Shown piece after piece: positions 1 to 64,000 of a stretch of DNA of 64,000 nt. A program made the position numbers and the translations under genes. Below the pieces are notes generated by a model. It saw only the letters and a list, made by a program, of their open reading frames with translations. It searched no databases and was not told where the DNA came from. How positions within the stretch are numbered: the first letter of the stretch is position 1; each line of letters opens with the position of its first letter. Source of the stretch: Thermomicrobiales bacterium (GTDB lineage Bacteria > Chloroflexota > Chloroflexia > Thermomicrobiales > CADCWN01); contig JAUJMV010000016.1 in NCBI GenBank assembly GCA_030446685.1, positions 1 through 64,000 on the forward strand, in the 5' to 3' direction.

Positions 1-32
1 CGCGGGATGGAATGCGGGAGGTAGGGGGGATC

Positions 33-902
33 ATGAGCTGGCTGGCAGGGATCAATCACTGGGCCATGCCCGGCATGCCGGTGCGCGAGGCGGCGGCGCT
101 GGCCCGTCGCGCGGGCTTCGCCGCGATCGAGCTGAACCTCGACGAGGAGGGCGAGGTCGGGCTCGGCACCACGGCCACCGCCGCCCGCGCCCTGCGCGCG
201 GCGGTCGAGGGCGAGGGGCTGGCGCTCGGCGGCCTCTCCACCGGCCTCTACTGGCGCGCCTCCCCCACGGCGGAGGACGCCGCCACCCGCGAGCGGGCGC
301 GGGAGATCGCCCGGCGGCAACTCCACCTCGCCGCCGAGCTGGGCGCGGGGGCGATCCTGGTCGTGCCGGGGCTGGTCGGCCGGGCCGCGGAGGGGCCGGC
401 CGCGCGCTACGACGTGGCCTACCGGCGCGCCGAGGAGTTCCTGGCGGCGCTGGCGCCGGAGGCGGCGAGCGCGGGGGTGGACCTGGCGATCGAGAACGTC
501 TGGAACAAGTTCCTGCTCAGCCCGCTGGAGATGGCGCGGATCGTGGACGACAGCGGCGGCGCGCGGGTCGGCGTCTACTTCGACGTCGGCAACATCCTCC
601 TCTACGGCTACCCCGAGCAGTGGATCGCGATCCTCGGCCCGCGCGTCCGGCGCATCCATCTGAAAGACTTCCGGCGCGCGGCCGGCGCCGCGCCGGGCGG
701 CTTCGTGGAGATCGGCACGGGCGACGTCGACTGGCCCGCCGTCGGCGCCGCCCTGGCCGCGACCGGCTACGACGGCCCGCTGACCGCCGAGGTCTTCCCC
801 TCGCAGGAGGAGCGCGCCGACCTGGAAGGCTACGTGACGCGCGTCGGCCGCCAGGTCGCCGACGTGATCGGGCGGATGGGCGCCGGCGCTTCGCAGGCAT
901 AA
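33..902 (+). CDS. Sugar phosphate isomerase/epimerase (AP endonuclease family 2 TIM barrel)
   Basis: ORF 12..902; motifs AIENVWNKFLLSP, GVYFDVGNILLYGYPEQWI, RRIHLKDFRR, GDVDWPAV typical of the xylose isomerase-like TIM-barrel family. Confidence 0.88.
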   Translation: MSWLAGINHWAMPGMPVREAAALARRAGFAAIELNLDEEGEVGLGTTATAARALRAAVEGEGLALGGLSTGLYWRASPTAEDAATRERAREIARRQLHLAAELGAGAILVVPGLVGRAAEGPAARYDVAYRRAEEFLAALAPEAASAGVDLAIENVWNKFLLSPLEMARIVDDSGGARVGVYFDVGNILLYGYPEQWIAILGPRVRRIHLKDFRRAAGAAPGGFVEIGTGDVDWPAVGAALAATGYDGPLTAEVFPSQEERADLEGYVTRVGRQVADVIGRMGAGASQA

Positions 903-947
903 ATCGTGTCCGCGCCGCGTTCCGACCGTTCATCCCTAGCGGGCGGG

Positions 948-1547
948 CTAGCGCTCCTCCTCGACGCCGAGGTCGGGATGCCGTTCGAGCAGCGTGGCGA
1001 GGAGGCGCAGTTGGAGGAAGGGCTCCAGCGGTAGGTGGGCCGGTAAGTCCGCCCGGAGGAGCGCCCGGCCGCCGGCCCGGAGGTACCCGTCGAGGGTCAG
1101 CGGCTCGCGCGCCAGGCGGGACACCTCAGCCCGGCTGAGCAGGAGCAGACCGCGCGCCTCGGCCAGCGGGGCGGCGACGCCGGCGGCGCTCGCCAGGTAC
1201 ATCGGCATCAGCCGGCCGGCCCGCGCGCCACTGCCCTGGATGACGAGCAGCGGCGCGACGGCCCCGAGACCCGCCGACCGCCGGTCTCCCGGCGTGCGCG
1301 CCGCGGGGTCCCGCCCGTCCCGGAACCAGTAGGTGCGCGGCGGGGCGAGGGGGCGGATCGCCAGGCCCGCCTCCTCGCGCGCCTCGCGCGCCGCGCACTC
1401 CCACGGCGTTTCCCGCCCCTCGCGGTGGCCGCCTAGGCGCACGACCGCGAGCCTGTCGCCCCGCGGGGTCGGCCCGACCATGAAGGGGAACCGCCCGTCG
1501 AGCACGACATAGGCCCCGGCGGTCACGACCCGGCGCAGCGCGTCCAT
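948..1547 (-). CDS. NUDIX hydrolase
   Basis: Within ORF 948..1901; Nudix box GGHREGRETPWECAAREAREEAGL fits GX5EX7REUXEEXGU; start at MDALRRVVTAG. Confidence 0.85.
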   Translation of the reverse strand: MDALRRVVTAGAYVVLDGRFPFMVGPTPRGDRLAVVRLGGHREGRETPWECAAREAREEAGLAIRPLAPPRTYWFRDGRDPAARTPGDRRSAGLGAVAPLLVIQGSGARAGRLMPMYLASAAGVAAPLAEARGLLLLSRAEVSRLAREPLTLDGYLRAGGRALLRADLPAHLPLEPFLQLRLLATLLERHPDLGVEEER

Positions 1548-1737
1548 GCCTCCCCCCCCTCGCGACGTGCCGCGGGGCCGACCCGCCCCCCGCTCCGGCG
1601 TGTCCAGCCGTGCCATCCGATACCGGTACTCGTCGCTGCACCGGCACCGAATGGCACGGCCCGCCCCCCTCTCCTCGTAGGAGAGGGGCCGGGGGAGAGG
1701 TCCGCCCCGCGCGCCGTCAATTCGGGGTAGAGGCCGA

Positions 1738-4700
1738 TTACACGACGATCGCCGGGATCGCCGCCGCGCGCACCAGCTCGTCGAAGCGGCGCACGTCCTC
1801 GGCGAGCAGTTGCCGCAGCGTCGCCCGCTCGGCCGCGACCCGCTCGGCGAGCCGCTCGTAGACCTCGGTCGCGCCGCGCGTCGGCGCGTCGTCCGACTCA
1901 TCGATCATCACGCTCAGCCCGGCCAGTTGGTCCTTCAACCGGGACGGCCCCGGCTGCTGCTGGTCCGGCTCGGTCTGGATCAGCGCCTCCTCGACGCCCT
2001 TCAGCTTCTCCTTCAGATCCTTCGCGGCGGCGAGGACCGTCTCGTGCCCGCCCGCGCCGTTCTGCGCCGATTGTTCCTCACCGGCCGCCTTCAGCCGCTC
2101 CTCCCAGCCCTCGACCTGCTTGCGGACGCGGCGGAGCTGGTTGACCGCCTCGTGGACCTCGGAGAGGCGGTCGCGGATTTGCCCTTCAGGGCGAACTGCG
2201 CCGCCAGATCCCGGCGTCACCGGCAGGCGCGGGTCCGGCACGACGGCGAAGCGCGCGGTCTGCGTCTCGCCGCCGGCCGCGAGTTCCACCTGGTACTCGC
2301 CCGGCACACGCGCGGCGCGACGGCCGCGTCGATCATCTCGCCGAAGGGGTCGCCCGGCGTCGCATCGGCCAGGCGGGTCGGGCCGGCGCCGCGCAGGTTC
2401 CAGACGAAGCGGTTGGTCCCCGCCTCGACCGGCAGCCTGGGCTTCTCCTCGCCCGTGCTGGAGAAGGAGCGGATCTCGTGCCCCTCGGCGTCGAGGAAGC
2501 GGATCGTCACCGCGCCCGCGCCGTCCGCCGCTTGCGGCTTCTCGGACCCCTCGGCCCCCTCCGCCCCTTGCGCGGCCTTCGCCGCGGCCTGCGCCCGCTC
2601 CGCCACCTCGGGGGCGAGGTAGTAGTGGACGATCGCGCCGTCGGGCGGGTTCTTGCCGGCGTCGAGGAACTCCTCGGTCGGCGTGCCCATCGCGCTCTCG
2701 CCCTGCCGGTAGGAGACCGTCACCGGCCCGGTCATCTTGTAGCTGGTGTAGCCGGGGGTCTTCGGGCCGAACGAGCGGCCGTAGTGGCGGAAGCGCACCG
2801 TGTCGCGCGGCGTGAAGAGCTTCGCCCCCGCCCCGGCCAGGTCGTCGTGCAGCTGGCGCAGCGGCGAGACGTCGTCGAGGATCCAGAAGGAGCGGCCGTG
2901 GGTCGCCGCGACCAGGTCGGTCCCCTTGACGACCAGATCGTAGATCGGCACGACCGGCAGGTTGGTCTCCAGCCGCCGCCAGTTGGTGCCGTTGTCGAAC
3001 GAGACGTAGACGCCGGTCTCGGTCCCGGCGTAGAGCAGCCCGTGCCGGGTCGGGTCGGCGCGGATCGTCCGCGTGAAGTCGTCGGCGGGGATGCCGCCGG
3101 TGATCCGCGTCCACCCCTTGCCGTAGTCGTCGGTGCGGTAGAGGTACGGCGCCGGGTCGTCGAGCTTGTAGCAGGTCGCGGCGAGGTAGCACATCGCCGG
3201 GTCGTGCGGGCAGGGCTCGATGATCGCGATCAGCGCCCGCTCTGGCAGATCGGGCGGCGTCACGTCCTGCCAGGTCGCGCCGCCGTCGCGCGAGAGGTGG
3301 ACGAGGCCGTCGTCCGAGCCGGCCCAGAGGACGCCCGCCTCGTGCGGCGACTCGCGGAAGGCGAAGATCGTGCCGTAGATCTCCGCGCCGCTGTTGTCGG
3401 CGGTCAGCGGCCCGCCGGACGAGCCGAGGGTCGCCGGGTCGTTGCGGGTCAGGTCGGGGCTGAGCGTCTCCCAACTCGCCCCCTCGTCGGTCGAGCGGTG
3501 GACGACGTGCGAGGTGACGTAGAGGACGTCCGGGTCGTGCGGCGAGAACTCGACCGGGAAGGTCCACTGGAAGCGGTACTTCAGCCGATCGGCCCCCGCC
3601 CCGAAGCCCTGCAGCTCCGGCCAGACGGTCACGTTGCGCTTCTGTCCGGTCTGCGGGTTCCAGGCGATCAGCCGGCCGTGCCCCAGGCCGGTGCCGATGC
3701 CGCCGCCGAAGACCGTGTGCGGCGGCTTGGGGCTGACCGCGATGTAGCCGCTCTCGCCGCCGCCCGGCTCGACGTAGTCCTTCCAGCTGATCGCGCCCTC
3801 CGCGCTGAAGCTCGGCAGGCGCATCGCCCAGTTGTCCTGCTGCGAGCCGTAGACGTGGTACGGCGTCTGGTCGTCGGTCGTGACGTGGTAGAACTGCGCG
3901 GTCGGCTGGTTGAGGATGCTCGACCAGGACCGCCCGCCGTCGAACGAGACGCAGGCGCCGCCGTCGTTCCCCTCGATCAGCCGGTCGGAGTCGCGCGGGT
4001 CGATCCACAGGCCGTGGTTGTCGCCGTGCGGCGTCGGTACCTGGCTGAAGGTCTTACCGCCGTCGACCGACTTCCAGCAGGCCAGGTTGAGCACCCAGAC
4101 CGTCTCGGCGTCTTGGGGGTCGGCGAAGACGTGCATGTAGTACCAGGGGCGGCGGCGCAGGTCGCCGCTGTCGGAGACGCGCTCCCAGCTCGCGCCGTAG
4201 TCCTCCGTGCGGTAGAGGCCGCTCTTGCCCTGCTCGGCCTCGATCAGCGCCCAGGCGCGCCCGGGGCGAGGGGCGACGGCCACCCCGATCTTGCCGATGG
4301 TGCCGTCCGGCAGCCCCCGGTTGCGGGTGATCTCGGTCCAGGTGTCGCCGCCGTCGGTCGACTGCCAGAGGCCGGAGTCCTCGCCGCCGCTGTGCATGGC
4401 GTGCGGGTACCGCTGCGCCTGCCAGAGCGTCGCGTAGAGGAGGCGCGGGTTGGTGGGGTCGAGCGCCAGGTCGATCGCGCCGGCGCGGTCGCTCTTGTAG
4501 AGGACCTTCTCCCAGGTCGCGCCACCGTCGGTCGAGCGGAAGACACCGCGCTCCTCGTTGCGCCCCCAGGCGTGCCCGAGCGCCGCCACGTAGACGACCT
4601 CGGGGTCCCGCGGGTGGACCACGATCGCGCCGATGTGGCGCGTGTCGCGCAGCCCGACGTTCCGCCAGGTCCGCCCGCCGTCGGTCGACTTGTAGACCCC

Positions 4701-5001
4701 GTCGCCGTGGGAGACGTTGCTGCGGATCGTCGCCTCGCCGGTGCCGGCGTAGATCACGTTCGGGTCGGCCTCGGCCACCGCGAGCGCGCCGACCGCCGCC
4801 GTCCCGAACTGCCCATCCGAGATGTTCTCCCAGTGCGAGCCGCCGTTGGTCGTCTTCCAGACGCCCCCGGCGCAGGCCCCGAAGTAGAAGGTCCCCCGCT
4901 CGGTCGGGTGCCCGGCCACCGCCACGACCCGCCCGCCACGGTGCGGCCCGATCAGCCGCCACTCCAGCGATCGAAAGAGATTGGCCCCGTTCGCTTCCAC
5001 C
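1738..5001 (-). CDS. BNR/VPS10-like beta-propeller glycosyl hydrolase-type protein (one apparent frameshift near 2310)
   Basis: ORF 2217..5150 has repeated (S/R)TDGG.TW-type Asp-box motifs; the C-terminus continues in the 1738..4008 frame (YQVELAAGGETQTARFAVVPDPRLP...). Confidence 0.82.
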
Positions 5002-5130
5002 CGTCCCCACTCCTTCCCGTGACGCTCGCCGGCCGGCCGCGCGCCGCGTTCGCGCGCCGCGCCGCTGATTCTCAACGGCCCCGCCGCTCCTGTCAAAGGG
5101 CGGCGCGGGCCGGGCGGCGGGCGGGCTGGC

Positions 5131-5754
5131 TCAGACCAGCCCGTAGCCAAGCGCCAGCGCCGCGTGCTGTAGCGGCAGGAGGAGGGCCGGCGCCGCGAGC
5201 GGCTGGTGGAAGAAGGGGGCCGTCGGGAGGGCGGGCCGGGCGCGCTCGTAGAGGGCGACGGCCGGCGCGTTGCCGTGCATCGAGGAGCAGTACAGCAGGC
5301 CGTGGACCCCCGGATAGGCGGCGTAGATGGCGCGCGACCAGTGCTGGGCGCGGGGCCGCGGGCCGGAATTGATCGCCATCGAGGCGCCGGCGCGGGTCGG
5401 CCACAGGCCGGTCAGATCGAGCAGCAGCAGATCGGCCGCGGTGGCGAACCCGGCCAGCCAGGGGTCGCGGGCGGTCCGGTCGATCAGGCGCGTCTGCTGG
5501 AAGACTTCGGCCACGCAGGTCGGGCCGCGCGCCGCGTAGAGGATGCCGCGCTCCTGCGCCCGCGGCGGCGGCAGGTGGTGATCGAAGCGCGAACCGCGCA
5601 CGGGGCCGTAGGTGCGCCAGGTATGCCAGGCGGCGGCCCTCGCGCCGCCGCGGAAGTACACCCGCCACAGCTCGGTCCCGGCGGGCAGGGTCGCCAGGGC
5701 CGGGGCGATCCGCGCCAGTTCACCGATCGCCGGTGGCTGGGGGAACTTCGGCAT
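5131..5754 (-). CDS. RES-domain protein (NAD-degrading toxin family)
   Basis: 207 aa; ELWRVYF...GSRFDHH...GILYAARGPTCVAEVFQQTR matches RES R/E/S landmarks; directly downstream of an Xre/MbcA-ParS-like antitoxin. Confidence 0.8.
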   Translation of the reverse strand: MPKFPQPPAIGELARIAPALATLPAGTELWRVYFRGGARAAAWHTWRTYGPVRGSRFDHHLPPPRAQERGILYAARGPTCVAEVFQQTRLIDRTARDPWLAGFATAADLLLLDLTGLWPTRAGASMAINSGPRPRAQHWSRAIYAAYPGVHGLLYCSSMHGNAPAVALYERARPALPTAPFFHQPLAAPALLLPLQHAALALGYGLV

Positions 5755-5760
5755 CGCGCG

Positions 5761-6365
5761 CTAGAGATCCGCGGCCAGCGCCGCCGCCTCGACCGGGTCG
5801 CCGCCGGTGCGCAGCCAGTCGAGCGGGCTGACCGGCTCGCCCGCGACGACGAGATCGGGGTTCGGCTGCGTGAACCAGCGGTAGACGCCGACCGGGTGGA
5901 GGGCCGGGTCGAGGTGCGGCAGCACCCGCTCGATGCCCGGCACCAGGCGCCCCGGCGGCGGCGCGTCGAACTGGAAGGCCGGCAGGCGCCAGCCGTCCGC
6001 CAGCTTGATCCCGTAGAGGGAGCGCCGGGCCAGGCGCTGCCGCACCCGGCTGGCGTCGACACCCAACCAGCGCGCGGCCGCGGGCGCGGGCCAGGCGGTC
6101 GCCAGGAGCGCGGTGTACTCGGCCACCGTCCACGCCAGGGGGTCGTAGGCCACCGCCCCTTCCCCGATCGCGCCGGGCAGCGGGGCGAAGGAGAAGCCGG
6201 CGCGTTCGAGCGCCGCCCGCTCCCGCGGCGCCAGGTCGCGCTCGGGCGCCCCCACCCTGGAGCGGGCGGCAACCGCCGGATCGCCTCCAGCACCAGCCGC
6301 ACCAGTTGCTGCGGCTCGCCCCGCAGCCCCACCCGCTCCAGATCGTCCGCCGTCAATGCCACCAT
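5761..6365 (-). CDS. Xre/MbcA/ParS-type antitoxin (frameshift near 6255)
   Basis: ARWLGVDASRVRQRLARRSLYGIKLADGWRLPAFQF...LPHLDPALHPVGVYRWFTQPNPDL...SPLDWLRTGGDPVEAAALAADL; N-terminus MVALTADDLERVGLRGEPQQLV in the adjacent frame; gap of 6 bp to the toxin. Confidence 0.75.
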
Positions 6366-6570
6366 GGCGGCCCTCCGCTCACGTCTTAACACGGCGTGAG
6401 ACCTCGTGAGCAATCATAACTGGGGCGGGCCGGTCGGTCAAATCGCCGCGAGGCAGCCGGCAGCCGCGCGCGACACCCCCATTCGTCACGATCCGGGTTC
6501 GCCCCCAATGGGCCAGGGGCTGGTAGGATAGGGGGACGAACTCCTCGACAGCGCCTGAAAGGAGAGAGAG

Positions 6571-7332
6571 ATGTGCCACCCCGAGGCCGGCGAGCCCTTC
6601 CGCGGCGCGACAATCCCCGAACAGGAGCTGGAGCTGCCGGTCGCGGAGGGGACGATCCGGACCACGCTCTACCGCGGCCCGGCCCCCCATGGGGGCGGTG
6701 CGGCGCCCGGAGTCGTCATCATCCACGACGTCTACGGGCATAGCGACTTCTACCGCGACATGGGCCGGCGCCTCGCCGCGGCCGGCTTCACGACACTCTT
6801 GCCCGACCTCTTCCACCGCCAGGGACCGATCCCCGGGCGCGACCGCGAGGCGGCCATGGCCCGCCGCGCCCGCTTCGACGAGCGCATCGCGCTGACCGAT
6901 CTCGCGGCCGCGCTGCGCCACTTGCGCGAGGAGGAGGGCGCGGCGAGGGTGGGGGCGATCGGTTTCTGCATGGGCGGCACCCTGGCGATGCTGCTGGCCG
7001 CCCGCGAGCCGCTCGACGCGGGCGTCGTCTTCTACGGCTTCCCCGCCGCCCGCAACCGCGGCGAATTGGCCCCCTTCCAGGTGCTCGACGAGGCCGACCG
7101 GATCGCCGCCCCGCTCCTCGGCTTCTGGGGCGACCAGGACGCCGGGGTCGGGATGGACAACGTGCGGCGGCTCGACGAGGAGCTGACCCGCCACGGCAAG
7201 CCGCACGAGTTCACGATCTACCCCGGCCTGCCGCACGGCTTCCTGACCTTCGACGAGGGCGCGCCCTTCGGCCAGGAATCGCGCGACGCCTGGACGCGCA
7301 CCCTCGCCTTCTTCGCCGACCGGCTGACCTGA
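6571..7332 (+). CDS. Dienelactone hydrolase family protein
   Basis: 253 aa; GVVIIHDVYGHSDFYRDMGRRLAAAGF, GAIGFCMGGTLAM, GLPHGF. Confidence 0.9.
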   Translation: MCHPEAGEPFRGATIPEQELELPVAEGTIRTTLYRGPAPHGGGAAPGVVIIHDVYGHSDFYRDMGRRLAAAGFTTLLPDLFHRQGPIPGRDREAAMARRARFDERIALTDLAAALRHLREEEGAARVGAIGFCMGGTLAMLLAAREPLDAGVVFYGFPAARNRGELAPFQVLDEADRIAAPLLGFWGDQDAGVGMDNVRRLDEELTRHGKPHEFTIYPGLPHGFLTFDEGAPFGQESRDAWTRTLAFFADRLT

Positions 7333-7538
7333 CGCGGCGGCGGCCCCGATTGTCGAAAATCGCCGCGGCCGTCGGGGGGTAGGGGCGGACCTGCGTGTCC
7401 GCCCGGCTTGCCCCACCACCGACGTCACAGACCGGGTAGGGGCTGCGGGCGGACCCGCGTACCCGCCCCTACACCGGGCGATGGTGGCGTTCCCCGAGAT
7501 GATGGCGGACAATCGGATGGCACGAGGGAAGGCAGACG

Positions 7539-8849
7539 GTGAGCGACGAGGCGGTGCGCCGGGCAGGGGGCGGGCAGGGCGCGGAACCGGCGGCGCGGGG
7601 TGAACGCCCGATCGCCGGAGAGCCGGCAGCGCCCGCGGCGGCCGGGCCGCCGGGCGGCGGCAGCGCGCTGGAGGTGCTCGGCGTCTCCACCCGCCTCGGC
7701 CTGACCTCGTTCGGCGGCCCGATCGCCCACCTCGGCTATTTCCGCGAGGAGTACGTCGCGCGCCGCCGCTGGCTCGACGAGCAGACCTACGCCGACCTGG
7801 TGGCGCTCTGCCAGTTCCTCCCCGGCCCGGCCAGCAGCCAGGTCGGGATCGCGATCGGGATCGGGCGCGCCGGGCTCCTCGGCGGGCTGGCCGCCTGGCT
7901 CGGCTTCACCCTCCCCTCGGCCCTCGCCCTGGTGGCGTTCGCCCTGGGGGTGCGGGCGCTCGGGGTGACGGAGAGCGGCTGGCTCCAGGGATTGAAAATT
8001 GTCGCGGTCGCGGTCGTGGCGCAGGCCGTCTGGGGGATGGCGCGGCAGCTCGCCCCCGACCGCACGCGGGCGACGATCGCGATCGGGGCGGCGCTCGTCG
8101 CGCTGGCCTGGCAGTCGGCGCTCGCCCAGATCCTCGTCATCGCCGCGGCCGGGCTGCTCGGCTGGCGCCTGCTGCCGGCGGGCGAGATCGTCGCGCGCCC
8201 GCACGGCCGCGTCCCGGTCGGCCGCCGCCTCGCCGTCGCCTGCTGGGTCGCCTTCTTCGGGCTGCTGATCGCCCTGCCGCTGCTGCGCCAGGCCACCGCG
8301 AGCGGGGCGGTCGCGGTCTTCGACAGCTTCTACCGCGCCGGGTCGCTCGTCTTCGGCGGCGGCCACGTCGTGCTGCCGCTGCTCCAGGCCGAGGTCGTGC
8401 CGCCCGGCTGGCTGACGGACGAGCAGTTCGTTGCCGGCTACGGCGCGGCGCAGGCGGTGCCGGGGCCGCTCTTCACCTTCGCGGCCTACCTCGGCGCGGT
8501 GATCGCCCCGCTGCCGAACCCGATCGTCGGTGCGGCGGTGGCGCTCGTCGCCATCTTCCTCCCCTCGTTCCTGCTGGTGATCGGCGCGCTCCCCTTCTGG
8601 GACGCGCTGCGCGCCCGCCCCGCCTTCCAGGCCGCCCTGCGCGGGATCAACGCGGCGGTCGTCGGCATCCTCCTCGCCGCCCTCTACACCCCCGTCTGGA
8701 CCAGCGCGACAGACGGGCCCCTTGCGGGGCCGGCGCCGTTCGCCCTCGCCCTCGCCGCCTTCGGGCTGCTGCAATTCTGGAAGCTCCCGCCCTGGCTCGT
8801 CGTCGCCCTGGCCGCGCTCGCCGGGGCCGCCCTCGCGGCGCTGACCTGA
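7539..8849 (+). CDS. chrA: Chromate transporter (CHR family)
   Basis: 436 aa; TSFGGPIAHLGYFREEYVARRRWLDEQTYADLVALCQFLPGPASSQVGIAIG, repeated half GGGHVVLPLLQAEVV. Confidence 0.92.
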   Translation: MSDEAVRRAGGGQGAEPAARGERPIAGEPAAPAAAGPPGGGSALEVLGVSTRLGLTSFGGPIAHLGYFREEYVARRRWLDEQTYADLVALCQFLPGPASSQVGIAIGIGRAGLLGGLAAWLGFTLPSALALVAFALGVRALGVTESGWLQGLKIVAVAVVAQAVWGMARQLAPDRTRATIAIGAALVALAWQSALAQILVIAAAGLLGWRLLPAGEIVARPHGRVPVGRRLAVACWVAFFGLLIALPLLRQATASGAVAVFDSFYRAGSLVFGGGHVVLPLLQAEVVPPGWLTDEQFVAGYGAAQAVPGPLFTFAAYLGAVIAPLPNPIVGAAVALVAIFLPSFLLVIGALPFWDALRARPAFQAALRGINAAVVGILLAALYTPVWTSATDGPLAGPAPFALALAAFGLLQFWKLPPWLVVALAALAGAALAALT

Positions 8850-8970
8850 GCGCCCCCCCGGCCCCTTAACTCTGGGGGGAGAGGACGTGGATAGAGTTCC
8901 AGCCCTTTTAGAGAGGCAACCGGCTGGCCCCGGTCCTACTCCCCCCAGAGTTGGGGGGCCGGGGGGGCGC
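8850..8970. repeat. Long inverted repeat (32-nt arms, 2 mismatches) between chrA and the Tm-1-like gene
   Basis: Left arm 8850-8881 gcgcccccccggccccttaactctggggggag; right arm 8939-8970 is its complement with tt to cc. Confidence 0.85.
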
Positions 8971-9063
8971 TTCCCACGCCGGGAGGGCGGCGATCTGCGG
9001 TAAGATAGCGGCGCCAGGTGAGCCGGCCTCGGCGCGACCGGAAAGCGGGGAGGAGAGTGCGCC

Positions 9064-10317
9064 ATGCCCACCGTCGTCCTGCTCGGCACGCTCGACACCA
9101 AGGGGCTCGAATACGGCTTCTTGCGCGAGCGGGTCCGCGAGGCCGGCTGCGAGGTGCTCGTGATCGACGCGGGCGTGCAGGGCACGCCGCTCACCCACGC
9201 CGACCTGCCGCGCGAGGAGGTCGCGCGGGCGGCCGGGGCGGACGTCGCCGCGCTGGCGGCCGGCGGCGACCGCGGCGCCGCGGTGGCGACGATGGCGCGC
9301 GGCGCGACGGCGATCGTCGCGCGCCTGCACGGCGAGGGGCGGCTCGACGGCATCCTCGGCCTCGGCGGCTCGGGCGGCTCGGCGCTGGTGACGGCGGCGA
9401 TGCGGGCACTGCCGGTCGGCGTCCCGAAGCTGATGGTCTCGACCGTCGCCTCGGGCGACACCCGCCCCTACGTCGGCGCGACCGACATCACGATGATGTA
9501 CTCGGTGGTCGACATCGCCGGCATCAACCGCCTCTCCGCGCGCATCCTGTCGAACGCGGCGGCGGCGATCGCCGGCATGGCGCGCTCCTACGCCGGCGAC
9601 AAGGCAGCCACGGAAGCCGCCGGGGCGAAGCCGCTGATCGGCGCGACGATGTTCGGCGTGACGACCCCGAGCGTGACCGAGGCCCGCCGCCTGCTGGAAG
9701 AGCGGGGCTACGAGGTGCTGGTCTTCCACGCCACCGGGACCGGCGGGCAGTCGCTGGAAGCCCTGGTGGACGGCGGCTTCCTCGCCGGCGTCCTCGACAT
9801 CACCACGACCGAGCTGGCCGACGACCTGGTCGGCGGGGTGATGTCGGCCGGGCCGGGCCGGCTGGAGATCGCCGGGGCGCGCGGCCTGCCGCAGGTCGTC
9901 TCGCTCGGCGCGCTCGACATGGTCAACTTCGGGCCGCGCGACACGGTCCCGCCGCGGTTCCGGGGGCGCACCCTCTACGTCCACAACCCCACCGTGACGC
10001 TGATGCGGACCACGCCGGAGGAGTGCGCCGAGCTAGGCCGGCGGATCGCCCGCAAGCTCAACGCGGCGACCGGGCCGACCGCCCTCTTCATCCCCCTGCG
10101 CGGCGTCTCGGCGATCGCCACCGCGGGCCAGGTCTTCCACGACCCCGCCGCCGACCGGGCGCTCTTCGGCGCGCTGCGGGACACGATCGCCGGCAACGTC
10201 GAGGTCCACGAACTCGACCTGGACATCAACGACCCCCGCTTCGCCGCCGCGATGGCCGAGCGGCTGGCGGCGATGATCGCGGAGCGCGGGTCGTCCGACG
10301 CGGAGCGTGGAGCGTAG
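9064..10317 (+). CDS. Tm-1-like ATP-binding domain protein (UPF0261)
   Basis: 417 aa; VVLLGTLDTKGLEYGFLRE, DAGVQG, LGLGGSGGSALVTAAMRALPVGVPKLMVSTVASGDTRPYVGATDITMMYSVVDIAGIN. Confidence 0.9.
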   Translation: MPTVVLLGTLDTKGLEYGFLRERVREAGCEVLVIDAGVQGTPLTHADLPREEVARAAGADVAALAAGGDRGAAVATMARGATAIVARLHGEGRLDGILGLGGSGGSALVTAAMRALPVGVPKLMVSTVASGDTRPYVGATDITMMYSVVDIAGINRLSARILSNAAAAIAGMARSYAGDKAATEAAGAKPLIGATMFGVTTPSVTEARRLLEERGYEVLVFHATGTGGQSLEALVDGGFLAGVLDITTTELADDLVGGVMSAGPGRLEIAGARGLPQVVSLGALDMVNFGPRDTVPPRFRGRTLYVHNPTVTLMRTTPEECAELGRRIARKLNAATGPTALFIPLRGVSAIATAGQVFHDPAADRALFGALRDTIAGNVEVHELDLDINDPRFAAAMAERLAAMIAERGSSDAERGA

Positions 10318-10406
10318 AGCGAACGGAGGGGGAGGCGGGGGGTGAGCGGAGTCCCGATCGCCGCGCCATTCGCGCACGCTCCACGCTCCACGCTCCACGC
10401 TCCACG
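10300..10406. repeat. Heptamer (GCTCCAC) repeat hairpin overlapping the 3' end of the Tm-1-like gene
   Basis: Left arm cggagcgtggagcgtagagc 10301-10320 (includes the stop TAG); right arm (gctccac)x4 10378-10406. Confidence 0.7.
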
Positions 10407-10425
10407 ACACAAGGAGGTGGCGGGC

Positions 10426-11286
10426 ATGAATCGAACCGAGGCGCTGGCGCGGCTGCGGGCGCAGGTCGCGGCGGGGCGGGCGATCATCGGGGCCGGGGCG
10501 GGGACCGGGCTCTCGGCGAAGTGCGTCGAGGCGGGCGGGGCCGACCTGATCGTGATCTACAACTCGGGCCGCTTCCGGATGGCCGGGCGCGGCTCGCTGG
10601 CCGGGATGATGCCCTACGGCGACGCCAACGCGATCGTCGTCGAGATGGCGAGCGAGGTGCTGCCGATCGTCCGGCACACTCCCGTCCTCGCCGGCGTCTG
10701 CGGCACCGACCCCTTCCGGCTGATGCCCCCCTTCCTCCGGCAACTCAAGGAACTGGGCTTCACCGGCGTCCAGAACTTCCCCACCGTCGGCCTGATCGAC
10801 GGCGTCTTCCGCCAGAACCTCGAAGAGACCGGGATGGGCTTCGACCTGGAGATCGAACTAATCCGCCAGGCCCGCGCGCTCGACCTGCTGACCACGCCCT
10901 ACGTCTTCACGCCGGACGAGGCGCGGGCGATGGCGGCGGCCGGGGCCGACGTGCTGGTGCCGCACCTGGGCCTGACGACCAAGGGGGCGATCGGCGCCCG
11001 GACGGCGGTCACGCTCGACGACGCGGTCGCGCGCGTCCAGGCGCTGCACGACGCCGCCACGGCCGTCAACCCCGACATCCTGGTCCTCTGCCACGGCGGC
11101 CCGATCGCCGAGCCGGAGGACGCCGCCTACGTGCTGGCGCGCACGCGCGGCGTCGCCGGCTTCTTCGGCGCCTCCAGCGTCGAGCGCCTGCCGACCGAGA
11201 TCGCGATCACCGAGAACATGCGCCGCTTCAAGGCGCTCACCCCGTCCGACGCCGCCTCGGCCGCATCGACCGGCGGCGACAGCTAA
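10426..11286 (+). CDS. Phosphoenolpyruvate hydrolase-like TIM-barrel protein
   Basis: [49 protein letters not shown]...[26 protein letters not shown]...[11 protein letters not shown]. Confidence 0.88.
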
Positions 11287-11338
11287 CGCGGCCGATCGGC
11301 CCGTCGCACGGCGGGCAACCGCAGGGAGGAGCAGACCG

Positions 11339-11773
11339 ATGCAGACACCAGGACAGGGTCAGCCGGGCGCGGTCGATCCGCGCGGCCTGCCGACGCAGAC
11401 CTTCGACTGGGGGGCGATCAAGTGGTTCGTCACGCCCGGCCGGACGCCGGGGGCCGGCATCACCTTCGGGGAGGTCGTGCTCCTCCCCGGCCAGGGCCAC
11501 GACCGCCACAACCACCCCCACTCCGAGGAAATCCTCTACGTCCTCTCCGGCGAGGGGGAGCAAATGCTCGACGACGGCACGCCCTTCCCCGTCCACCCCG
11601 GCGACACGATCTACGTGCCGACCGCCGTCTTCCACTCGACCCGCAACACCGGCTGGGAGCCGCTGCGCCTCCTCGCCCTCTACAACCCCGGCGGGCCGGA
11701 GAAGGATCTCGAAGGGCTGCCCGACTTCCGCGAGATCCCCGCGGGCCAGTTGCCGGGGCTGGTGCGGAAGTAA
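11339..11773 (+). CDS. Cupin domain protein
   Basis: 144 aa; HDRHNHPHSEEILYVLSGEGEQMLDDG...HPGDTIYVPTAVFHSTRN. Confidence 0.88.
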   Translation: MQTPGQGQPGAVDPRGLPTQTFDWGAIKWFVTPGRTPGAGITFGEVVLLPGQGHDRHNHPHSEEILYVLSGEGEQMLDDGTPFPVHPGDTIYVPTAVFHSTRNTGWEPLRLLALYNPGGPEKDLEGLPDFREIPAGQLPGLVRK

Positions 11774-11924
11774 CAGCCCTCCCAGACCCCCGACCTCAGG
11801 GGAAGGGGCACCGGGAGGGCCGCCCGTGCTCGCGATAAGCGGAGGGCGTTCGCGGACTGGGGTGGGCGGCGGTCGGGCCGGGGCGTCATCCTCTGGTCCC
11901 TCCCGCCGCACAGCCCCGTCGGCA

Positions 11925-12662
11925 TCATCCGTAGGTCGGTCGCTGCGGCCAACCGGGCGGCGAGTTCTCCCAATCCTCCTGGCGGCCGTACGGCGTCACG
12001 TCGAGGAGGCTGTAGTCATTGCTGAGCCCTTCGACGCCGCGGGCGTAGGTCGAATAGGTGTGGAACACCCCACCATCGAGGCGGAAGAAGACGCTCAGCC
12101 CGTGCCCCTCGCCGGGCTGCTCGTCGGGCGGCATGAGCATGCCCGCCTGCTCGAGCTCGGCCGCGCCGCGGAAGTTGTACTCGATCGGGGCGACCGACGC
12201 GTCGAACGTGACGTGGAAGTCGTAGTTGAAGTCGCTCCCGTAGGACGAGTACCACGGCACGCCCCAGCCGCGCCGCGCCTTATACGCTTCGAGCTTGGCG
12301 AGCGGGGCGCGCGAGACGAGCGCGAAGGTCGTGTCGCGCTCGCGCAGCATGCTCAGGTCGCCGAGGGCGTCCACGTACCCGGTGCAGCCCATGCAGCCCG
12401 CCTCCCAGCGCGGATCGAACATGAAGTGGTAGACGATCAGCTGGCGGCGCCCCTCGAACAGGTCCGGCAATCCGACCTCACCGTCGGGACCGGTGAAGGT
12501 GTAGTCCTTCTCGATCCTGACCATCGGCAACCGGCGGCGGGCGGCGCTCAGCGCGTCACGCGCCCGCGTGACCTCCTTCTCCCTGGCCAGCAACGCCTTC
12601 CGGGCGGCTAGCCACTCGTCATAGGCGGCGATCGGCGGGTGGGCGATCTTCGCGGTCGTCAT
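11925..12662 (-). CDS. DUF899 family protein (thioredoxin-like)
   Basis: [52 protein letters not shown]...[36 protein letters not shown]. Confidence 0.88.
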
Positions 12663-12924
12663 GGTGCGTCGTCCTCCTTGCTCACCTGTGCAACGCGACA
12701 TCGATCCGGACCTCCCCCACCATAGCACACCTGTTCTGATGGCGCTTCTCCTCGATTGCGGTCTTGCGCCCCCGGCGTACCCACGGCGGAGCAGTCGGCC
12801 CGTTACTGACTTCGCCGAAAAACCTGAGACAATAGGCCCGCGGCGGCTTGATGAGGCCAGGTGGCCGCAGGCCGCCGCGAGCCAACGCGCGACTCCGCGG
12901 AACCGGAAGGAGAGTGCGTAGCCT

Positions 12925-13820
12925 ATGACATCACTCCCGGCGGTCGGCTTCATCGGACTCGGGGCCATGGGCGGCCCGATGGCGCGCAACCTGCTCCGCG
13001 CGGGCTATCCGCTCCGGGCGTTCGATCTGGACCCGGATCGCCTCGCGGCCTGCGTGGCCGCGGGCGCGACCGCGGGAACCGGCGCGGCGGAGGTCGTGGC
13101 GCGGGCGGCGGTGGTGCTGACGAGCCTGCCCAGCTCGGACGCCTTCGTCCAGGTCGCGGAAGGGGATCTGTTGCCGGGGGCGCGACCGGGGCAGACCTTC
13201 ATCGACCTGGGCACCACGACCCCCCCGAGACGCGGCGGCTGGCGGCGCGCTTCGCCGAGCGCGGCGCGGTCCTGCTCGACGTGCCGGTCAGCGGCGGCCC
13301 CGGCGGCGCCGAACGGGCCGACCTGTACCTCTTCGCCGGGGGCGACGAGTCGGCGCTGGCGCGCGTCCGGCCCCTGCTGGAGACGATCGGCGGCGCCGCC
13401 CGCCTCACCCACTGCGGGCCGGCCGGGAGCGGCCAGGTCGTCAAGGGCGTCAACCAGTTGATGATGGGCCTCGGCAACGCGGCCTACCTCGAAGCGCTGG
13501 CCTTCGGCGTGCGCGCGGGCGTCGACCCGGCGACGATCCGGCGGGCGATCGGCGACACCGGCCGCTGGCGCGCCGATTTCAGCGGCGTCGCCGGCCAGGC
13601 CGCGGCGGGCCGGGGCGAGGAGGTCGGCGTCAAGTTCCGCGAGCTGCCCTACTTCCTGCGCGAGGCGGCGGAACGCGGCTTCGCCCTGCCGCTCACCCGC
13701 ACCCTCCACGCCTTCTGCGACGCCGGCGAGCGGGTGACGATCGACGACAACCGCCCCGCGCCCTCCTTCTGGCGCCAGCTCCTCGACGGCGGGCCGCCAC
13801 CGGGCCGCGGCGGCGACTGA
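12925..13820 (+). CDS. NAD(P)-dependent 3-hydroxyisobutyrate dehydrogenase-like oxidoreductase (frameshift near 13220)
   Basis: [22 protein letters not shown] in frame 12925..13461; [34 protein letters not shown]... in frame 12861..13820; break at a C homopolymer. Confidence 0.85.
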
Positions 13821-13882
13821 AGGCCCGGACGCCGGCCCCGCCGGGTGGCAGTCTCCCGGCCGCGATGGTACCGTAGGAGTCG

Positions 13883-15140
13883 GTGTCGCGGGGACGCGCG
13901 AGGGTCGGGACGCGGCAGGCCGGGAGCGGGCTGGTGGCGGACGAGCAGGCGACGACAGCGCAACAGAGCGGGCCAGTGGCGCGCCGGGGCGAGACCGGCC
14001 GCACGCGCGAGTTGGTCATCCTCAACGCGATCGCCGAGGCGCTGAACAGCGCGCCCGATGTGCGACAGGCGCTCGGCCGCACCCTCACCCTGGTCGCCGA
14101 TCTCCTCGGGCTGCGCACCGGCTGGGTCTGGCTGCTCGACGCCGAGACGGGGCAATTCTACAGCGCCGCCGCGCGACACCTGCCGCCCTACCTGCGCGAG
14201 CCGGTGCGGATGACCGGCAAGCACTGCTGGTGCATCGAGTCCTTCCTCGACGGCGAGCTCGCCCCGCGGAACATCGACGTGATGGAGTGCAGCCGCCTCC
14301 GCGCCGCGCCGCGCGACGGGGCCGTCGACCAGACGGCGGGCCTCCGCTTCCACGCCAGCATCCCCCTCTACTTCGGCGACCAGCCCCTCGGGATCATGAA
14401 CGTCACCAGCCCCACCCGGCGGAAGTTGACCCGCCAGGAGTTGCGCCTCCTCTCCACCATCGCCTATCAGGTCGGGATCGCGATCGAGCGCGCGCGGCTG
14501 GCCGACGAGAGCACCCGGCTGGCCCGCGCCGAGGAGCGCGCCCGGATCGCCCGCGAGATCCACGACACGCTCGCGCAGGGGCTCACCGCGATCGCGCTGC
14601 ACCTCGAAGGGGCTGCACCTGCTGGAGCGCGACCCGGCGCGGGCGCGCGAGCGCCTCGACCGGGCGCTCGCCACCGCGCGCGACAATCTCGAAGAGGCGC
14701 GGCGCTCGGTCCTCAACCTCCGCACCGAGCCGCTCGCCGGCCGCCCGCTGCCCGAGGCGCTCGGCGCGCTGGCGCGGGCCGTCACCGGCGAGACCGGCGT
14801 GCGCGTCCAGGTCCAGGCGGGCGGCGCCCCGCCCCTGCCGCTGCGCGTCGAGGCCGAACTCTTCCGCATCGCGCAGGAGGCGCTGACCAACGTGCGGCGG
14901 CACGCGCGGGCGACCGAGGCCACGCTCACCCTGCGCGCGGGTGGCGGCGCCGTCCGGCTGACCATCCGCGACGACGGGCGGGGCTTCGACCCGCGCGCCG
15001 TCGGCGCGGGCCACTACGGGATCCTCGGGATGCGGGAGCGGGCCAAGCTGCTCGGTGGCGGGCTGCGCATCGCGAGCCGGCCGGGCGGCGGCACGACGAT
15101 CCGCGTCACCGTGCCGCTGCCGGAGGAGCGCGAGCGATGA
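13883..15140 (+). CDS. GAF-domain sensor histidine kinase, NarL-type (frameshift near 14605)
   Basis: GAF region, IAREIHDTLAQGLTAIALHLEGA; HATPase ELFRIAQEALTNVRRHARAT...DDGRGFDP in ORF 14799..15140. Confidence 0.85.
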
Positions 15141-15758
15141 TCCGCGTGCTGGTCGTCGACGATCACCCGATCGTCCGGCAGGGCCTGGTGGCGGTGCTGG
15201 GGGACGAGGCCGACTTCGCGGTCGTCGGGTCGGCGGGCGCGGTGGACGAGGCGGTCGCGCTGGTGGCCCGCCTCCAGCCCGACGTGATCCTGCTCGACCT
15301 CGAACTCGGCGACCGGGACGGCGTCGCGGCGATCCCGCGCTTCAAGGACGCCAGCCCCGCCAGCCGCGTCCTCGTCTTCACCGCCTACGACACCGACGAG
15401 CGCGTCTTCGGCGCGATCCGCGCCGGGGCCGGCGGCTACCTCCTCAAAGGGGCGCCGACCGAGGAGATCGCGCGCGGCATCCGCAACGTCCACGGCGGCG
15501 GCTCGCACCTGGCGCCGCGCGTCGCGGCGCGCGCGTCCTGGCGGAGGTGAACGCCCCGCGCCGCGGCGACCTGCTCAGCCCGCGCGGTGCGAAGTCCTGC
15601 GCCTCGTCGCCGAGGGCCTCTCCAACAAGGAGATCGGCCGCCGCCTCGCCATCTCCGAGCGCACCGCCCGCTTCCACGTCACCTCGATCCTCAACAAACT
15701 CGGCGCCAGCACCCGCGCCCAGGCCGTCGCCCTCGCGACGCAGCGCGGCGTCCTCTAA
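15137..15758 (+). CDS. LuxR/NarL-family response regulator (frameshift(s) near 15530-15590)
   Basis: MIRVLVVDDHPIVRQGLVAVLGDEADF...; C-terminal EVLRLVAEGLSNKEIGRRLAISERTARFHVTSILNKLGASTRAQAVALATQRGVL in a shifted frame. Confidence 0.85.
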
Positions 15759-15766
15759 CACGGCCC

Positions 15767-15933
15767 GGCGGCTGAAGCCGCGGCTGGGGCCTGCGGGCCG
15801 CGAAGCCTCCCTACGGAGGCTGGGACCGGGATACAGTTTCAGACTTCCCCGATAAGCACTCACCGTGGATCGGTCCCAGCCCGCGCAGGCGGGCTTCGTG
15901 GCCTGCAGGCCGATAGGCGCGGCTTCAGCCGCC
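15767..15933. repeat. Interspersed palindromic repeat, copy A
   Basis: Outer arms ggcggctgaagccgcggctgg / ggcgcggcttcagccgcc; inner modules gaagcctccctacggaggctgggacc and ggtcccagcccgcgcaggcgggcttcgtggcc. Confidence 0.75.
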
Positions 15934-16150
15934 AGCCCCCTTCGCCACGGCTCCACTCTTCCGCCCCCCTGTCCGATCCGCCAGGCCAGCCGTTGCCGGA
16001 CTCGCGCGGCCGACCTGTCCGCGCGTCCGATGGCGCGCGGCGACGGCCGGCGCATACTCGATAGGAGACAACGCAACTCGTGCCAGGCCCGGAAGACCGG
16101 CCGAGTTGCCACGACTGAACTGCTATCCATTCGAGAGGAGGACGGACACG

Positions 16151-16870
16151 ATGCGACAGACTGCCCTGATCACCGGCGCCTCGCGCGGCCTCGGGCTGGC
16201 CCTGGCCCGCCAACTCGCCGCGGACGGCTGGACCCTCATCCTCGACGCGCGTGGCGGGGAGGCGCTGGAGGACGCCCGCGCCGAACTCTCCCCGCTGACC
16301 GACGCGATCGCCATCCCCGGCGACGTGACCGACCCCGCGCACCGGGCGGCGCTGGCCGGGGCGGCGCGCCGGGTCGGCGGCCTGGATGCGGTCGTCAACA
16401 ACGCCAGCATCCTGGGGCCGAGCCCGCAGCCGGCCCTGCTCGACTACCCGCTCGACACGCTCGAAACCGTCTACCGCACCAACGTGATCGCGCCGCTGGC
16501 GCTGCTCCAGGCCGTGCGGCCGTCCCTGAAGCCGGGCGCGCGGATCGTCAACGTCACCAGCGACGCGGCGGTGGAGCCCTACGGTGGCTGGGGCGGCTAC
16601 GGGTCGAGCAAGGCCGCCCTGGAGCAACTCTCGAACATCCTCGCCGCCGAGCGGCCCGACCTCCGCGTCTACTGGGTCGATCCGGGCGACATGCGCACCC
16701 GGATGCACCAGGAAGCCTTCCCCGGCGAGGACATCAGCGACCGCCCGCTGCCCGAGACGAGCGTGCCCGGCTTCGTCGCGCTGCTGACCGGCGACCACCC
16801 CAGCGGGCGCTACGCCGCCCGCGCCCTGGCCCCCGAGCGCGCGGAACCGGTCGCCACGGCGGCGCGGTAA
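16151..16870 (+). CDS. SDR family oxidoreductase (copy 1)
   Basis: MRQTALITGASRGLGLALARQLA...NNASILG...YGSSKAALEQL. Confidence 0.92.
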   Translation: MRQTALITGASRGLGLALARQLAADGWTLILDARGGEALEDARAELSPLTDAIAIPGDVTDPAHRAALAGAARRVGGLDAVVNNASILGPSPQPALLDYPLDTLETVYRTNVIAPLALLQAVRPSLKPGARIVNVTSDAAVEPYGGWGGYGSSKAALEQLSNILAAERPDLRVYWVDPGDMRTRMHQEAFPGEDISDRPLPETSVPGFVALLTGDHPSGRYAARALAPERAEPVATAAR

Positions 16871-16940
16871 CGCTCTCAGGCCCAGCGGTCGCGCCTGGGC
16901 CGCCGCGCGCCACCGCGGGAGACACGGAAGGAGCAGCGAC

Positions 16941-17378
16941 ATGGCCGACGAACTTCTCGCCGCCGTCGAGCGCGAGGTGCTGGGCTGGCCCGGCGTCACC
17001 AGGACCCTGGCGCGGGGTGGCCCGGTCGAGGGCGGGTGGGTGATTCCGCCCGCCACCGTCTACAACCTCGGCCGGCGGCATCTCGGCCACATCCACGAAG
17101 GCGGCGTGGCCGACATCACCTTCCCCCGGGCGATCTGCGACGAACTGGTCGCGTCCGGGCGGGCCGAGCCGCACGGGGGCGGCTTACCGGGCGTCGTGAG
17201 CTATCGGCTCCGCGCCCCCGAAGACGTGCCGGGCGCCGTCGCGCTCTTCCGCCTGAGCTACGACCGCGCGCGGGCGTCCGCCGAGCGCCGCGGCACGGGC
17301 CCGGCGGGCGGAGCGCGCGCCCCGGAGGCCGCGCCGACACCCTGCCGCGATGCGGAACTGCACGAGGAGCTGTCATGA
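16941..17378 (+). CDS. DUF5519/luciferase-like family protein (copy 1)
   Basis: 145 aa; YNLGRRHLGHIHEGGVADITFPRAICDELVASGRAEPH. Confidence 0.7.
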   Translation: MADELLAAVEREVLGWPGVTRTLARGGPVEGGWVIPPATVYNLGRRHLGHIHEGGVADITFPRAICDELVASGRAEPHGGGLPGVVSYRLRAPEDVPGAVALFRLSYDRARASAERRGTGPAGGARAPEAAPTPCRDAELHEELS

Positions 17379-18490
17379 CCGCGATCCTGGACGATCCCAT
17401 CCCGCGCGCGACCAAGCACGCGACAGTGGGCCTCGGCCCGCTCGACTTCGAGCTGCCGCCGGACCTGGAGGCGGGCGAGCCGCCGGAGGCGCGCGGCCTG
17501 GCCCGCGACGCGGTGCGGCTGCTGGTCTCCCGGCGGTCCACCGACCGCGTCACCCACGCCCGGTTCCGCGACCTCGACCGCTTCCTCGCGCCCGGCGACC
17601 TCCTGGTGCTCAACACCAGCGGCACCCTCAACGCCGCCCTCCACGCCACCCGCGCGGACGGCGCCCCGCTCGAACTGCACCTCTCCACCCGGCTGCCGGC
17701 CGACCTCTGGTCCGTCGAGGTCCGCCGGCCGGGCGCCGGCGGCACGCAGCCATTCCGCCACGCTACGGGCGGCGAGACGCTGCGCCTCCCGGCGGGTGGG
17801 GCCGCGACCCTCCACACGCCCTACCGCCCGGACGAGCGGGCCGCGCCGGGGGTCGGCACACGGCTCTGGATCGCCACGCTGGACCTACCGGAATCGCTCG
17901 ACGACTACTTGAACCGCCACGGCTCCCCGATCCGCTACGGCTACGTCAAGGAGTCCTGGCCGCTCGCCTACTACCAGACCGTCTACGCCACCGAGGCGGG
18001 CAGCGCCGAGATGCCCTCCGCCGGCCGCGCCTTCACCCCGGAACTCCTGACCCGGCTGGTCGCGCGCGGCGTGGGGGTCGCGCCGCTGCTCCTGCACACC
18101 GGCGTCGCCAGCCTGGAGGATCACGAGCCCCCCTACGAAGAACCCTACCGCGTGCCGCTCGCCACGGCGCGGCTGGTCAACGCGACGCGGGCCGGCGGCG
18201 GGCGCGTCGTGGCGGTCGGCACGACGGTCGTGCGGGCGCTGGAGACCGTCACCGACGCGGCGGGGACGGCGCACCCCGGCGCGGGCTGGACCGGGCTCGT
18301 CATCACCCCGGAGCGCGGCCTGCGCGCGGTCGACGCGCTGCTGACCGGGCTGCACGAGCCGCGCGCCTCCCACCTGGCGATGCTCGAAGCCCTCGCCGGG
18401 CGCGACCACCTCCGCACCGTCTACGACGCCGCCCTGCGCGAACGCTACCTCTGGCACGAGTTCGGCGACCTCCACCTGCTCCTGCCGTAG
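17375..18490 (+). CDS. queA: S-adenosylmethionine:tRNA ribosyltransferase-isomerase-like (QueA family, copy 1)
   Basis: FRDLDRFLAPGDLLVLNTSGTLNAAL, HGSPIRYGYVKESWPLAYYQTVYATEAGSAEMPSAGRAFTPELL, LHEPRASHLAMLEALAG. Confidence 0.88.
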   Translation: MTAILDDPIPRATKHATVGLGPLDFELPPDLEAGEPPEARGLARDAVRLLVSRRSTDRVTHARFRDLDRFLAPGDLLVLNTSGTLNAALHATRADGAPLELHLSTRLPADLWSVEVRRPGAGGTQPFRHATGGETLRLPAGGAATLHTPYRPDERAAPGVGTRLWIATLDLPESLDDYLNRHGSPIRYGYVKESWPLAYYQTVYATEAGSAEMPSAGRAFTPELLTRLVARGVGVAPLLLHTGVASLEDHEPPYEEPYRVPLATARLVNATRAGGGRVVAVGTTVVRALETVTDAAGTAHPGAGWTGLVITPERGLRAVDALLTGLHEPRASHLAMLEALAGRDHLRTVYDAALRERYLWHEFGDLHLLLP

Positions 18491-18524
18491 CGACGCGCCA
18501 TGAATCCGCCCGGGGAGATGATGC

Positions 18525-18953
18525 ATGCAAATCACCAGCCTCCACCACAGCGCACTCGTCACCGCCGACCTCGCCCGCCTCCGCAACTTTTATGTCGAGA
18601 TCCTCGGCTTCCGCCCGATCGGCGGCTTCGCGGATCACAACATCCTCTTCCTCGCCGCCGGCGACCTGACGATCGAGATCGAGCAAGTGCAGGAAGTCGG
18701 CGGGCCGGCGCGCGGGCGCGGCTGGCACCACCTGGCGCTGGAAGTCGAGGATCTCGACGCGGCCTACGCCGAACTGACGGCGCGGGGCGTCCCGTTCCAG
18801 GCTCCACCCGCCGGCTTCCCCGCGGACGCGCCGCTGCTGCGGATCGCCTTCCTCACCGACCCCGACGGCAACCTGCTCGAACTGGTCCAGCCGCTCGGGC
18901 GCCGCTACCCACTCCTGCCACCCGCGATGGCCGCACCGGGCCCGCAACCCTGA
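18525..18953 (+). CDS. VOC (glyoxalase) family protein (copy 1)
   Basis: 142 aa; LHHSALVTADLARLRNFYVEILGFRPI...FLTDPDGNLLELVQP. Confidence 0.88.
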   Translation: MQITSLHHSALVTADLARLRNFYVEILGFRPIGGFADHNILFLAAGDLTIEIEQVQEVGGPARGRGWHHLALEVEDLDAAYAELTARGVPFQAPPAGFPADAPLLRIAFLTDPDGNLLELVQPLGRRYPLLPPAMAAPGPQP

Positions 18954-19200
18954 CGGCCCGCCCGTGGTACGTTTCTTCCGGCTCGGCGGTCATGCGCGAA
19001 GTGCTTCGGTGTCTCAGAAGGAATATCATGGAGTGGGGCATGGAGGGTGACCTGTGGCGGAGCCGGATCGACCCCCTCGGCCTGGACGAACTGCTCGCCG
19101 CGGCAGCGCCCGACGCCCCCGGCACATAGCGCAGCCGGCCGCCGCCCCCAGCCGGCCCCGCGCCGCCGGCCTCGACCACGCGCCGCGAGAGGAGGAGCGA

Positions 19201-20045
19201 TGCCCGCGTTTATCTGCGTCACCTGCGGCACCCAGTTCGCCCCCACCCCCGCCCCGCCCGCGCGCTGCCCGGTCTGCGAAGACGAGCGGCAATACGTCGG
19301 CCACGGGGGGCAGCAGTGGACGACCCCCGAGGAATTGCGCCGGGATCACCGCGCTGTCGTCAGGCCGATCGAGCCGGGCTTGACCGGCATCGGGGTGGAG
19401 CCGTCGTTCGCCATCGGGCAACGGGCGCTCCTCGTCCAGGCGCCGGGCGGCAACGTCCTCTGGGATTGCGTCAGCCTCCTCGACGACCCGACCGTCGCGG
19501 CGGTGCGCGCGCTCGGCGGGATCGCCGCCATCGCCATCTCCCATCCCCACTACTACGGGGCGATGGTCGAGTGGGCGCAGGCCTTCGACGCGCCGATCTT
19601 CCTGCACGAGGCCGAGCGCCCCTGGGTGCTGCGTCCCGACCCCCTCGTGCGGTTCTGGGACGGCGAGACGCGCGTGCTCGGCGCGGGGCTGACCCTGATC
19701 CGCTGCGGCGGGCACTTCCCCGGCGGGCAGGTCCTCCACTGGGCGGCGGGGGCCGCGGGGCGGGGGGCGCTGCTCACCGGCGACATCATCACCGTCGTCG
19801 CCGACCGCCGCCGGGTCAGCTTCATGTACAGCTACCCGAATCTGCTCCCGCTCCCCGCCGCGGCGGTGCGGCGGATCGCCGCGGCGGTCGCCCCCTTCCC
19901 CTTCGACCGCCTCTACGGCGCCTGGTGGGACCGCGTCGTGCCGGCCGACGGGGCGGGCGTCGTCCGCCGCTCCGCCGAGCGGTATGTCGCCATCCTGGGC
20001 GCGGACACGCCCCCCACGCCGTCCCCCGCGCCGGCCAACCCCTGA
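19201..20045 (+). CDS. MBL-fold metallo-hydrolase with N-terminal zinc-ribbon (copy 1)
   Basis: CVTCGTQFAPTPAPPARCPVCEDERQYV then MBL-like body ISHPHYYGAMVEWAQ...GGHFPGGQVLHW...LLTGDI. Confidence 0.8.
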
Positions 20046-20166
20046 TCGACACGCCCGAAACCGGGCGACGGCGGACCACCACCGCCGCGCCGCGTGCGGG
20101 ACCCGATCTGCTCTCCTCCACGGAGGGAGACCCGGCACGGTTTCGCGGATCGGAGGCGGGAACGGG

Positions 20167-21087
20167 GTGGCGAGCGGCTTGGACACCCGGCAAGTGCTGG
20201 AGTTGGTCTCCGCCGTCCTCGGCGCGGAACCGCTGGGGGCCGCGCACCTGCCCTTCGGCCACAGCAGCGTCAGCTACGACGTGGCGCTGCCGGGGCGGAA
20301 CGTGATCGTGCGCACCAACGCGCGGCCGGAGGTCTTCGCCAGGACCGGGCACAACCTCGCGATCCTCGCCGGGCTGGGGCTGCCGGTGCCGCGCCTGCTC
20401 GCCGCGGACCTGACCAAGTCGCGCTACCCCGCCGCCTACCTGATCCTCGACAAGATCCCGGGGCGCGACCTGCGCTACGAGCTCGCCGGCATGACCGCCG
20501 CGCAGATGACGCGGCTCGCCGGGTGGATCGTCGCCTTCCAGCGCCGCGTGGCGACCCTGCCGCCCGGCGCCGCCTTCGGCTGGGCGCCGATCGGCGGACG
20601 CGGCCCGTTCCCCTCCTGGGAGGGGCTGATCCGATCCGAGCTGCGCGGCCGCGCGGGCAGGCCCCAAGAGGCCGCCATCGCCGACCTGACCGCGCGCCTC
20701 GAACGGGCGCTGCCCCGGTTCGCGCCCCATTTCGCGGGGGTGCGGCCGGGGTGCTTCCTCGACGACGTGACGATCAAGAACGTGATCGTGCAGGCGGGCG
20801 AGCTTCAGGGGCTGATCGATTTCGACTGCGTCTGCTACGGCGACCCCCTGTACACGGTCGGCCTCACCGCAGCGGGCGTGGTCAGCGATGTCGGGCTGCA
20901 CGAACTGTTCTATGTCGAGGAACTGTGCCGCTGCTGGGGCCTGGACGGCCGGCATCGGCAGATCGTCGCCCTCTACTCGGCGCTGCATGCCCTCAACTTC
21001 CTGCGCCAGTTCACCGCCGGCGAGACCGCGGAGTGGACGCAGCGGATGGTCGAGGCTGCCCGGCAATGGCTGGCGCCGCTGGAGTAA
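20167..21087 (+). CDS. Aminoglycoside phosphotransferase (APH) family protein (copy 1)
   Basis: GHSSVSYDVALPGRNVIVRTN...GLPVPRLLAADL...LQGLIDFDCVCYGDPLYTVG. Confidence 0.85.
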   Translation: MASGLDTRQVLELVSAVLGAEPLGAAHLPFGHSSVSYDVALPGRNVIVRTNARPEVFARTGHNLAILAGLGLPVPRLLAADLTKSRYPAAYLILDKIPGRDLRYELAGMTAAQMTRLAGWIVAFQRRVATLPPGAAFGWAPIGGRGPFPSWEGLIRSELRGRAGRPQEAAIADLTARLERALPRFAPHFAGVRPGCFLDDVTIKNVIVQAGELQGLIDFDCVCYGDPLYTVGLTAAGVVSDVGLHELFYVEELCRCWGLDGRHRQIVALYSALHALNFLRQFTAGETAEWTQRMVEAARQWLAPLE

Positions 21088-21119
21088 CCCTTATCCTCCC
21101 CGGCGCGCCGACACCCCCG

Positions 21120-21231
21120 CCCTGTCATCCTGAGCGCAGCGAAGGATCGGTATCCCTGGCACCGGATGATGTCGTCCGCCACACGGGTGCCAGCGAAACC
21201 GATCCTTCGCTGCGGCTCAGGATGACAGGGC
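21120..21231. repeat. CHPERSEGS-type palindromic repeat (copy 1)
   Basis: cctgtcatcctgagcgcagcgaaggatcggt ... accgatccttcgctgcggctcaggatgacagg; inner arms ctggcacc / gggtgccag. Confidence 0.85.
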
Positions 21232-21359
21232 AGGGGTCTGCGCCTGCCTGGGAGATACGGGCTGGTTTCGGCCGTCCACCGCGCCCTTTCCATTACTGCC
21301 GGCCGCCCGCGGAACGGATTGGCGGGGAGCGATGACCGGCGCTCGGGGAAGATGGGCGG

Positions 21360-22298
21360 CTACGGGCGCTGCCCGATCACTTGCTGGAACCGCTCGCAGG
21401 CCCGGCCCCAGGCGTCGGGGTCCGCGGGATGATAGGTCGCCGGCGGGAACGAGGCCGCGACCAGCCGCCGGCCCTCCCCCAGATCGGCGAGCTGGCCGAG
21501 GGCGAGCAGTTGCAGCAGCAGGTTGCCGATCGCCGTCGCCTCCTCCGGCCCGGCCCAGACCGGGCGGCCGAGCGCGTCCGCCGTCCACTGGCAGAGCAGC
21601 CCGTTCCGCGCGCCGCCGCCGACCAGGTGCAGCCCCGCGAAGCGCGTCCCGACCAGCCCCTCGATCCGCTCCAGCACCGCGCGATGCTTGAGCGCCAGGC
21701 TCTCGAGCGCGCAGCGCAGCACCGCGCCGTCGTCCCCCGGCGCCGGCTGGCCGGTGCGGCGGCAGAACTCGCGGATCGCGCGCGGCATGTCCGGCGGGTT
21801 GACGAACGCCGGGTCGTCGGGGTCGATGGCCGCGGCGAAGGGGGGCGCGGCGGCGGCGAGCGCCAGGTCGTCCTCGTGCGAACGGGACTGCCCGTCGCGC
21901 GCCCAGGCGCGGCGGCACTCCTGCACGATCCAGAGGCCGGTCATGTTCTTCAGCAGCCGGAAGGTCCCGCCCGCGCCGATCTCGTTGGTCACGTTCTCCG
22001 CCAGCGCCCGCTCCGTGATCACCGGCGCGGCGACCTCGGTCCCGACCAGCGACCAGGTGCCGCAGCTCAGGTAGGCGAACGGCCGGTCGGCGGCGGGGGC
22101 CGGCCCCGCCCCCCCCGCCGGGGCGGGGGCGGGGGCCGCGCCCCCGGCGCCCCGGGCCGCGGCCCGCCCCGGCTCCACGCGCACCGCCGGGAGGCTCGCG
22201 CCGGCCGGCGTCCCCCGCGCGCCCCCCCGGACGTCCAGGGCGCCGGGCCACCCCCCCCCCCCGCGCCGGTCGCGGGCCCCGTCAATCGTGAACGGGCT
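21360..22298 (-). pseudogene. 3' fragment of rhamnulokinase, cut at the repeat border (copy 1)
   Basis: FAYLSCGTWSLVGTE...GGGARNGLLCQWTADALGRPV; lacks the N-terminal half present next to copy 2. Confidence 0.85.
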
Positions 22299-23187
22299 AG
22301 AGATGGGCACCAGTGAAATCCGCCCCCTGCAACTGGGCGAACAGCAGCCGGGCAGCAAGTAAATTACACTGGATGAACGTCGCTTCTTGTAGGTCGGCAC
22401 CCATCAGATCCGCACCAGCAAGGCTCGCACGGAAGAAGTTGGCGCGCGGCAACTTGGTGCCCCATAAATGCGCAGTATCCAGGTTGCTCCACGAGAAGTT
22501 GGAGGACTCGAAGTGCGCTTCATACAACTGCGCACCCCGCAAGTCCGCCCGGACTAAGTCGAAGGACGCAGCTTCGCCATTGCCGAGATACCGTTCGCGC
22601 TCCCGGAACACCTGTAAGATAGCCTCGACATCAGGCGAAGGTTGCATCATAGGCAAAGTTTGATCTAGGCCAATTTCCTGTGCTAAGAGATGCAATTGTC
22701 GGTAATCGACTTGCTGGACGGGAGCATTCACACGGACATACATGGTAAGTATCTGCATGATCGGCCAGTGATCACGCTCTGAGTCTCGCGCAATCCGTCC
22801 CAACGCATAGATACCACCGAGACGGAGTTCAAGGCGTTTCTCCCCGCCCTCGTCCACCGCTCCCAACTGTTCAATCGCCTGCGTGAAGCGTTCGGTGATC
22901 TGCCTCTCCTGCGTCAGTCGCTCCTGCTCCCGATTCGCCTGCTGGTTCTCGATCTGGTTATCCAGATTGATTTGCTGGTTCCGCTGATTGACTTGCAGGT
23001 TCCTCCAGGTAAAGTAAGCGCCAACAGCGAGAACTGCCCAACCCAAGATCTGGACGACAGTCCTTGCGAACTCGTTGGCCTCCTGTGTCGAGTTTGGTCC
23101 CACAGCGAAGAACAGGGCAATCAGTGAGGCGAGCGTAACCAGGGCCAAGAATCCCCATTGCCACCACCGCCGAAGATCTCTCTTCAT
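22297..23187 (-). CDS. Membrane-anchored pentapeptide-repeat protein, probably 3'-truncated at the junction
   Basis: 296 aa; two hydrophobic N-terminal segments, coiled coil, RFTQAIEQLGA..LELRLGGIYALGRIARDSERDHWPIM, then A(D/N)LxxAxL-type pentapeptides; stop TAG uses bases 22297-22299 spanning the repeat border. Confidence 0.85.
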   Translation of the reverse strand: MKRDLRRWWQWGFLALVTLASLIALFFAVGPNSTQEANEFARTVVQILGWAVLAVGAYFTWRNLQVNQRNQQINLDNQIENQQANREQERLTQERQITERFTQAIEQLGAVDEGGEKRLELRLGGIYALGRIARDSERDHWPIMQILTMYVRVNAPVQQVDYRQLHLLAQEIGLDQTLPMMQPSPDVEAILQVFRERERYLGNGEAASFDLVRADLRGAQLYEAHFESSNFSWSNLDTAHLWGTKLPRANFFRASLAGADLMGADLQEATFIQCNLLAARLLFAQLQGADFTGAHL

Positions 23188-23498
23188 AGCATCCCCCCAC
23201 GGCCGCGATAATGCCGGAACTGCTCAAGGACATCAGGTAATGGGGCACCCACTCGATGGTACGCTATGGACGCGCTGACAGCCACAAAATACAAGATGCT
23301 CTAGCACAATAATCCCCTGTCCGATCCGCCAGGCCAGCCGTTGCCGGACTCGCGCGGCCGACCTGTCCGCGCGTCCGATGGCGCGCGGCGACGGCCGGCG
23401 CATACTCGATAGGAGACAACGCAACTCGTGCCAGGCCCGGAAGACCGGCCGAGTTGCCACGACTGAACTGCTATCCATTCGAGAGGAGGACGGACACG

Positions 23499-24218
23499 AT
23501 GCGACAGACTGCCCTGATCACCGGCGCCTCGCGCGGCCTCGGGCTGGCCCTGGCCCGCCAACTCGCCGCGGACGGCTGGACCCTCATCCTCGACGCGCGT
23601 GGCGGGGAGGCGCTGGAGGACGCCCGCGCCGAACTCTCCCCGCTGACCGACGCGATCGCCATCCCCGGCGACGTGACCGACCCCGCGCACCGGGCGGCGC
23701 TGGCCGGGGCGGCGCGCCGGGTCGGCGGCCTGGATGCGGTCGTCAACAACGCCAGCATCCTGGGGCCGAGCCCGCAGCCGGCCCTGCTCGACTACCCGCT
23801 CGACACGCTCGAAACCGTCTACCGCACCAACGTGATCGCGCCGCTGGCGCTGCTCCAGGCCGTGCGGCCGTCCCTGAAGCCGGGCGCGCGGATCGTCAAC
23901 GTCACCAGCGACGCGGCGGTGGAGCCCTACGGTGGCTGGGGCGGCTACGGGTCGAGCAAGGCCGCCCTGGAGCAACTCTCGAACATCCTCGCCGCCGAGC
24001 GGCCCGACCTCCGCGTCTACTGGGTCGATCCGGGCGACATGCGCACCCGGATGCACCAGGAAGCCTTCCCCGGCGAGGACATCAGCGACCGCCCGCTGCC
24101 CGAGACGAGCGTGCCCGGCTTCGTCGCGCTGCTGACCGGCGACCACCCCAGCGGGCGCTACGCCGCCCGCGCCCTGGCCCCCGAGCGCGCGGAACCGGTC
24201 GCCACGGCGGCGCGGTAA
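23499..24218 (+). CDS. SDR family oxidoreductase (copy 2)
   Basis: Same translation as 16151..16870. Confidence 0.92.
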   Translation: MRQTALITGASRGLGLALARQLAADGWTLILDARGGEALEDARAELSPLTDAIAIPGDVTDPAHRAALAGAARRVGGLDAVVNNASILGPSPQPALLDYPLDTLETVYRTNVIAPLALLQAVRPSLKPGARIVNVTSDAAVEPYGGWGGYGSSKAALEQLSNILAAERPDLRVYWVDPGDMRTRMHQEAFPGEDISDRPLPETSVPGFVALLTGDHPSGRYAARALAPERAEPVATAAR

Positions 24219-24288
24219 CGCTCTCAGGCCCAGCGGTCGCGCCTGGGCCGCCGCGCGCCACCGCGGGAGACACGGAAGGAGCAGCGAC

Positions 24289-24726
24289 ATGGCCGACGAA
24301 CTTCTCGCCGCCGTCGAGCGCGAGGTGCTGGGCTGGCCCGGCGTCACCAGGACCCTGGCGCGGGGTGGCCCGGTCGAGGGCGGGTGGGTGATTCCGCCCG
24401 CCACCGTCTACAACCTCGGCCGGCGGCATCTCGGCCACATCCACGAAGGCGGCGTGGCCGACATCACCTTCCCCCGGGCGATCTGCGACGAACTGGTCGC
24501 GTCCGGGCGGGCCGAGCCGCACGGGGGCGGCTTACCGGGCGTCGTGAGCTATCGGCTCCGCGCCCCCGAAGACGTGCCGGGCGCCGTCGCGCTCTTCCGC
24601 CTGAGCTACGACCGCGCGCGGGCGTCCGCCGAGCGCCGCGGCACGGGCCCGGCGGGCGGAGCGCGCGCCCCGGAGGCCGCGCCGACACCCTGCCGCGATG
24701 CGGAACTGCACGAGGAGCTGTCATGA
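24289..24726 (+). CDS. DUF5519/luciferase-like family protein (copy 2)
   Basis: Same translation as 16941..17378. Confidence 0.7.
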   Translation: MADELLAAVEREVLGWPGVTRTLARGGPVEGGWVIPPATVYNLGRRHLGHIHEGGVADITFPRAICDELVASGRAEPHGGGLPGVVSYRLRAPEDVPGAVALFRLSYDRARASAERRGTGPAGGARAPEAAPTPCRDAELHEELS

Positions 24727-25838
24727 CCGCGATCCTGGACGATCCCATCCCGCGCGCGACCAAGCACGCGACAGTGGGCCTCGGCCCGCTCGACTTCGAG
24801 CTGCCGCCGGACCTGGAGGCGGGCGAGCCGCCGGAGGCGCGCGGCCTGGCCCGCGACGCGGTGCGGCTGCTGGTCTCCCGGCGGTCCACCGACCGCGTCA
24901 CCCACGCCCGGTTCCGCGACCTCGACCGCTTCCTCGCGCCCGGCGACCTCCTGGTGCTCAACACCAGCGGCACCCTCAACGCCGCCCTCCACGCCACCCG
25001 CGCGGACGGCGCCCCGCTCGAACTGCACCTCTCCACCCGGCTGCCGGCCGACCTCTGGTCCGTCGAGGTCCGCCGGCCGGGCGCCGGCGGCACGCAGCCA
25101 TTCCGCCACGCTACGGGCGGCGAGACGCTGCGCCTCCCGGCGGGTGGGGCCGCGACCCTCCACACGCCCTACCGCCCGGACGAGCGGGCCGCGCCGGGGG
25201 TCGGCACACGGCTCTGGATCGCCACGCTGGACCTACCGGAATCGCTCGACGACTACTTGAACCGCCACGGCTCCCCGATCCGCTACGGCTACGTCAAGGA
25301 GTCCTGGCCGCTCGCCTACTACCAGACCGTCTACGCCACCGAGGCGGGCAGCGCCGAGATGCCCTCCGCCGGCCGCGCCTTCACCCCGGAACTCCTGACC
25401 CGGCTGGTCGCGCGCGGCGTGGGGGTCGCGCCGCTGCTCCTGCACACCGGCGTCGCCAGCCTGGAGGATCACGAGCCCCCCTACGAAGAACCCTACCGCG
25501 TGCCGCTCGCCACGGCGCGGCTGGTCAACGCGACGCGGGCCGGCGGCGGGCGCGTCGTGGCGGTCGGCACGACGGTCGTGCGGGCGCTGGAGACCGTCAC
25601 CGACGCGGCGGGGACGGCGCACCCCGGCGCGGGCTGGACCGGGCTCGTCATCACCCCGGAGCGCGGCCTGCGCGCGGTCGACGCGCTGCTGACCGGGCTG
25701 CACGAGCCGCGCGCCTCCCACCTGGCGATGCTCGAAGCCCTCGCCGGGCGCGACCACCTCCGCACCGTCTACGACGCCGCCCTGCGCGAACGCTACCTCT
25801 GGCACGAGTTCGGCGACCTCCACCTGCTCCTGCCGTAG
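24723..25838 (+). CDS. queA: QueA-like protein (copy 2)
   Basis: Same translation as 17375..18490. Confidence 0.88.
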   Translation: MTAILDDPIPRATKHATVGLGPLDFELPPDLEAGEPPEARGLARDAVRLLVSRRSTDRVTHARFRDLDRFLAPGDLLVLNTSGTLNAALHATRADGAPLELHLSTRLPADLWSVEVRRPGAGGTQPFRHATGGETLRLPAGGAATLHTPYRPDERAAPGVGTRLWIATLDLPESLDDYLNRHGSPIRYGYVKESWPLAYYQTVYATEAGSAEMPSAGRAFTPELLTRLVARGVGVAPLLLHTGVASLEDHEPPYEEPYRVPLATARLVNATRAGGGRVVAVGTTVVRALETVTDAAGTAHPGAGWTGLVITPERGLRAVDALLTGLHEPRASHLAMLEALAGRDHLRTVYDAALRERYLWHEFGDLHLLLP

Positions 25839-25872
25839 CGACGCGCCATGAATCCGCCCGGGGAGATGATGC

Positions 25873-26301
25873 ATGCAAATCACCAGCCTCCACCACAGCG
25901 CACTCGTCACCGCCGACCTCGCCCGCCTCCGCAACTTTTATGTCGAGATCCTCGGCTTCCGCCCGATCGGCGGCTTCGCGGATCACAACATCCTCTTCCT
26001 CGCCGCCGGCGACCTGACGATCGAGATCGAGCAAGTGCAGGAAGTCGGCGGGCCGGCGCGCGGGCGCGGCTGGCACCACCTGGCGCTGGAAGTCGAGGAT
26101 CTCGACGCGGCCTACGCCGAACTGACGGCGCGGGGCGTCCCGTTCCAGGCTCCACCCGCCGGCTTCCCCGCGGACGCGCCGCTGCTGCGGATCGCCTTCC
26201 TCACCGACCCCGACGGCAACCTGCTCGAACTGGTCCAGCCGCTCGGGCGCCGCTACCCACTCCTGCCACCCGCGATGGCCGCACCGGGCCCGCAACCCTG
26301 A
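25873..26301 (+). CDS. VOC family protein (copy 2)
   Basis: Same translation as 18525..18953. Confidence 0.88.
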   Translation: MQITSLHHSALVTADLARLRNFYVEILGFRPIGGFADHNILFLAAGDLTIEIEQVQEVGGPARGRGWHHLALEVEDLDAAYAELTARGVPFQAPPAGFPADAPLLRIAFLTDPDGNLLELVQPLGRRYPLLPPAMAAPGPQP

Positions 26302-26548
26302 CGGCCCGCCCGTGGTACGTTTCTTCCGGCTCGGCGGTCATGCGCGAAGTGCTTCGGTGTCTCAGAAGGAATATCATGGAGTGGGGCATGGAGGGTGACC
26401 TGTGGCGGAGCCGGATCGACCCCCTCGGCCTGGACGAACTGCTCGCCGCGGCAGCGCCCGACGCCCCCGGCACATAGCGCAGCCGGCCGCCGCCCCCAGC
26501 CGGCCCCGCGCCGCCGGCCTCGACCACGCGCCGCGAGAGGAGGAGCGA

Positions 26549-27393
26549 TGCCCGCGTTTATCTGCGTCACCTGCGGCACCCAGTTCGCCCCCACCCCCGC
26601 CCCGCCCGCGCGCTGCCCGGTCTGCGAAGACGAGCGGCAATACGTCGGCCACGGGGGGCAGCAGTGGACGACCCCCGAGGAATTGCGCCGGGATCACCGC
26701 GCTGTCGTCAGGCCGATCGAGCCGGGCTTGACCGGCATCGGGGTGGAGCCGTCGTTCGCCATCGGGCAACGGGCGCTCCTCGTCCAGGCGCCGGGCGGCA
26801 ACGTCCTCTGGGATTGCGTCAGCCTCCTCGACGACCCGACCGTCGCGGCGGTGCGCGCGCTCGGCGGGATCGCCGCCATCGCCATCTCCCATCCCCACTA
26901 CTACGGGGCGATGGTCGAGTGGGCGCAGGCCTTCGACGCGCCGATCTTCCTGCACGAGGCCGAGCGCCCCTGGGTGCTGCGTCCCGACCCCCTCGTGCGG
27001 TTCTGGGACGGCGAGACGCGCGTGCTCGGCGCGGGGCTGACCCTGATCCGCTGCGGCGGGCACTTCCCCGGCGGGCAGGTCCTCCACTGGGCGGCGGGGG
27101 CCGCGGGGCGGGGGGCGCTGCTCACCGGCGACATCATCACCGTCGTCGCCGACCGCCGCCGGGTCAGCTTCATGTACAGCTACCCGAATCTGCTCCCGCT
27201 CCCCGCCGCGGCGGTGCGGCGGATCGCCGCGGCGGTCGCCCCCTTCCCCTTCGACCGCCTCTACGGCGCCTGGTGGGACCGCGTCGTGCCGGCCGACGGG
27301 GCGGGCGTCGTCCGCCGCTCCGCCGAGCGGTATGTCGCCATCCTGGGCGCGGACACGCCCCCCACGCCGTCCCCCGCGCCGGCCAACCCCTGA
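26549..27393 (+). CDS. MBL-fold metallo-hydrolase with zinc-ribbon (copy 2)
   Basis: Same translation as 19201..20045. Confidence 0.8.
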
Positions 27394-27514
27394 TCGACAC
27401 GCCCGAAACCGGGCGACGGCGGACCACCACCGCCGCGCCGCGTGCGGGACCCGATCTGCTCTCCTCCACGGAGGGAGACCCGGCACGGTTTCGCGGATCG
27501 GAGGCGGGAACGGG

Positions 27515-28435
27515 GTGGCGAGCGGCTTGGACACCCGGCAAGTGCTGGAGTTGGTCTCCGCCGTCCTCGGCGCGGAACCGCTGGGGGCCGCGCACCTGCC
27601 CTTCGGCCACAGCAGCGTCAGCTACGACGTGGCGCTGCCGGGGCGGAACGTGATCGTGCGCACCAACGCGCGGCCGGAGGTCTTCGCCAGGACCGGGCAC
27701 AACCTCGCGATCCTCGCCGGGCTGGGGCTGCCGGTGCCGCGCCTGCTCGCCGCGGACCTGACCAAGTCGCGCTACCCCGCCGCCTACCTGATCCTCGACA
27801 AGATCCCGGGGCGCGACCTGCGCTACGAGCTCGCCGGCATGACCGCCGCGCAGATGACGCGGCTCGCCGGGTGGATCGTCGCCTTCCAGCGCCGCGTGGC
27901 GACCCTGCCGCCCGGCGCCGCCTTCGGCTGGGCGCCGATCGGCGGACGCGGCCCGTTCCCCTCCTGGGAGGGGCTGATCCGATCCGAGCTGCGCGGCCGC
28001 GCGGGCAGGCCCCAAGAGGCCGCCATCGCCGACCTGACCGCGCGCCTCGAACGGGCGCTGCCCCGGTTCGCGCCCCATTTCGCGGGGGTGCGGCCGGGGT
28101 GCTTCCTCGACGACGTGACGATCAAGAACGTGATCGTGCAGGCGGGCGAGCTTCAGGGGCTGATCGATTTCGACTGCGTCTGCTACGGCGACCCCCTGTA
28201 CACGGTCGGCCTCACCGCAGCGGGCGTGGTCAGCGATGTCGGGCTGCACGAACTGTTCTATGTCGAGGAACTGTGCCGCTGCTGGGGCCTGGACGGCCGG
28301 CATCGGCAGATCGTCGCCCTCTACTCGGCGCTGCATGCCCTCAACTTCCTGCGCCAGTTCACCGCCGGCGAGACCGCGGAGTGGACGCAGCGGATGGTCG
28401 AGGCTGCCCGGCAATGGCTGGCGCCGCTGGAGTAA
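27515..28435 (+). CDS. APH family protein (copy 2)
   Basis: Same translation as 20167..21087. Confidence 0.85.
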   Translation: MASGLDTRQVLELVSAVLGAEPLGAAHLPFGHSSVSYDVALPGRNVIVRTNARPEVFARTGHNLAILAGLGLPVPRLLAADLTKSRYPAAYLILDKIPGRDLRYELAGMTAAQMTRLAGWIVAFQRRVATLPPGAAFGWAPIGGRGPFPSWEGLIRSELRGRAGRPQEAAIADLTARLERALPRFAPHFAGVRPGCFLDDVTIKNVIVQAGELQGLIDFDCVCYGDPLYTVGLTAAGVVSDVGLHELFYVEELCRCWGLDGRHRQIVALYSALHALNFLRQFTAGETAEWTQRMVEAARQWLAPLE

Positions 28436-28467
28436 CCCTTATCCTCCCCGGCGCGCCGACACCCCCG

Positions 28468-28579
28468 CCCTGTCATCCTGAGCGCAGCGAAGGATCGGTA
28501 TCCCTGGCACCGGATGATGTCGTCCGCCACACGGGTGCCAGCGAAACCGATCCTTCGCTGCGGCTCAGGATGACAGGGC
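28468..28579. repeat. CHPERSEGS-type palindromic repeat (copy 2)
   Basis: Offset copy of 21120-21231. Confidence 0.85.
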
Positions 28580-28707
28580 AGGGGTCTGCGCCTGCCTGGG
28601 AGATACGGGCTGGTTTCGGCCGTCCACCGCGCCCTTTCCATTACTGCCGGCCGCCCGCGGAACGGATTGGCGGGGAGCGATGACCGGCGCTCGGGGAAGA
28701 TGGGCGG

Positions 28708-30219
28708 CTACGGGCGCTGCCCGATCACTTGCTGGAACCGCTCGCAGGCCCGGCCCCAGGCGTCGGGGTCCGCGGGATGATAGGTCGCCGGCGGGAACGA
28801 GGCCGCGACCAGCCGCCGGCCCTCCCCCAGATCGGCGAGCTGGCCGAGGGCGAGCAGTTGCAGCAGCAGGTTGCCGATCGCCGTCGCCTCCTCCGGCCCG
28901 GCCCAGACCGGGCGGCCGAGCGCGTCCGCCGTCCACTGGCAGAGCAGCCCGTTCCGCGCGCCGCCGCCGACCAGGTGCAGCCCCGCGAAGCGCGTCCCGA
29001 CCAGCCCCTCGATCCGCTCCAGCACCGCGCGATGCTTGAGCGCCAGGCTCTCGAGCGCGCAGCGCAGCACCGCGCCGTCGTCCCCCGGCGCCGGCTGGCC
29101 GGTGCGGCGGCAGAACTCGCGGATCGCGCGCGGCATGTCCGGCGGGTTGACGAACGCCGGGTCGTCGGGGTCGATGGCCGCGGCGAAGGGGGGCGCGGCG
29201 GCGGCGAGCGCCAGGTCGTCCTCGTGCGAACGGGACTGCCCGTCGCGCGCCCAGGCGCGGCGGCACTCCTGCACGATCCAGAGGCCGGTCATGTTCTTCA
29301 GCAGCCGGAAGGTCCCGCCCGCGCCGATCTCGTTGGTCACGTTCTCCGCCAGCGCCCGCTCCGTGATCACCGGCGCGGCGACCTCGGTCCCGACCAGCGA
29401 CCAGGTGCCGCAGCTCAGGTAGGCGAACGGCCGGTCGGCGGCGGGGGCCGGCCCCGCCCCCCCCGCCGGGGCGGGGGCGGGGGCCGCGCCCCCGGCGCCC
29501 CGGGCCGCGGCCCGCCCCGGCTCCACGCGCACCGCCGGGAGGCTCGCGCCGGCCGGCGTCCCCCGCGCGCCCCCCCGGACGTCCAGGGCGCCGGGCCACC
29601 CCCCCCCCCCGCGCCGGTCGCGGGCCCCGTCAATCGTGAACGGGCTGAAACACTGCGTCGTCGAGGCGTTGGTCCGCTCGCCGTGCCGCTCGCCGGTCAG
29701 GAAGTAGCGCAGCAGATCGGGATCATCAGCAACGACCGGGCCGCGTCGAGCAGGGGCGAATCCGCCGCCTTGAGCGCGTGGAGCTGGTAGAGGGTATTGA
29801 AGGGCAGCATCTGGATGCCGGTGCGCGCGAAGACCTCCGCGCGCGGCGCCACCGCCCAGACCCGCTCCATCGCCCCGGCGGTGTGCGGGTCGCGGTAGTG
29901 GTAGGGGTTGCCGAGCAGTTCCCCGTGCCGCCCCAGCAGCCCGAAGTCCACCGCCCAGGAGTCGAGGCCGACCGAGGCGAGGCCGCCGTAGGCCCGCCGC
30001 GCCGCCGCCAGCCCCCTTGACTTCGTGCAGCAGGCGCAGGATGTCCCAGTGCAGGCGGTCGCGGGCGCGCACCGGATCGTTCGGGAAGCGCCCCACCTCC
30101 TCGACCACGAGCCGCCGGCCCGCCCCGCCGCCCGTCAGCCGCCCCGCGACCGCGCGCCCGCCGCTCGCCCCCAGGTCGAAGGCCAGCGCCGGCGGCGGAC
30201 CCGCGGCGCCGGGGGTCAC
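28708..30219 (-). CDS. rhaB: Rhamnulokinase (FGGY family), several frameshifts
   Basis: PPPALAFDLGASGGRAVAGRL; VDFGLLGRHGELLGNPYHYRD, TGIQMLPFNTLYQLHAL; DLLRYFLTGERHGERTNASTTQ; FAYLSCGTWSLVGTE; GTG start overlaps the rhaI TGA (gtga). Confidence 0.82.
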   Translation of the reverse strand: MTPGAAGPPPALAFDLGASGGRAVAGRLTGGGAGRRLVVEEVGRFPNDPVRARDRLHWDILRLLHEVKGAGGGAAGLRRPRLGRPRLLGGGLRAAGAARGTARQPLPLPRPAHRRGDGAGLGGGAARGGLRAHRHPDAALQYPLPAPRAQGGGFAPARRGPVVADDPDLLRYFLTGERHGERTNASTTQCFSPFTIDGARDRRGGGGWPGALDVRGGARGTPAGASLPAVRVEPGRAAARGAGGAAPAPAPAGGAGPAPAADRPFAYLSCGTWSLVGTEVAAPVITERALAENVTNEIGAGGTFRLLKNMTGLWIVQECRRAWARDGQSRSHEDDLALAAAAPPFAAAIDPDDPAFVNPPDMPRAIREFCRRTGQPAPGDDGAVLRCALESLALKHRAVLERIEGLVGTRFAGLHLVGGGARNGLLCQWTADALGRPVWAGPEEATAIGNLLLQLLALGQLADLGEGRRLVAASFPPATYHPADPDAWGRACERFQQVIGQRP

Positions 30220-31350
30220 CAACTCGCCCCGCCGACGCCGCGCGCCTTGATCCGCTCGCCGTAGCCGCTCCCCAGGTAGGCGCGCAGCGGGTCGGCCGGC
30301 AGGCCCCGCTCCTCGCGCGAGGCCCGCAGCAGCGGCGCCACGTCGCACTCGAACGCCTCGCGCACCGCCGCCTCCGCCGCCAGCACGTCCTGCGCCGCCT
30401 GCGCCCGCCGCACCTCGTCCAGGTTGACCAGCAGCGCCTTCGCCAGCGCGGTCTGCACGTTCAGCACCGAGCGGATCATCGCCAGGATCTTCGGCTCGAT
30501 CGCGTGGCTCTGGTCGATCATGTAGGCGATCCCCTCGGCCGTCCGCCGCACCACCGGGGCCTCGCCGTCGTCGAGCGCGTCGACGATCTGGTGGAAGATC
30601 AGGAAGAGTTCATAGGGGTTGGTCGTGCCGACGATCAGGTCGTCGTCGGCGTACTTGCGCGCGTTGAAGTGGAACCCGCCGAGCTTGCCCTCGTCGAGCA
30701 GGTAGGCGACGATCTGCTCGACGTTGGTCCCCTGCAGGTGGTGGCCGAGATCGACCAGCACCTGCGCCCGCGGCCCCAGCGCGTTCGCCAGCCCCAGGCC
30801 ATCCCCAGTCGGCCAGGTCGGTGTGGTAGAAGGCCGGCTCGAACGGCTTGTACTCGATCAGCAGCCGCATCCCTGGGTCGAGCGCGGCGTGGACCTCGGC
30901 CAGGCACTCGCGCAGCCGCTCCTTGCGACGCCGGAGCGAGTCCTGCCCCGGATAGTTGGTGCCGTCGGCCAGCCAGAGGCTGATGTCGCGCGAGCCGACT
31001 TCCTTCGCGATGGCGACGCAGTCGAGGATGTGGTCGGTCGCCTTGCGCCGGACCTCCGGGCGGCTGTTGCCGACGCTGCCGAGCTTGTAGTCCTCGTCCT
31101 GGAAGAGGTTCGGGTTGATCGCCCCGATCCGCAGCCCCAGTTCCGCCGCGTGGCGCTGGAGCCGGCCGAAATCATCCACCCGGTCCGATCCCAGGGGATG
31201 TGTAATGCCACCGCCGGGCAGCCGCCCCGGTCGCCCCCGCTCACCCGCAGGACGGCGTCCTCCAGCTTCTCGAACGTCGCGCGGCGCCCCTCCCGCTGGA
31301 AGACCTTGAAGCGCGTCCCGGAGTCGCCGTAGCCCGAAGACCGCGTCTCG
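30216..31350 (-). CDS. rhaI: L-rhamnose isomerase (RhaI type), frameshifted and apparently lacking its 5' end
   Basis: SSGYGDSGTRFKVFQREGRRATFEKLEDA / ALHIPWDR / DISLWLADGTNYPGQDSLRRRKERL / LLIEYKPFEPAFYHTDLADWG / VLVDLGHH...EQIVAYLLDEGKLGGFHFNARKYADDDLIVG across three frames. Confidence 0.82.
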
Positions 31351-31390
31351 GCGTCGCCCCCGCTCGACCGCTGTAGTCTTTGTGCTCCCC

Positions 31391-31617
31391 TCAAGAAGCG
31401 CGAGCGTGCGCCTCTTCTCCCTCGACACCGGCGCGACTCCTGTACACCTCCACCTCGACCGCGCCATCAGCGAAGAACTCGACCTCCCAATACTCTCGTT
31501 CGGAACAAGCTTGATGTTAACCATGATGGTATACGGGCGGCTACTCGAAAGAGTGAAATGGATCTGCCGCCGCTCTAACTCCTCCAGGAAATCCAGCAGC
31601 TTCTGGAAGGCGTTCAT
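31391..31617 (-). CDS. Small conserved hypothetical protein (one frameshift)
   Basis: MNAFQKLLDFLEELERRQIHFTLSSSRPYTIMVNIKLVP + (shift) EYWEVEFFADGAVEVEVYRSRAGVEGEEAHARAS*. Confidence 0.65.
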
Positions 31618-31658
31618 GCAACCTCTCGCCCCCGGACTCAGGTGGAGTACAAGGTTGG

Positions 31659-31774
31659 CCCTGTCATCCTGAGCCGCAGCGAAGGATCGGTTCACTTGGC
31701 GCCGGATGGGGCCATCCCGCCAGCGGGCGCCGACGACACCGACCCTTCGCCGCCGCGCAGGATAAGCAGGGCAG
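31659..31774. repeat. CHPERSEGS-type palindromic repeat (third, diverged)
   Basis: ccctgtcatcctgagccgcagcgaaggatcggt ... accgacccttcgccgccgcgcaggataagcagg. Confidence 0.75.
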
Positions 31775-31902
31775 GGGCCTACCCACCCAGTCCGATCTGC
31801 CGCCGCGAACCGTGCTTCCCGAGCGGAGCAGAGATGGCGACCGAAACGGGAAGCGCCACCCCCCCTTCCGTCAGCACGGAGTGGCCCCGCCGATCCCGGC
31901 CC

Positions 31903-33223
31903 CTACTCCTCGTAGCACCCGATGATCAGCGACACGTTGTGCCCGCCGAAGCCGATCGAGTTCGACATCGTGTAGCGCAGGTCGGCGCTGGGCGCGGCCC
32001 ACTCTTCTAGTTTGTCCGGCACTTGTAGTCGAGGTCGCACTTGGGGTCGGGGCGCTCGTAGTTGATCGTCGGCGGGATCACGTTGTCGGTCAGCGCCTGG
32101 ACGTAGTCAGGTCGCACTTGGGGTCGGGGTGTTGGTAGTTGTAGACCGCCTCCAGCGCCCCCGGCCGCCCCGAGCAAGTGGCCGGTCATCGACTTGGTCG
32201 AGCCGATCGGCAGGCGGTAGGCATGGTCGCCGAAGGTGGCCTTGATCGCCTGCGTCTCCAGCTCCTCGTTGAGCGGCGTCGAGGTGCCGTGCGCGTTGAG
32301 GTAGTCGATATCCTCCGGGCGCAGGCCGGCGTCGTCGAGCGCGATCCGCATCGCCCGCACCGCCCCTCGCCGCGCGCGGCGCCGGCTGCACGATGTGGTT
32401 GGCGTCGGCGGTGCTGCCGTAGCCCAGCACCTCGCCGTAGATCGTCGCTGCGCGCCCGCGCGTGCTCCAGCTCTTCGAGGATCAGCATCGCCGCGCCCTC
32501 GCCCATCACGAAGCCGTCGCGCTCGGCGTCGAACGGGCGGCTGGCGCGCTTGGTCGTCGTTGCGCGTCGAGAGCGCGGTCATCGCGTTGAAGCCGGCGAT
32601 GCTGATCGGCGTCACCGACGCCTCGGTGCCGCCGGCCACGATCACGTCGGCGGCGCCGCGCCGAATGCTCTCGGCCGCCTCGCCGATCGCGTGGCCGCTG
32701 GTGGCGCAGGCCGACACCGGCGCGAAGTTGGTCCCCTTCGCCCCGAGCGAGATCGACACCTGGCCCGCCGGCATATCAGCGATCATCATCGGGATCAGGA
32801 AGGGGCTGACCCGCTTCGGCCCGCGCTCGTGCAGCGTGGCGATCTGCTGCTCGAGCGTGGCGATGCCGCCGATGCCCGAGCCGACGATCACGCCGACCCG
32901 CTCGGCGTTCTCCGGGCCGATCTCCAGCCGCGCGTGCTCGACCGCGTCGTGCCGCGCGACGACCGCGAACTGGGTCACGCGGTCCATTCGGCGGGCCTCC
33001 TTCGGCCTGATTCGCGCGACGGGTCGAACCCCTTGACCTCGCAGGCGAACTGGGTGGGGAAGCCGCCGCCCCGCGCGTCGAAGAGGGTGATGTAGTCGGC
33101 CCCCGGCACCCCGTCGAGGATGTTGCGCCAGTTCTCCTCCAGCGTCAGCCCCACCGGCGAGACCGCGCCCATCCCGGTCACAACGACCCGCCGCCGACCG
33201 TCCTTGCCGTTCGCTTCCGCCAT
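31903..33223 (-). CDS. fabF: 3-oxoacyl-ACP synthase II, frameshifted with a local echo duplication
   Basis: [111 protein letters not shown]. Confidence 0.88.
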
Positions 33224-33241
33224 GGCCGTTATCGCTCCTCC

Positions 33242-33335
33242 TCGGGTAGTCGGGTAGTCGGGTAGTCGGATAGAGGACGACAGACCGTGTCGTTCCGTCT
33301 GCGTGTCCCTACCGACTACCCGACTACCCGACTCC
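33242..33335. repeat. Octamer (GGGTAGTC) repeat hairpin
   Basis: ctcgggtagtcgggtagtcgggtagtcggatag / ctaccgactacccgactacccgactcc. Confidence 0.75.
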
Positions 33336-33347
33336 TAACTCCTCCGA

Positions 33348-34305
33348 CTATCGTTCCAGCACCTCAGGGTTCACGATCGCCGGCGGCGCTCGCCGCGCAG
33401 CACCGCCAGCACGTTCCGCGCCGCCAGCTTCGCCATCCGGTCGCGCGTGGCGACCGTGGCCGAGGCGATGTGCGGCACGACGATCACGTTCGGCAGCGCC
33501 GCCAGCGGCAGGTCGGCGGGCAGCGGCTCCGGGTCGGTCACGTCGAGCGCCGCGCCGCCGATCGCGCCATCGCGCAGCGCCGCCACCTGCGCGTCGGTGT
33601 CGACGACCGGGGCCGCGCGCCGCGTTGACCAGGATCGCCTCGCGCTTCATGATCCCCAACTCGCGCGCGCCGATCATCTGATGCGTCTCGTCGGTCAACT
33701 GGACGTGCAGCGTCACGAAGTCTGATTCGCGCAGGAGCCATCGAGCGGGCGGAACGTCGCCCCCAACTCGCGCTCCGCGTCGGGGTACTGCTGCACATCG
33801 TAGAGCAGGTTCATCTCGAAGCCGCGCGCCGCTTGGCGAACACCCTGCCCGATCCGCCCGAAGCCGACGATGCCGAGCGTCGCGCCCCACAGGTCGCGCC
33901 CCAGCAGCAGCGGCCCCCAGGTCTGCCACTTGCCGGCCCGGACATAGTCCACCCCCTCGGGGATCCGGCGCGCGGCGGCCATCAGCAGGGCGAAGGTGAA
34001 ATCGGCGGTCGTCTCGGTCAGCACCCCCGGCGTGTTGCACCGCCACCCCGCGCTCGGTCGCCGCCGCCACGTCGACGTTGTCGTAGCCGACCGCGAAATT
34101 GCTGACAACCTTCAACTGCGGCTCCCGGTCGAGCAATTCGGGCGTGATCTGGTCGGTCAGCAGGGTCAGCGCGCCGTCGCAGCCGTGCAGCAACTCGGCC
34201 AGTTGCGCGGCGGCAGCGGTTCCGGCCAGAGCCGCACCTCGCCCGCCCCCGCAGGAGCGCCAGCCCGGCCTCGGGAATCTCGCGCGTCACCGCGATCGTC
34301 GGCAT
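33348..34305 (-). CDS. D-2-hydroxyacid dehydrogenase (glyoxylate/hydroxypyruvate reductase-like), frameshifted
   Basis: [96 protein letters not shown]. Confidence 0.85.
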
Positions 34306-34650
34306 CGCCCCCCCCCCTACGGCGCCGCCTCGCCGCGCCGTCCGCCCATGCGCCCGCGGCATGGAAAACGATTCTACCGCCGCGCCGATCGGTCGGCAAG
34401 CGGCCGCGCCTGCCCGATCGAGACAGTTGCGTTCTTGGATCGGTGGGGGGCGCTCCCGTCGCGGCAGACTCCTCCCCATCGCCCGGCCCAAGGGAGTTCC
34501 CTTCCCGGCCCGGACGGTGCGCTTCGCGCGGCCAACCCGAGGGGGCGAAACACCCGGCGGAGCAGATCCGTAGAACGGGGCGACCGGCGCGCGCGGCCAC
34601 GGCCGGGCGGCGCGGTGGAATGGGGCGCGGACACAAGGCAGGGGAGGACG

Positions 34651-36035
34651 ATGCCACGGGAGCAGGCGCGGATGGGGCTCACGGCACGGTTCGGCGCGGC
34701 GCTCCTGGCGCTCCTCCTCGTGGCGCTGCTGACGCCGATGCTCAGCGGCGCGGCCGACTGGGCGCCGCCCGAGGCGGTCTATTTCCCGCGCACCGGCCAC
34801 CACCTCGAAGGGGATTTCCTCAAATACTGGCGGCCAACGGCAAGGGGACGCGCTCCTGGGCGAGCCGATCAGCGAGCGCCTGGACCGCGGGCGGCCCGTC
34901 GGTCCAGTACTTCGAGCGGGTCCGCCTCGAATACCACCCCGACCTGCCGGCGGGCGAGCGGATCGTCCTCGGCCAGCCCCCCGGCAGCGACGCGCGGCGC
35001 GCCGTCGCCGCGCGGGCGCGCTGGACCCGACACGGGCGCATCGGCCGCGACCCCCGGCGCTGACGTGGTCGTCGTCGATCCCTTCAAGCCCCTGAGCGCC
35101 TCGCCCTTCCCGCCCGACGCCGAAGATTTCGCTTCTTCCCGGAGACCGGCCACACGATCGGCAACAGCTTCAAGCTCTGCTGGGAGAACAACGGCGGCCT
35201 TCGGCAGTTCGGCCTCCCGCTCAGCGAGGAGACCCCGAGGTCAGCCCGATCGACGGCCAGGTCTACACCACCCAGTACTTCGAGCGCGCCCGCTTCGAGT
35301 ACCACCCCCGAGACCCCGGCGAACTACAGCGTCGTCCTGACCCCGCTCGGCCTCGCCGCCGCCAGCATGAACCGCGTCGAGACGGTCTCCATCGCGCGCA
35401 AGGGGGCGTGAACGCTCACAGCGAGGTCCTCTTCACCCCGCCGCCGACCCCCACCCCGACCACACCCCGACCCCGACCCCCACGGGCGACCGCCCCGGTC
35501 CCGACCGCCACCACCGCCACCACCCCGGCCGCCACCGCGCGGGCGGCCACTCGCGACCGTCGCGCCCACCGCCAATGAACCGGCCCCCACTGCGACGGTG
35601 GCGCCGCCCACCCCGACCGCGACCGCCGTCAGCGCGCGCCGGCCGGCCGGCGCCGGCCGCAAGTGGATCGACGTCGACCTCTCCGAGCAGTACCTCACCG
35701 CCTACGAGGGCGAGACGGTGGTCTGGGAGGGCTACATCAGCAGCGGCAAGCGCGGCTACGAGACCCGGTCGGCACCTTCAGCATCTTCACCAAGCTCCGC
35801 TCCGAGGACATGCGCGGCCCCGACCCCGGGACGAGCCCGGCGGGCGGTACTTCCAGCCCGACGTGCCCTATGTGATGTACTTCGCCGGCGGCGGCTACGC
35901 GATCCACGGCGTCTACTGGCACAGCGCCTTCGGCTCGCCGCGCAGCCACGGCTGCGTCGGCACGCCGGTCGGCGGCGCGGCCTTCCTCTACAAGTGCGGG
36001 CGCCGATCGGCACCACCGTCGTGATCCACTATTAG
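34651..36035 (+). CDS. Secreted L,D-transpeptidase (YkuD), frameshifted
   Basis: Signal peptide; FPxTGH..GxFLKYW / FGLPLSEE repeats; Pro/Thr linker; KWIDVDLSEQYLTAYEGETVVWEGYISSGKRGYET...IHGVYWHSAFGSPRSHGCVGTP. Confidence 0.85.
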
Positions 36036-36259
36036 GCGGTTCTCGCAAAGGTTGCGCTGCGCCTCGGTGTCGTCCGTAGGGGCGTTCAACTGAACGCCCA
36101 ACGCCTGGCCTCAGCACCAGCCCAACCATCACGAGAGGCGCAGAAGAAGCCGACGCCTGCCCCCCCTGGCCCTCGCCCCGCCCCTCCCGGCGGTTGGGAG
36201 GGCGGGCGCGTTCGGGCCGTGTCGCCGCTGCTGTCCCCTGGTAGTCGGAGTGGAGCAAG

Positions 36260-36882
36260 GTGAGCGAGACAGACCGCTGGCCGACCGGATCGATCGTCGT
36301 CCAGCAAGAAGTCTGGCAAGGCCGCCTCTGGTCGGCGCGCCCGATGACGGTGGTCGCCGATCGCGGATTCCCTGGCCCTGGTGCCCGCGAGGCACGCGCT
36401 GGAAGACCGCCACGACCCCGCCGACCCGGCCGCGCGCCCCGACCAGGGCCGAGCGCTTCGTGCTGTCGCTCGCGCGCCCCGATTGATCCTCGCCGACTTC
36501 ACCTGGGATGTCTCGACGCTGGTGCTCGTGCGGGCCGGCGACTGGCACGCCGTCTGGGTCTGCTGGGATGACCGCGGGCGCGGGCTGGTACGTCAACTCC
36601 AGCGGCCGTTCCGCCGGACGGGGGCGGAGCCTGCACACGATGGACCTGATGCTCGACATCGCCGCTGACCGCCGCTGGCGCTGGAAGGACGAGGACGAAT
36701 TCGCCGCCCTGATCACCGCCGGCCTCATCGACAGCGCCGAGGCGGCGCGGTGCGCGCCGAGGCAAACCGCGTCATCGCGCGCGTGGAGGCGCACGAACCG
36801 CCATTCAGCGAACCCTGGCATGACTGGCGACCCTGACCCCTGGTCATTGCCCGAACTCCCCGCGGGCTGGGACCGGCTCTGA
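36260..36882 (+). CDS. DUF402 family protein, frameshifted
   Basis: GSIVVQQEVWQGRLWSARPMTVVADRG; WHAVWVCWDDRGRG WYVN; DLMLDIAADRRWRWKDEDEFAALITAGLIDSAEAA. Confidence 0.75.
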
Positions 36883-37939
36883 TGAAGCTGGCAAAGCTAT
36901 GACCTATTCAAGCTTTCTGATAGAGCAGAACGCCAGAAGGGCAACATGATGTTCAATTGGCAATATATGTCACAATATGTGGTAAGGCTTGTATACAGAT
37001 GTAGAGTGGTGGGGCGTGCAGCGTGCCTTTGATCTCCCTTGAAAGTCCTCTTTACTTGCTGAGGAGGCTATATGCGTATCCAGAGCTTTCGCATCGAGCC
37101 TCCCGCAACTTGCGTCTCGCGGAGTGTTCTAATGCGCCAGACTTCATGGTTATCTGTGGGGAACGGGTGCGGTAAGAGTGCAATCCCTCAATGCGTTGAT
37201 GACGGCAAAGAACACGCTGGCAGTTACGGTAGCTTTGAGTTTGATCCGAGAGCAGTTGCCGCTGATGCCGCTGAAGGCGATGGTCTCAATGACGCTTGCT
37301 TACACTGGGAGGCGGAGCGAGGATACGTTAGAGCGCGTTTCGGTCATTTATGCCCAGAAACAGATGAAGTTGTCATAGAGATCCAACCAGGGGGTAATGG
37401 ACGGGTTGTCAGAATATCCTACCAGGGATTTGCTGAGTTCGTTTTCCCGAGCCTACTTGGACCCGGTTTCTTCGATTACATGGATGCATATCGTCAATCA
37501 CCGAAGCAGCAACTGAGTACCTGGGATGCCAACGTCCTCAACGAATCTCAGACCAAGACTACGCCCATGCCGCTGGCCTTCAAGTTCAATACACCAAGCA
37601 ATACTTAGCGGCTATAAGAAAGATGCGCGACCTACAAATCGTTCAGCAGGCGTGGCGTTCCGGAAGGCGGAGGTCGAGGGTTTAGATTCTCTACAAGAAG
37701 TTAGACAATTCTTCGATAGTTTCTTCGCTCCCATGAGGTTTGTGGATGTGAACCTGGACAAATCCCTTTCGAGTTCATCATTTCGACTCCTCGTGGCATG
37801 ATCGATATCGATGATTTGAGCGCGGGCGAAAAGGAAATACTCAATGTCTTCGTACGCTTTCATCAACTCAAACCCAAGGACGCAATTATCCTGTTCGACG
37901 AGGCGGATGCACATTTGCACCCCGATTTGGAGCGTAGGT

Positions 37940-39391
37940 CTGACATCCGGACGTAACTCAGGTGCTGGCCGGGTGCCCGAGCAACGCGGCGAGGCGTGGT
38001 GGGAGCCCGCCGTGTTGGCGGATCTCCTCGGTCAGGAGCGCCTCGGTCGCCAGGTGGTCCAGCAGGCCGCAGCCCGCGCGTGAGCACGAGCTTGCCGGGC
38101 GGGCGGTTGGCCCGCCATTCGCCCCCGCCGAGCCGGGTCAGCAGGCGCACCTCGGCCCTCCAGCGTGACGCCGGGGAAACCGGAAGCCCGCCGCCACCCA
38201 GCCGAGCGCCACCAGCGTGCGCACCGCCGCGAGCGCGAGCACCTGCACGCCTTCCCAGCCGAGGCATTGTTTCCCGATCTTGAAGGCGTCCTCGATGCTC
38301 CAGCGTTGCCGGTACATCCGGAAGATTTCGGTCGCCTCCTCGGCGCTCGTCACCGGCCGGTCGGTGAGGAGCCTGGGAACTCCTCGTGCGCCCCCTCCAA
38401 CCGCACCTCCACCAGCAGACTTGCCGCTCGTGCTGCGCCCCGTCCGGCCGGGTGCGCACCTCCTCCTGATAGGTGACGACGAGCGGCGCGGCGACGACCG
38501 CCGGCACCGGCTGGAACCCCAGGACGGGCCTGCTGCCCCTTGCGCACCACCATCTCGGTCGCGACGCGCGCCAGCGGCTGCAACCGCGGCGCCAGGTCGG
38601 CCAGGTGGACCGGCTGGTCGGCCACCGGGCGCACCAGCCGGTCGCGGTGCTGCACCCGGCCGACCAGGTGGTGCCCCTGCCCCCACCCCGCCGCCCAGAC
38701 GGCGACGTCGTCGAAGCCCGCGTCCATGATGTAGGTGACCTCGGCGGCGAGCAGGGCGAGAGCGCCGCCGCCGCCGACGGAGGCGAGGCGGCCTGCGTCT
38801 CGGCCGACTCGCTCAGGAAGCCGTCCGCCGCGCTGCTGAACAGGCGGTGATACAACAGCCCCCGGCGCGCCCGCCCGACCCCGATGGCGTTGAGGGTTCG
38901 ATAGCCGGGCACCGTCCCCGGCCCAGCCAGGCGCTTGACGCGCTGGAGCGCCTCCATCTCCTGGGCGTGCGGCTTGCGCAGGTCCGACCCGTCCAGCAAC
39001 ACCCAGATGGCGCCCTCGCCGCGCAGTTGCTCGACCCCGCGCGCTTGCAGCCGGCCGATCAGGTGGTCGGCGTCGAGGGTGGAGCGTTTCGTCGTCTCAG
39101 CATGCACCAGCCGCCGCACCCGCCGCTCGCCGTGCGGCGTCGCCGCCAGCACAGGGGAAAAGGCCGCGATGCGGCTGCAACACAGGCTCTCCGCCCCGAT
39201 GATCCGTCTCACCCAGGAGGGTGCGAGTGCGCCGTCCCCGGTCAAGCCCGCGAACTCCCCCAGGTATGCGCCGAACAGGTCCTGCTCCGCCACCGTCAAC
39301 TCCATCGTTCCCCCTCCCCTTCGGAGATCACACCCCGCACCCACCGCGCCGGCCCCGGTTGTACCACACCCCAGTTACGTCCGGATGTCAG
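37940..39391 (-). mobile_element. IS4-family insertion sequence (1,452 bp)
   Basis: Perfect 19-bp TIRs ctgacatccggacgtaact (37940-37958) / agttacgtccggatgtcag (39373-39391); 6-bp TSD GTAGGT at 37934-37939 and 39392-39397. Confidence 0.95.
38130..39305 (-). CDS. IS4-family transposase (frameshifted in this sequence; 3' end approximate)
   Basis: MELTVAEQDLFGAYLGEFAGLTGDG...IWVLLDGSDLRKPHAQEME; YIMDAGFDDVAVWAAG; YRQRWSIEDAFKIGKQCLGWEG matches Y-(2)-R-(3)-E-(6)-K exactly. Confidence 0.88.
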
Positions 39392-40643
39392 GTAGGTACC
39401 TTGACGCGCTACGGGCCATCGGTATGGGTAATCAACTCTGGTTGACCACCCACTCTCCCGAGATGATGATTGCAGCAGGTAGCGAATCTCTGTATACGGT
39501 GCTCAAGGAGCCGCCGGCGGACGGTGGGAGTCAGTTCGTCCGCGTGACTCAGAACGAGCAACTACATACCGTCTTGTCAGAGGTGATGGGTTCGCGAGGG
39601 ATCGTGAGCTTCAATCAACGTGTCGTATTTATTGAAGGGGAAGACGCATCCGCCGACCGGATGATTTATGAGGCGGCGTATCCGCCCGGTTTGTACAACG
39701 TAAGCTTCGTCCCGGCTGGGAATTCCGCAACGGCGAGGAAAACGGCGGAGCGGGTGAACGAGTTGCTCTCGACATCCATAGGCTTCCAGCAGTACTACAG
39801 TATTGTTGATGGAGATATTGACCGTTCGAACCCGATCCAACTGGGGGAGCGCGATTGTTCAAGTTGCCAGTGTACCATGTAGAGAACTTGCTCCTCAATT
39901 CAGGCGAAATTCTTGAAGCAACCCAGGCGCTGCTTGGACCACAATGCCCTTTTAGGACTCCGACCGATGTAGAGAATGCCCTACGAAGATGCGTCCTGTC
40001 AGACCGTCATGTAAAGCCCTTCACAAAAGCCTTGCTCGATGCGCGTCTCGCTGCAATCGCCAAGGCAGCTTACGATGATGTCTACAAGCGGCAGACCCAT
40101 GTAACTTCTGAACTAACGCTGCCTACGTTCACTGAGATGGAGTCGGAGGCCAGGGCTGCCTTGCAAGTTGCGTTGAGCGACGGGACGTGGACGGCGAGGT
40201 GTAAGGGTCGAGATGTGCTTAGGGCGTATTGCAATGAGGTTGGCCTAGCATACGAACATCTTCGTAACCTTCTTATCTCCCGTATAAACACCCCCCCCAA
40301 AGCTCTTGCAGACATCATGGATAGAATCCTTGGCAGCAACTAGCAACGCTGGGGGCTGACGACTCCGTCTATGCTCCCCCATTGCCTCATCGATGATGGT
40401 GCGCATGCTGCCCAGTCCGCAGTGGGGTGTCGCCGGAAGCGAGCGGGGCGGGGGATGGGCAGATAGGATGTCCGGCGAACAGACGTTTCGCGGGGGTTTC
40501 TGCTTATCCCCCACACACGTTGACGCGCGGCGATGGCGGTCCCTATACTTGCCGGACGTCTACGCGACAGTCCGGGCAGGCGACCCCGGCAATTGTGCCG
40601 TCCCGCCGCCCGTCGCCACGCCTGGAAGGGGAAACGGATCGCG

Positions 40644-41849
40644 ATGCACCGCCGCGCCCACGCCCACCGCACCGCCCTGCTAATCGCGGCGCTCGCCAGC
40701 CTCCTCGCCGCCGCCGGCTGCACCCTCCCCGGCGCCCTCGACCCGACCCCCGCGCCGATGCCGACCGCGACCGCGACGCCGGCCCCGACCCCGACGACCG
40801 CCCCGACCCCCACCCCGCAGCCGACCGCGACCCCGCTCCCGCCGACGCCGACCCCGCCCCCCACCCCGACCCCCGCCCCGACCCCCACGCCGGTCCTCGA
40901 CCAGACCCCGCAGCAGATCTACCGCCGCGCCAGCCCGGCGGTGGTGACGGTCGTCAACTACGGGGGCGGCGGGAGCGGCGGGCGGAGCGGGACCGGGTTC
41001 GGCAGCGGGGTGATCATCGACCCGCGCGGCTACATCATCACCAACAACCATGTGGTCGAGGGCCAGCGCCGCCTGCGGGTGATCTTCTCCGACGCCACCG
41101 AGCGCGACGCGAGTCTCGTCGGCGCCGACCCGACGACCGACCTCGCGGTCCTCAAGGTCGAGGGGAGCGTGCCGGGGACGGTCCCGTTCGGCGACTCCTC
41201 GAAGCTGGAGCCGGGCCAGAGCGTCGTCGCGATCGGCAGCGCCCTCGGCGAGTTCACCAACACCGTCACCACCGGGATCGTCAGCGGCCTGCAGCGCGAC
41301 CTCCAGGACCGCGAGCGCGGCGTCTCCCTCGAGGGGCTGATCCAGACCGACGCGGCGATCAACCCCGGCAACTCCGGCGGGCCGCTCCTCAACCTGCGGG
41401 CCGAGGTGATCGGCATCAACACCGCCGTCATCCGCGAGAGCGGCGCCGGCGCCAATGCCAGCGGCAGCGTCGCGGAAGGGATCGGCTTCGCCGTCCCGTC
41501 GAACATCGCCCGCATCGTCAGCGAGCGGATCATCGCCGAGGGGCGGCTCGCCCGGCCGGGCCTCGGCGCGACGACCGAGCCGGTCACGCCGGGCCTCGCC
41601 GCGGAGCAGGAGCTGCAGGTGCAGCAGGGCGCGCGGATCAGGAACGTGGCCCCCGGCGGCCCCGCCGCCGCCGCCGGCCTGCGCCCGAACGACGTGATCG
41701 TCGCCGTCGCCGGCAAGCCGGTCGACCGCGAGAACAGCCTCTCGTTCCTGCTCCTCGCGCACCGGCCGGGCGAGCAGGTCGAGCTGACGATCGCGCGCGG
41801 CCCGGAGCGGCAGACCGTGCGGGTGACGCTCGGGGAGGCGGACCGGTGA
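40644..41849 (+). CDS. S1C-family (HtrA/Deg-like) serine protease lipoprotein with Pro-Thr linker and PDZ
   Basis: Lipobox LLAAAGC; (PT)n linker; ITNNHVVEG, DPTTDLAVLKVEG, QTDAAINPGNSGGPLLNLRAEVIGINTAV; PDZ GLRPNDVIVAVAGKPV. Confidence 0.9.
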   Translation: MHRRAHAHRTALLIAALASLLAAAGCTLPGALDPTPAPMPTATATPAPTPTTAPTPTPQPTATPLPPTPTPPPTPTPAPTPTPVLDQTPQQIYRRASPAVVTVVNYGGGGSGGRSGTGFGSGVIIDPRGYIITNNHVVEGQRRLRVIFSDATERDASLVGADPTTDLAVLKVEGSVPGTVPFGDSSKLEPGQSVVAIGSALGEFTNTVTTGIVSGLQRDLQDRERGVSLEGLIQTDAAINPGNSGGPLLNLRAEVIGINTAVIRESGAGANASGSVAEGIGFAVPSNIARIVSERIIAEGRLARPGLGATTEPVTPGLAAEQELQVQQGARIRNVAPGGPAAAAGLRPNDVIVAVAGKPVDRENSLSFLLLAHRPGEQVELTIARGPERQTVRVTLGEADR

Positions 41850-43898
41850 GGCCCGCGGCGCCGGCAGGGGGGGCGGGCGGGGAGGCCTCCGCGCGGGCGG
41901 CGGGGCGGGCGCGCCGGGTCCGCCGCCGGTCGCGCTGGGCGCGCCGCGTCCCCGCGCCACTCGCGCGCTGGCTGGCGGGGGAGTTCGGCCCGATCAGGCG
42001 GGCGCTGCGCTACGGCCCAACCCTGGCGATCCTGCTGCTGACCCTCCCGGCGCTGACGCTGGCCTCCCAGTTCGCGGCCCCGCACCGCATCGATGTCGGG
42101 GAGGGCAACGACCGGTTCTACCTGCGCGGCGTCCTCGCCCAGGAGCGGGGGGCGGCAACGACTTCCGCTGGACGACCGACCGGGCGAGCATCGTCCTCCC
42201 CGCCGCCCCCGGCAACAGCGCGTGGACGGTCGCCCTGCGCCTCAGCGGCAGCCGCCCCCGGCGCCCCTCCCCGCCCGTCAGCCTCCTCGCCGACGGCCGG
42301 CTGATCGCGCGCTTCGACACGGTCCAGCCCTTCCAGGACTACCGCTTCCGCTTCACCCGCCCGCGTTCCCGCCGACGACCTGACCGTGACCCTCGAAACG
42401 ACCACCTACGACCCGCCCGGCGCCACCGACGACCGCCAACTCGGCGTCCAGCTCGACGAGGTGACCCTCACCCCGCCCGGGCGGCCCCCTCCCGGTGCTG
42501 CCGCCGCCCGGCTACGCGGCGCTGGTCCTCGCCCTGGTCGCCGGCGCCGCCGGCCTGCTCGGCCGCCTCGGGCTGGATCGCCGCCTCCTCGCCGGCGCCC
42601 TGCTGGCCGGCGTCGGCGGCATCCTCGCCGGCGTGGCGCTCCGGCCGGACCCGACGGCGCTCTACCTCCGCGGCCTCTTCCTCGTCGTCGCCGCCCTCTT
42701 CGCGGCGCTCTCCTCGCCCTGCGCCCGCTCGTGCGGCGGCTCTTCGCGGCGGGCGGCGTCCCCTCGGCCCGCGAGGAGCGGTTGCTGCTGGGCATCTTCC
42801 TCTTCGGCGCGGCGATCCACCTGGCGGGCGTCTTCTTCCCCGGCTTCCTGGCGCACGACATCGGCTTCCAGGTCAACCGGCAGACGGAGGTGCTGCGCGG
42901 CCAGCTCCTCCTCTCGGCGGTCTCCAGCGAGTGGGGCTTCCGCCACACCCTACCCCCGGCCCTCTACGTCCTGCTGGCCCCGTTCGCCGGACTCAGCGGC
43001 GACCCGGCGCTGGTGCTGCGCCTGCTGCCGCCGATCATCAACGCCTCCTCGGTCTTCCTGATCGCCTACCTCCTCCGCCGCGTCGGCCTGCCCGGCCCCG
43101 CCCCCTCCTCGCCGCCGCCTGCTACACCCTGATCCCCGCGACCTACCAGCTCCTCTGGTGGGGCTTCTTCCCCAACCTCTTCGGCCAGTGGGCGACGCTG
43201 GCCGTCCTGACCCTGGCGGTCGGCCACTGGGGCGACCTGCGCCGCCCCTGGATCTTCGGCGCGCTCGTCGCCGCCCTCTGCCTCGCCCTCCTCTCGCACC
43301 CCGGCACCTTCGCCCTCACCCTGGCGCTGATCCCCCTGCTGGCGCTCGCCCTCGGGCTCGCCGACCGCGCCGGGCGGGGCAGCGCCGCGATCCTCCTCGC
43401 CGCCTTCGGCCTGGGCCTGCTGATCGTCTTCGCGCTCTACTACCGCCACTTCGCCCTCCAACTGCTCGACCAGGTGCGCGCGGGGCTCACCGGCGCGGGC
43501 GCGGCGAACGCGGAGGCGAACGGGCCCCGGCTGGGAGCTCAACTACATCCGGCTGCGGGTCTTCGCGCTGCCGTTCCTGCTCTACTTCGCCGCCGCCTGG
43601 ATCGCCGGCGTCCGCCTCGCGCTCGCCCGCAACCGCCTCGGCTGGATGCTCCTGACAATCCTCGCGACCGCCTCGGCCTTCGCCGCCATCCACGTCACGA
43701 TCGGCGTCTGGGCGCGCTACTTCGTCTTCGTCAGCCCCGCGCTCGCCATCGGCATGGGCGTGGCCCTCGCCCTGGCTCTGGCGCCGGCCGCGCTGGGGTC
43801 CGGCCGCCGCCGGCGCCGCGCTGGCCTACTGTGCCGCCGCCACCGGCGCCTTCTGGTTCGGCGTCGCCGTCCTCGGCAACCGCTCGCCGTACCCGTAG
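41846..43898 (+). CDS. Polytopic membrane protein (GT39/mannosyltransferase-like), frameshifted
   Basis: Overlaps the protease stop (gtga); many hydrophobic segments across frames (LGIFLFGAAIHLAGVFFPGFLAHDIGFQVNRQTEVLRGQLL, YTLIPATYQLLWWGFFPNLFGQWA). Confidence 0.65.
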
Positions 43899-44552
43899 TC
43901 GTCAGTCGCCAGTCGTCGGTCGTCAGTGGGCCGTCGGTCCGGTCGGCGGCGCCACGCACGCCCCACGCACCAACGGCTCGGCCGCACCCTGCCGACCGCC
44001 GGCCGCGCGCCGACTGCCCCGCCGCCACAACAGCCCAGGGTCGGGTCCTCGGCGGGCCGGACATCAACGAGCCCCCACCACCTGCGCGGCCCCCGCCCCC
44101 TCGCCGCCTACCCTCCTACCCGCCTACCCGCCTCCGCCCCTCCCCCGCCCGGCGGCACCGCCGCCCCCACCGCCAGGTCCGATCAGTATCCGGTCGCGCA
44201 CACCCCGCCCCGCGCGCGGGCGCGATCGGCGGCGCGAAATGGCGTTTTCGCGAAACGAACCGCCCTCAACCGACACGCGATCGTGGCGCCCCACCAAGGA
44301 AAACGGCCCCAGCGATGATTCAGGAGAATGGTCCAAATGACCCCCAAATCCCCCCAATTCCCCCCTCCTCGCGCCGCCCACCTGCACGCATTGCGTCCTG
44401 GTGCGTCGCGCCCCGGCGGGCCCCATCCATCGGCTCTTACTCCCCTCCCTCTCCCAGTATTGAGAGAGGGAGGGCGGCGGGGGTTGGGGTGAGGGCTCCG
44501 CGCGCCCCCACGACGGCGGGCAGGCATTCGGGGCACTCCCATCTATCGCCCA

Positions 44553-44588
44553 CCGACTCCCGACTCCCGACTCCCGACTCCCGACTCG
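44553..44588. repeat. CGACTCC heptamer tandem repeat (~5 units)
   Basis: ccgactcccgactcccgactcccgactcccgactcg. Confidence 0.85.
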
Positions 44589-44647
44589 TGTAGTATCATC
44601 CCCCGTGATGGTCGCGACGCGCGGGTGGGCGCGAATGAGGGGGCGGC

Positions 44648-45499
44648 ATGCAGCAGACGCCGACGATCGGGATCATCGCGGCGCGCAACAAACCCCAGGC
44701 CAAGGCGCTCGAACGCGAGATCGCCGCCTGGCTCCAGGCGCGCGGCGTGCCGATGCGGGATGAGGCGACGCTGCTGGAGGGGGACCGCCGGCGTCGCGCT
44801 GATCGCCGTCCTCGGCGGCGACGGGATGATGATGCGCGCCGCGCGGATGTTCCCCGACGTGCCGCTGCTCGGCATCAACTTCGGCCACGTCGGCTTCCTG
44901 ACGATGGTCGAGCGCAACGACTGGCGGCACGCGCTCGAACTGGTCCTCGCCGCCGACTACCGCATCCAGCGCGGCCCGACGCTGCGGGTGGAGTTGGTCC
45001 GCGACGGCCGCCTGGTCGAGTGGGGGCCGGTGATCAACGACGCGGTGATCCGCGCCGGGCCGCAACTGATCGAGGTCGAGGTCTACATCAACGGCCAGTA
45101 CGTCAACATCTACCCCGGCGACGGCATGATCGTCTCCACCCCCAGGGCAGCACCGCCTACTGCATGTCGGCGGGCGGCCCGATCCTCACGCACGGGGTCC
45201 GCGGCTTCGTCGTCGTCCCGCTCAACCCGCACTCCCCGATCCGCATCCCGTTGGTGATCGAGGAGGAGGCGCTGATCGAGCTGGTGATGACGAGCGATAA
45301 GAAGAGCTGGCTCTACCTCGACGGCAACACCAACGACGCGCCCCGGCTCCAGGCCGGCGACGTGGTGCGGGTGCGGCGCGGCGACCACCACTTCTCGCTC
45401 GTCCTGCTGGACAACATGAACTTCTACCACGCGATCCGCAGCCGCTTCAACTTCCTGATCCGCCCCGACGCCGTCCCCTCGCGGCTGCGCCCCCAGTGA
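44648..45499 (+). CDS. nadK: NAD kinase, 2 apparent frameshifts
   Basis: IGIIAARNKPQAKALEREIAAWLQARG; ALIAVLGGDGMMMRAARMFPDVPLLGINFGHVGFLTM; GSTAYCMSAGGPILTHGVRGFVVVPLNPHS. Confidence 0.9.
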   Translation: MQQTPTIGIIAARNKPQAKALEREIAAWLQARGVPMRDEATLLEGDRRRRADRRPRRRRDDDARRADVPRRAAARHQLRPRRLPDDGRAQRLAARARTGPRRRLPHPARPDAAGGVGPRRPPGRVGAGDQRRGDPRRAATDRGRGLHQRPVRQHLPRRRHDRLHPQGSTAYCMSAGGPILTHGVRGFVVVPLNPHSPIRIPLVIEEEALIELVMTSDKKSWLYLDGNTNDAPRLQAGDVVRVRRGDHHFSLVLLDNMNFYHAIRSRFNFLIRPDAVPSRLRPQ

Positions 45500-45521
45500 C
45501 CGGCGACGTGGGCGAACCGGG

Positions 45522-45707
45522 CCGACGACTGAAGTCGCCGCTGGAGGCTCCTCCGGTCGCCACAAAACCCGCCTTCGCGGGTTGGGACACGGTCGAGGCA
45601 AGCCCAGGTGATCCCGGGAAGAGCTCCGGCGTGGCAACGCCCTCAGTCCGCGGAGGCGGACTTCGTGGCGAGCCGGAGGAGCCCCCAGCGACGACTTCAG
45701 TCGTCGC
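45522..45707. repeat. Interspersed palindromic repeat, copy B
   Basis: ccgacgactgaagtcgccgctgg ... cccgccttcgcgggttgggacac ... tccgcggaggcggacttcgtggc ... ccccagcgacgacttcagtcgtcg. Confidence 0.85.
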
Positions 45708-45803
45708 CCCCCGACCGGCAACCGCCCCACCCGCCGAGCGTTCAACCGGGGGAGGAGACAGGCTGACCGTGATGATTGAGGCGGCGCGGACAGGGGCGGC
45801 GGG

Positions 45804-47505
45804 ATGAGTGAGGCGGCCGAGGACCGGCTGGGCGCCGCGCCCGCCGCCGCCCCGACCCTGTCGCGGCAGGTCTCGCGCGCGATGCTCTGGAACGCCGTGC
45901 TGCAGCCGGCGCGCATCCTCGCCGGCCTCCTCTCGGGGCTCGTCGTCGTCAACGTCCTCACCCGCCAGGAATACGGCACGATCGCGGTGCTCGGCGCGCT
46001 CGCCGCGATCCTCGGCCTCGTCACCGACTTCGGGATCGAGCGCGGCCTGGTGAAGTTCCTGCCGGAGATCGAGGCCCGCCACGGCCGCGAGGGCGTGCGC
46101 CGGGTGATCGCGATCGTCATCTGGCAGAAGCTCGCCCTCCTCGCCGCCCTCGCGCTGCTGGCGCTCGCCTTCCACGAGCGCTTCTTCGCCTTCTGGCGCG
46201 CGCGCCTGGGGCGGGAGGCCGAGGCGCTGGCGCTCCTCGACGCCTACCGCTGGGTCTTCTTCGCCGCGCTCTTGGCGCTCCTCGTCTTCGGCGCGCTCTT
46301 CGACGTCTACATGCAGGCGCTGGTGTCCTACTTCCGGCAGCGCGCCTGGAACAGCATCAACCTCGTCACGAGCGCGCCCCTGCTCAAGTACTGCGCCCTC
46401 CCCTCCTGCTGATCGGCGTGGTCCTGCTCGCATGAGCAACAGCATCAACCTCGTCACGACGCTGCTCGACCCCTCCTGCTGATCGGCGTGGTCCTGATCT
46501 GGGGCGCGCCTCGGCGTGATCGGCGCGATCGCGGTCGTGGCGACGGCGCTGGCCCTCTGGCAGACGGTGACGCTGCGGCGCGGGCTGGCCGAGCGACCGG
46601 TGCAGGCGGCGGCGGGCGCGCGCCTGCGCTCCCGGTTCGTCAAGTACTGCGCCCTCAGCTACTAGATCCAGGTGACCGAGCTCGCCTACTCGGTCGAGTT
46701 CGTCCTGCTGGTCCTCTCCGGGGCCAGCACGGTCGCCGGCTTCAAGTTCGCCTTCTCGATCGTCAGCCAGATCCTGACCGCGCTCTGGTCGCCGCTGGTC
46801 GGGGTGCAGATCCCCCTCTTCGCGCGCCTCCACGCCCGCGGCGACGACCGGCAACTCGGCGAGGCCTACGCCATCCTCTCGAAGTTCCTCGCCGCGCTGA
46901 TGATCCCCGCCGCCGTCGGCCTGGCGCTGCTGGCCGGCAACCTGATCGCCGTCCTCGCCCCGAAGTACGCCGGCTTCGGCCCGGTCGGCGCCATCATCGC
47001 CGTCTTCCTCTGCCTCGACGCGGCGATCAGCGTGCCGCTGGCGATCCTGATGGCCTACGAGCGCTACCCGCCCCTGCTGATCGCCCGGACCAGCGCGCTG
47101 CTGGCCATCCCGCTCCTCCTGCTGGTCGCGCCGCGCTACGGCCCCGTCGGCGCGGCCCTGGTGATGGGCGGCGCGCGGCTCGCCTGCGACGGCCTGGCGA
47201 TGGCCCTCGCCCTGCGGCAACTGCCCCTGCGCTACCCCTGGCGCTTCGCCGGCCGCGTCCTCGGCGCGAGCGCGGCGATGGCGGCGGTCGTCGCCCCGCT
47301 CGCCTTCCTCGCGCTCGACCCGGCGGCCGACCCGAGCCGGGCGGCGCGCTCCCTCTACCTGGCCGGCAACCTGGCCCTCGGCGGCCTCGGCGCGGCCGTC
47401 TTCCTCGGCGCCTTCCGGCTCACCGGCGGGCTCGACCCCGCCGACCGCCGGCGCATCCGCGACCTGCGCCTGCCGGCCGCCTCGCTCCTGCTGCGCTTCT
47501 TCTAG
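45804..47505 (+). CDS. Oligosaccharide flippase family protein, corrupted at ~46350-46675
   Basis: SRAMLWNAVLQPARILAGLLSGLVVVNVLTRQEYGTIAVLGALAAILGLVTDFGIERGLVKFLPE; continues 46672..47505 FAFSIVSQILTALWSPLVGVQIPLFARLHARGD. Confidence 0.85.
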
Positions 47506-47518
47506 CCCCGAGGAGGCC

Positions 47519-48775
47519 ATGACCCCGCCGCCCGCCCCCAGGCTGCTCTACTTCACCGCCGCCTACCGCCCCGGTTCGATGGCGATCCCGGTCCACGCGG
47601 AACTGCTGCACGCCCTCGCCGCGCGCGGCTACCCGAGCGCGATCGTCACCCTCGCCACCCCCGGCCAGCGCCAGCCGGTCGCGCCCGCGCCGGACGGCGA
47701 TCTGCCGGTCTACCGGGTCGCGATCTCGCGGCACCCGCTCGACCGCCTCGCCAACCGCGTCGCGCGCGGCCGCCTCGGCTACCCCTACCTCTTCACCGCC
47801 GCGCGCTACCTGCGCCCCTGGCTGCAGGGACGGCTCGCGGCGGACCCGCGCCTGGTCCTGCAGGCGGAGATGGCCTACCCGATGGCCGCCCTCGTCCGCC
47901 GCGCCCTGCCCCGCGCCGGGCTGCGCGCGGTCGTCACCCTGCACGGCGGCGACGTGCTGACGGCGCCGGAGGACCCCACCTACGGCAACCCGCGCACCCC
48001 GGCGGTGCGGCGCGAGCTGGAGCGGGTCTTCGCCTGGGCGGCGGCGGTGCGCGCGATGTCGCCCCTGCTGGCGCGGCGGGCGGTCGAGCTGGGCTGCCCG
48101 CCGGAGAAGGTCGTCACGATCCCACTGAACCTGACCGAGCACTTCTACCCGACCGCGCCGCTCGAGCCATTGCGCGCTGCCGCCCGCGCCACCGTCGGCG
48201 CCGAACTCGGCCTCCCCGCCGACGCGCGCCTCCTGATCGCCGGGGGCCGGGCGCTGCCGATCAAGGGCTTCGACCTGCTGCTCGCCGCGCTGCCCGCCAT
48301 CCTGGCGCGGCGCCCGGCGACCCACCTGCTCCTCTACGGCCCCGAGCGGGGCGACACGCTCGGGGACCTGCGGGCGCAGGCGCGGGCGCTCGGCCTGACC
48401 GATCGCGTCCACTTCATCGGCGAGTTGCCCTTCGAGGGGCAGCAGCAGTACCAGGCCGCCGCCGATCTCGTCGTGATCCCCTCGCTGCTCGACGGCTTCA
48501 ACCGGCTGGCGGTCGAGGTGGGCGCGCACGGCACGCCGATCGTCGTCAGCACCCGCGCCGGGGTCGCCGACTACGTGCGCGAGTTCGGCGCGGGCCGCGC
48601 CGTCCCGCCGAACGACCCCGCCGCCCTGGCCGGCGCGGTCGGCGACCTCCTCGCCGACCCCGACGCCTGGCGCGCGGCCGGCGCCGCCGCGACGCGCCTC
48701 GCCGAGGAGTGCCGCACCGCGCGCGTCGCCGACGCCCTCGCCGCCCTCTACGACCGCCTCGGCGGCCGCGGCTGA
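47519..48775 (+). CDS. Glycosyltransferase family 4 protein
   Basis: 418 aa; GGRALPIKGFDLLLAALPAILARRPATHLLLYGPE...VIPSLLDGFNRLAVEVGAHGTPIVVSTRAGVADYV. Confidence 0.92.
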   Translation: MTPPPAPRLLYFTAAYRPGSMAIPVHAELLHALAARGYPSAIVTLATPGQRQPVAPAPDGDLPVYRVAISRHPLDRLANRVARGRLGYPYLFTAARYLRPWLQGRLAADPRLVLQAEMAYPMAALVRRALPRAGLRAVVTLHGGDVLTAPEDPTYGNPRTPAVRRELERVFAWAAAVRAMSPLLARRAVELGCPPEKVVTIPLNLTEHFYPTAPLEPLRAAARATVGAELGLPADARLLIAGGRALPIKGFDLLLAALPAILARRPATHLLLYGPERGDTLGDLRAQARALGLTDRVHFIGELPFEGQQQYQAAADLVVIPSLLDGFNRLAVEVGAHGTPIVVSTRAGVADYVREFGAGRAVPPNDPAALAGAVGDLLADPDAWRAAGAAATRLAEECRTARVADALAALYDRLGGRG

Positions 48776-48924
48776 ACGCCGCCCCCGCGCCAGCCTCCCC
48801 CTGCCCTTGCCCACCTACCGGACCGACTTGACCCGAGTTGCCGCCATCACCGCTTCGTTCCCGCCGCGCCGCGCGCTCCGTGGGAGCGCGGGTTCCAGCC
48901 CCACAGCGGATCTGAACCTTTGGG

Positions 48925-49603
48925 GTGACCGCGGATAGTATAGGTAGCGATAGTGCGTGGCGACGGCGCGAGGCGGCAATGCGCGCGGAGGAACGGCAGG
49001 CGATCGCCCGGCTCAAACGGGGCGACATCGGCAGACTGGAGCCGCTGGTGCGGCGTTACCAATTACCGGCGCTGCGCGCCGCGACATTGATCACGCGCGA
49101 TCGCGCCCTGGCGGAAGATATTGTCCAGGCCGCGTTCCTGCGCGCCTACGAGCGCATCGGCCAATTCGACCCGGGGCGCCCCTTCGGCCCCTGGTTCCTG
49201 CGTGTCGTGGTCAACGATGCGGCGAAGGCGGCCGCACGGCGGCAGCGCCAGCAATCCCTCGACGAGCCCGAGGCCGATGGCACGGCGATCGCCGAGCGGC
49301 TCGCCGCGTCGGAAGGCGATCCTCTGGCGCTGCTGGAACGCGCGGAGACCGAGCGCGAGATCAGCGCGGCCCTGGCGTACCTACCCGTGGCGCAGCGTGC
49401 CGCGATCGTGCAGCGTTACTACTTGGACTTGAGCGAGGCACGCCGCGATGGCCGCCGGGTCGGCCCTGCCGCCCGGCACGGTGAAGTCGCGCCTGCATGG
49501 GGCACAGCGCGGGCGGGCTGCGCAGTTGTCCTGCTGGTGCGCTTGGCGGGGCCGCTGGACAGGAACGGCGCGAGTAGGTGCGCACGCGCGGGAGGGTGAG
49601 CTA
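48925..49603 (+). CDS. ECF-type RNA polymerase sigma factor (frameshift near 49440)
   Basis: ALAEDIVQAAFLRAYERIGQFDPGRPFGPWFLRVVVNDAAKAAARRQRQ...ALAYLPVAQRAAIVQRYYLDLSEA; LPPGTVKSRLHGAQ in a shifted frame. Confidence 0.85.
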
Positions 49604-49820
49604 TGAGGACCAGCATCGGAAAACGCCGTGCGGGACAAGCTCCAGCGACTGGCCGAGTGGGAGGTGTCCGGCGAGACGAATCTGTGGCCCGCGATCCGCG
49701 AGCGGGCGGCGGGGGCGAGCACGGTGGCCCCGTCGGCTCGGGCGCCGCGTTGCGCGCGCGCACCTGCTGGTCAGGAACGGCCTGAGTAGGCGCGCACGCG
49801 CGGGAGGGTGCCATCGCCGG

Positions 49821-50543
49821 GGTAATCCTGCTCGTCACCTTCGGCATCGCGCTCGCGCTGGTAGTGCCCTGGATGACGCCGCCTTGGGGCCGCGTCCCAG
49901 GCGCGCGTGCGCCGGCCACGGCGGCGCACGCGGGAGCGCCGCCCGGCTCGCCCGTGGCGCTGGCGTCGTCGGCAGCACCAACCAGCATACCGACGGGCAC
50001 TCCCATAACCGCACCGCCGACCGCGACACGGATGAGCACACCCACCGTCGTGCGCGAGGATTGGCGTCTGCCGACCACGCCGCCGGAGTCATGCCCTGTG
50101 ACGCGGCCGCCGGACCCGCCCTTCGTGCCTTCGGCGCCGTACTCGGCGCCCCTCGCCGGCGAGTTCTGGCACGGCACAGAGGCGCTGTGGACATCGCTCC
50201 GCCCCGACGGGACGTGGGCGGGACTGCCGTACTACGACGGGGCGTATAGCCAGAAGGTCTTCTGGTGGCGGCAGGGTTACCCTGGGAGGTAGAGCCCCAG
50301 CCGGCACTGGTGGTCACGGGCCGGCGGCTGGACGCCCCGGCGCCGCCGCTGGCCGCCTCCAGGGCGACCCACGCCATCGCCGGCGACATCGGATTGGCCA
50401 TGCTGGTCGGGGTCCGCCTACCAACGCCGGGCTGCTGGGAGATCACCGGCGAGTACGCGGGAACACCGCTCAGCTTCGTGGTCTGGGTCGCCCCCGATCG
50501 CATCCACCTCCGCCGCGCCGTCGACACTCATTCTGTCGCGTGA
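49821..50543 (+). CDS. Hypothetical membrane-anchored/secreted protein (frameshift near 50285)
   Basis: Hydrophobic N-term, Pro/Thr linker, FWHGTEALWTSLRPDGTWAGLPYYDGAYSQKVFWWRQGY + RPTPGCWEITGEYAGTPLSFVVWV-like C-term. Confidence 0.6.
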
Positions 50544-50820
50544 CCGACGGTGCGCGAGGATTGCGACCACACAGCGGGATTGGGAGACCGGCGATGATGG
50601 GACGAGGCGGGCGCAAACTGCCTGAGTTCGCAACGCAATGACGGACGGCCGTGTCCGCTGGAGCCATGACCCGGCGGCGGTTCCGAGGCCGCTCACCGGC
50701 CCATCATGGCTACCCGCTCCATCCGGCGATACAATGTCCAGGAACGGCGCGCCGCGGATCGCGGCATCAAGGGCTCGGCGGCGCACGTCACGCGGCACGG
50801 CAGAGCGAGGAGGCGCGACC

Positions 50821-51541
50821 ATGGCGAGCGAGACCCGGACGCGGGCGCGCCCGTCCCCAGCGGGGGGCGTGGCCGCCCCACGACACCGAGGAGAGCGTCT
50901 TGGGCTCCGACTTGCACCAGACGACGATCACCAACCTGCGCTGGGGCCTCAACGAGGCCGCCCGTGTCGGGCAGCCCGCCGGGCAGGCCGTTCCCTGGCA
51001 GGCGCTCAGCCAGATCGCGCTCCTGGGCTGCGTCCGCCCCGACGGCTCATCCTACCGCACCTACCCGGACGTGTTCGTCTACCCGCGCCCCGTCGACCCG
51101 GCGCGCGCTTCGCTGACGCTGGAGTTCGACGGGCCGCCGGCGCTCGTCGTCGAGGTGCTCAGCGAGGCGACCTACGAGGCCGACCTCGACCTGGTGTTCG
51201 GCAAGGGGTACAGCTACGCGCGCGCCGGCGTGCGCGAGTACCTGGCGCTCGACCCCACCGGCCGCTTCCTGACCGAGGGCATCCGCGCCTGGCGGCTGGC
51301 CGAGGGCGTCTATCACCCCTGGACCCCGGACGCCGACAGGCGCTGGCACAGCGCGACGATCGCGGCGGCGATCGGCCTGGAGGGTGCGCACGCCGCCGTC
51401 TACGCAGGCGACGGCCGGCGCATCCTCCGCGAGGGCGAGGTCGAGTGGGAACTGGCCCGCCGGGATGCGGAGTTGGCCCGCAGGGGATGCGGAGCTGGAG
51501 CGACTGCGGCGACTCCTCGACGGGCGGCAGGGACAGAGGTA
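50821..51541 (+). CDS. Uma2-family putative endonuclease (DUF820), frameshifts at both ends
   Basis: YRTYPDVFVYPRPVDPARASLTLEFDGPPALVVEVLSEATYEADLDLVFGKGYSYARAGVREYLALDPTG. Confidence 0.85.
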
Positions 51542-52390
51542 GGCGCCGCACGCATCACAGGCGTGATCCCGCACTCCCCCGGCGCCCTCCGCGCGGACTA
51601 CTGCGCAGGGGCGGCGGACGAGGCCCGCCGCCGCGACACGCTTTCACGCCCACCCACTCGCTGGCGGGCCGCCCCGGAGCGGGGCGGATTGGGGAGGTCG
51701 AGCCGCGCGCGGACGGCCTGGAAGCCGGCCAGGCGCCAGTCGCGCCGCCCGCGTGCGGCCTTGACCCTCCATGACGCACGGCGTCGCTCTATCCCAACCT
51801 GCCCCCGCCCTCCTCGCCGTTCCCAGGGGCGGGCTTCGAGTTCGAAGCGCAGCGTCGGGAGGCCGTACCCTCCCAGATGCGCTGGAACCGCGACTTCGCC
51901 ACGCCCTCGAAGCCGATCAGGTAACGCTCCTCGTGCGCCTTCCCGAACCGCCCATCCCCTCGGCCAGCGCCAGCATCTCGAAGAAGTACGCTGGTCCGGT
52001 GATCGATCATCACACTGAGCCACCCTTCCGGGATCAGCGCGGCGTGGGCCAGGTCGAGGAACCGCGCGGTGAAGACGCGCCGCTTGCGGAACCGCCGCGC
52101 CACGTTCGGATCGGGGAAGTGCAGGTAGATGGCGCGCAGCGAGGCGGCGCCAGGCGCGGCCCCACCAGCCGGAAATCGGCCTTCATGAGCCTGATGTTCT
52201 CCAGCGACCCGGCCGCGGCGATCCCCACCGCCTTGTGGAGCCAGACCTCGTCGCGCGTGATTGGGTACGTATCTGGGCACATCTTGGTGTCCGAACCCAC
52301 TCTCCAGTTCGCTGGTAAACGCCCACTCCCTTCGCACCCCGCGCCTTATCTAAGGCCCACGAGGTTCACGGGCTCACCTGCGGGGGTCGG

Positions 52391-53206
52391 CTATGTCACC
52401 CGCATGAATACCTCCAGGTCGCCCGCGACTCTCTCCGGGCACTCCCAGTGCGGCGCGTGGCCCGTCTCAGGGTATACTACCAGCCGCGCATCCGGGATGG
52501 CGGCCGCCAGACGCTCCTCCTCCTCCCGGGAGATGAACCGGTCCCGCTCGCCCCAGATGATCAGGGTAGGCGCGGTGATCCGGTCGAGCCGGTCCGAGTC
52601 GTCCGCGCCCAGTAGTCCGTCGAGCGCGACCCGCCAGACCCGCGCCGGCAGCTTGAGGCTCTCGGCCAGCACGCGCTCCGTGAATGCCTCAGGGAGGGGA
52701 ACATAGGTCGTACTAGCCTGGAACTCTCGTACAAACTCCGGCGGCACGGGGTCCTCCAGGGACTGAATGGCCCCCTGCAGCTCCACCGTCGCCTCGTTGA
52801 CCGGTACTCGGATGGGGGCAGCGATGAGCACGAGCCGGGCGACGCGCTCCGGGTACACCTCCGCCACCCGCCGGGCGGTGATGGCGCCCGAAGAATCACC
52901 GATGAGGGTAGTGCGGGGGACGCCGACGGCATCCAGGAAGGCCACCACGTCGGCGGCGAGGTCGTCCACGGTGTAGCTGTCGGCCGGGCGCTCCGAGTCA
53001 CCGTGGCCGCGCTGGTCGAGGGCGTACGCACGGTAGCGAGCGGGTAGCAGCGGCAGGACCCGGCTGTACGAGTACCACGAGTCGCTGTACCCGTGCAGGA
53101 AGACGAGCCGCTCCCCGCCCAGGTCGCCCTGCTCGGCGTAGTGCACCTGCGGGCCGGTCGCGAGGCGCGTGACTGTGAACTTAAGCTGCGGAACAGCCTG
53201 CTGCAT
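52391..53206 (-). CDS. Alpha/beta hydrolase (intact cargo gene)
   Basis: RLVFLHGYSDSWYSYSRVLPLLPARYRAYALDQRGHGDSERP...LIGDSSGAITARRVAEVYPERVARLVLIAAP...TGHAPHWECPERVA. Confidence 0.92.
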   Translation of the reverse strand: MQQAVPQLKFTVTRLATGPQVHYAEQGDLGGERLVFLHGYSDSWYSYSRVLPLLPARYRAYALDQRGHGDSERPADSYTVDDLAADVVAFLDAVGVPRTTLIGDSSGAITARRVAEVYPERVARLVLIAAPIRVPVNEATVELQGAIQSLEDPVPPEFVREFQASTTYVPLPEAFTERVLAESLKLPARVWRVALDGLLGADDSDRLDRITAPTLIIWGERDRFISREEEERLAAAIPDARLVVYPETGHAPHWECPERVAGDLEVFMRVT

Positions 53207-53316
53207 GGTAGCCTCCTTTGCGATCCCAGCCGCTGCCATAGCATACCTCATCCTACAGGCTGCCGGCACATTGGCGATCCACCACCTGGGGTCTATTTGG
53301 GGATAGCTTCGCCCCT

Positions 53317-53470
53317 TCAGCCGACGCCCCCAGCGATGCGACCTGTTTCCGGCAGCAACCTCAGCCGCATCATCGCCAGCACGCCGGTGGCCGGACCGGG
53401 GGCAAGGATCGCGAACGCCCATCGCCAGCCGAACGCATCCCGGAGGAGCTGTCTTACGGACAGCGAGGTA
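53317..53470 (-). pseudogene. MFS transporter C-terminal fragment
   Basis: VRQLLRDAFGWRWAFAILAPGPATGVLAMMRLRLLPETGRIAGGVG*. Confidence 0.6.
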
Positions 53471-54153
53471 GGCCCAAATACGCACCCAATGACGTGACGA
53501 GGCGTGTGTGAAGCGACTTCGCGCGCAGATCGACCCTGACGAAGTTGACCGCCGGCTCCCGCCCGGCCAGCGCGCAGAGGAACTCGCCGGTGCCGCAGCC
53601 GATCTCCAATTCCAGGGGTCGATCGTTCCCGAACAGGCTGGGCGAAGCGATCGGCGGCAGCGCGCACGGGTCGTGGTAAAGCCGCCGGCTGGTCAGAGAC
53701 AGGAGGGACTTGCTGGCGGTTCGCTCATCCGGCGCCTGCGCCTCGATCGTGCGTGACAGCTTCCTCCTGGGCATCCGCGCCTCCCTCGCCAATCCGCGTC
53801 GCGGCGACGGCAAAAGGAACAGGCCGTGGGCTTCAACCACGGCCTGCGGGACGCGCCGAGCCGCCGGAGGCGGCGCGCGGAGCGCAGCAAAAGGCCGTGG
53901 GCAGCTAAGGAGCGCCCACGGCCCAGCAGGTTATACCGTCATCAACCCGTTATCGAGCAGGCACACTCCTTATGGCAGCGGCGAAACTGTCACTCTGGAA
54001 ACTGTTGTCACGGTTGTGGGATCACTCACGGGATTTCCCCTTGCCGACAAAACCCAATCGCCTGGGCGCAGCATAGCAGGCGGGCGCACGGAGGGCAAAC
54101 GCGCGGCGGTCGCGTCCCCGCCCGTCACGGACGGCGGGCAACAGGGTCCGGCG

Positions 54154-54825
54154 TCAGGCCCGCCCACTCGCCAGCAGCCCGTTCCCGACGAGGGGGGGAT
54201 AGGGGAGGTCGAGGCGCAGCGGCAGCCGCCGCCCGCCGACGCGCGCCAGCGGCTTCCAGCCGGAGCGCACCCGGACGGCCCGGAAGCCGGCTCCGCGCAG
54301 GTGGTCGCGCATGGTGCGGGGGTTCTGCAGGCTGATGTGGGTGGGGTCGAGGTGGCCGGTCCAGGTCGGGCCGCCGAGCGCGCCGACCAGCCGCCGCACG
54401 TCCCAGAGGTTCGGCGTCGTCAGGACGATCGCGCCGCCCGGCCGCAGCACCCGCCGGCACTCGGCCAGCAGGAGCGGCGGCGCGGCGACGTGCTCGACGA
54501 TCTCGCTCATCAGGAGCAGATCGAACTGACCGTCCCGGAAGGGGAGGCCGCGCTCCAGGTCGCAGCGCACCAGGCAGGCCGCCGGCAAGAGGCGGCGGGC
54601 GGTTGCCAGCGCCGCCGCGGAGACGTCGACCCCGACCGCCGCGACGCCCCGGCCTTCTAGGTAGCGCAACCCCGGCGCCGCGCCGCACCCCACGTCGAGC
54701 ACGCGGCTCGCCCCGCGAATCTCCACGCCGGCGAACCGCAGCATGCGATCGTACTGCCAGGCGATCTTGGCGTCCGACTTGGCGATCTGCCGCCGGAAGT
54801 AACCTTCGGCGAAGTGGTCGTGCAT
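54154..54825 (-). CDS. Class I SAM-dependent methyltransferase
   Basis: SRVLDVGCGAAPGLRYLEGRGVAAVGVDVSAAALATARRL...LLMSEIVEHVAAPPLLLAECRRVLRPGGAIVLTTPN. Confidence 0.92.
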   Translation of the reverse strand: MHDHFAEGYFRRQIAKSDAKIAWQYDRMLRFAGVEIRGASRVLDVGCGAAPGLRYLEGRGVAAVGVDVSAAALATARRLLPAACLVRCDLERGLPFRDGQFDLLLMSEIVEHVAAPPLLLAECRRVLRPGGAIVLTTPNLWDVRRLVGALGGPTWTGHLDPTHISLQNPRTMRDHLRGAGFRAVRVRSGWKPLARVGGRRLPLRLDLPYPPLVGNGLLASGRA

Positions 54826-54990
54826 GCGCCCCTGGTGCTGCCGAGTCTCCCCCGGTCGCGCCGCCTCTCCGGCAAGCGCGGCGGAGTATAGCACAGCGGG
54901 CGCGTCCCCACGCACCGCGGACACGACGAAGCGGGCGGCAGCTGCCGCCCGCTCCGCGTGTTCTTTCGGTGGCCGGCGCCGCGCGCCCGC

Positions 54991-59379
<4,389 letters not shown>

Positions 59380-59397
59380 AGTGTTCCCCCAGTTGTG

Positions 59398-59465
59398 AGT
59401 AGGGAGCCGGGAGTCGGTAGCCAGAGAGCAGACTTGCGTCCACTCCCGACTCCCGACTCCCTACT
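59398..59465. repeat. GACTCCC-repeat hairpin in the rpoB-rpoC intergenic space
   Basis: agtagggagccgggagtcggtag (59398-59420) / cactcccgactcccgactccctact (59440-59465). Confidence 0.8.
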
Positions 59466-59470
59466 CTCTA

Positions 59471-62953
<3,483 letters not shown>

Positions 62954-63778
62954 GCTCGCTCCTTGTATCTACTGCCCAAACCGCACCACTCCGTCCGGGT
63001 CGCGCGCCCCGCTCCTACCCACACGTCCGCGCGATCCACTCCTCCGCGCCGGCGCCGGCGCACTTACCGGATTCCCTGTGGAGAGGCCGTCTCCCCACAG
63101 CACATAGTCTCGTCCCGCCGGTCGGGGCGTGGACGAGCACCGCATCGACCCCCTCCACAGGAATGGCGCGGGAGGGCCTCTGGTGTTGCTGTCAGATGGA
63201 TGGCTCGCGGCTCGTCCTCACGCCCGGCGCCGGCCTACTGGCGGACCCCAACCCCTCCGCCCCCGCGACAGCGGGCCCGGCTGGAGGGAGGCCGCCACAC
63301 GGGGGCGCGAGGCAGGGCCGTCGGTTAGTTGTCTCGTCGGAAGCGAACGCAAAGCGGGAGGCCTGCACACATCCCTCCCGTAATCGTCGGTGGTATCCCG
63401 TTGTTACCGCCTTGCGGCATTGCATCTGCGACTATTCTACCCTTACCTCGTACGCAAGGTAGCAAAGATCAAGGATACCCGGCGGCGAGAAGGTTGTCAA
63501 GGGGTTTCGCAACCAATTTCGCGCGTAATGCCCCCTCGCCCCGGCGCGCTGCCGGCCCCTGTCCCCAACGACGCCATTCGCGCCGCTACGGGAGACGGTT
63601 CCAATAGTGACAACGACCGGGGCGGGTCGATTATTCCCGGAGGCAAAGCAGGGCCGGCGACTGCAGCTTGTCACCGGGGGGCTCACTTCGTTCACCACAA
63701 AGGCCGCCTGACGCGGCCTGGACCATTGCCACGCCAGAGGCTCTCGGGACAATCATCGCCTCACCCACATCCTGGTCC

Positions 63779-63843
63779 GCATCGGCGGACTTCGTGGCGA
63801 GCGGCGGCGAGCCCCCAGCGACAAGCTTCAGTCGTCGGCCGCC
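63779..63843. repeat. Interspersed palindromic repeat, copy C (half element)
   Basis: cgcatcggcggacttcgtggcgagcggcggcgagcccccagcgacaagcttcagtcgtcgg, matching the right half of copy B. Confidence 0.75.
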
Positions 63844-64000
63844 GGCAGCTCGTCGGACGGGCGGGGGCCGGCGTCGCTCAGGTCGGTCTCGCTCAGCCGG
63901 TTGATGACGCGGAGCGTCAGGTCGCCGTCGACGAGCATCTGGCAGGAGAGGCGGATGTTCGGGGCGAGATCGCCCTCGCGCGCCAGTCGGGCGCGCTCCC
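63828..64000 (-). CDS. 2Fe-2S ferredoxin-like protein, C-terminal part (runs off the window)
   Basis: ...ERARLAREGDLAPNIRLSCQMLVDGDLTLRVINRLSETDLSDAGPRPSDELPAADD*. Confidence 0.65.
   Translation of the reverse strand, partial: ERARLAREGDLAPNIRLSCQMLVDGDLTLRVINRLSETDLSDAGPRPSDELPAADD

Follow-up and report, generated by a model that had tools for sequence, protein, structure and literature searches.

A gene encoding an ABC/AAA ATPase followed by a TOPRIM (DUF4435) nuclease was identified at positions 37072-40343, plus strand, of the window, that is, the whole 64-kb stretch of DNA that was analyzed. With a probability of roughly 0.82, it is a compact single-polypeptide PARIS system (fused AriAB) interrupted by an insertion sequence (IS) in a high-GC bacterial genome. 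The gene is spread over several reading frames and encodes about 606 amino acids when read through, in agreement with the joined polypeptide of about 600 residues proposed in the first-pass annotation. In every intact relative the two halves are encoded as one polypeptide, indicating that both belong to the same gene. The features of the locus are as follows:

37072..37939, plus strand: 5' segment of the fused gene, encoding the ABC/AAA ATPase until shortly after Walker B
37159..37182, plus strand: Walker A, GNGCGKSA
37816..37836, plus strand: ABC signature, LSAGEKE
37888..37923, plus strand: Walker B and D-loop, ILFDEADAHLHP
37934..37939, plus strand: target-site duplication GTAGGT, left copy
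37940..39391, minus strand: insertion sequence of 1,452 bp with inverted ends and target duplication
39392..39397, plus strand: target-site duplication GTAGGT, right copy
39394..40343, plus strand: 3' segment of the fused gene, encoding the H-loop, the TOPRIM/DUF4435 nuclease and a helical C-terminal region
39448..39462, plus strand: H-loop, THSPE
39628..39642, plus strand: TOPRIM motif FIEGE with the catalytic glutamate
39805..39822, plus strand: TOPRIM DxD, VDGDID
39873..39896, plus strand: YHVENLLL, also present in canonical fused AriAB as VYHIENYLL
40533-41849: S1C (trypsin-like/PDZ) protease gene, downstream of the fused gene

All of the motifs previously quoted were found in the DNA on the plus strand, and their order is colinear with that in the intact single-ORF homologues L054-L060, L062 and L063. 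A frameshift-aware alignment to L054 displayed 67% identity over 595 residues without any in-frame stop, which is far beyond chance. Taken separately, the 5' part showed 67% identity to L054 residues 1-289 and matched PADLOC AriAB and Pfam AAA_21, and the 3' part showed 67% identity to residues 289-603 and matched PADLOC AriAB and AriB. The Walker A lysine, the Walker B glutamate, the TOPRIM glutamate (the counterpart of AriB E26) and the DxD were kept in the source copy and in all compact relatives. In L054 numbering, the Walker A lysine is K36 and the TOPRIM glutamate is E369. The GC content of the locus is 0.52-0.57 versus 0.72 for the whole window, bearing out the lower GC noted earlier. 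The flanking genes were also named correctly: the upstream neighbor is a DUF402 gene, recognized through its relative L142, and the S1C protease lies downstream.

The IS at 37940-39391 is framed by a 6-bp target duplication, and its bounds are close to the 37940-39397 given before. Its termini are inverted repeats matching at 19 of 20 bases, and a frame-broken DDE transposase gene runs along the minus strand at about 37961-39110. Within the same genome, contig C87 carries a relative of the element with 67% DNA identity, and the transposase of this relative gave a weak DDE_Tnp_1 match. Across the IS the two halves of the gene join in frame, with ...HPDLERR followed by YLDAL..., comparable to HPDLERRYLELL in the intact L054. 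The insertion site lies between Walker B and the H-loop, therefore neither half would be expected to work as an ATPase. Since the IS parts Walker B from both the H-loop and the nuclease, the copy in the source DNA should be inactive.

Insertions were also detected in two other fused AriAB genes. L061 carries a Mutator-type element at 6696-7999, with a 9-10-bp duplication, just past NQL; a self-splicing intron was considered for this insert and rejected, as it had no Rfam match and encodes a Mutator-type transposase. In L125, a canonical fused AriAB from Tianweitania populi, an element with a two-frame transposase is located at about 8363-9681, just past the H-loop. Together with the source copy, these are three unrelated insertions inside about 22 codons of a gene of 600-700 codons. 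The chance of such clustering under uniform insertion was estimated at about 4 in 1,000 in a comparison made after seeing the data, and the clustering may be due to chance. Repeated IS insertions in fused AriAB genes fit a defence that can be costly to keep.

The gene was assigned to its family by profile searches. The best PADLOC match of the read-through was AriAB (PDLC02981, E = 7e-63, 211 bits), the next family reaching 56 bits, which upheld the fused PARIS-like identity suggested at first. The intact relatives scored 240-274 bits for AriAB (L054, E = 7e-76; L062, E = 9e-82) and at most 128 bits for any other family. An ATPase domain was confirmed, with Pfam AAA_21 at 35.7 bits in the read-through (cut-off 27) and AAA_15/AAA_21 at 56-87 bits, over the Pfam cut-offs, in the intact relatives. 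The result for DUF4435 was mixed: of four intact relatives compared, this domain was over the Pfam cut-off of 27 bits in L054 (32.4) and L062 (38.2), but it reached only 22.8 bits in the source copy, and L056 scored 24.7. It was absent among the Pfam matches listed for L063. AAA_15, AAA_21 and DUF4435 are each over the cut-off in L054 and L062, and these three profiles with the two-domain rule are the criteria used for PARIS in PMC9122126. The AriB profile recovered the compact gene in six of six host genomes and gave matches in two of 14 control genomes. A tally of the AriAB family over the class was discarded; it gave matches in nearly all genomes and in 14/14 controls, and is meaningless because these matches come from generic ABC motifs. 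A DUF5995 match on the read-through fell below its cut-off and was set aside.

The fold was analyzed using AlphaFold models of L054, a relative and not the source copy. The nuclease half (residues 355-603, ten sequences, pLDDT 84) was compared with 350,542 PDB chains and gave only two matches at E < 0.001, both of them AriB in PARIS complexes (8ux9_A and 8v46_D; E = 1.6e-4 and 7.9e-4). Although significant, both matches are loose (TM 0.31-0.42), and no OLD or GajA TOPRIM was present among the 50 matches listed. In the comparison with AriA/AriB structures that had been proposed, the nuclease half on its own thus has a predicted fold like that of AriB. Because a sequence search with the compact nuclease half found no AriB chain in the PDB, the relationship to AriB is based on the profile match and the fold. 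By sequence, the ATPase half was nearer in the PDB to retron and PtuA ATPases than to AriA, and a profile comparison related it to AriA at E = 3.5e-10. The whole-chain model (nine sequences, pLDDT 79) gave a list led by retron Eco8 that also included Septu PtuA, TsOLD and GajA.

Relatives were searched in 85,462 species genomes using a three-sequence alignment as query, and 76 loci were obtained. Single-sequence scans of genome contigs and viral contigs detected no relatives, the three-sequence alignment scan of viral contigs detected no loci, and phage records contained no match; plasmid records yielded two distant matches. A protein query against 399 genomes of the phylum matched in only five, the source genome included. 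Ten of the 76 loci (L054-L063) form the compact group, and in nine of these the gene is one uninterrupted ORF of about 600 aa, so that the short form is present undamaged in other bacteria and in archaea. The ten loci originate from Methanosarcinales (L054), Methanothrix (L055), Deltaproteobacteria (L056), Desulfobacteraceae (L057), Anaerolineales (L058), Planctomycetota (L059 and L061), Riflebacteria (L060), Bacteroidia (L062) and an Asgard archaeon (L063). The best-segment identity to the source copy was 47-61% for L054-L061, 37% for L062 and 32% for L063. Another genome of the phylum contained a C-terminal fragment at a contig end (L049, 57% identity), and most other loci were canonical fused AriAB of about 700 aa with about 25% identity.

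In the phylogenetic tree the ten compact sequences clustered together, with a support of 88/46 and in 86% of the bootstrap trees, and the source sequence branched inside this cluster, beside the sequences of the two methanogens. Support for a separate group is modest; the branches leading to the outgroup are long, and the deeper branching order is uncertain. We tentatively suggest that the compact AriAB of about 600 aa might represent a separate single-polypeptide PARIS lineage spanning archaea (including Asgard) and several bacterial phyla, whose shorter ABC insertion and covalently attached nuclease would point to a different sensor and to a mode of activation unlike release from an AriA hexamer. 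This lineage may deserve its own subtype.

Of the 12 frame breaks that the alignment to L054 revealed in the fused gene, 11 fall within the first 867 bp and a single one within the last 946 bp, and no nonsense codon was present. Six breaks were counted over 0.67 kb of the upstream DUF402 gene and seven over 1.15 kb of the IS transposase gene, both without stops. Shifts of reading-frame phase were also found within other genes of the window, and the NAD kinase gene at 44625-45499, which is the only one in the genome to exceed the cut-off of its family, is frame-split. Since the neighbors and the transposase break at a similar density without nonsense codons, and since the only clear NAD kinase of the genome is also split, the frameshifts are probably patchy assembly indels and not decay. 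That they form part of the inactivation was not confirmed. A pseudogene that died long ago, with true mutations as frameshifts and the IS as a late event, is unlikely. In its favor, 11 of the 12 breaks lie close together near the 5' end, and rpoB and rpoC (54994-62968) are unbroken across 8 kb, indicating that assembly quality is not poor everywhere. However, the lack of nonsense codons, the retention of all catalytic motifs and the like breakage of DUF402, transposase and NAD kinase argue against it, and a decayed transposase would not be expected in a recently inserted IS whose 6-bp duplication is perfect. A chimaeric assembly of two unrelated genes joined around a repeat is extremely improbable: although the assembly is fragmented (111 contigs) and another contig carries a relative of the IS, nine intact homologues are continuous polypeptides matching both halves, the IS is framed exactly by its duplication and inverted ends, and the gene halves meet in frame.

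Very unlikely, too, is a class 1 OLD-type nuclease, that is, a stand-alone ABC-TOPRIM protein that degrades DNA and is not a PARIS tRNase. The compact gene is single and without a partner, as is class 1 OLD (PMC10568477), and retron Eco8, TsOLD and GajA all appear in the whole-chain fold search. These whole-chain matches are probably led by the shared ABC half, however, whereas the nuclease half alone matched only AriB. The AriAB score is more than 150 bits above every Old and GajA profile, and VYHxEN after the DxD is a motif of fused AriAB. Profile, alignment and fold support membership in the fused AriAB family.

Two further observations concern the window. Many genes between 28700 and 48700 are apparently split by indels, for example a beta-ketoacyl synthase at 32007-32987, and gene calls in this assembly need care. 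An exact direct duplication of 6,333 bp (15966-22298 and 23314-29646, offset 7,348 bp) may have arisen very recently or may be an artefact of the assembly.

No neighboring gene recurred across the ten compact loci, therefore the compact AriAB seems to act alone, as a single-gene system. The neighbors included histidyl-tRNA synthetase and a Schlafen-type gene at L054, topoisomerase VI at L055 and an IS110 element at L057. At L056, the intact gene is followed directly by a type I restriction operon that is complete (HsdM, HsdS, HsdR; 10187-17147). GajB, the UvrD/Rep-like helicase that lies next to GajA in Gabija, was not a conserved neighbor of the compact gene, and HsdR at L056 was the only helicase among the neighbors examined. 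At L058, genes for archease and the RNA ligase RtcB (10126-12018) lie directly downstream of the intact gene; a link between tRNA repair and a predicted tRNase is tempting and was seen at this locus only. Low GC, the very mixed taxonomy of the relatives and the rarity in the phylum make horizontal acquisition of the fused gene plausible, as had been suggested, but an empty site was not found. A DUF402 synteny search yielded the relative contig L142, on which no S1C protease was recognized beside DUF402, and the empty site is therefore not shown.

By analogy with PARIS, the ABC half of the intact form would oligomerize and sense a phage-encoded trigger, which in PARIS is a DNA-mimic anti-restriction protein such as Ocr. 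Sensing would in turn activate the two-metal TOPRIM nuclease fused to it, and this nuclease would cut host tRNA, the substrate being taken from PARIS, so that translation stops and the infected cell aborts infection. Because the fused nuclease cannot be released like free AriB, activation would have to be conformational or take place within the oligomer. Fused PARIS (AriAB) was reported in 2022 (Rousset et al., PMC9122126), and both fused AriAB and the tRNase activity of AriB are already published (PMC9122126, PMC12409363); the novelty is therefore modest. In a review (PMC10568477), two modes of action are considered for fused AriAB without a decision between them, that of two-gene PARIS and that of a class 1 OLD protein. 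Being short and encoded by a single gene, the intact compact homologues lend themselves to direct assays of the trigger and of cleavage of tRNA or DNA.

Among known systems, the OLD nucleases (P2 Old, TsOLD 6p74), GajA and the retron Eco8 effector share with the compact gene an ABC ATPase followed by TOPRIM and a similar whole-chain fold, but their profile scores are far weaker and their TOPRIM half was not among the matches listed for the nuclease-half fold. Two-gene PARIS (AriA and AriB of E. coli B185; PDB 8ux9 and 8v46) has the same AriB-type nuclease fold and, by profile, an AriA-type ATPase, while the compact form is fused, lacks a releasable free AriB and has a nuclease half without sequence-level match to the AriB chains of the PDB. 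Canonical fused AriAB is likewise a loner gene encoding an N-terminal ABC/AAA ATPase and a C-terminal DUF4435/TOPRIM domain in one polypeptide, and the ABC signature, Walker B, H-loop, EG...DxD and VYHxEN motifs are common to both. It differs in length (about 700 versus about 600 aa), in sequence (about 25% identity) and in its motifs, displaying DEPELHLNP and THSD where the compact form has DEADAHLHP and THSPE. The distance from Walker A to the signature is 216-225 residues in the compact form (244 in L062) and 275-287 in canonical fused AriAB, and the ABC insertion of the compact form is about 65 residues shorter.

Follow-up and report, generated by a model that had tools for sequence, protein, structure and literature searches.

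Results

An insertion sequence within a putative defense gene

The window, by which we mean the whole 64,000-nucleotide stretch of DNA analyzed here, contains a putative defense gene that is split in two by an insertion sequence (IS). The element has terminal inverted repeats (TIRs) and is flanked by a target site duplication (TSD). The features of the locus are:

37,072-37,939, plus strand: 5' part of the host gene, AriA-like ABC ATPase, from the start to just past Walker B (GC 0.51)
37,934-37,939: left TSD copy, GTAGGT (6 bp)
37,940-39,391, minus strand: insertion sequence of 1,452 bp, with its transposase antiparallel to the host gene (GC 0.73; window 0.72)
37,940-37,958: left TIR, CTGACATCCGGACGTAACT (19 bp)
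37,954-37,956, plus strand: TAA in the left TIR, in frame with and ending the upstream host frame (...LERRSDIRT*)
37,958-39,305, minus strand: DDE transposase reading frame with YRQRWSIEDAFKIGK, corresponding to Y(2)R(3)E(6)K
39,373-39,391: right TIR, the reverse complement of the left TIR (19 bp)
39,385-39,387, plus strand: ATG lying within the right TIR and sharing the frame of the 3' host fragment (MSGRYLDAL...), a candidate start
39,392-39,397: right TSD copy, GTAGGT (6 bp)
39,392-40,343, plus strand: 3' part of the host gene, the remainder of the ATPase plus a Toprim/DUF4435 domain, AriB-like (GC 0.54)

The two TIRs match at 19 of 19 bases, and the likeness between the ends of the element stops past base 19. 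A perfect 19-bp inverted pair lying at most 3 kb apart would be expected by chance about 7e-4 times in 64 kb. With a 6-bp direct repeat added, the expectation falls to about 2e-7, and chance is therefore excluded. The element plus one copy of GTAGGT amounts to 1,458 bp (3 x 486), and once these are removed the flanks share one frame (...AHLHPDLERRYLDALRAIGMGNQLWLTTHSPEMM), with ...ILFDEADAHLHPDLERR on the left of the joint running directly into YLDALRAIGMGNQLWLTTHSPEMM on the right. The sequence-only reading had described a precise insertion between the Walker B and H-loop motifs of a putative defense gene, the deletion of which would restore the frame. Its coordinates are exact to the base, and both the site and the restored frame were borne out. 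It had also called the insertion recent; the event is recent-looking, with the perfect TIRs and TSD forming the whole basis for that description.

Identity of the host gene

The 5' part of the host gene carries the motifs GNGCGKS, LSAGEKE, and ILFDEADAHLHPDLERR, and it aligns, with several frame changes, to residues 1-291 of an intact homologue (L051). In the 3' part, which has a single frame change near 39,833, we found the H-loop TTHSPE and the Toprim motifs EGED, VDGDID, and VYHVEN. The ABC-ATPase motifs present in the window (GNGCGKS, LSAGEKE, ILFDEADAHLH, and TTHSPE) are invariant in 22 homologues, and the Toprim acidic residues E371, D429, and D431 are likewise invariant among homologues. 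When the joined downstream part was compared with the PADLOC models, AriAB was the best match (E 2.3e-47), above PtuA and others. Just upstream of the host gene lies a DUF402 gene (36,260-36,882), which is also frame-changed.

If the two parts once formed a single gene, homologues should carry the joined sequence, as the earlier reading had implied, and they do. Among 85,462 species genomes scanned, five close homologues were found (L051-L055; 58-61% identity in the best segment). Four of them (L051-L054) are uninterrupted, about 604 aa long, and continue across the IS site. Distant plasmid homologues are continuous there as well. Three intact homologues were tested in full, and AriAB was the best PADLOC model for each (1e-72 to 6e-76); AAA_21 and AAA_15 scored above the cut-off in intact homologues. 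AriA was found by profile search at 1e-10. A search for E. coli ariA DNA that started from part of the solved AriA chain returned only remote plasmid and phage relatives. The AF2 model of L051 (pLDDT 79.5) has a fold that matches chains of OLD nuclease, PtuA, and GajA, with AriA not among the best 50 fold matches. In this model, the insertion site falls within a helix (residues 286-299 of the model) that follows Walker B and precedes the strand leading to the H-loop. Around the host gene, no synteny was found with a genome of the same family (G001). Upstream of the intact homologue in L051 (824-1957) is a gene that appears to encode a DUF1016/YhcG-type nuclease. Nucleases of this type often occur near defense genes.

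PARIS systems respond to an anti-restriction protein by cleaving tRNA and halting growth. PARIS is already known in a single-gene form, in which AriA and AriB are fused (PMC9122126), and AriB is a Toprim tRNase (PMC12409363). Like that fusion, the host gene appears to combine an AAA_15/AAA_21 ABC ATPase and a DUF4435/Toprim domain in one gene. Unlike it, DUF4435 scores at or just under the Pfam cut-off (at the C-terminal end of the intact homologues, E 5e-6 to 6e-5 and 23.3-26.9 bits, the cut-off being 27), similarity to the solved AriA is remote, and the gene here is split by an IS. Because the L051 model matches OLD, PtuA, and GajA rather than AriA among its best 50 matches, “PARIS-like”, an identity founded on profiles, is the furthest label that we apply to this probable fusion.

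Family of the insertion sequence

The element appears to belong to the IS4/IS701/IS1634 superfamily. Several of its features are shared with the IS4 family and its IS50-type members: the length of 1,452 bp, the Y(2)R(3)E(6)K signature in the window, and, in an intact relative from another genome (L039), D-D-E spacers of 88 and 145, which lie within the IS4 pattern D(60-110)D(100-150)E. The ends begin with 5'-CT as in IS50. Of the seven conserved IS50 end positions given in PMC2266710, the element keeps 6, and seven relatives keep 6 or 7 in their ends. However, TSDs of the IS4 family measure 7-13 bp, about one helix turn, and those of IS50 8-9 bp (PMC2266710), whereas the present element has a TSD of 6 bp and L039 one of 7 bp (CACTCTA). 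The NCBIfam IS4 models also miss their cut-offs, the best for L039 being NF033590 (81.8 bits, with a cut-off of 160). IS701, ISH3, and IS1634 are characterized by a broken YREK and a TSD of 4-6 bp; TSD length alone fits IS1634, but YREK is complete here. Since family TSDs are longer and the NCBIfam cut-offs were not reached, we describe the element as IS4-like and refrain from assigning it to IS4. A 67%-identical relative on another contig of the same genome (C87) has the ends CTGAGATCCGTGCATAACT and no TSD. No donor was found: viral contigs lacked the exact TIR, and plasmids yielded no near match to the IS.

Frame changes around the insertion

The sequence-only reading spoke of a clean insertion that inactivates the gene. 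The insertion is precise, but the phrase presumes a gene that is otherwise intact, and frame-aware alignment to L051 and L054 showed that, the IS apart, the host gene contains 8-10 frame changes. The transposase has about 5 in the assembly. Because of these changes, Pfam searches on the raw window frames of both genes returned almost nothing. The lesions in the host gene could mean that it was a decaying pseudogene before the insertion, so that the IS landed, as a neutral passenger, in DNA that was no longer functional. However, housekeeping neighbors are similarly dense in frame changes. Compared with orthologues in G001, FabF has 7, NAD kinase 2, and a hydroxyacid reductase 6; the pooled neighbor rate, with a flippase included (counted as 2), is 3.7 per kb. 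Neither the host gene (Poisson P 0.15-0.37) nor the transposase (P 0.55) rises above this rate. Of the 31 frame switches that a codon-usage HMM called in the window, almost all are at 30-45.2 kb; there are none across rpoB/rpoC, and the HMM called none in 23 kb of G001 coding DNA. The breaks end outside 30-45 kb. When the host gene, transposase, FabF, NAD kinase, and reductase are taken together, all of the approximately 29 lesions are frame changes, and no nonsense substitution is among them. The host gene also still has its key motifs and remains about 59% identical to remote homologues. Prior decay is an unlikely explanation, and we set it aside on the strength of the local lesion pattern and the absent nonsense codons.

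Because the pattern is local, nonsense codons are absent, and rpoB/rpoC are intact, the frame changes at approximately 30-45 kb most likely reflect a poorly polished, indel-rich consensus rather than decay, and could in part be true decay. An IS with exact ends and an exact TSD is not a consensus error. Given an indel-rich patch, whether the host gene was intact before the insertion cannot be read from the assembly. The window also contains an exact 6,333-bp direct repeat (15,966-22,298 and 23,314-29,646; offset 7,348), with a pentapeptide-repeat gene in the 1,015-bp spacer between the copies. This repeat may be a true duplication or an assembly artefact.

Insertion sequences in other AriAB-type genes

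Our census comprised 77 loci covering at least 80% of an AriAB-type query, or about 67 distinct loci without duplicate copies. Two of these approximately 67 other loci also carry an IS, bringing the total with the window to 3 of about 68:

L055 (Planctomycetota, close homologue), 2696-4000: IS256-family IS, 9-bp TSD AACCAACTC, joint in frame
L116 (Tianweitania populi, isolate), 4231-5549: IS3-family IS, 5-bp TSD GTTGG, joint in frame

The first is 14 codons away from the position that corresponds to the window's site, and the second is just past the H-loop. In L051 numbering, the three sites correspond to residues 291, 305, and 320, a span of at most 85 bp in a gene of 1,809 bp (nominal P 0.0064 under uniform placement, calculated post hoc on three cases). 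Searches for more AriAB genes in 392 Planctomycetota, and then in 398 and 399 further genomes, found very few. One of them, L208, carries a large internal in-frame gap instead of an IS: its AriAB gene (1504-2217) is down to the two ends, with query residues of approximately 115-533 missing.

Since the clustering was noticed after the fact and on three cases, we treat it as a lead only. A stronger claim would be that fused AriAB genes are repeatedly and independently struck between Walker B and the H-loop by unrelated IS families: selection would favor carriers that lose a system which is costly or self-damaging, and a hit there would leave an ATPase stub that lacks the effector and does no harm. 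At present, we find this quite improbable.

Discussion

The observations at this locus are, in our judgment, very probably explained by the transposition of an IS into a PARIS-like AriAB gene, truncating its product. A complete DDE element with IS50-like ends would have entered the gene by cut-and-paste or similar transposition, and from the continuity of the homologues across the site we infer insertion into the gene rather than ancestral presence of the element. The target would have been a horizontally acquired, single-gene PARIS-like system of lower GC (0.51 and 0.54 in its two parts vs 0.73 in the IS), pairing an ABC-ATPase sensor with a Toprim tRNase-type effector. Six bases (GTAGGT) would have been duplicated within the codons following Walker B. 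A ribosome translating the host gene would then reach the TAA 15-17 bases into the element, and the predicted protein would be cut to the ATPase core, without the H-loop and the Toprim domain, so that defense should be abolished. In E. coli PARIS, losing either gene abolished defense without toxicity (PMC9122126), and a null host gene is thus the likely result here by analogy. It is possible that the ATG in the right TIR serves as the start of an orphan Toprim fragment.

The sequence-only reading had also proposed loss of selection, cost relief, or a strain-level on/off polymorphism. The first two are possible causes. For the third, precise excision would have to restore the defense gene in part of the population; the in-frame joint and perfect TSD would permit this, but the same is true of every recent IS insertion that has a TSD. 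The exact IS is present as a single copy in the assembly, and no empty-site allele from the same species or genus came to light. With no evidence of such a polymorphism found, we consider it very improbable. It is hardly credible that the joint is an assembly artefact, such as unrelated molecules misjoined in a badly polished patch that starts approximately 0.4 kb past the second copy of the exact 6.3-kb repeat, since misjoining does not give rise to perfect TIRs together with a TSD and a joint that is in frame and agrees with homologues. The insertion could, however, derive from a minority strain or from one long read filling the patch.

Transposition of the IS into the PARIS-like gene, the reading that we favor, is a fresh instance of a known phenomenon, the inactivation of defense genes by IS elements. 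Natural IS insertions have been reported in cas genes, and those of IS1 and IS10 in 12 other kinds of defense cluster (PMC10359306). The non-CRISPR survey in that study dealt with IS1 and IS10, unlike the present IS.

For those working with this assembly, a warning follows: frame breaks in the 30-45 kb stretch should not be taken as biology. The locus itself offers, from an uncultured lineage, a verified case of an IS-broken defense gene; this gene is identified as a PARIS-like AriAB, and the empty site is proven through relatives. Should the clustering of insertions by three unrelated IS elements be borne out in a larger sample, the cost of carrying such an effector would become measurable from genomes.
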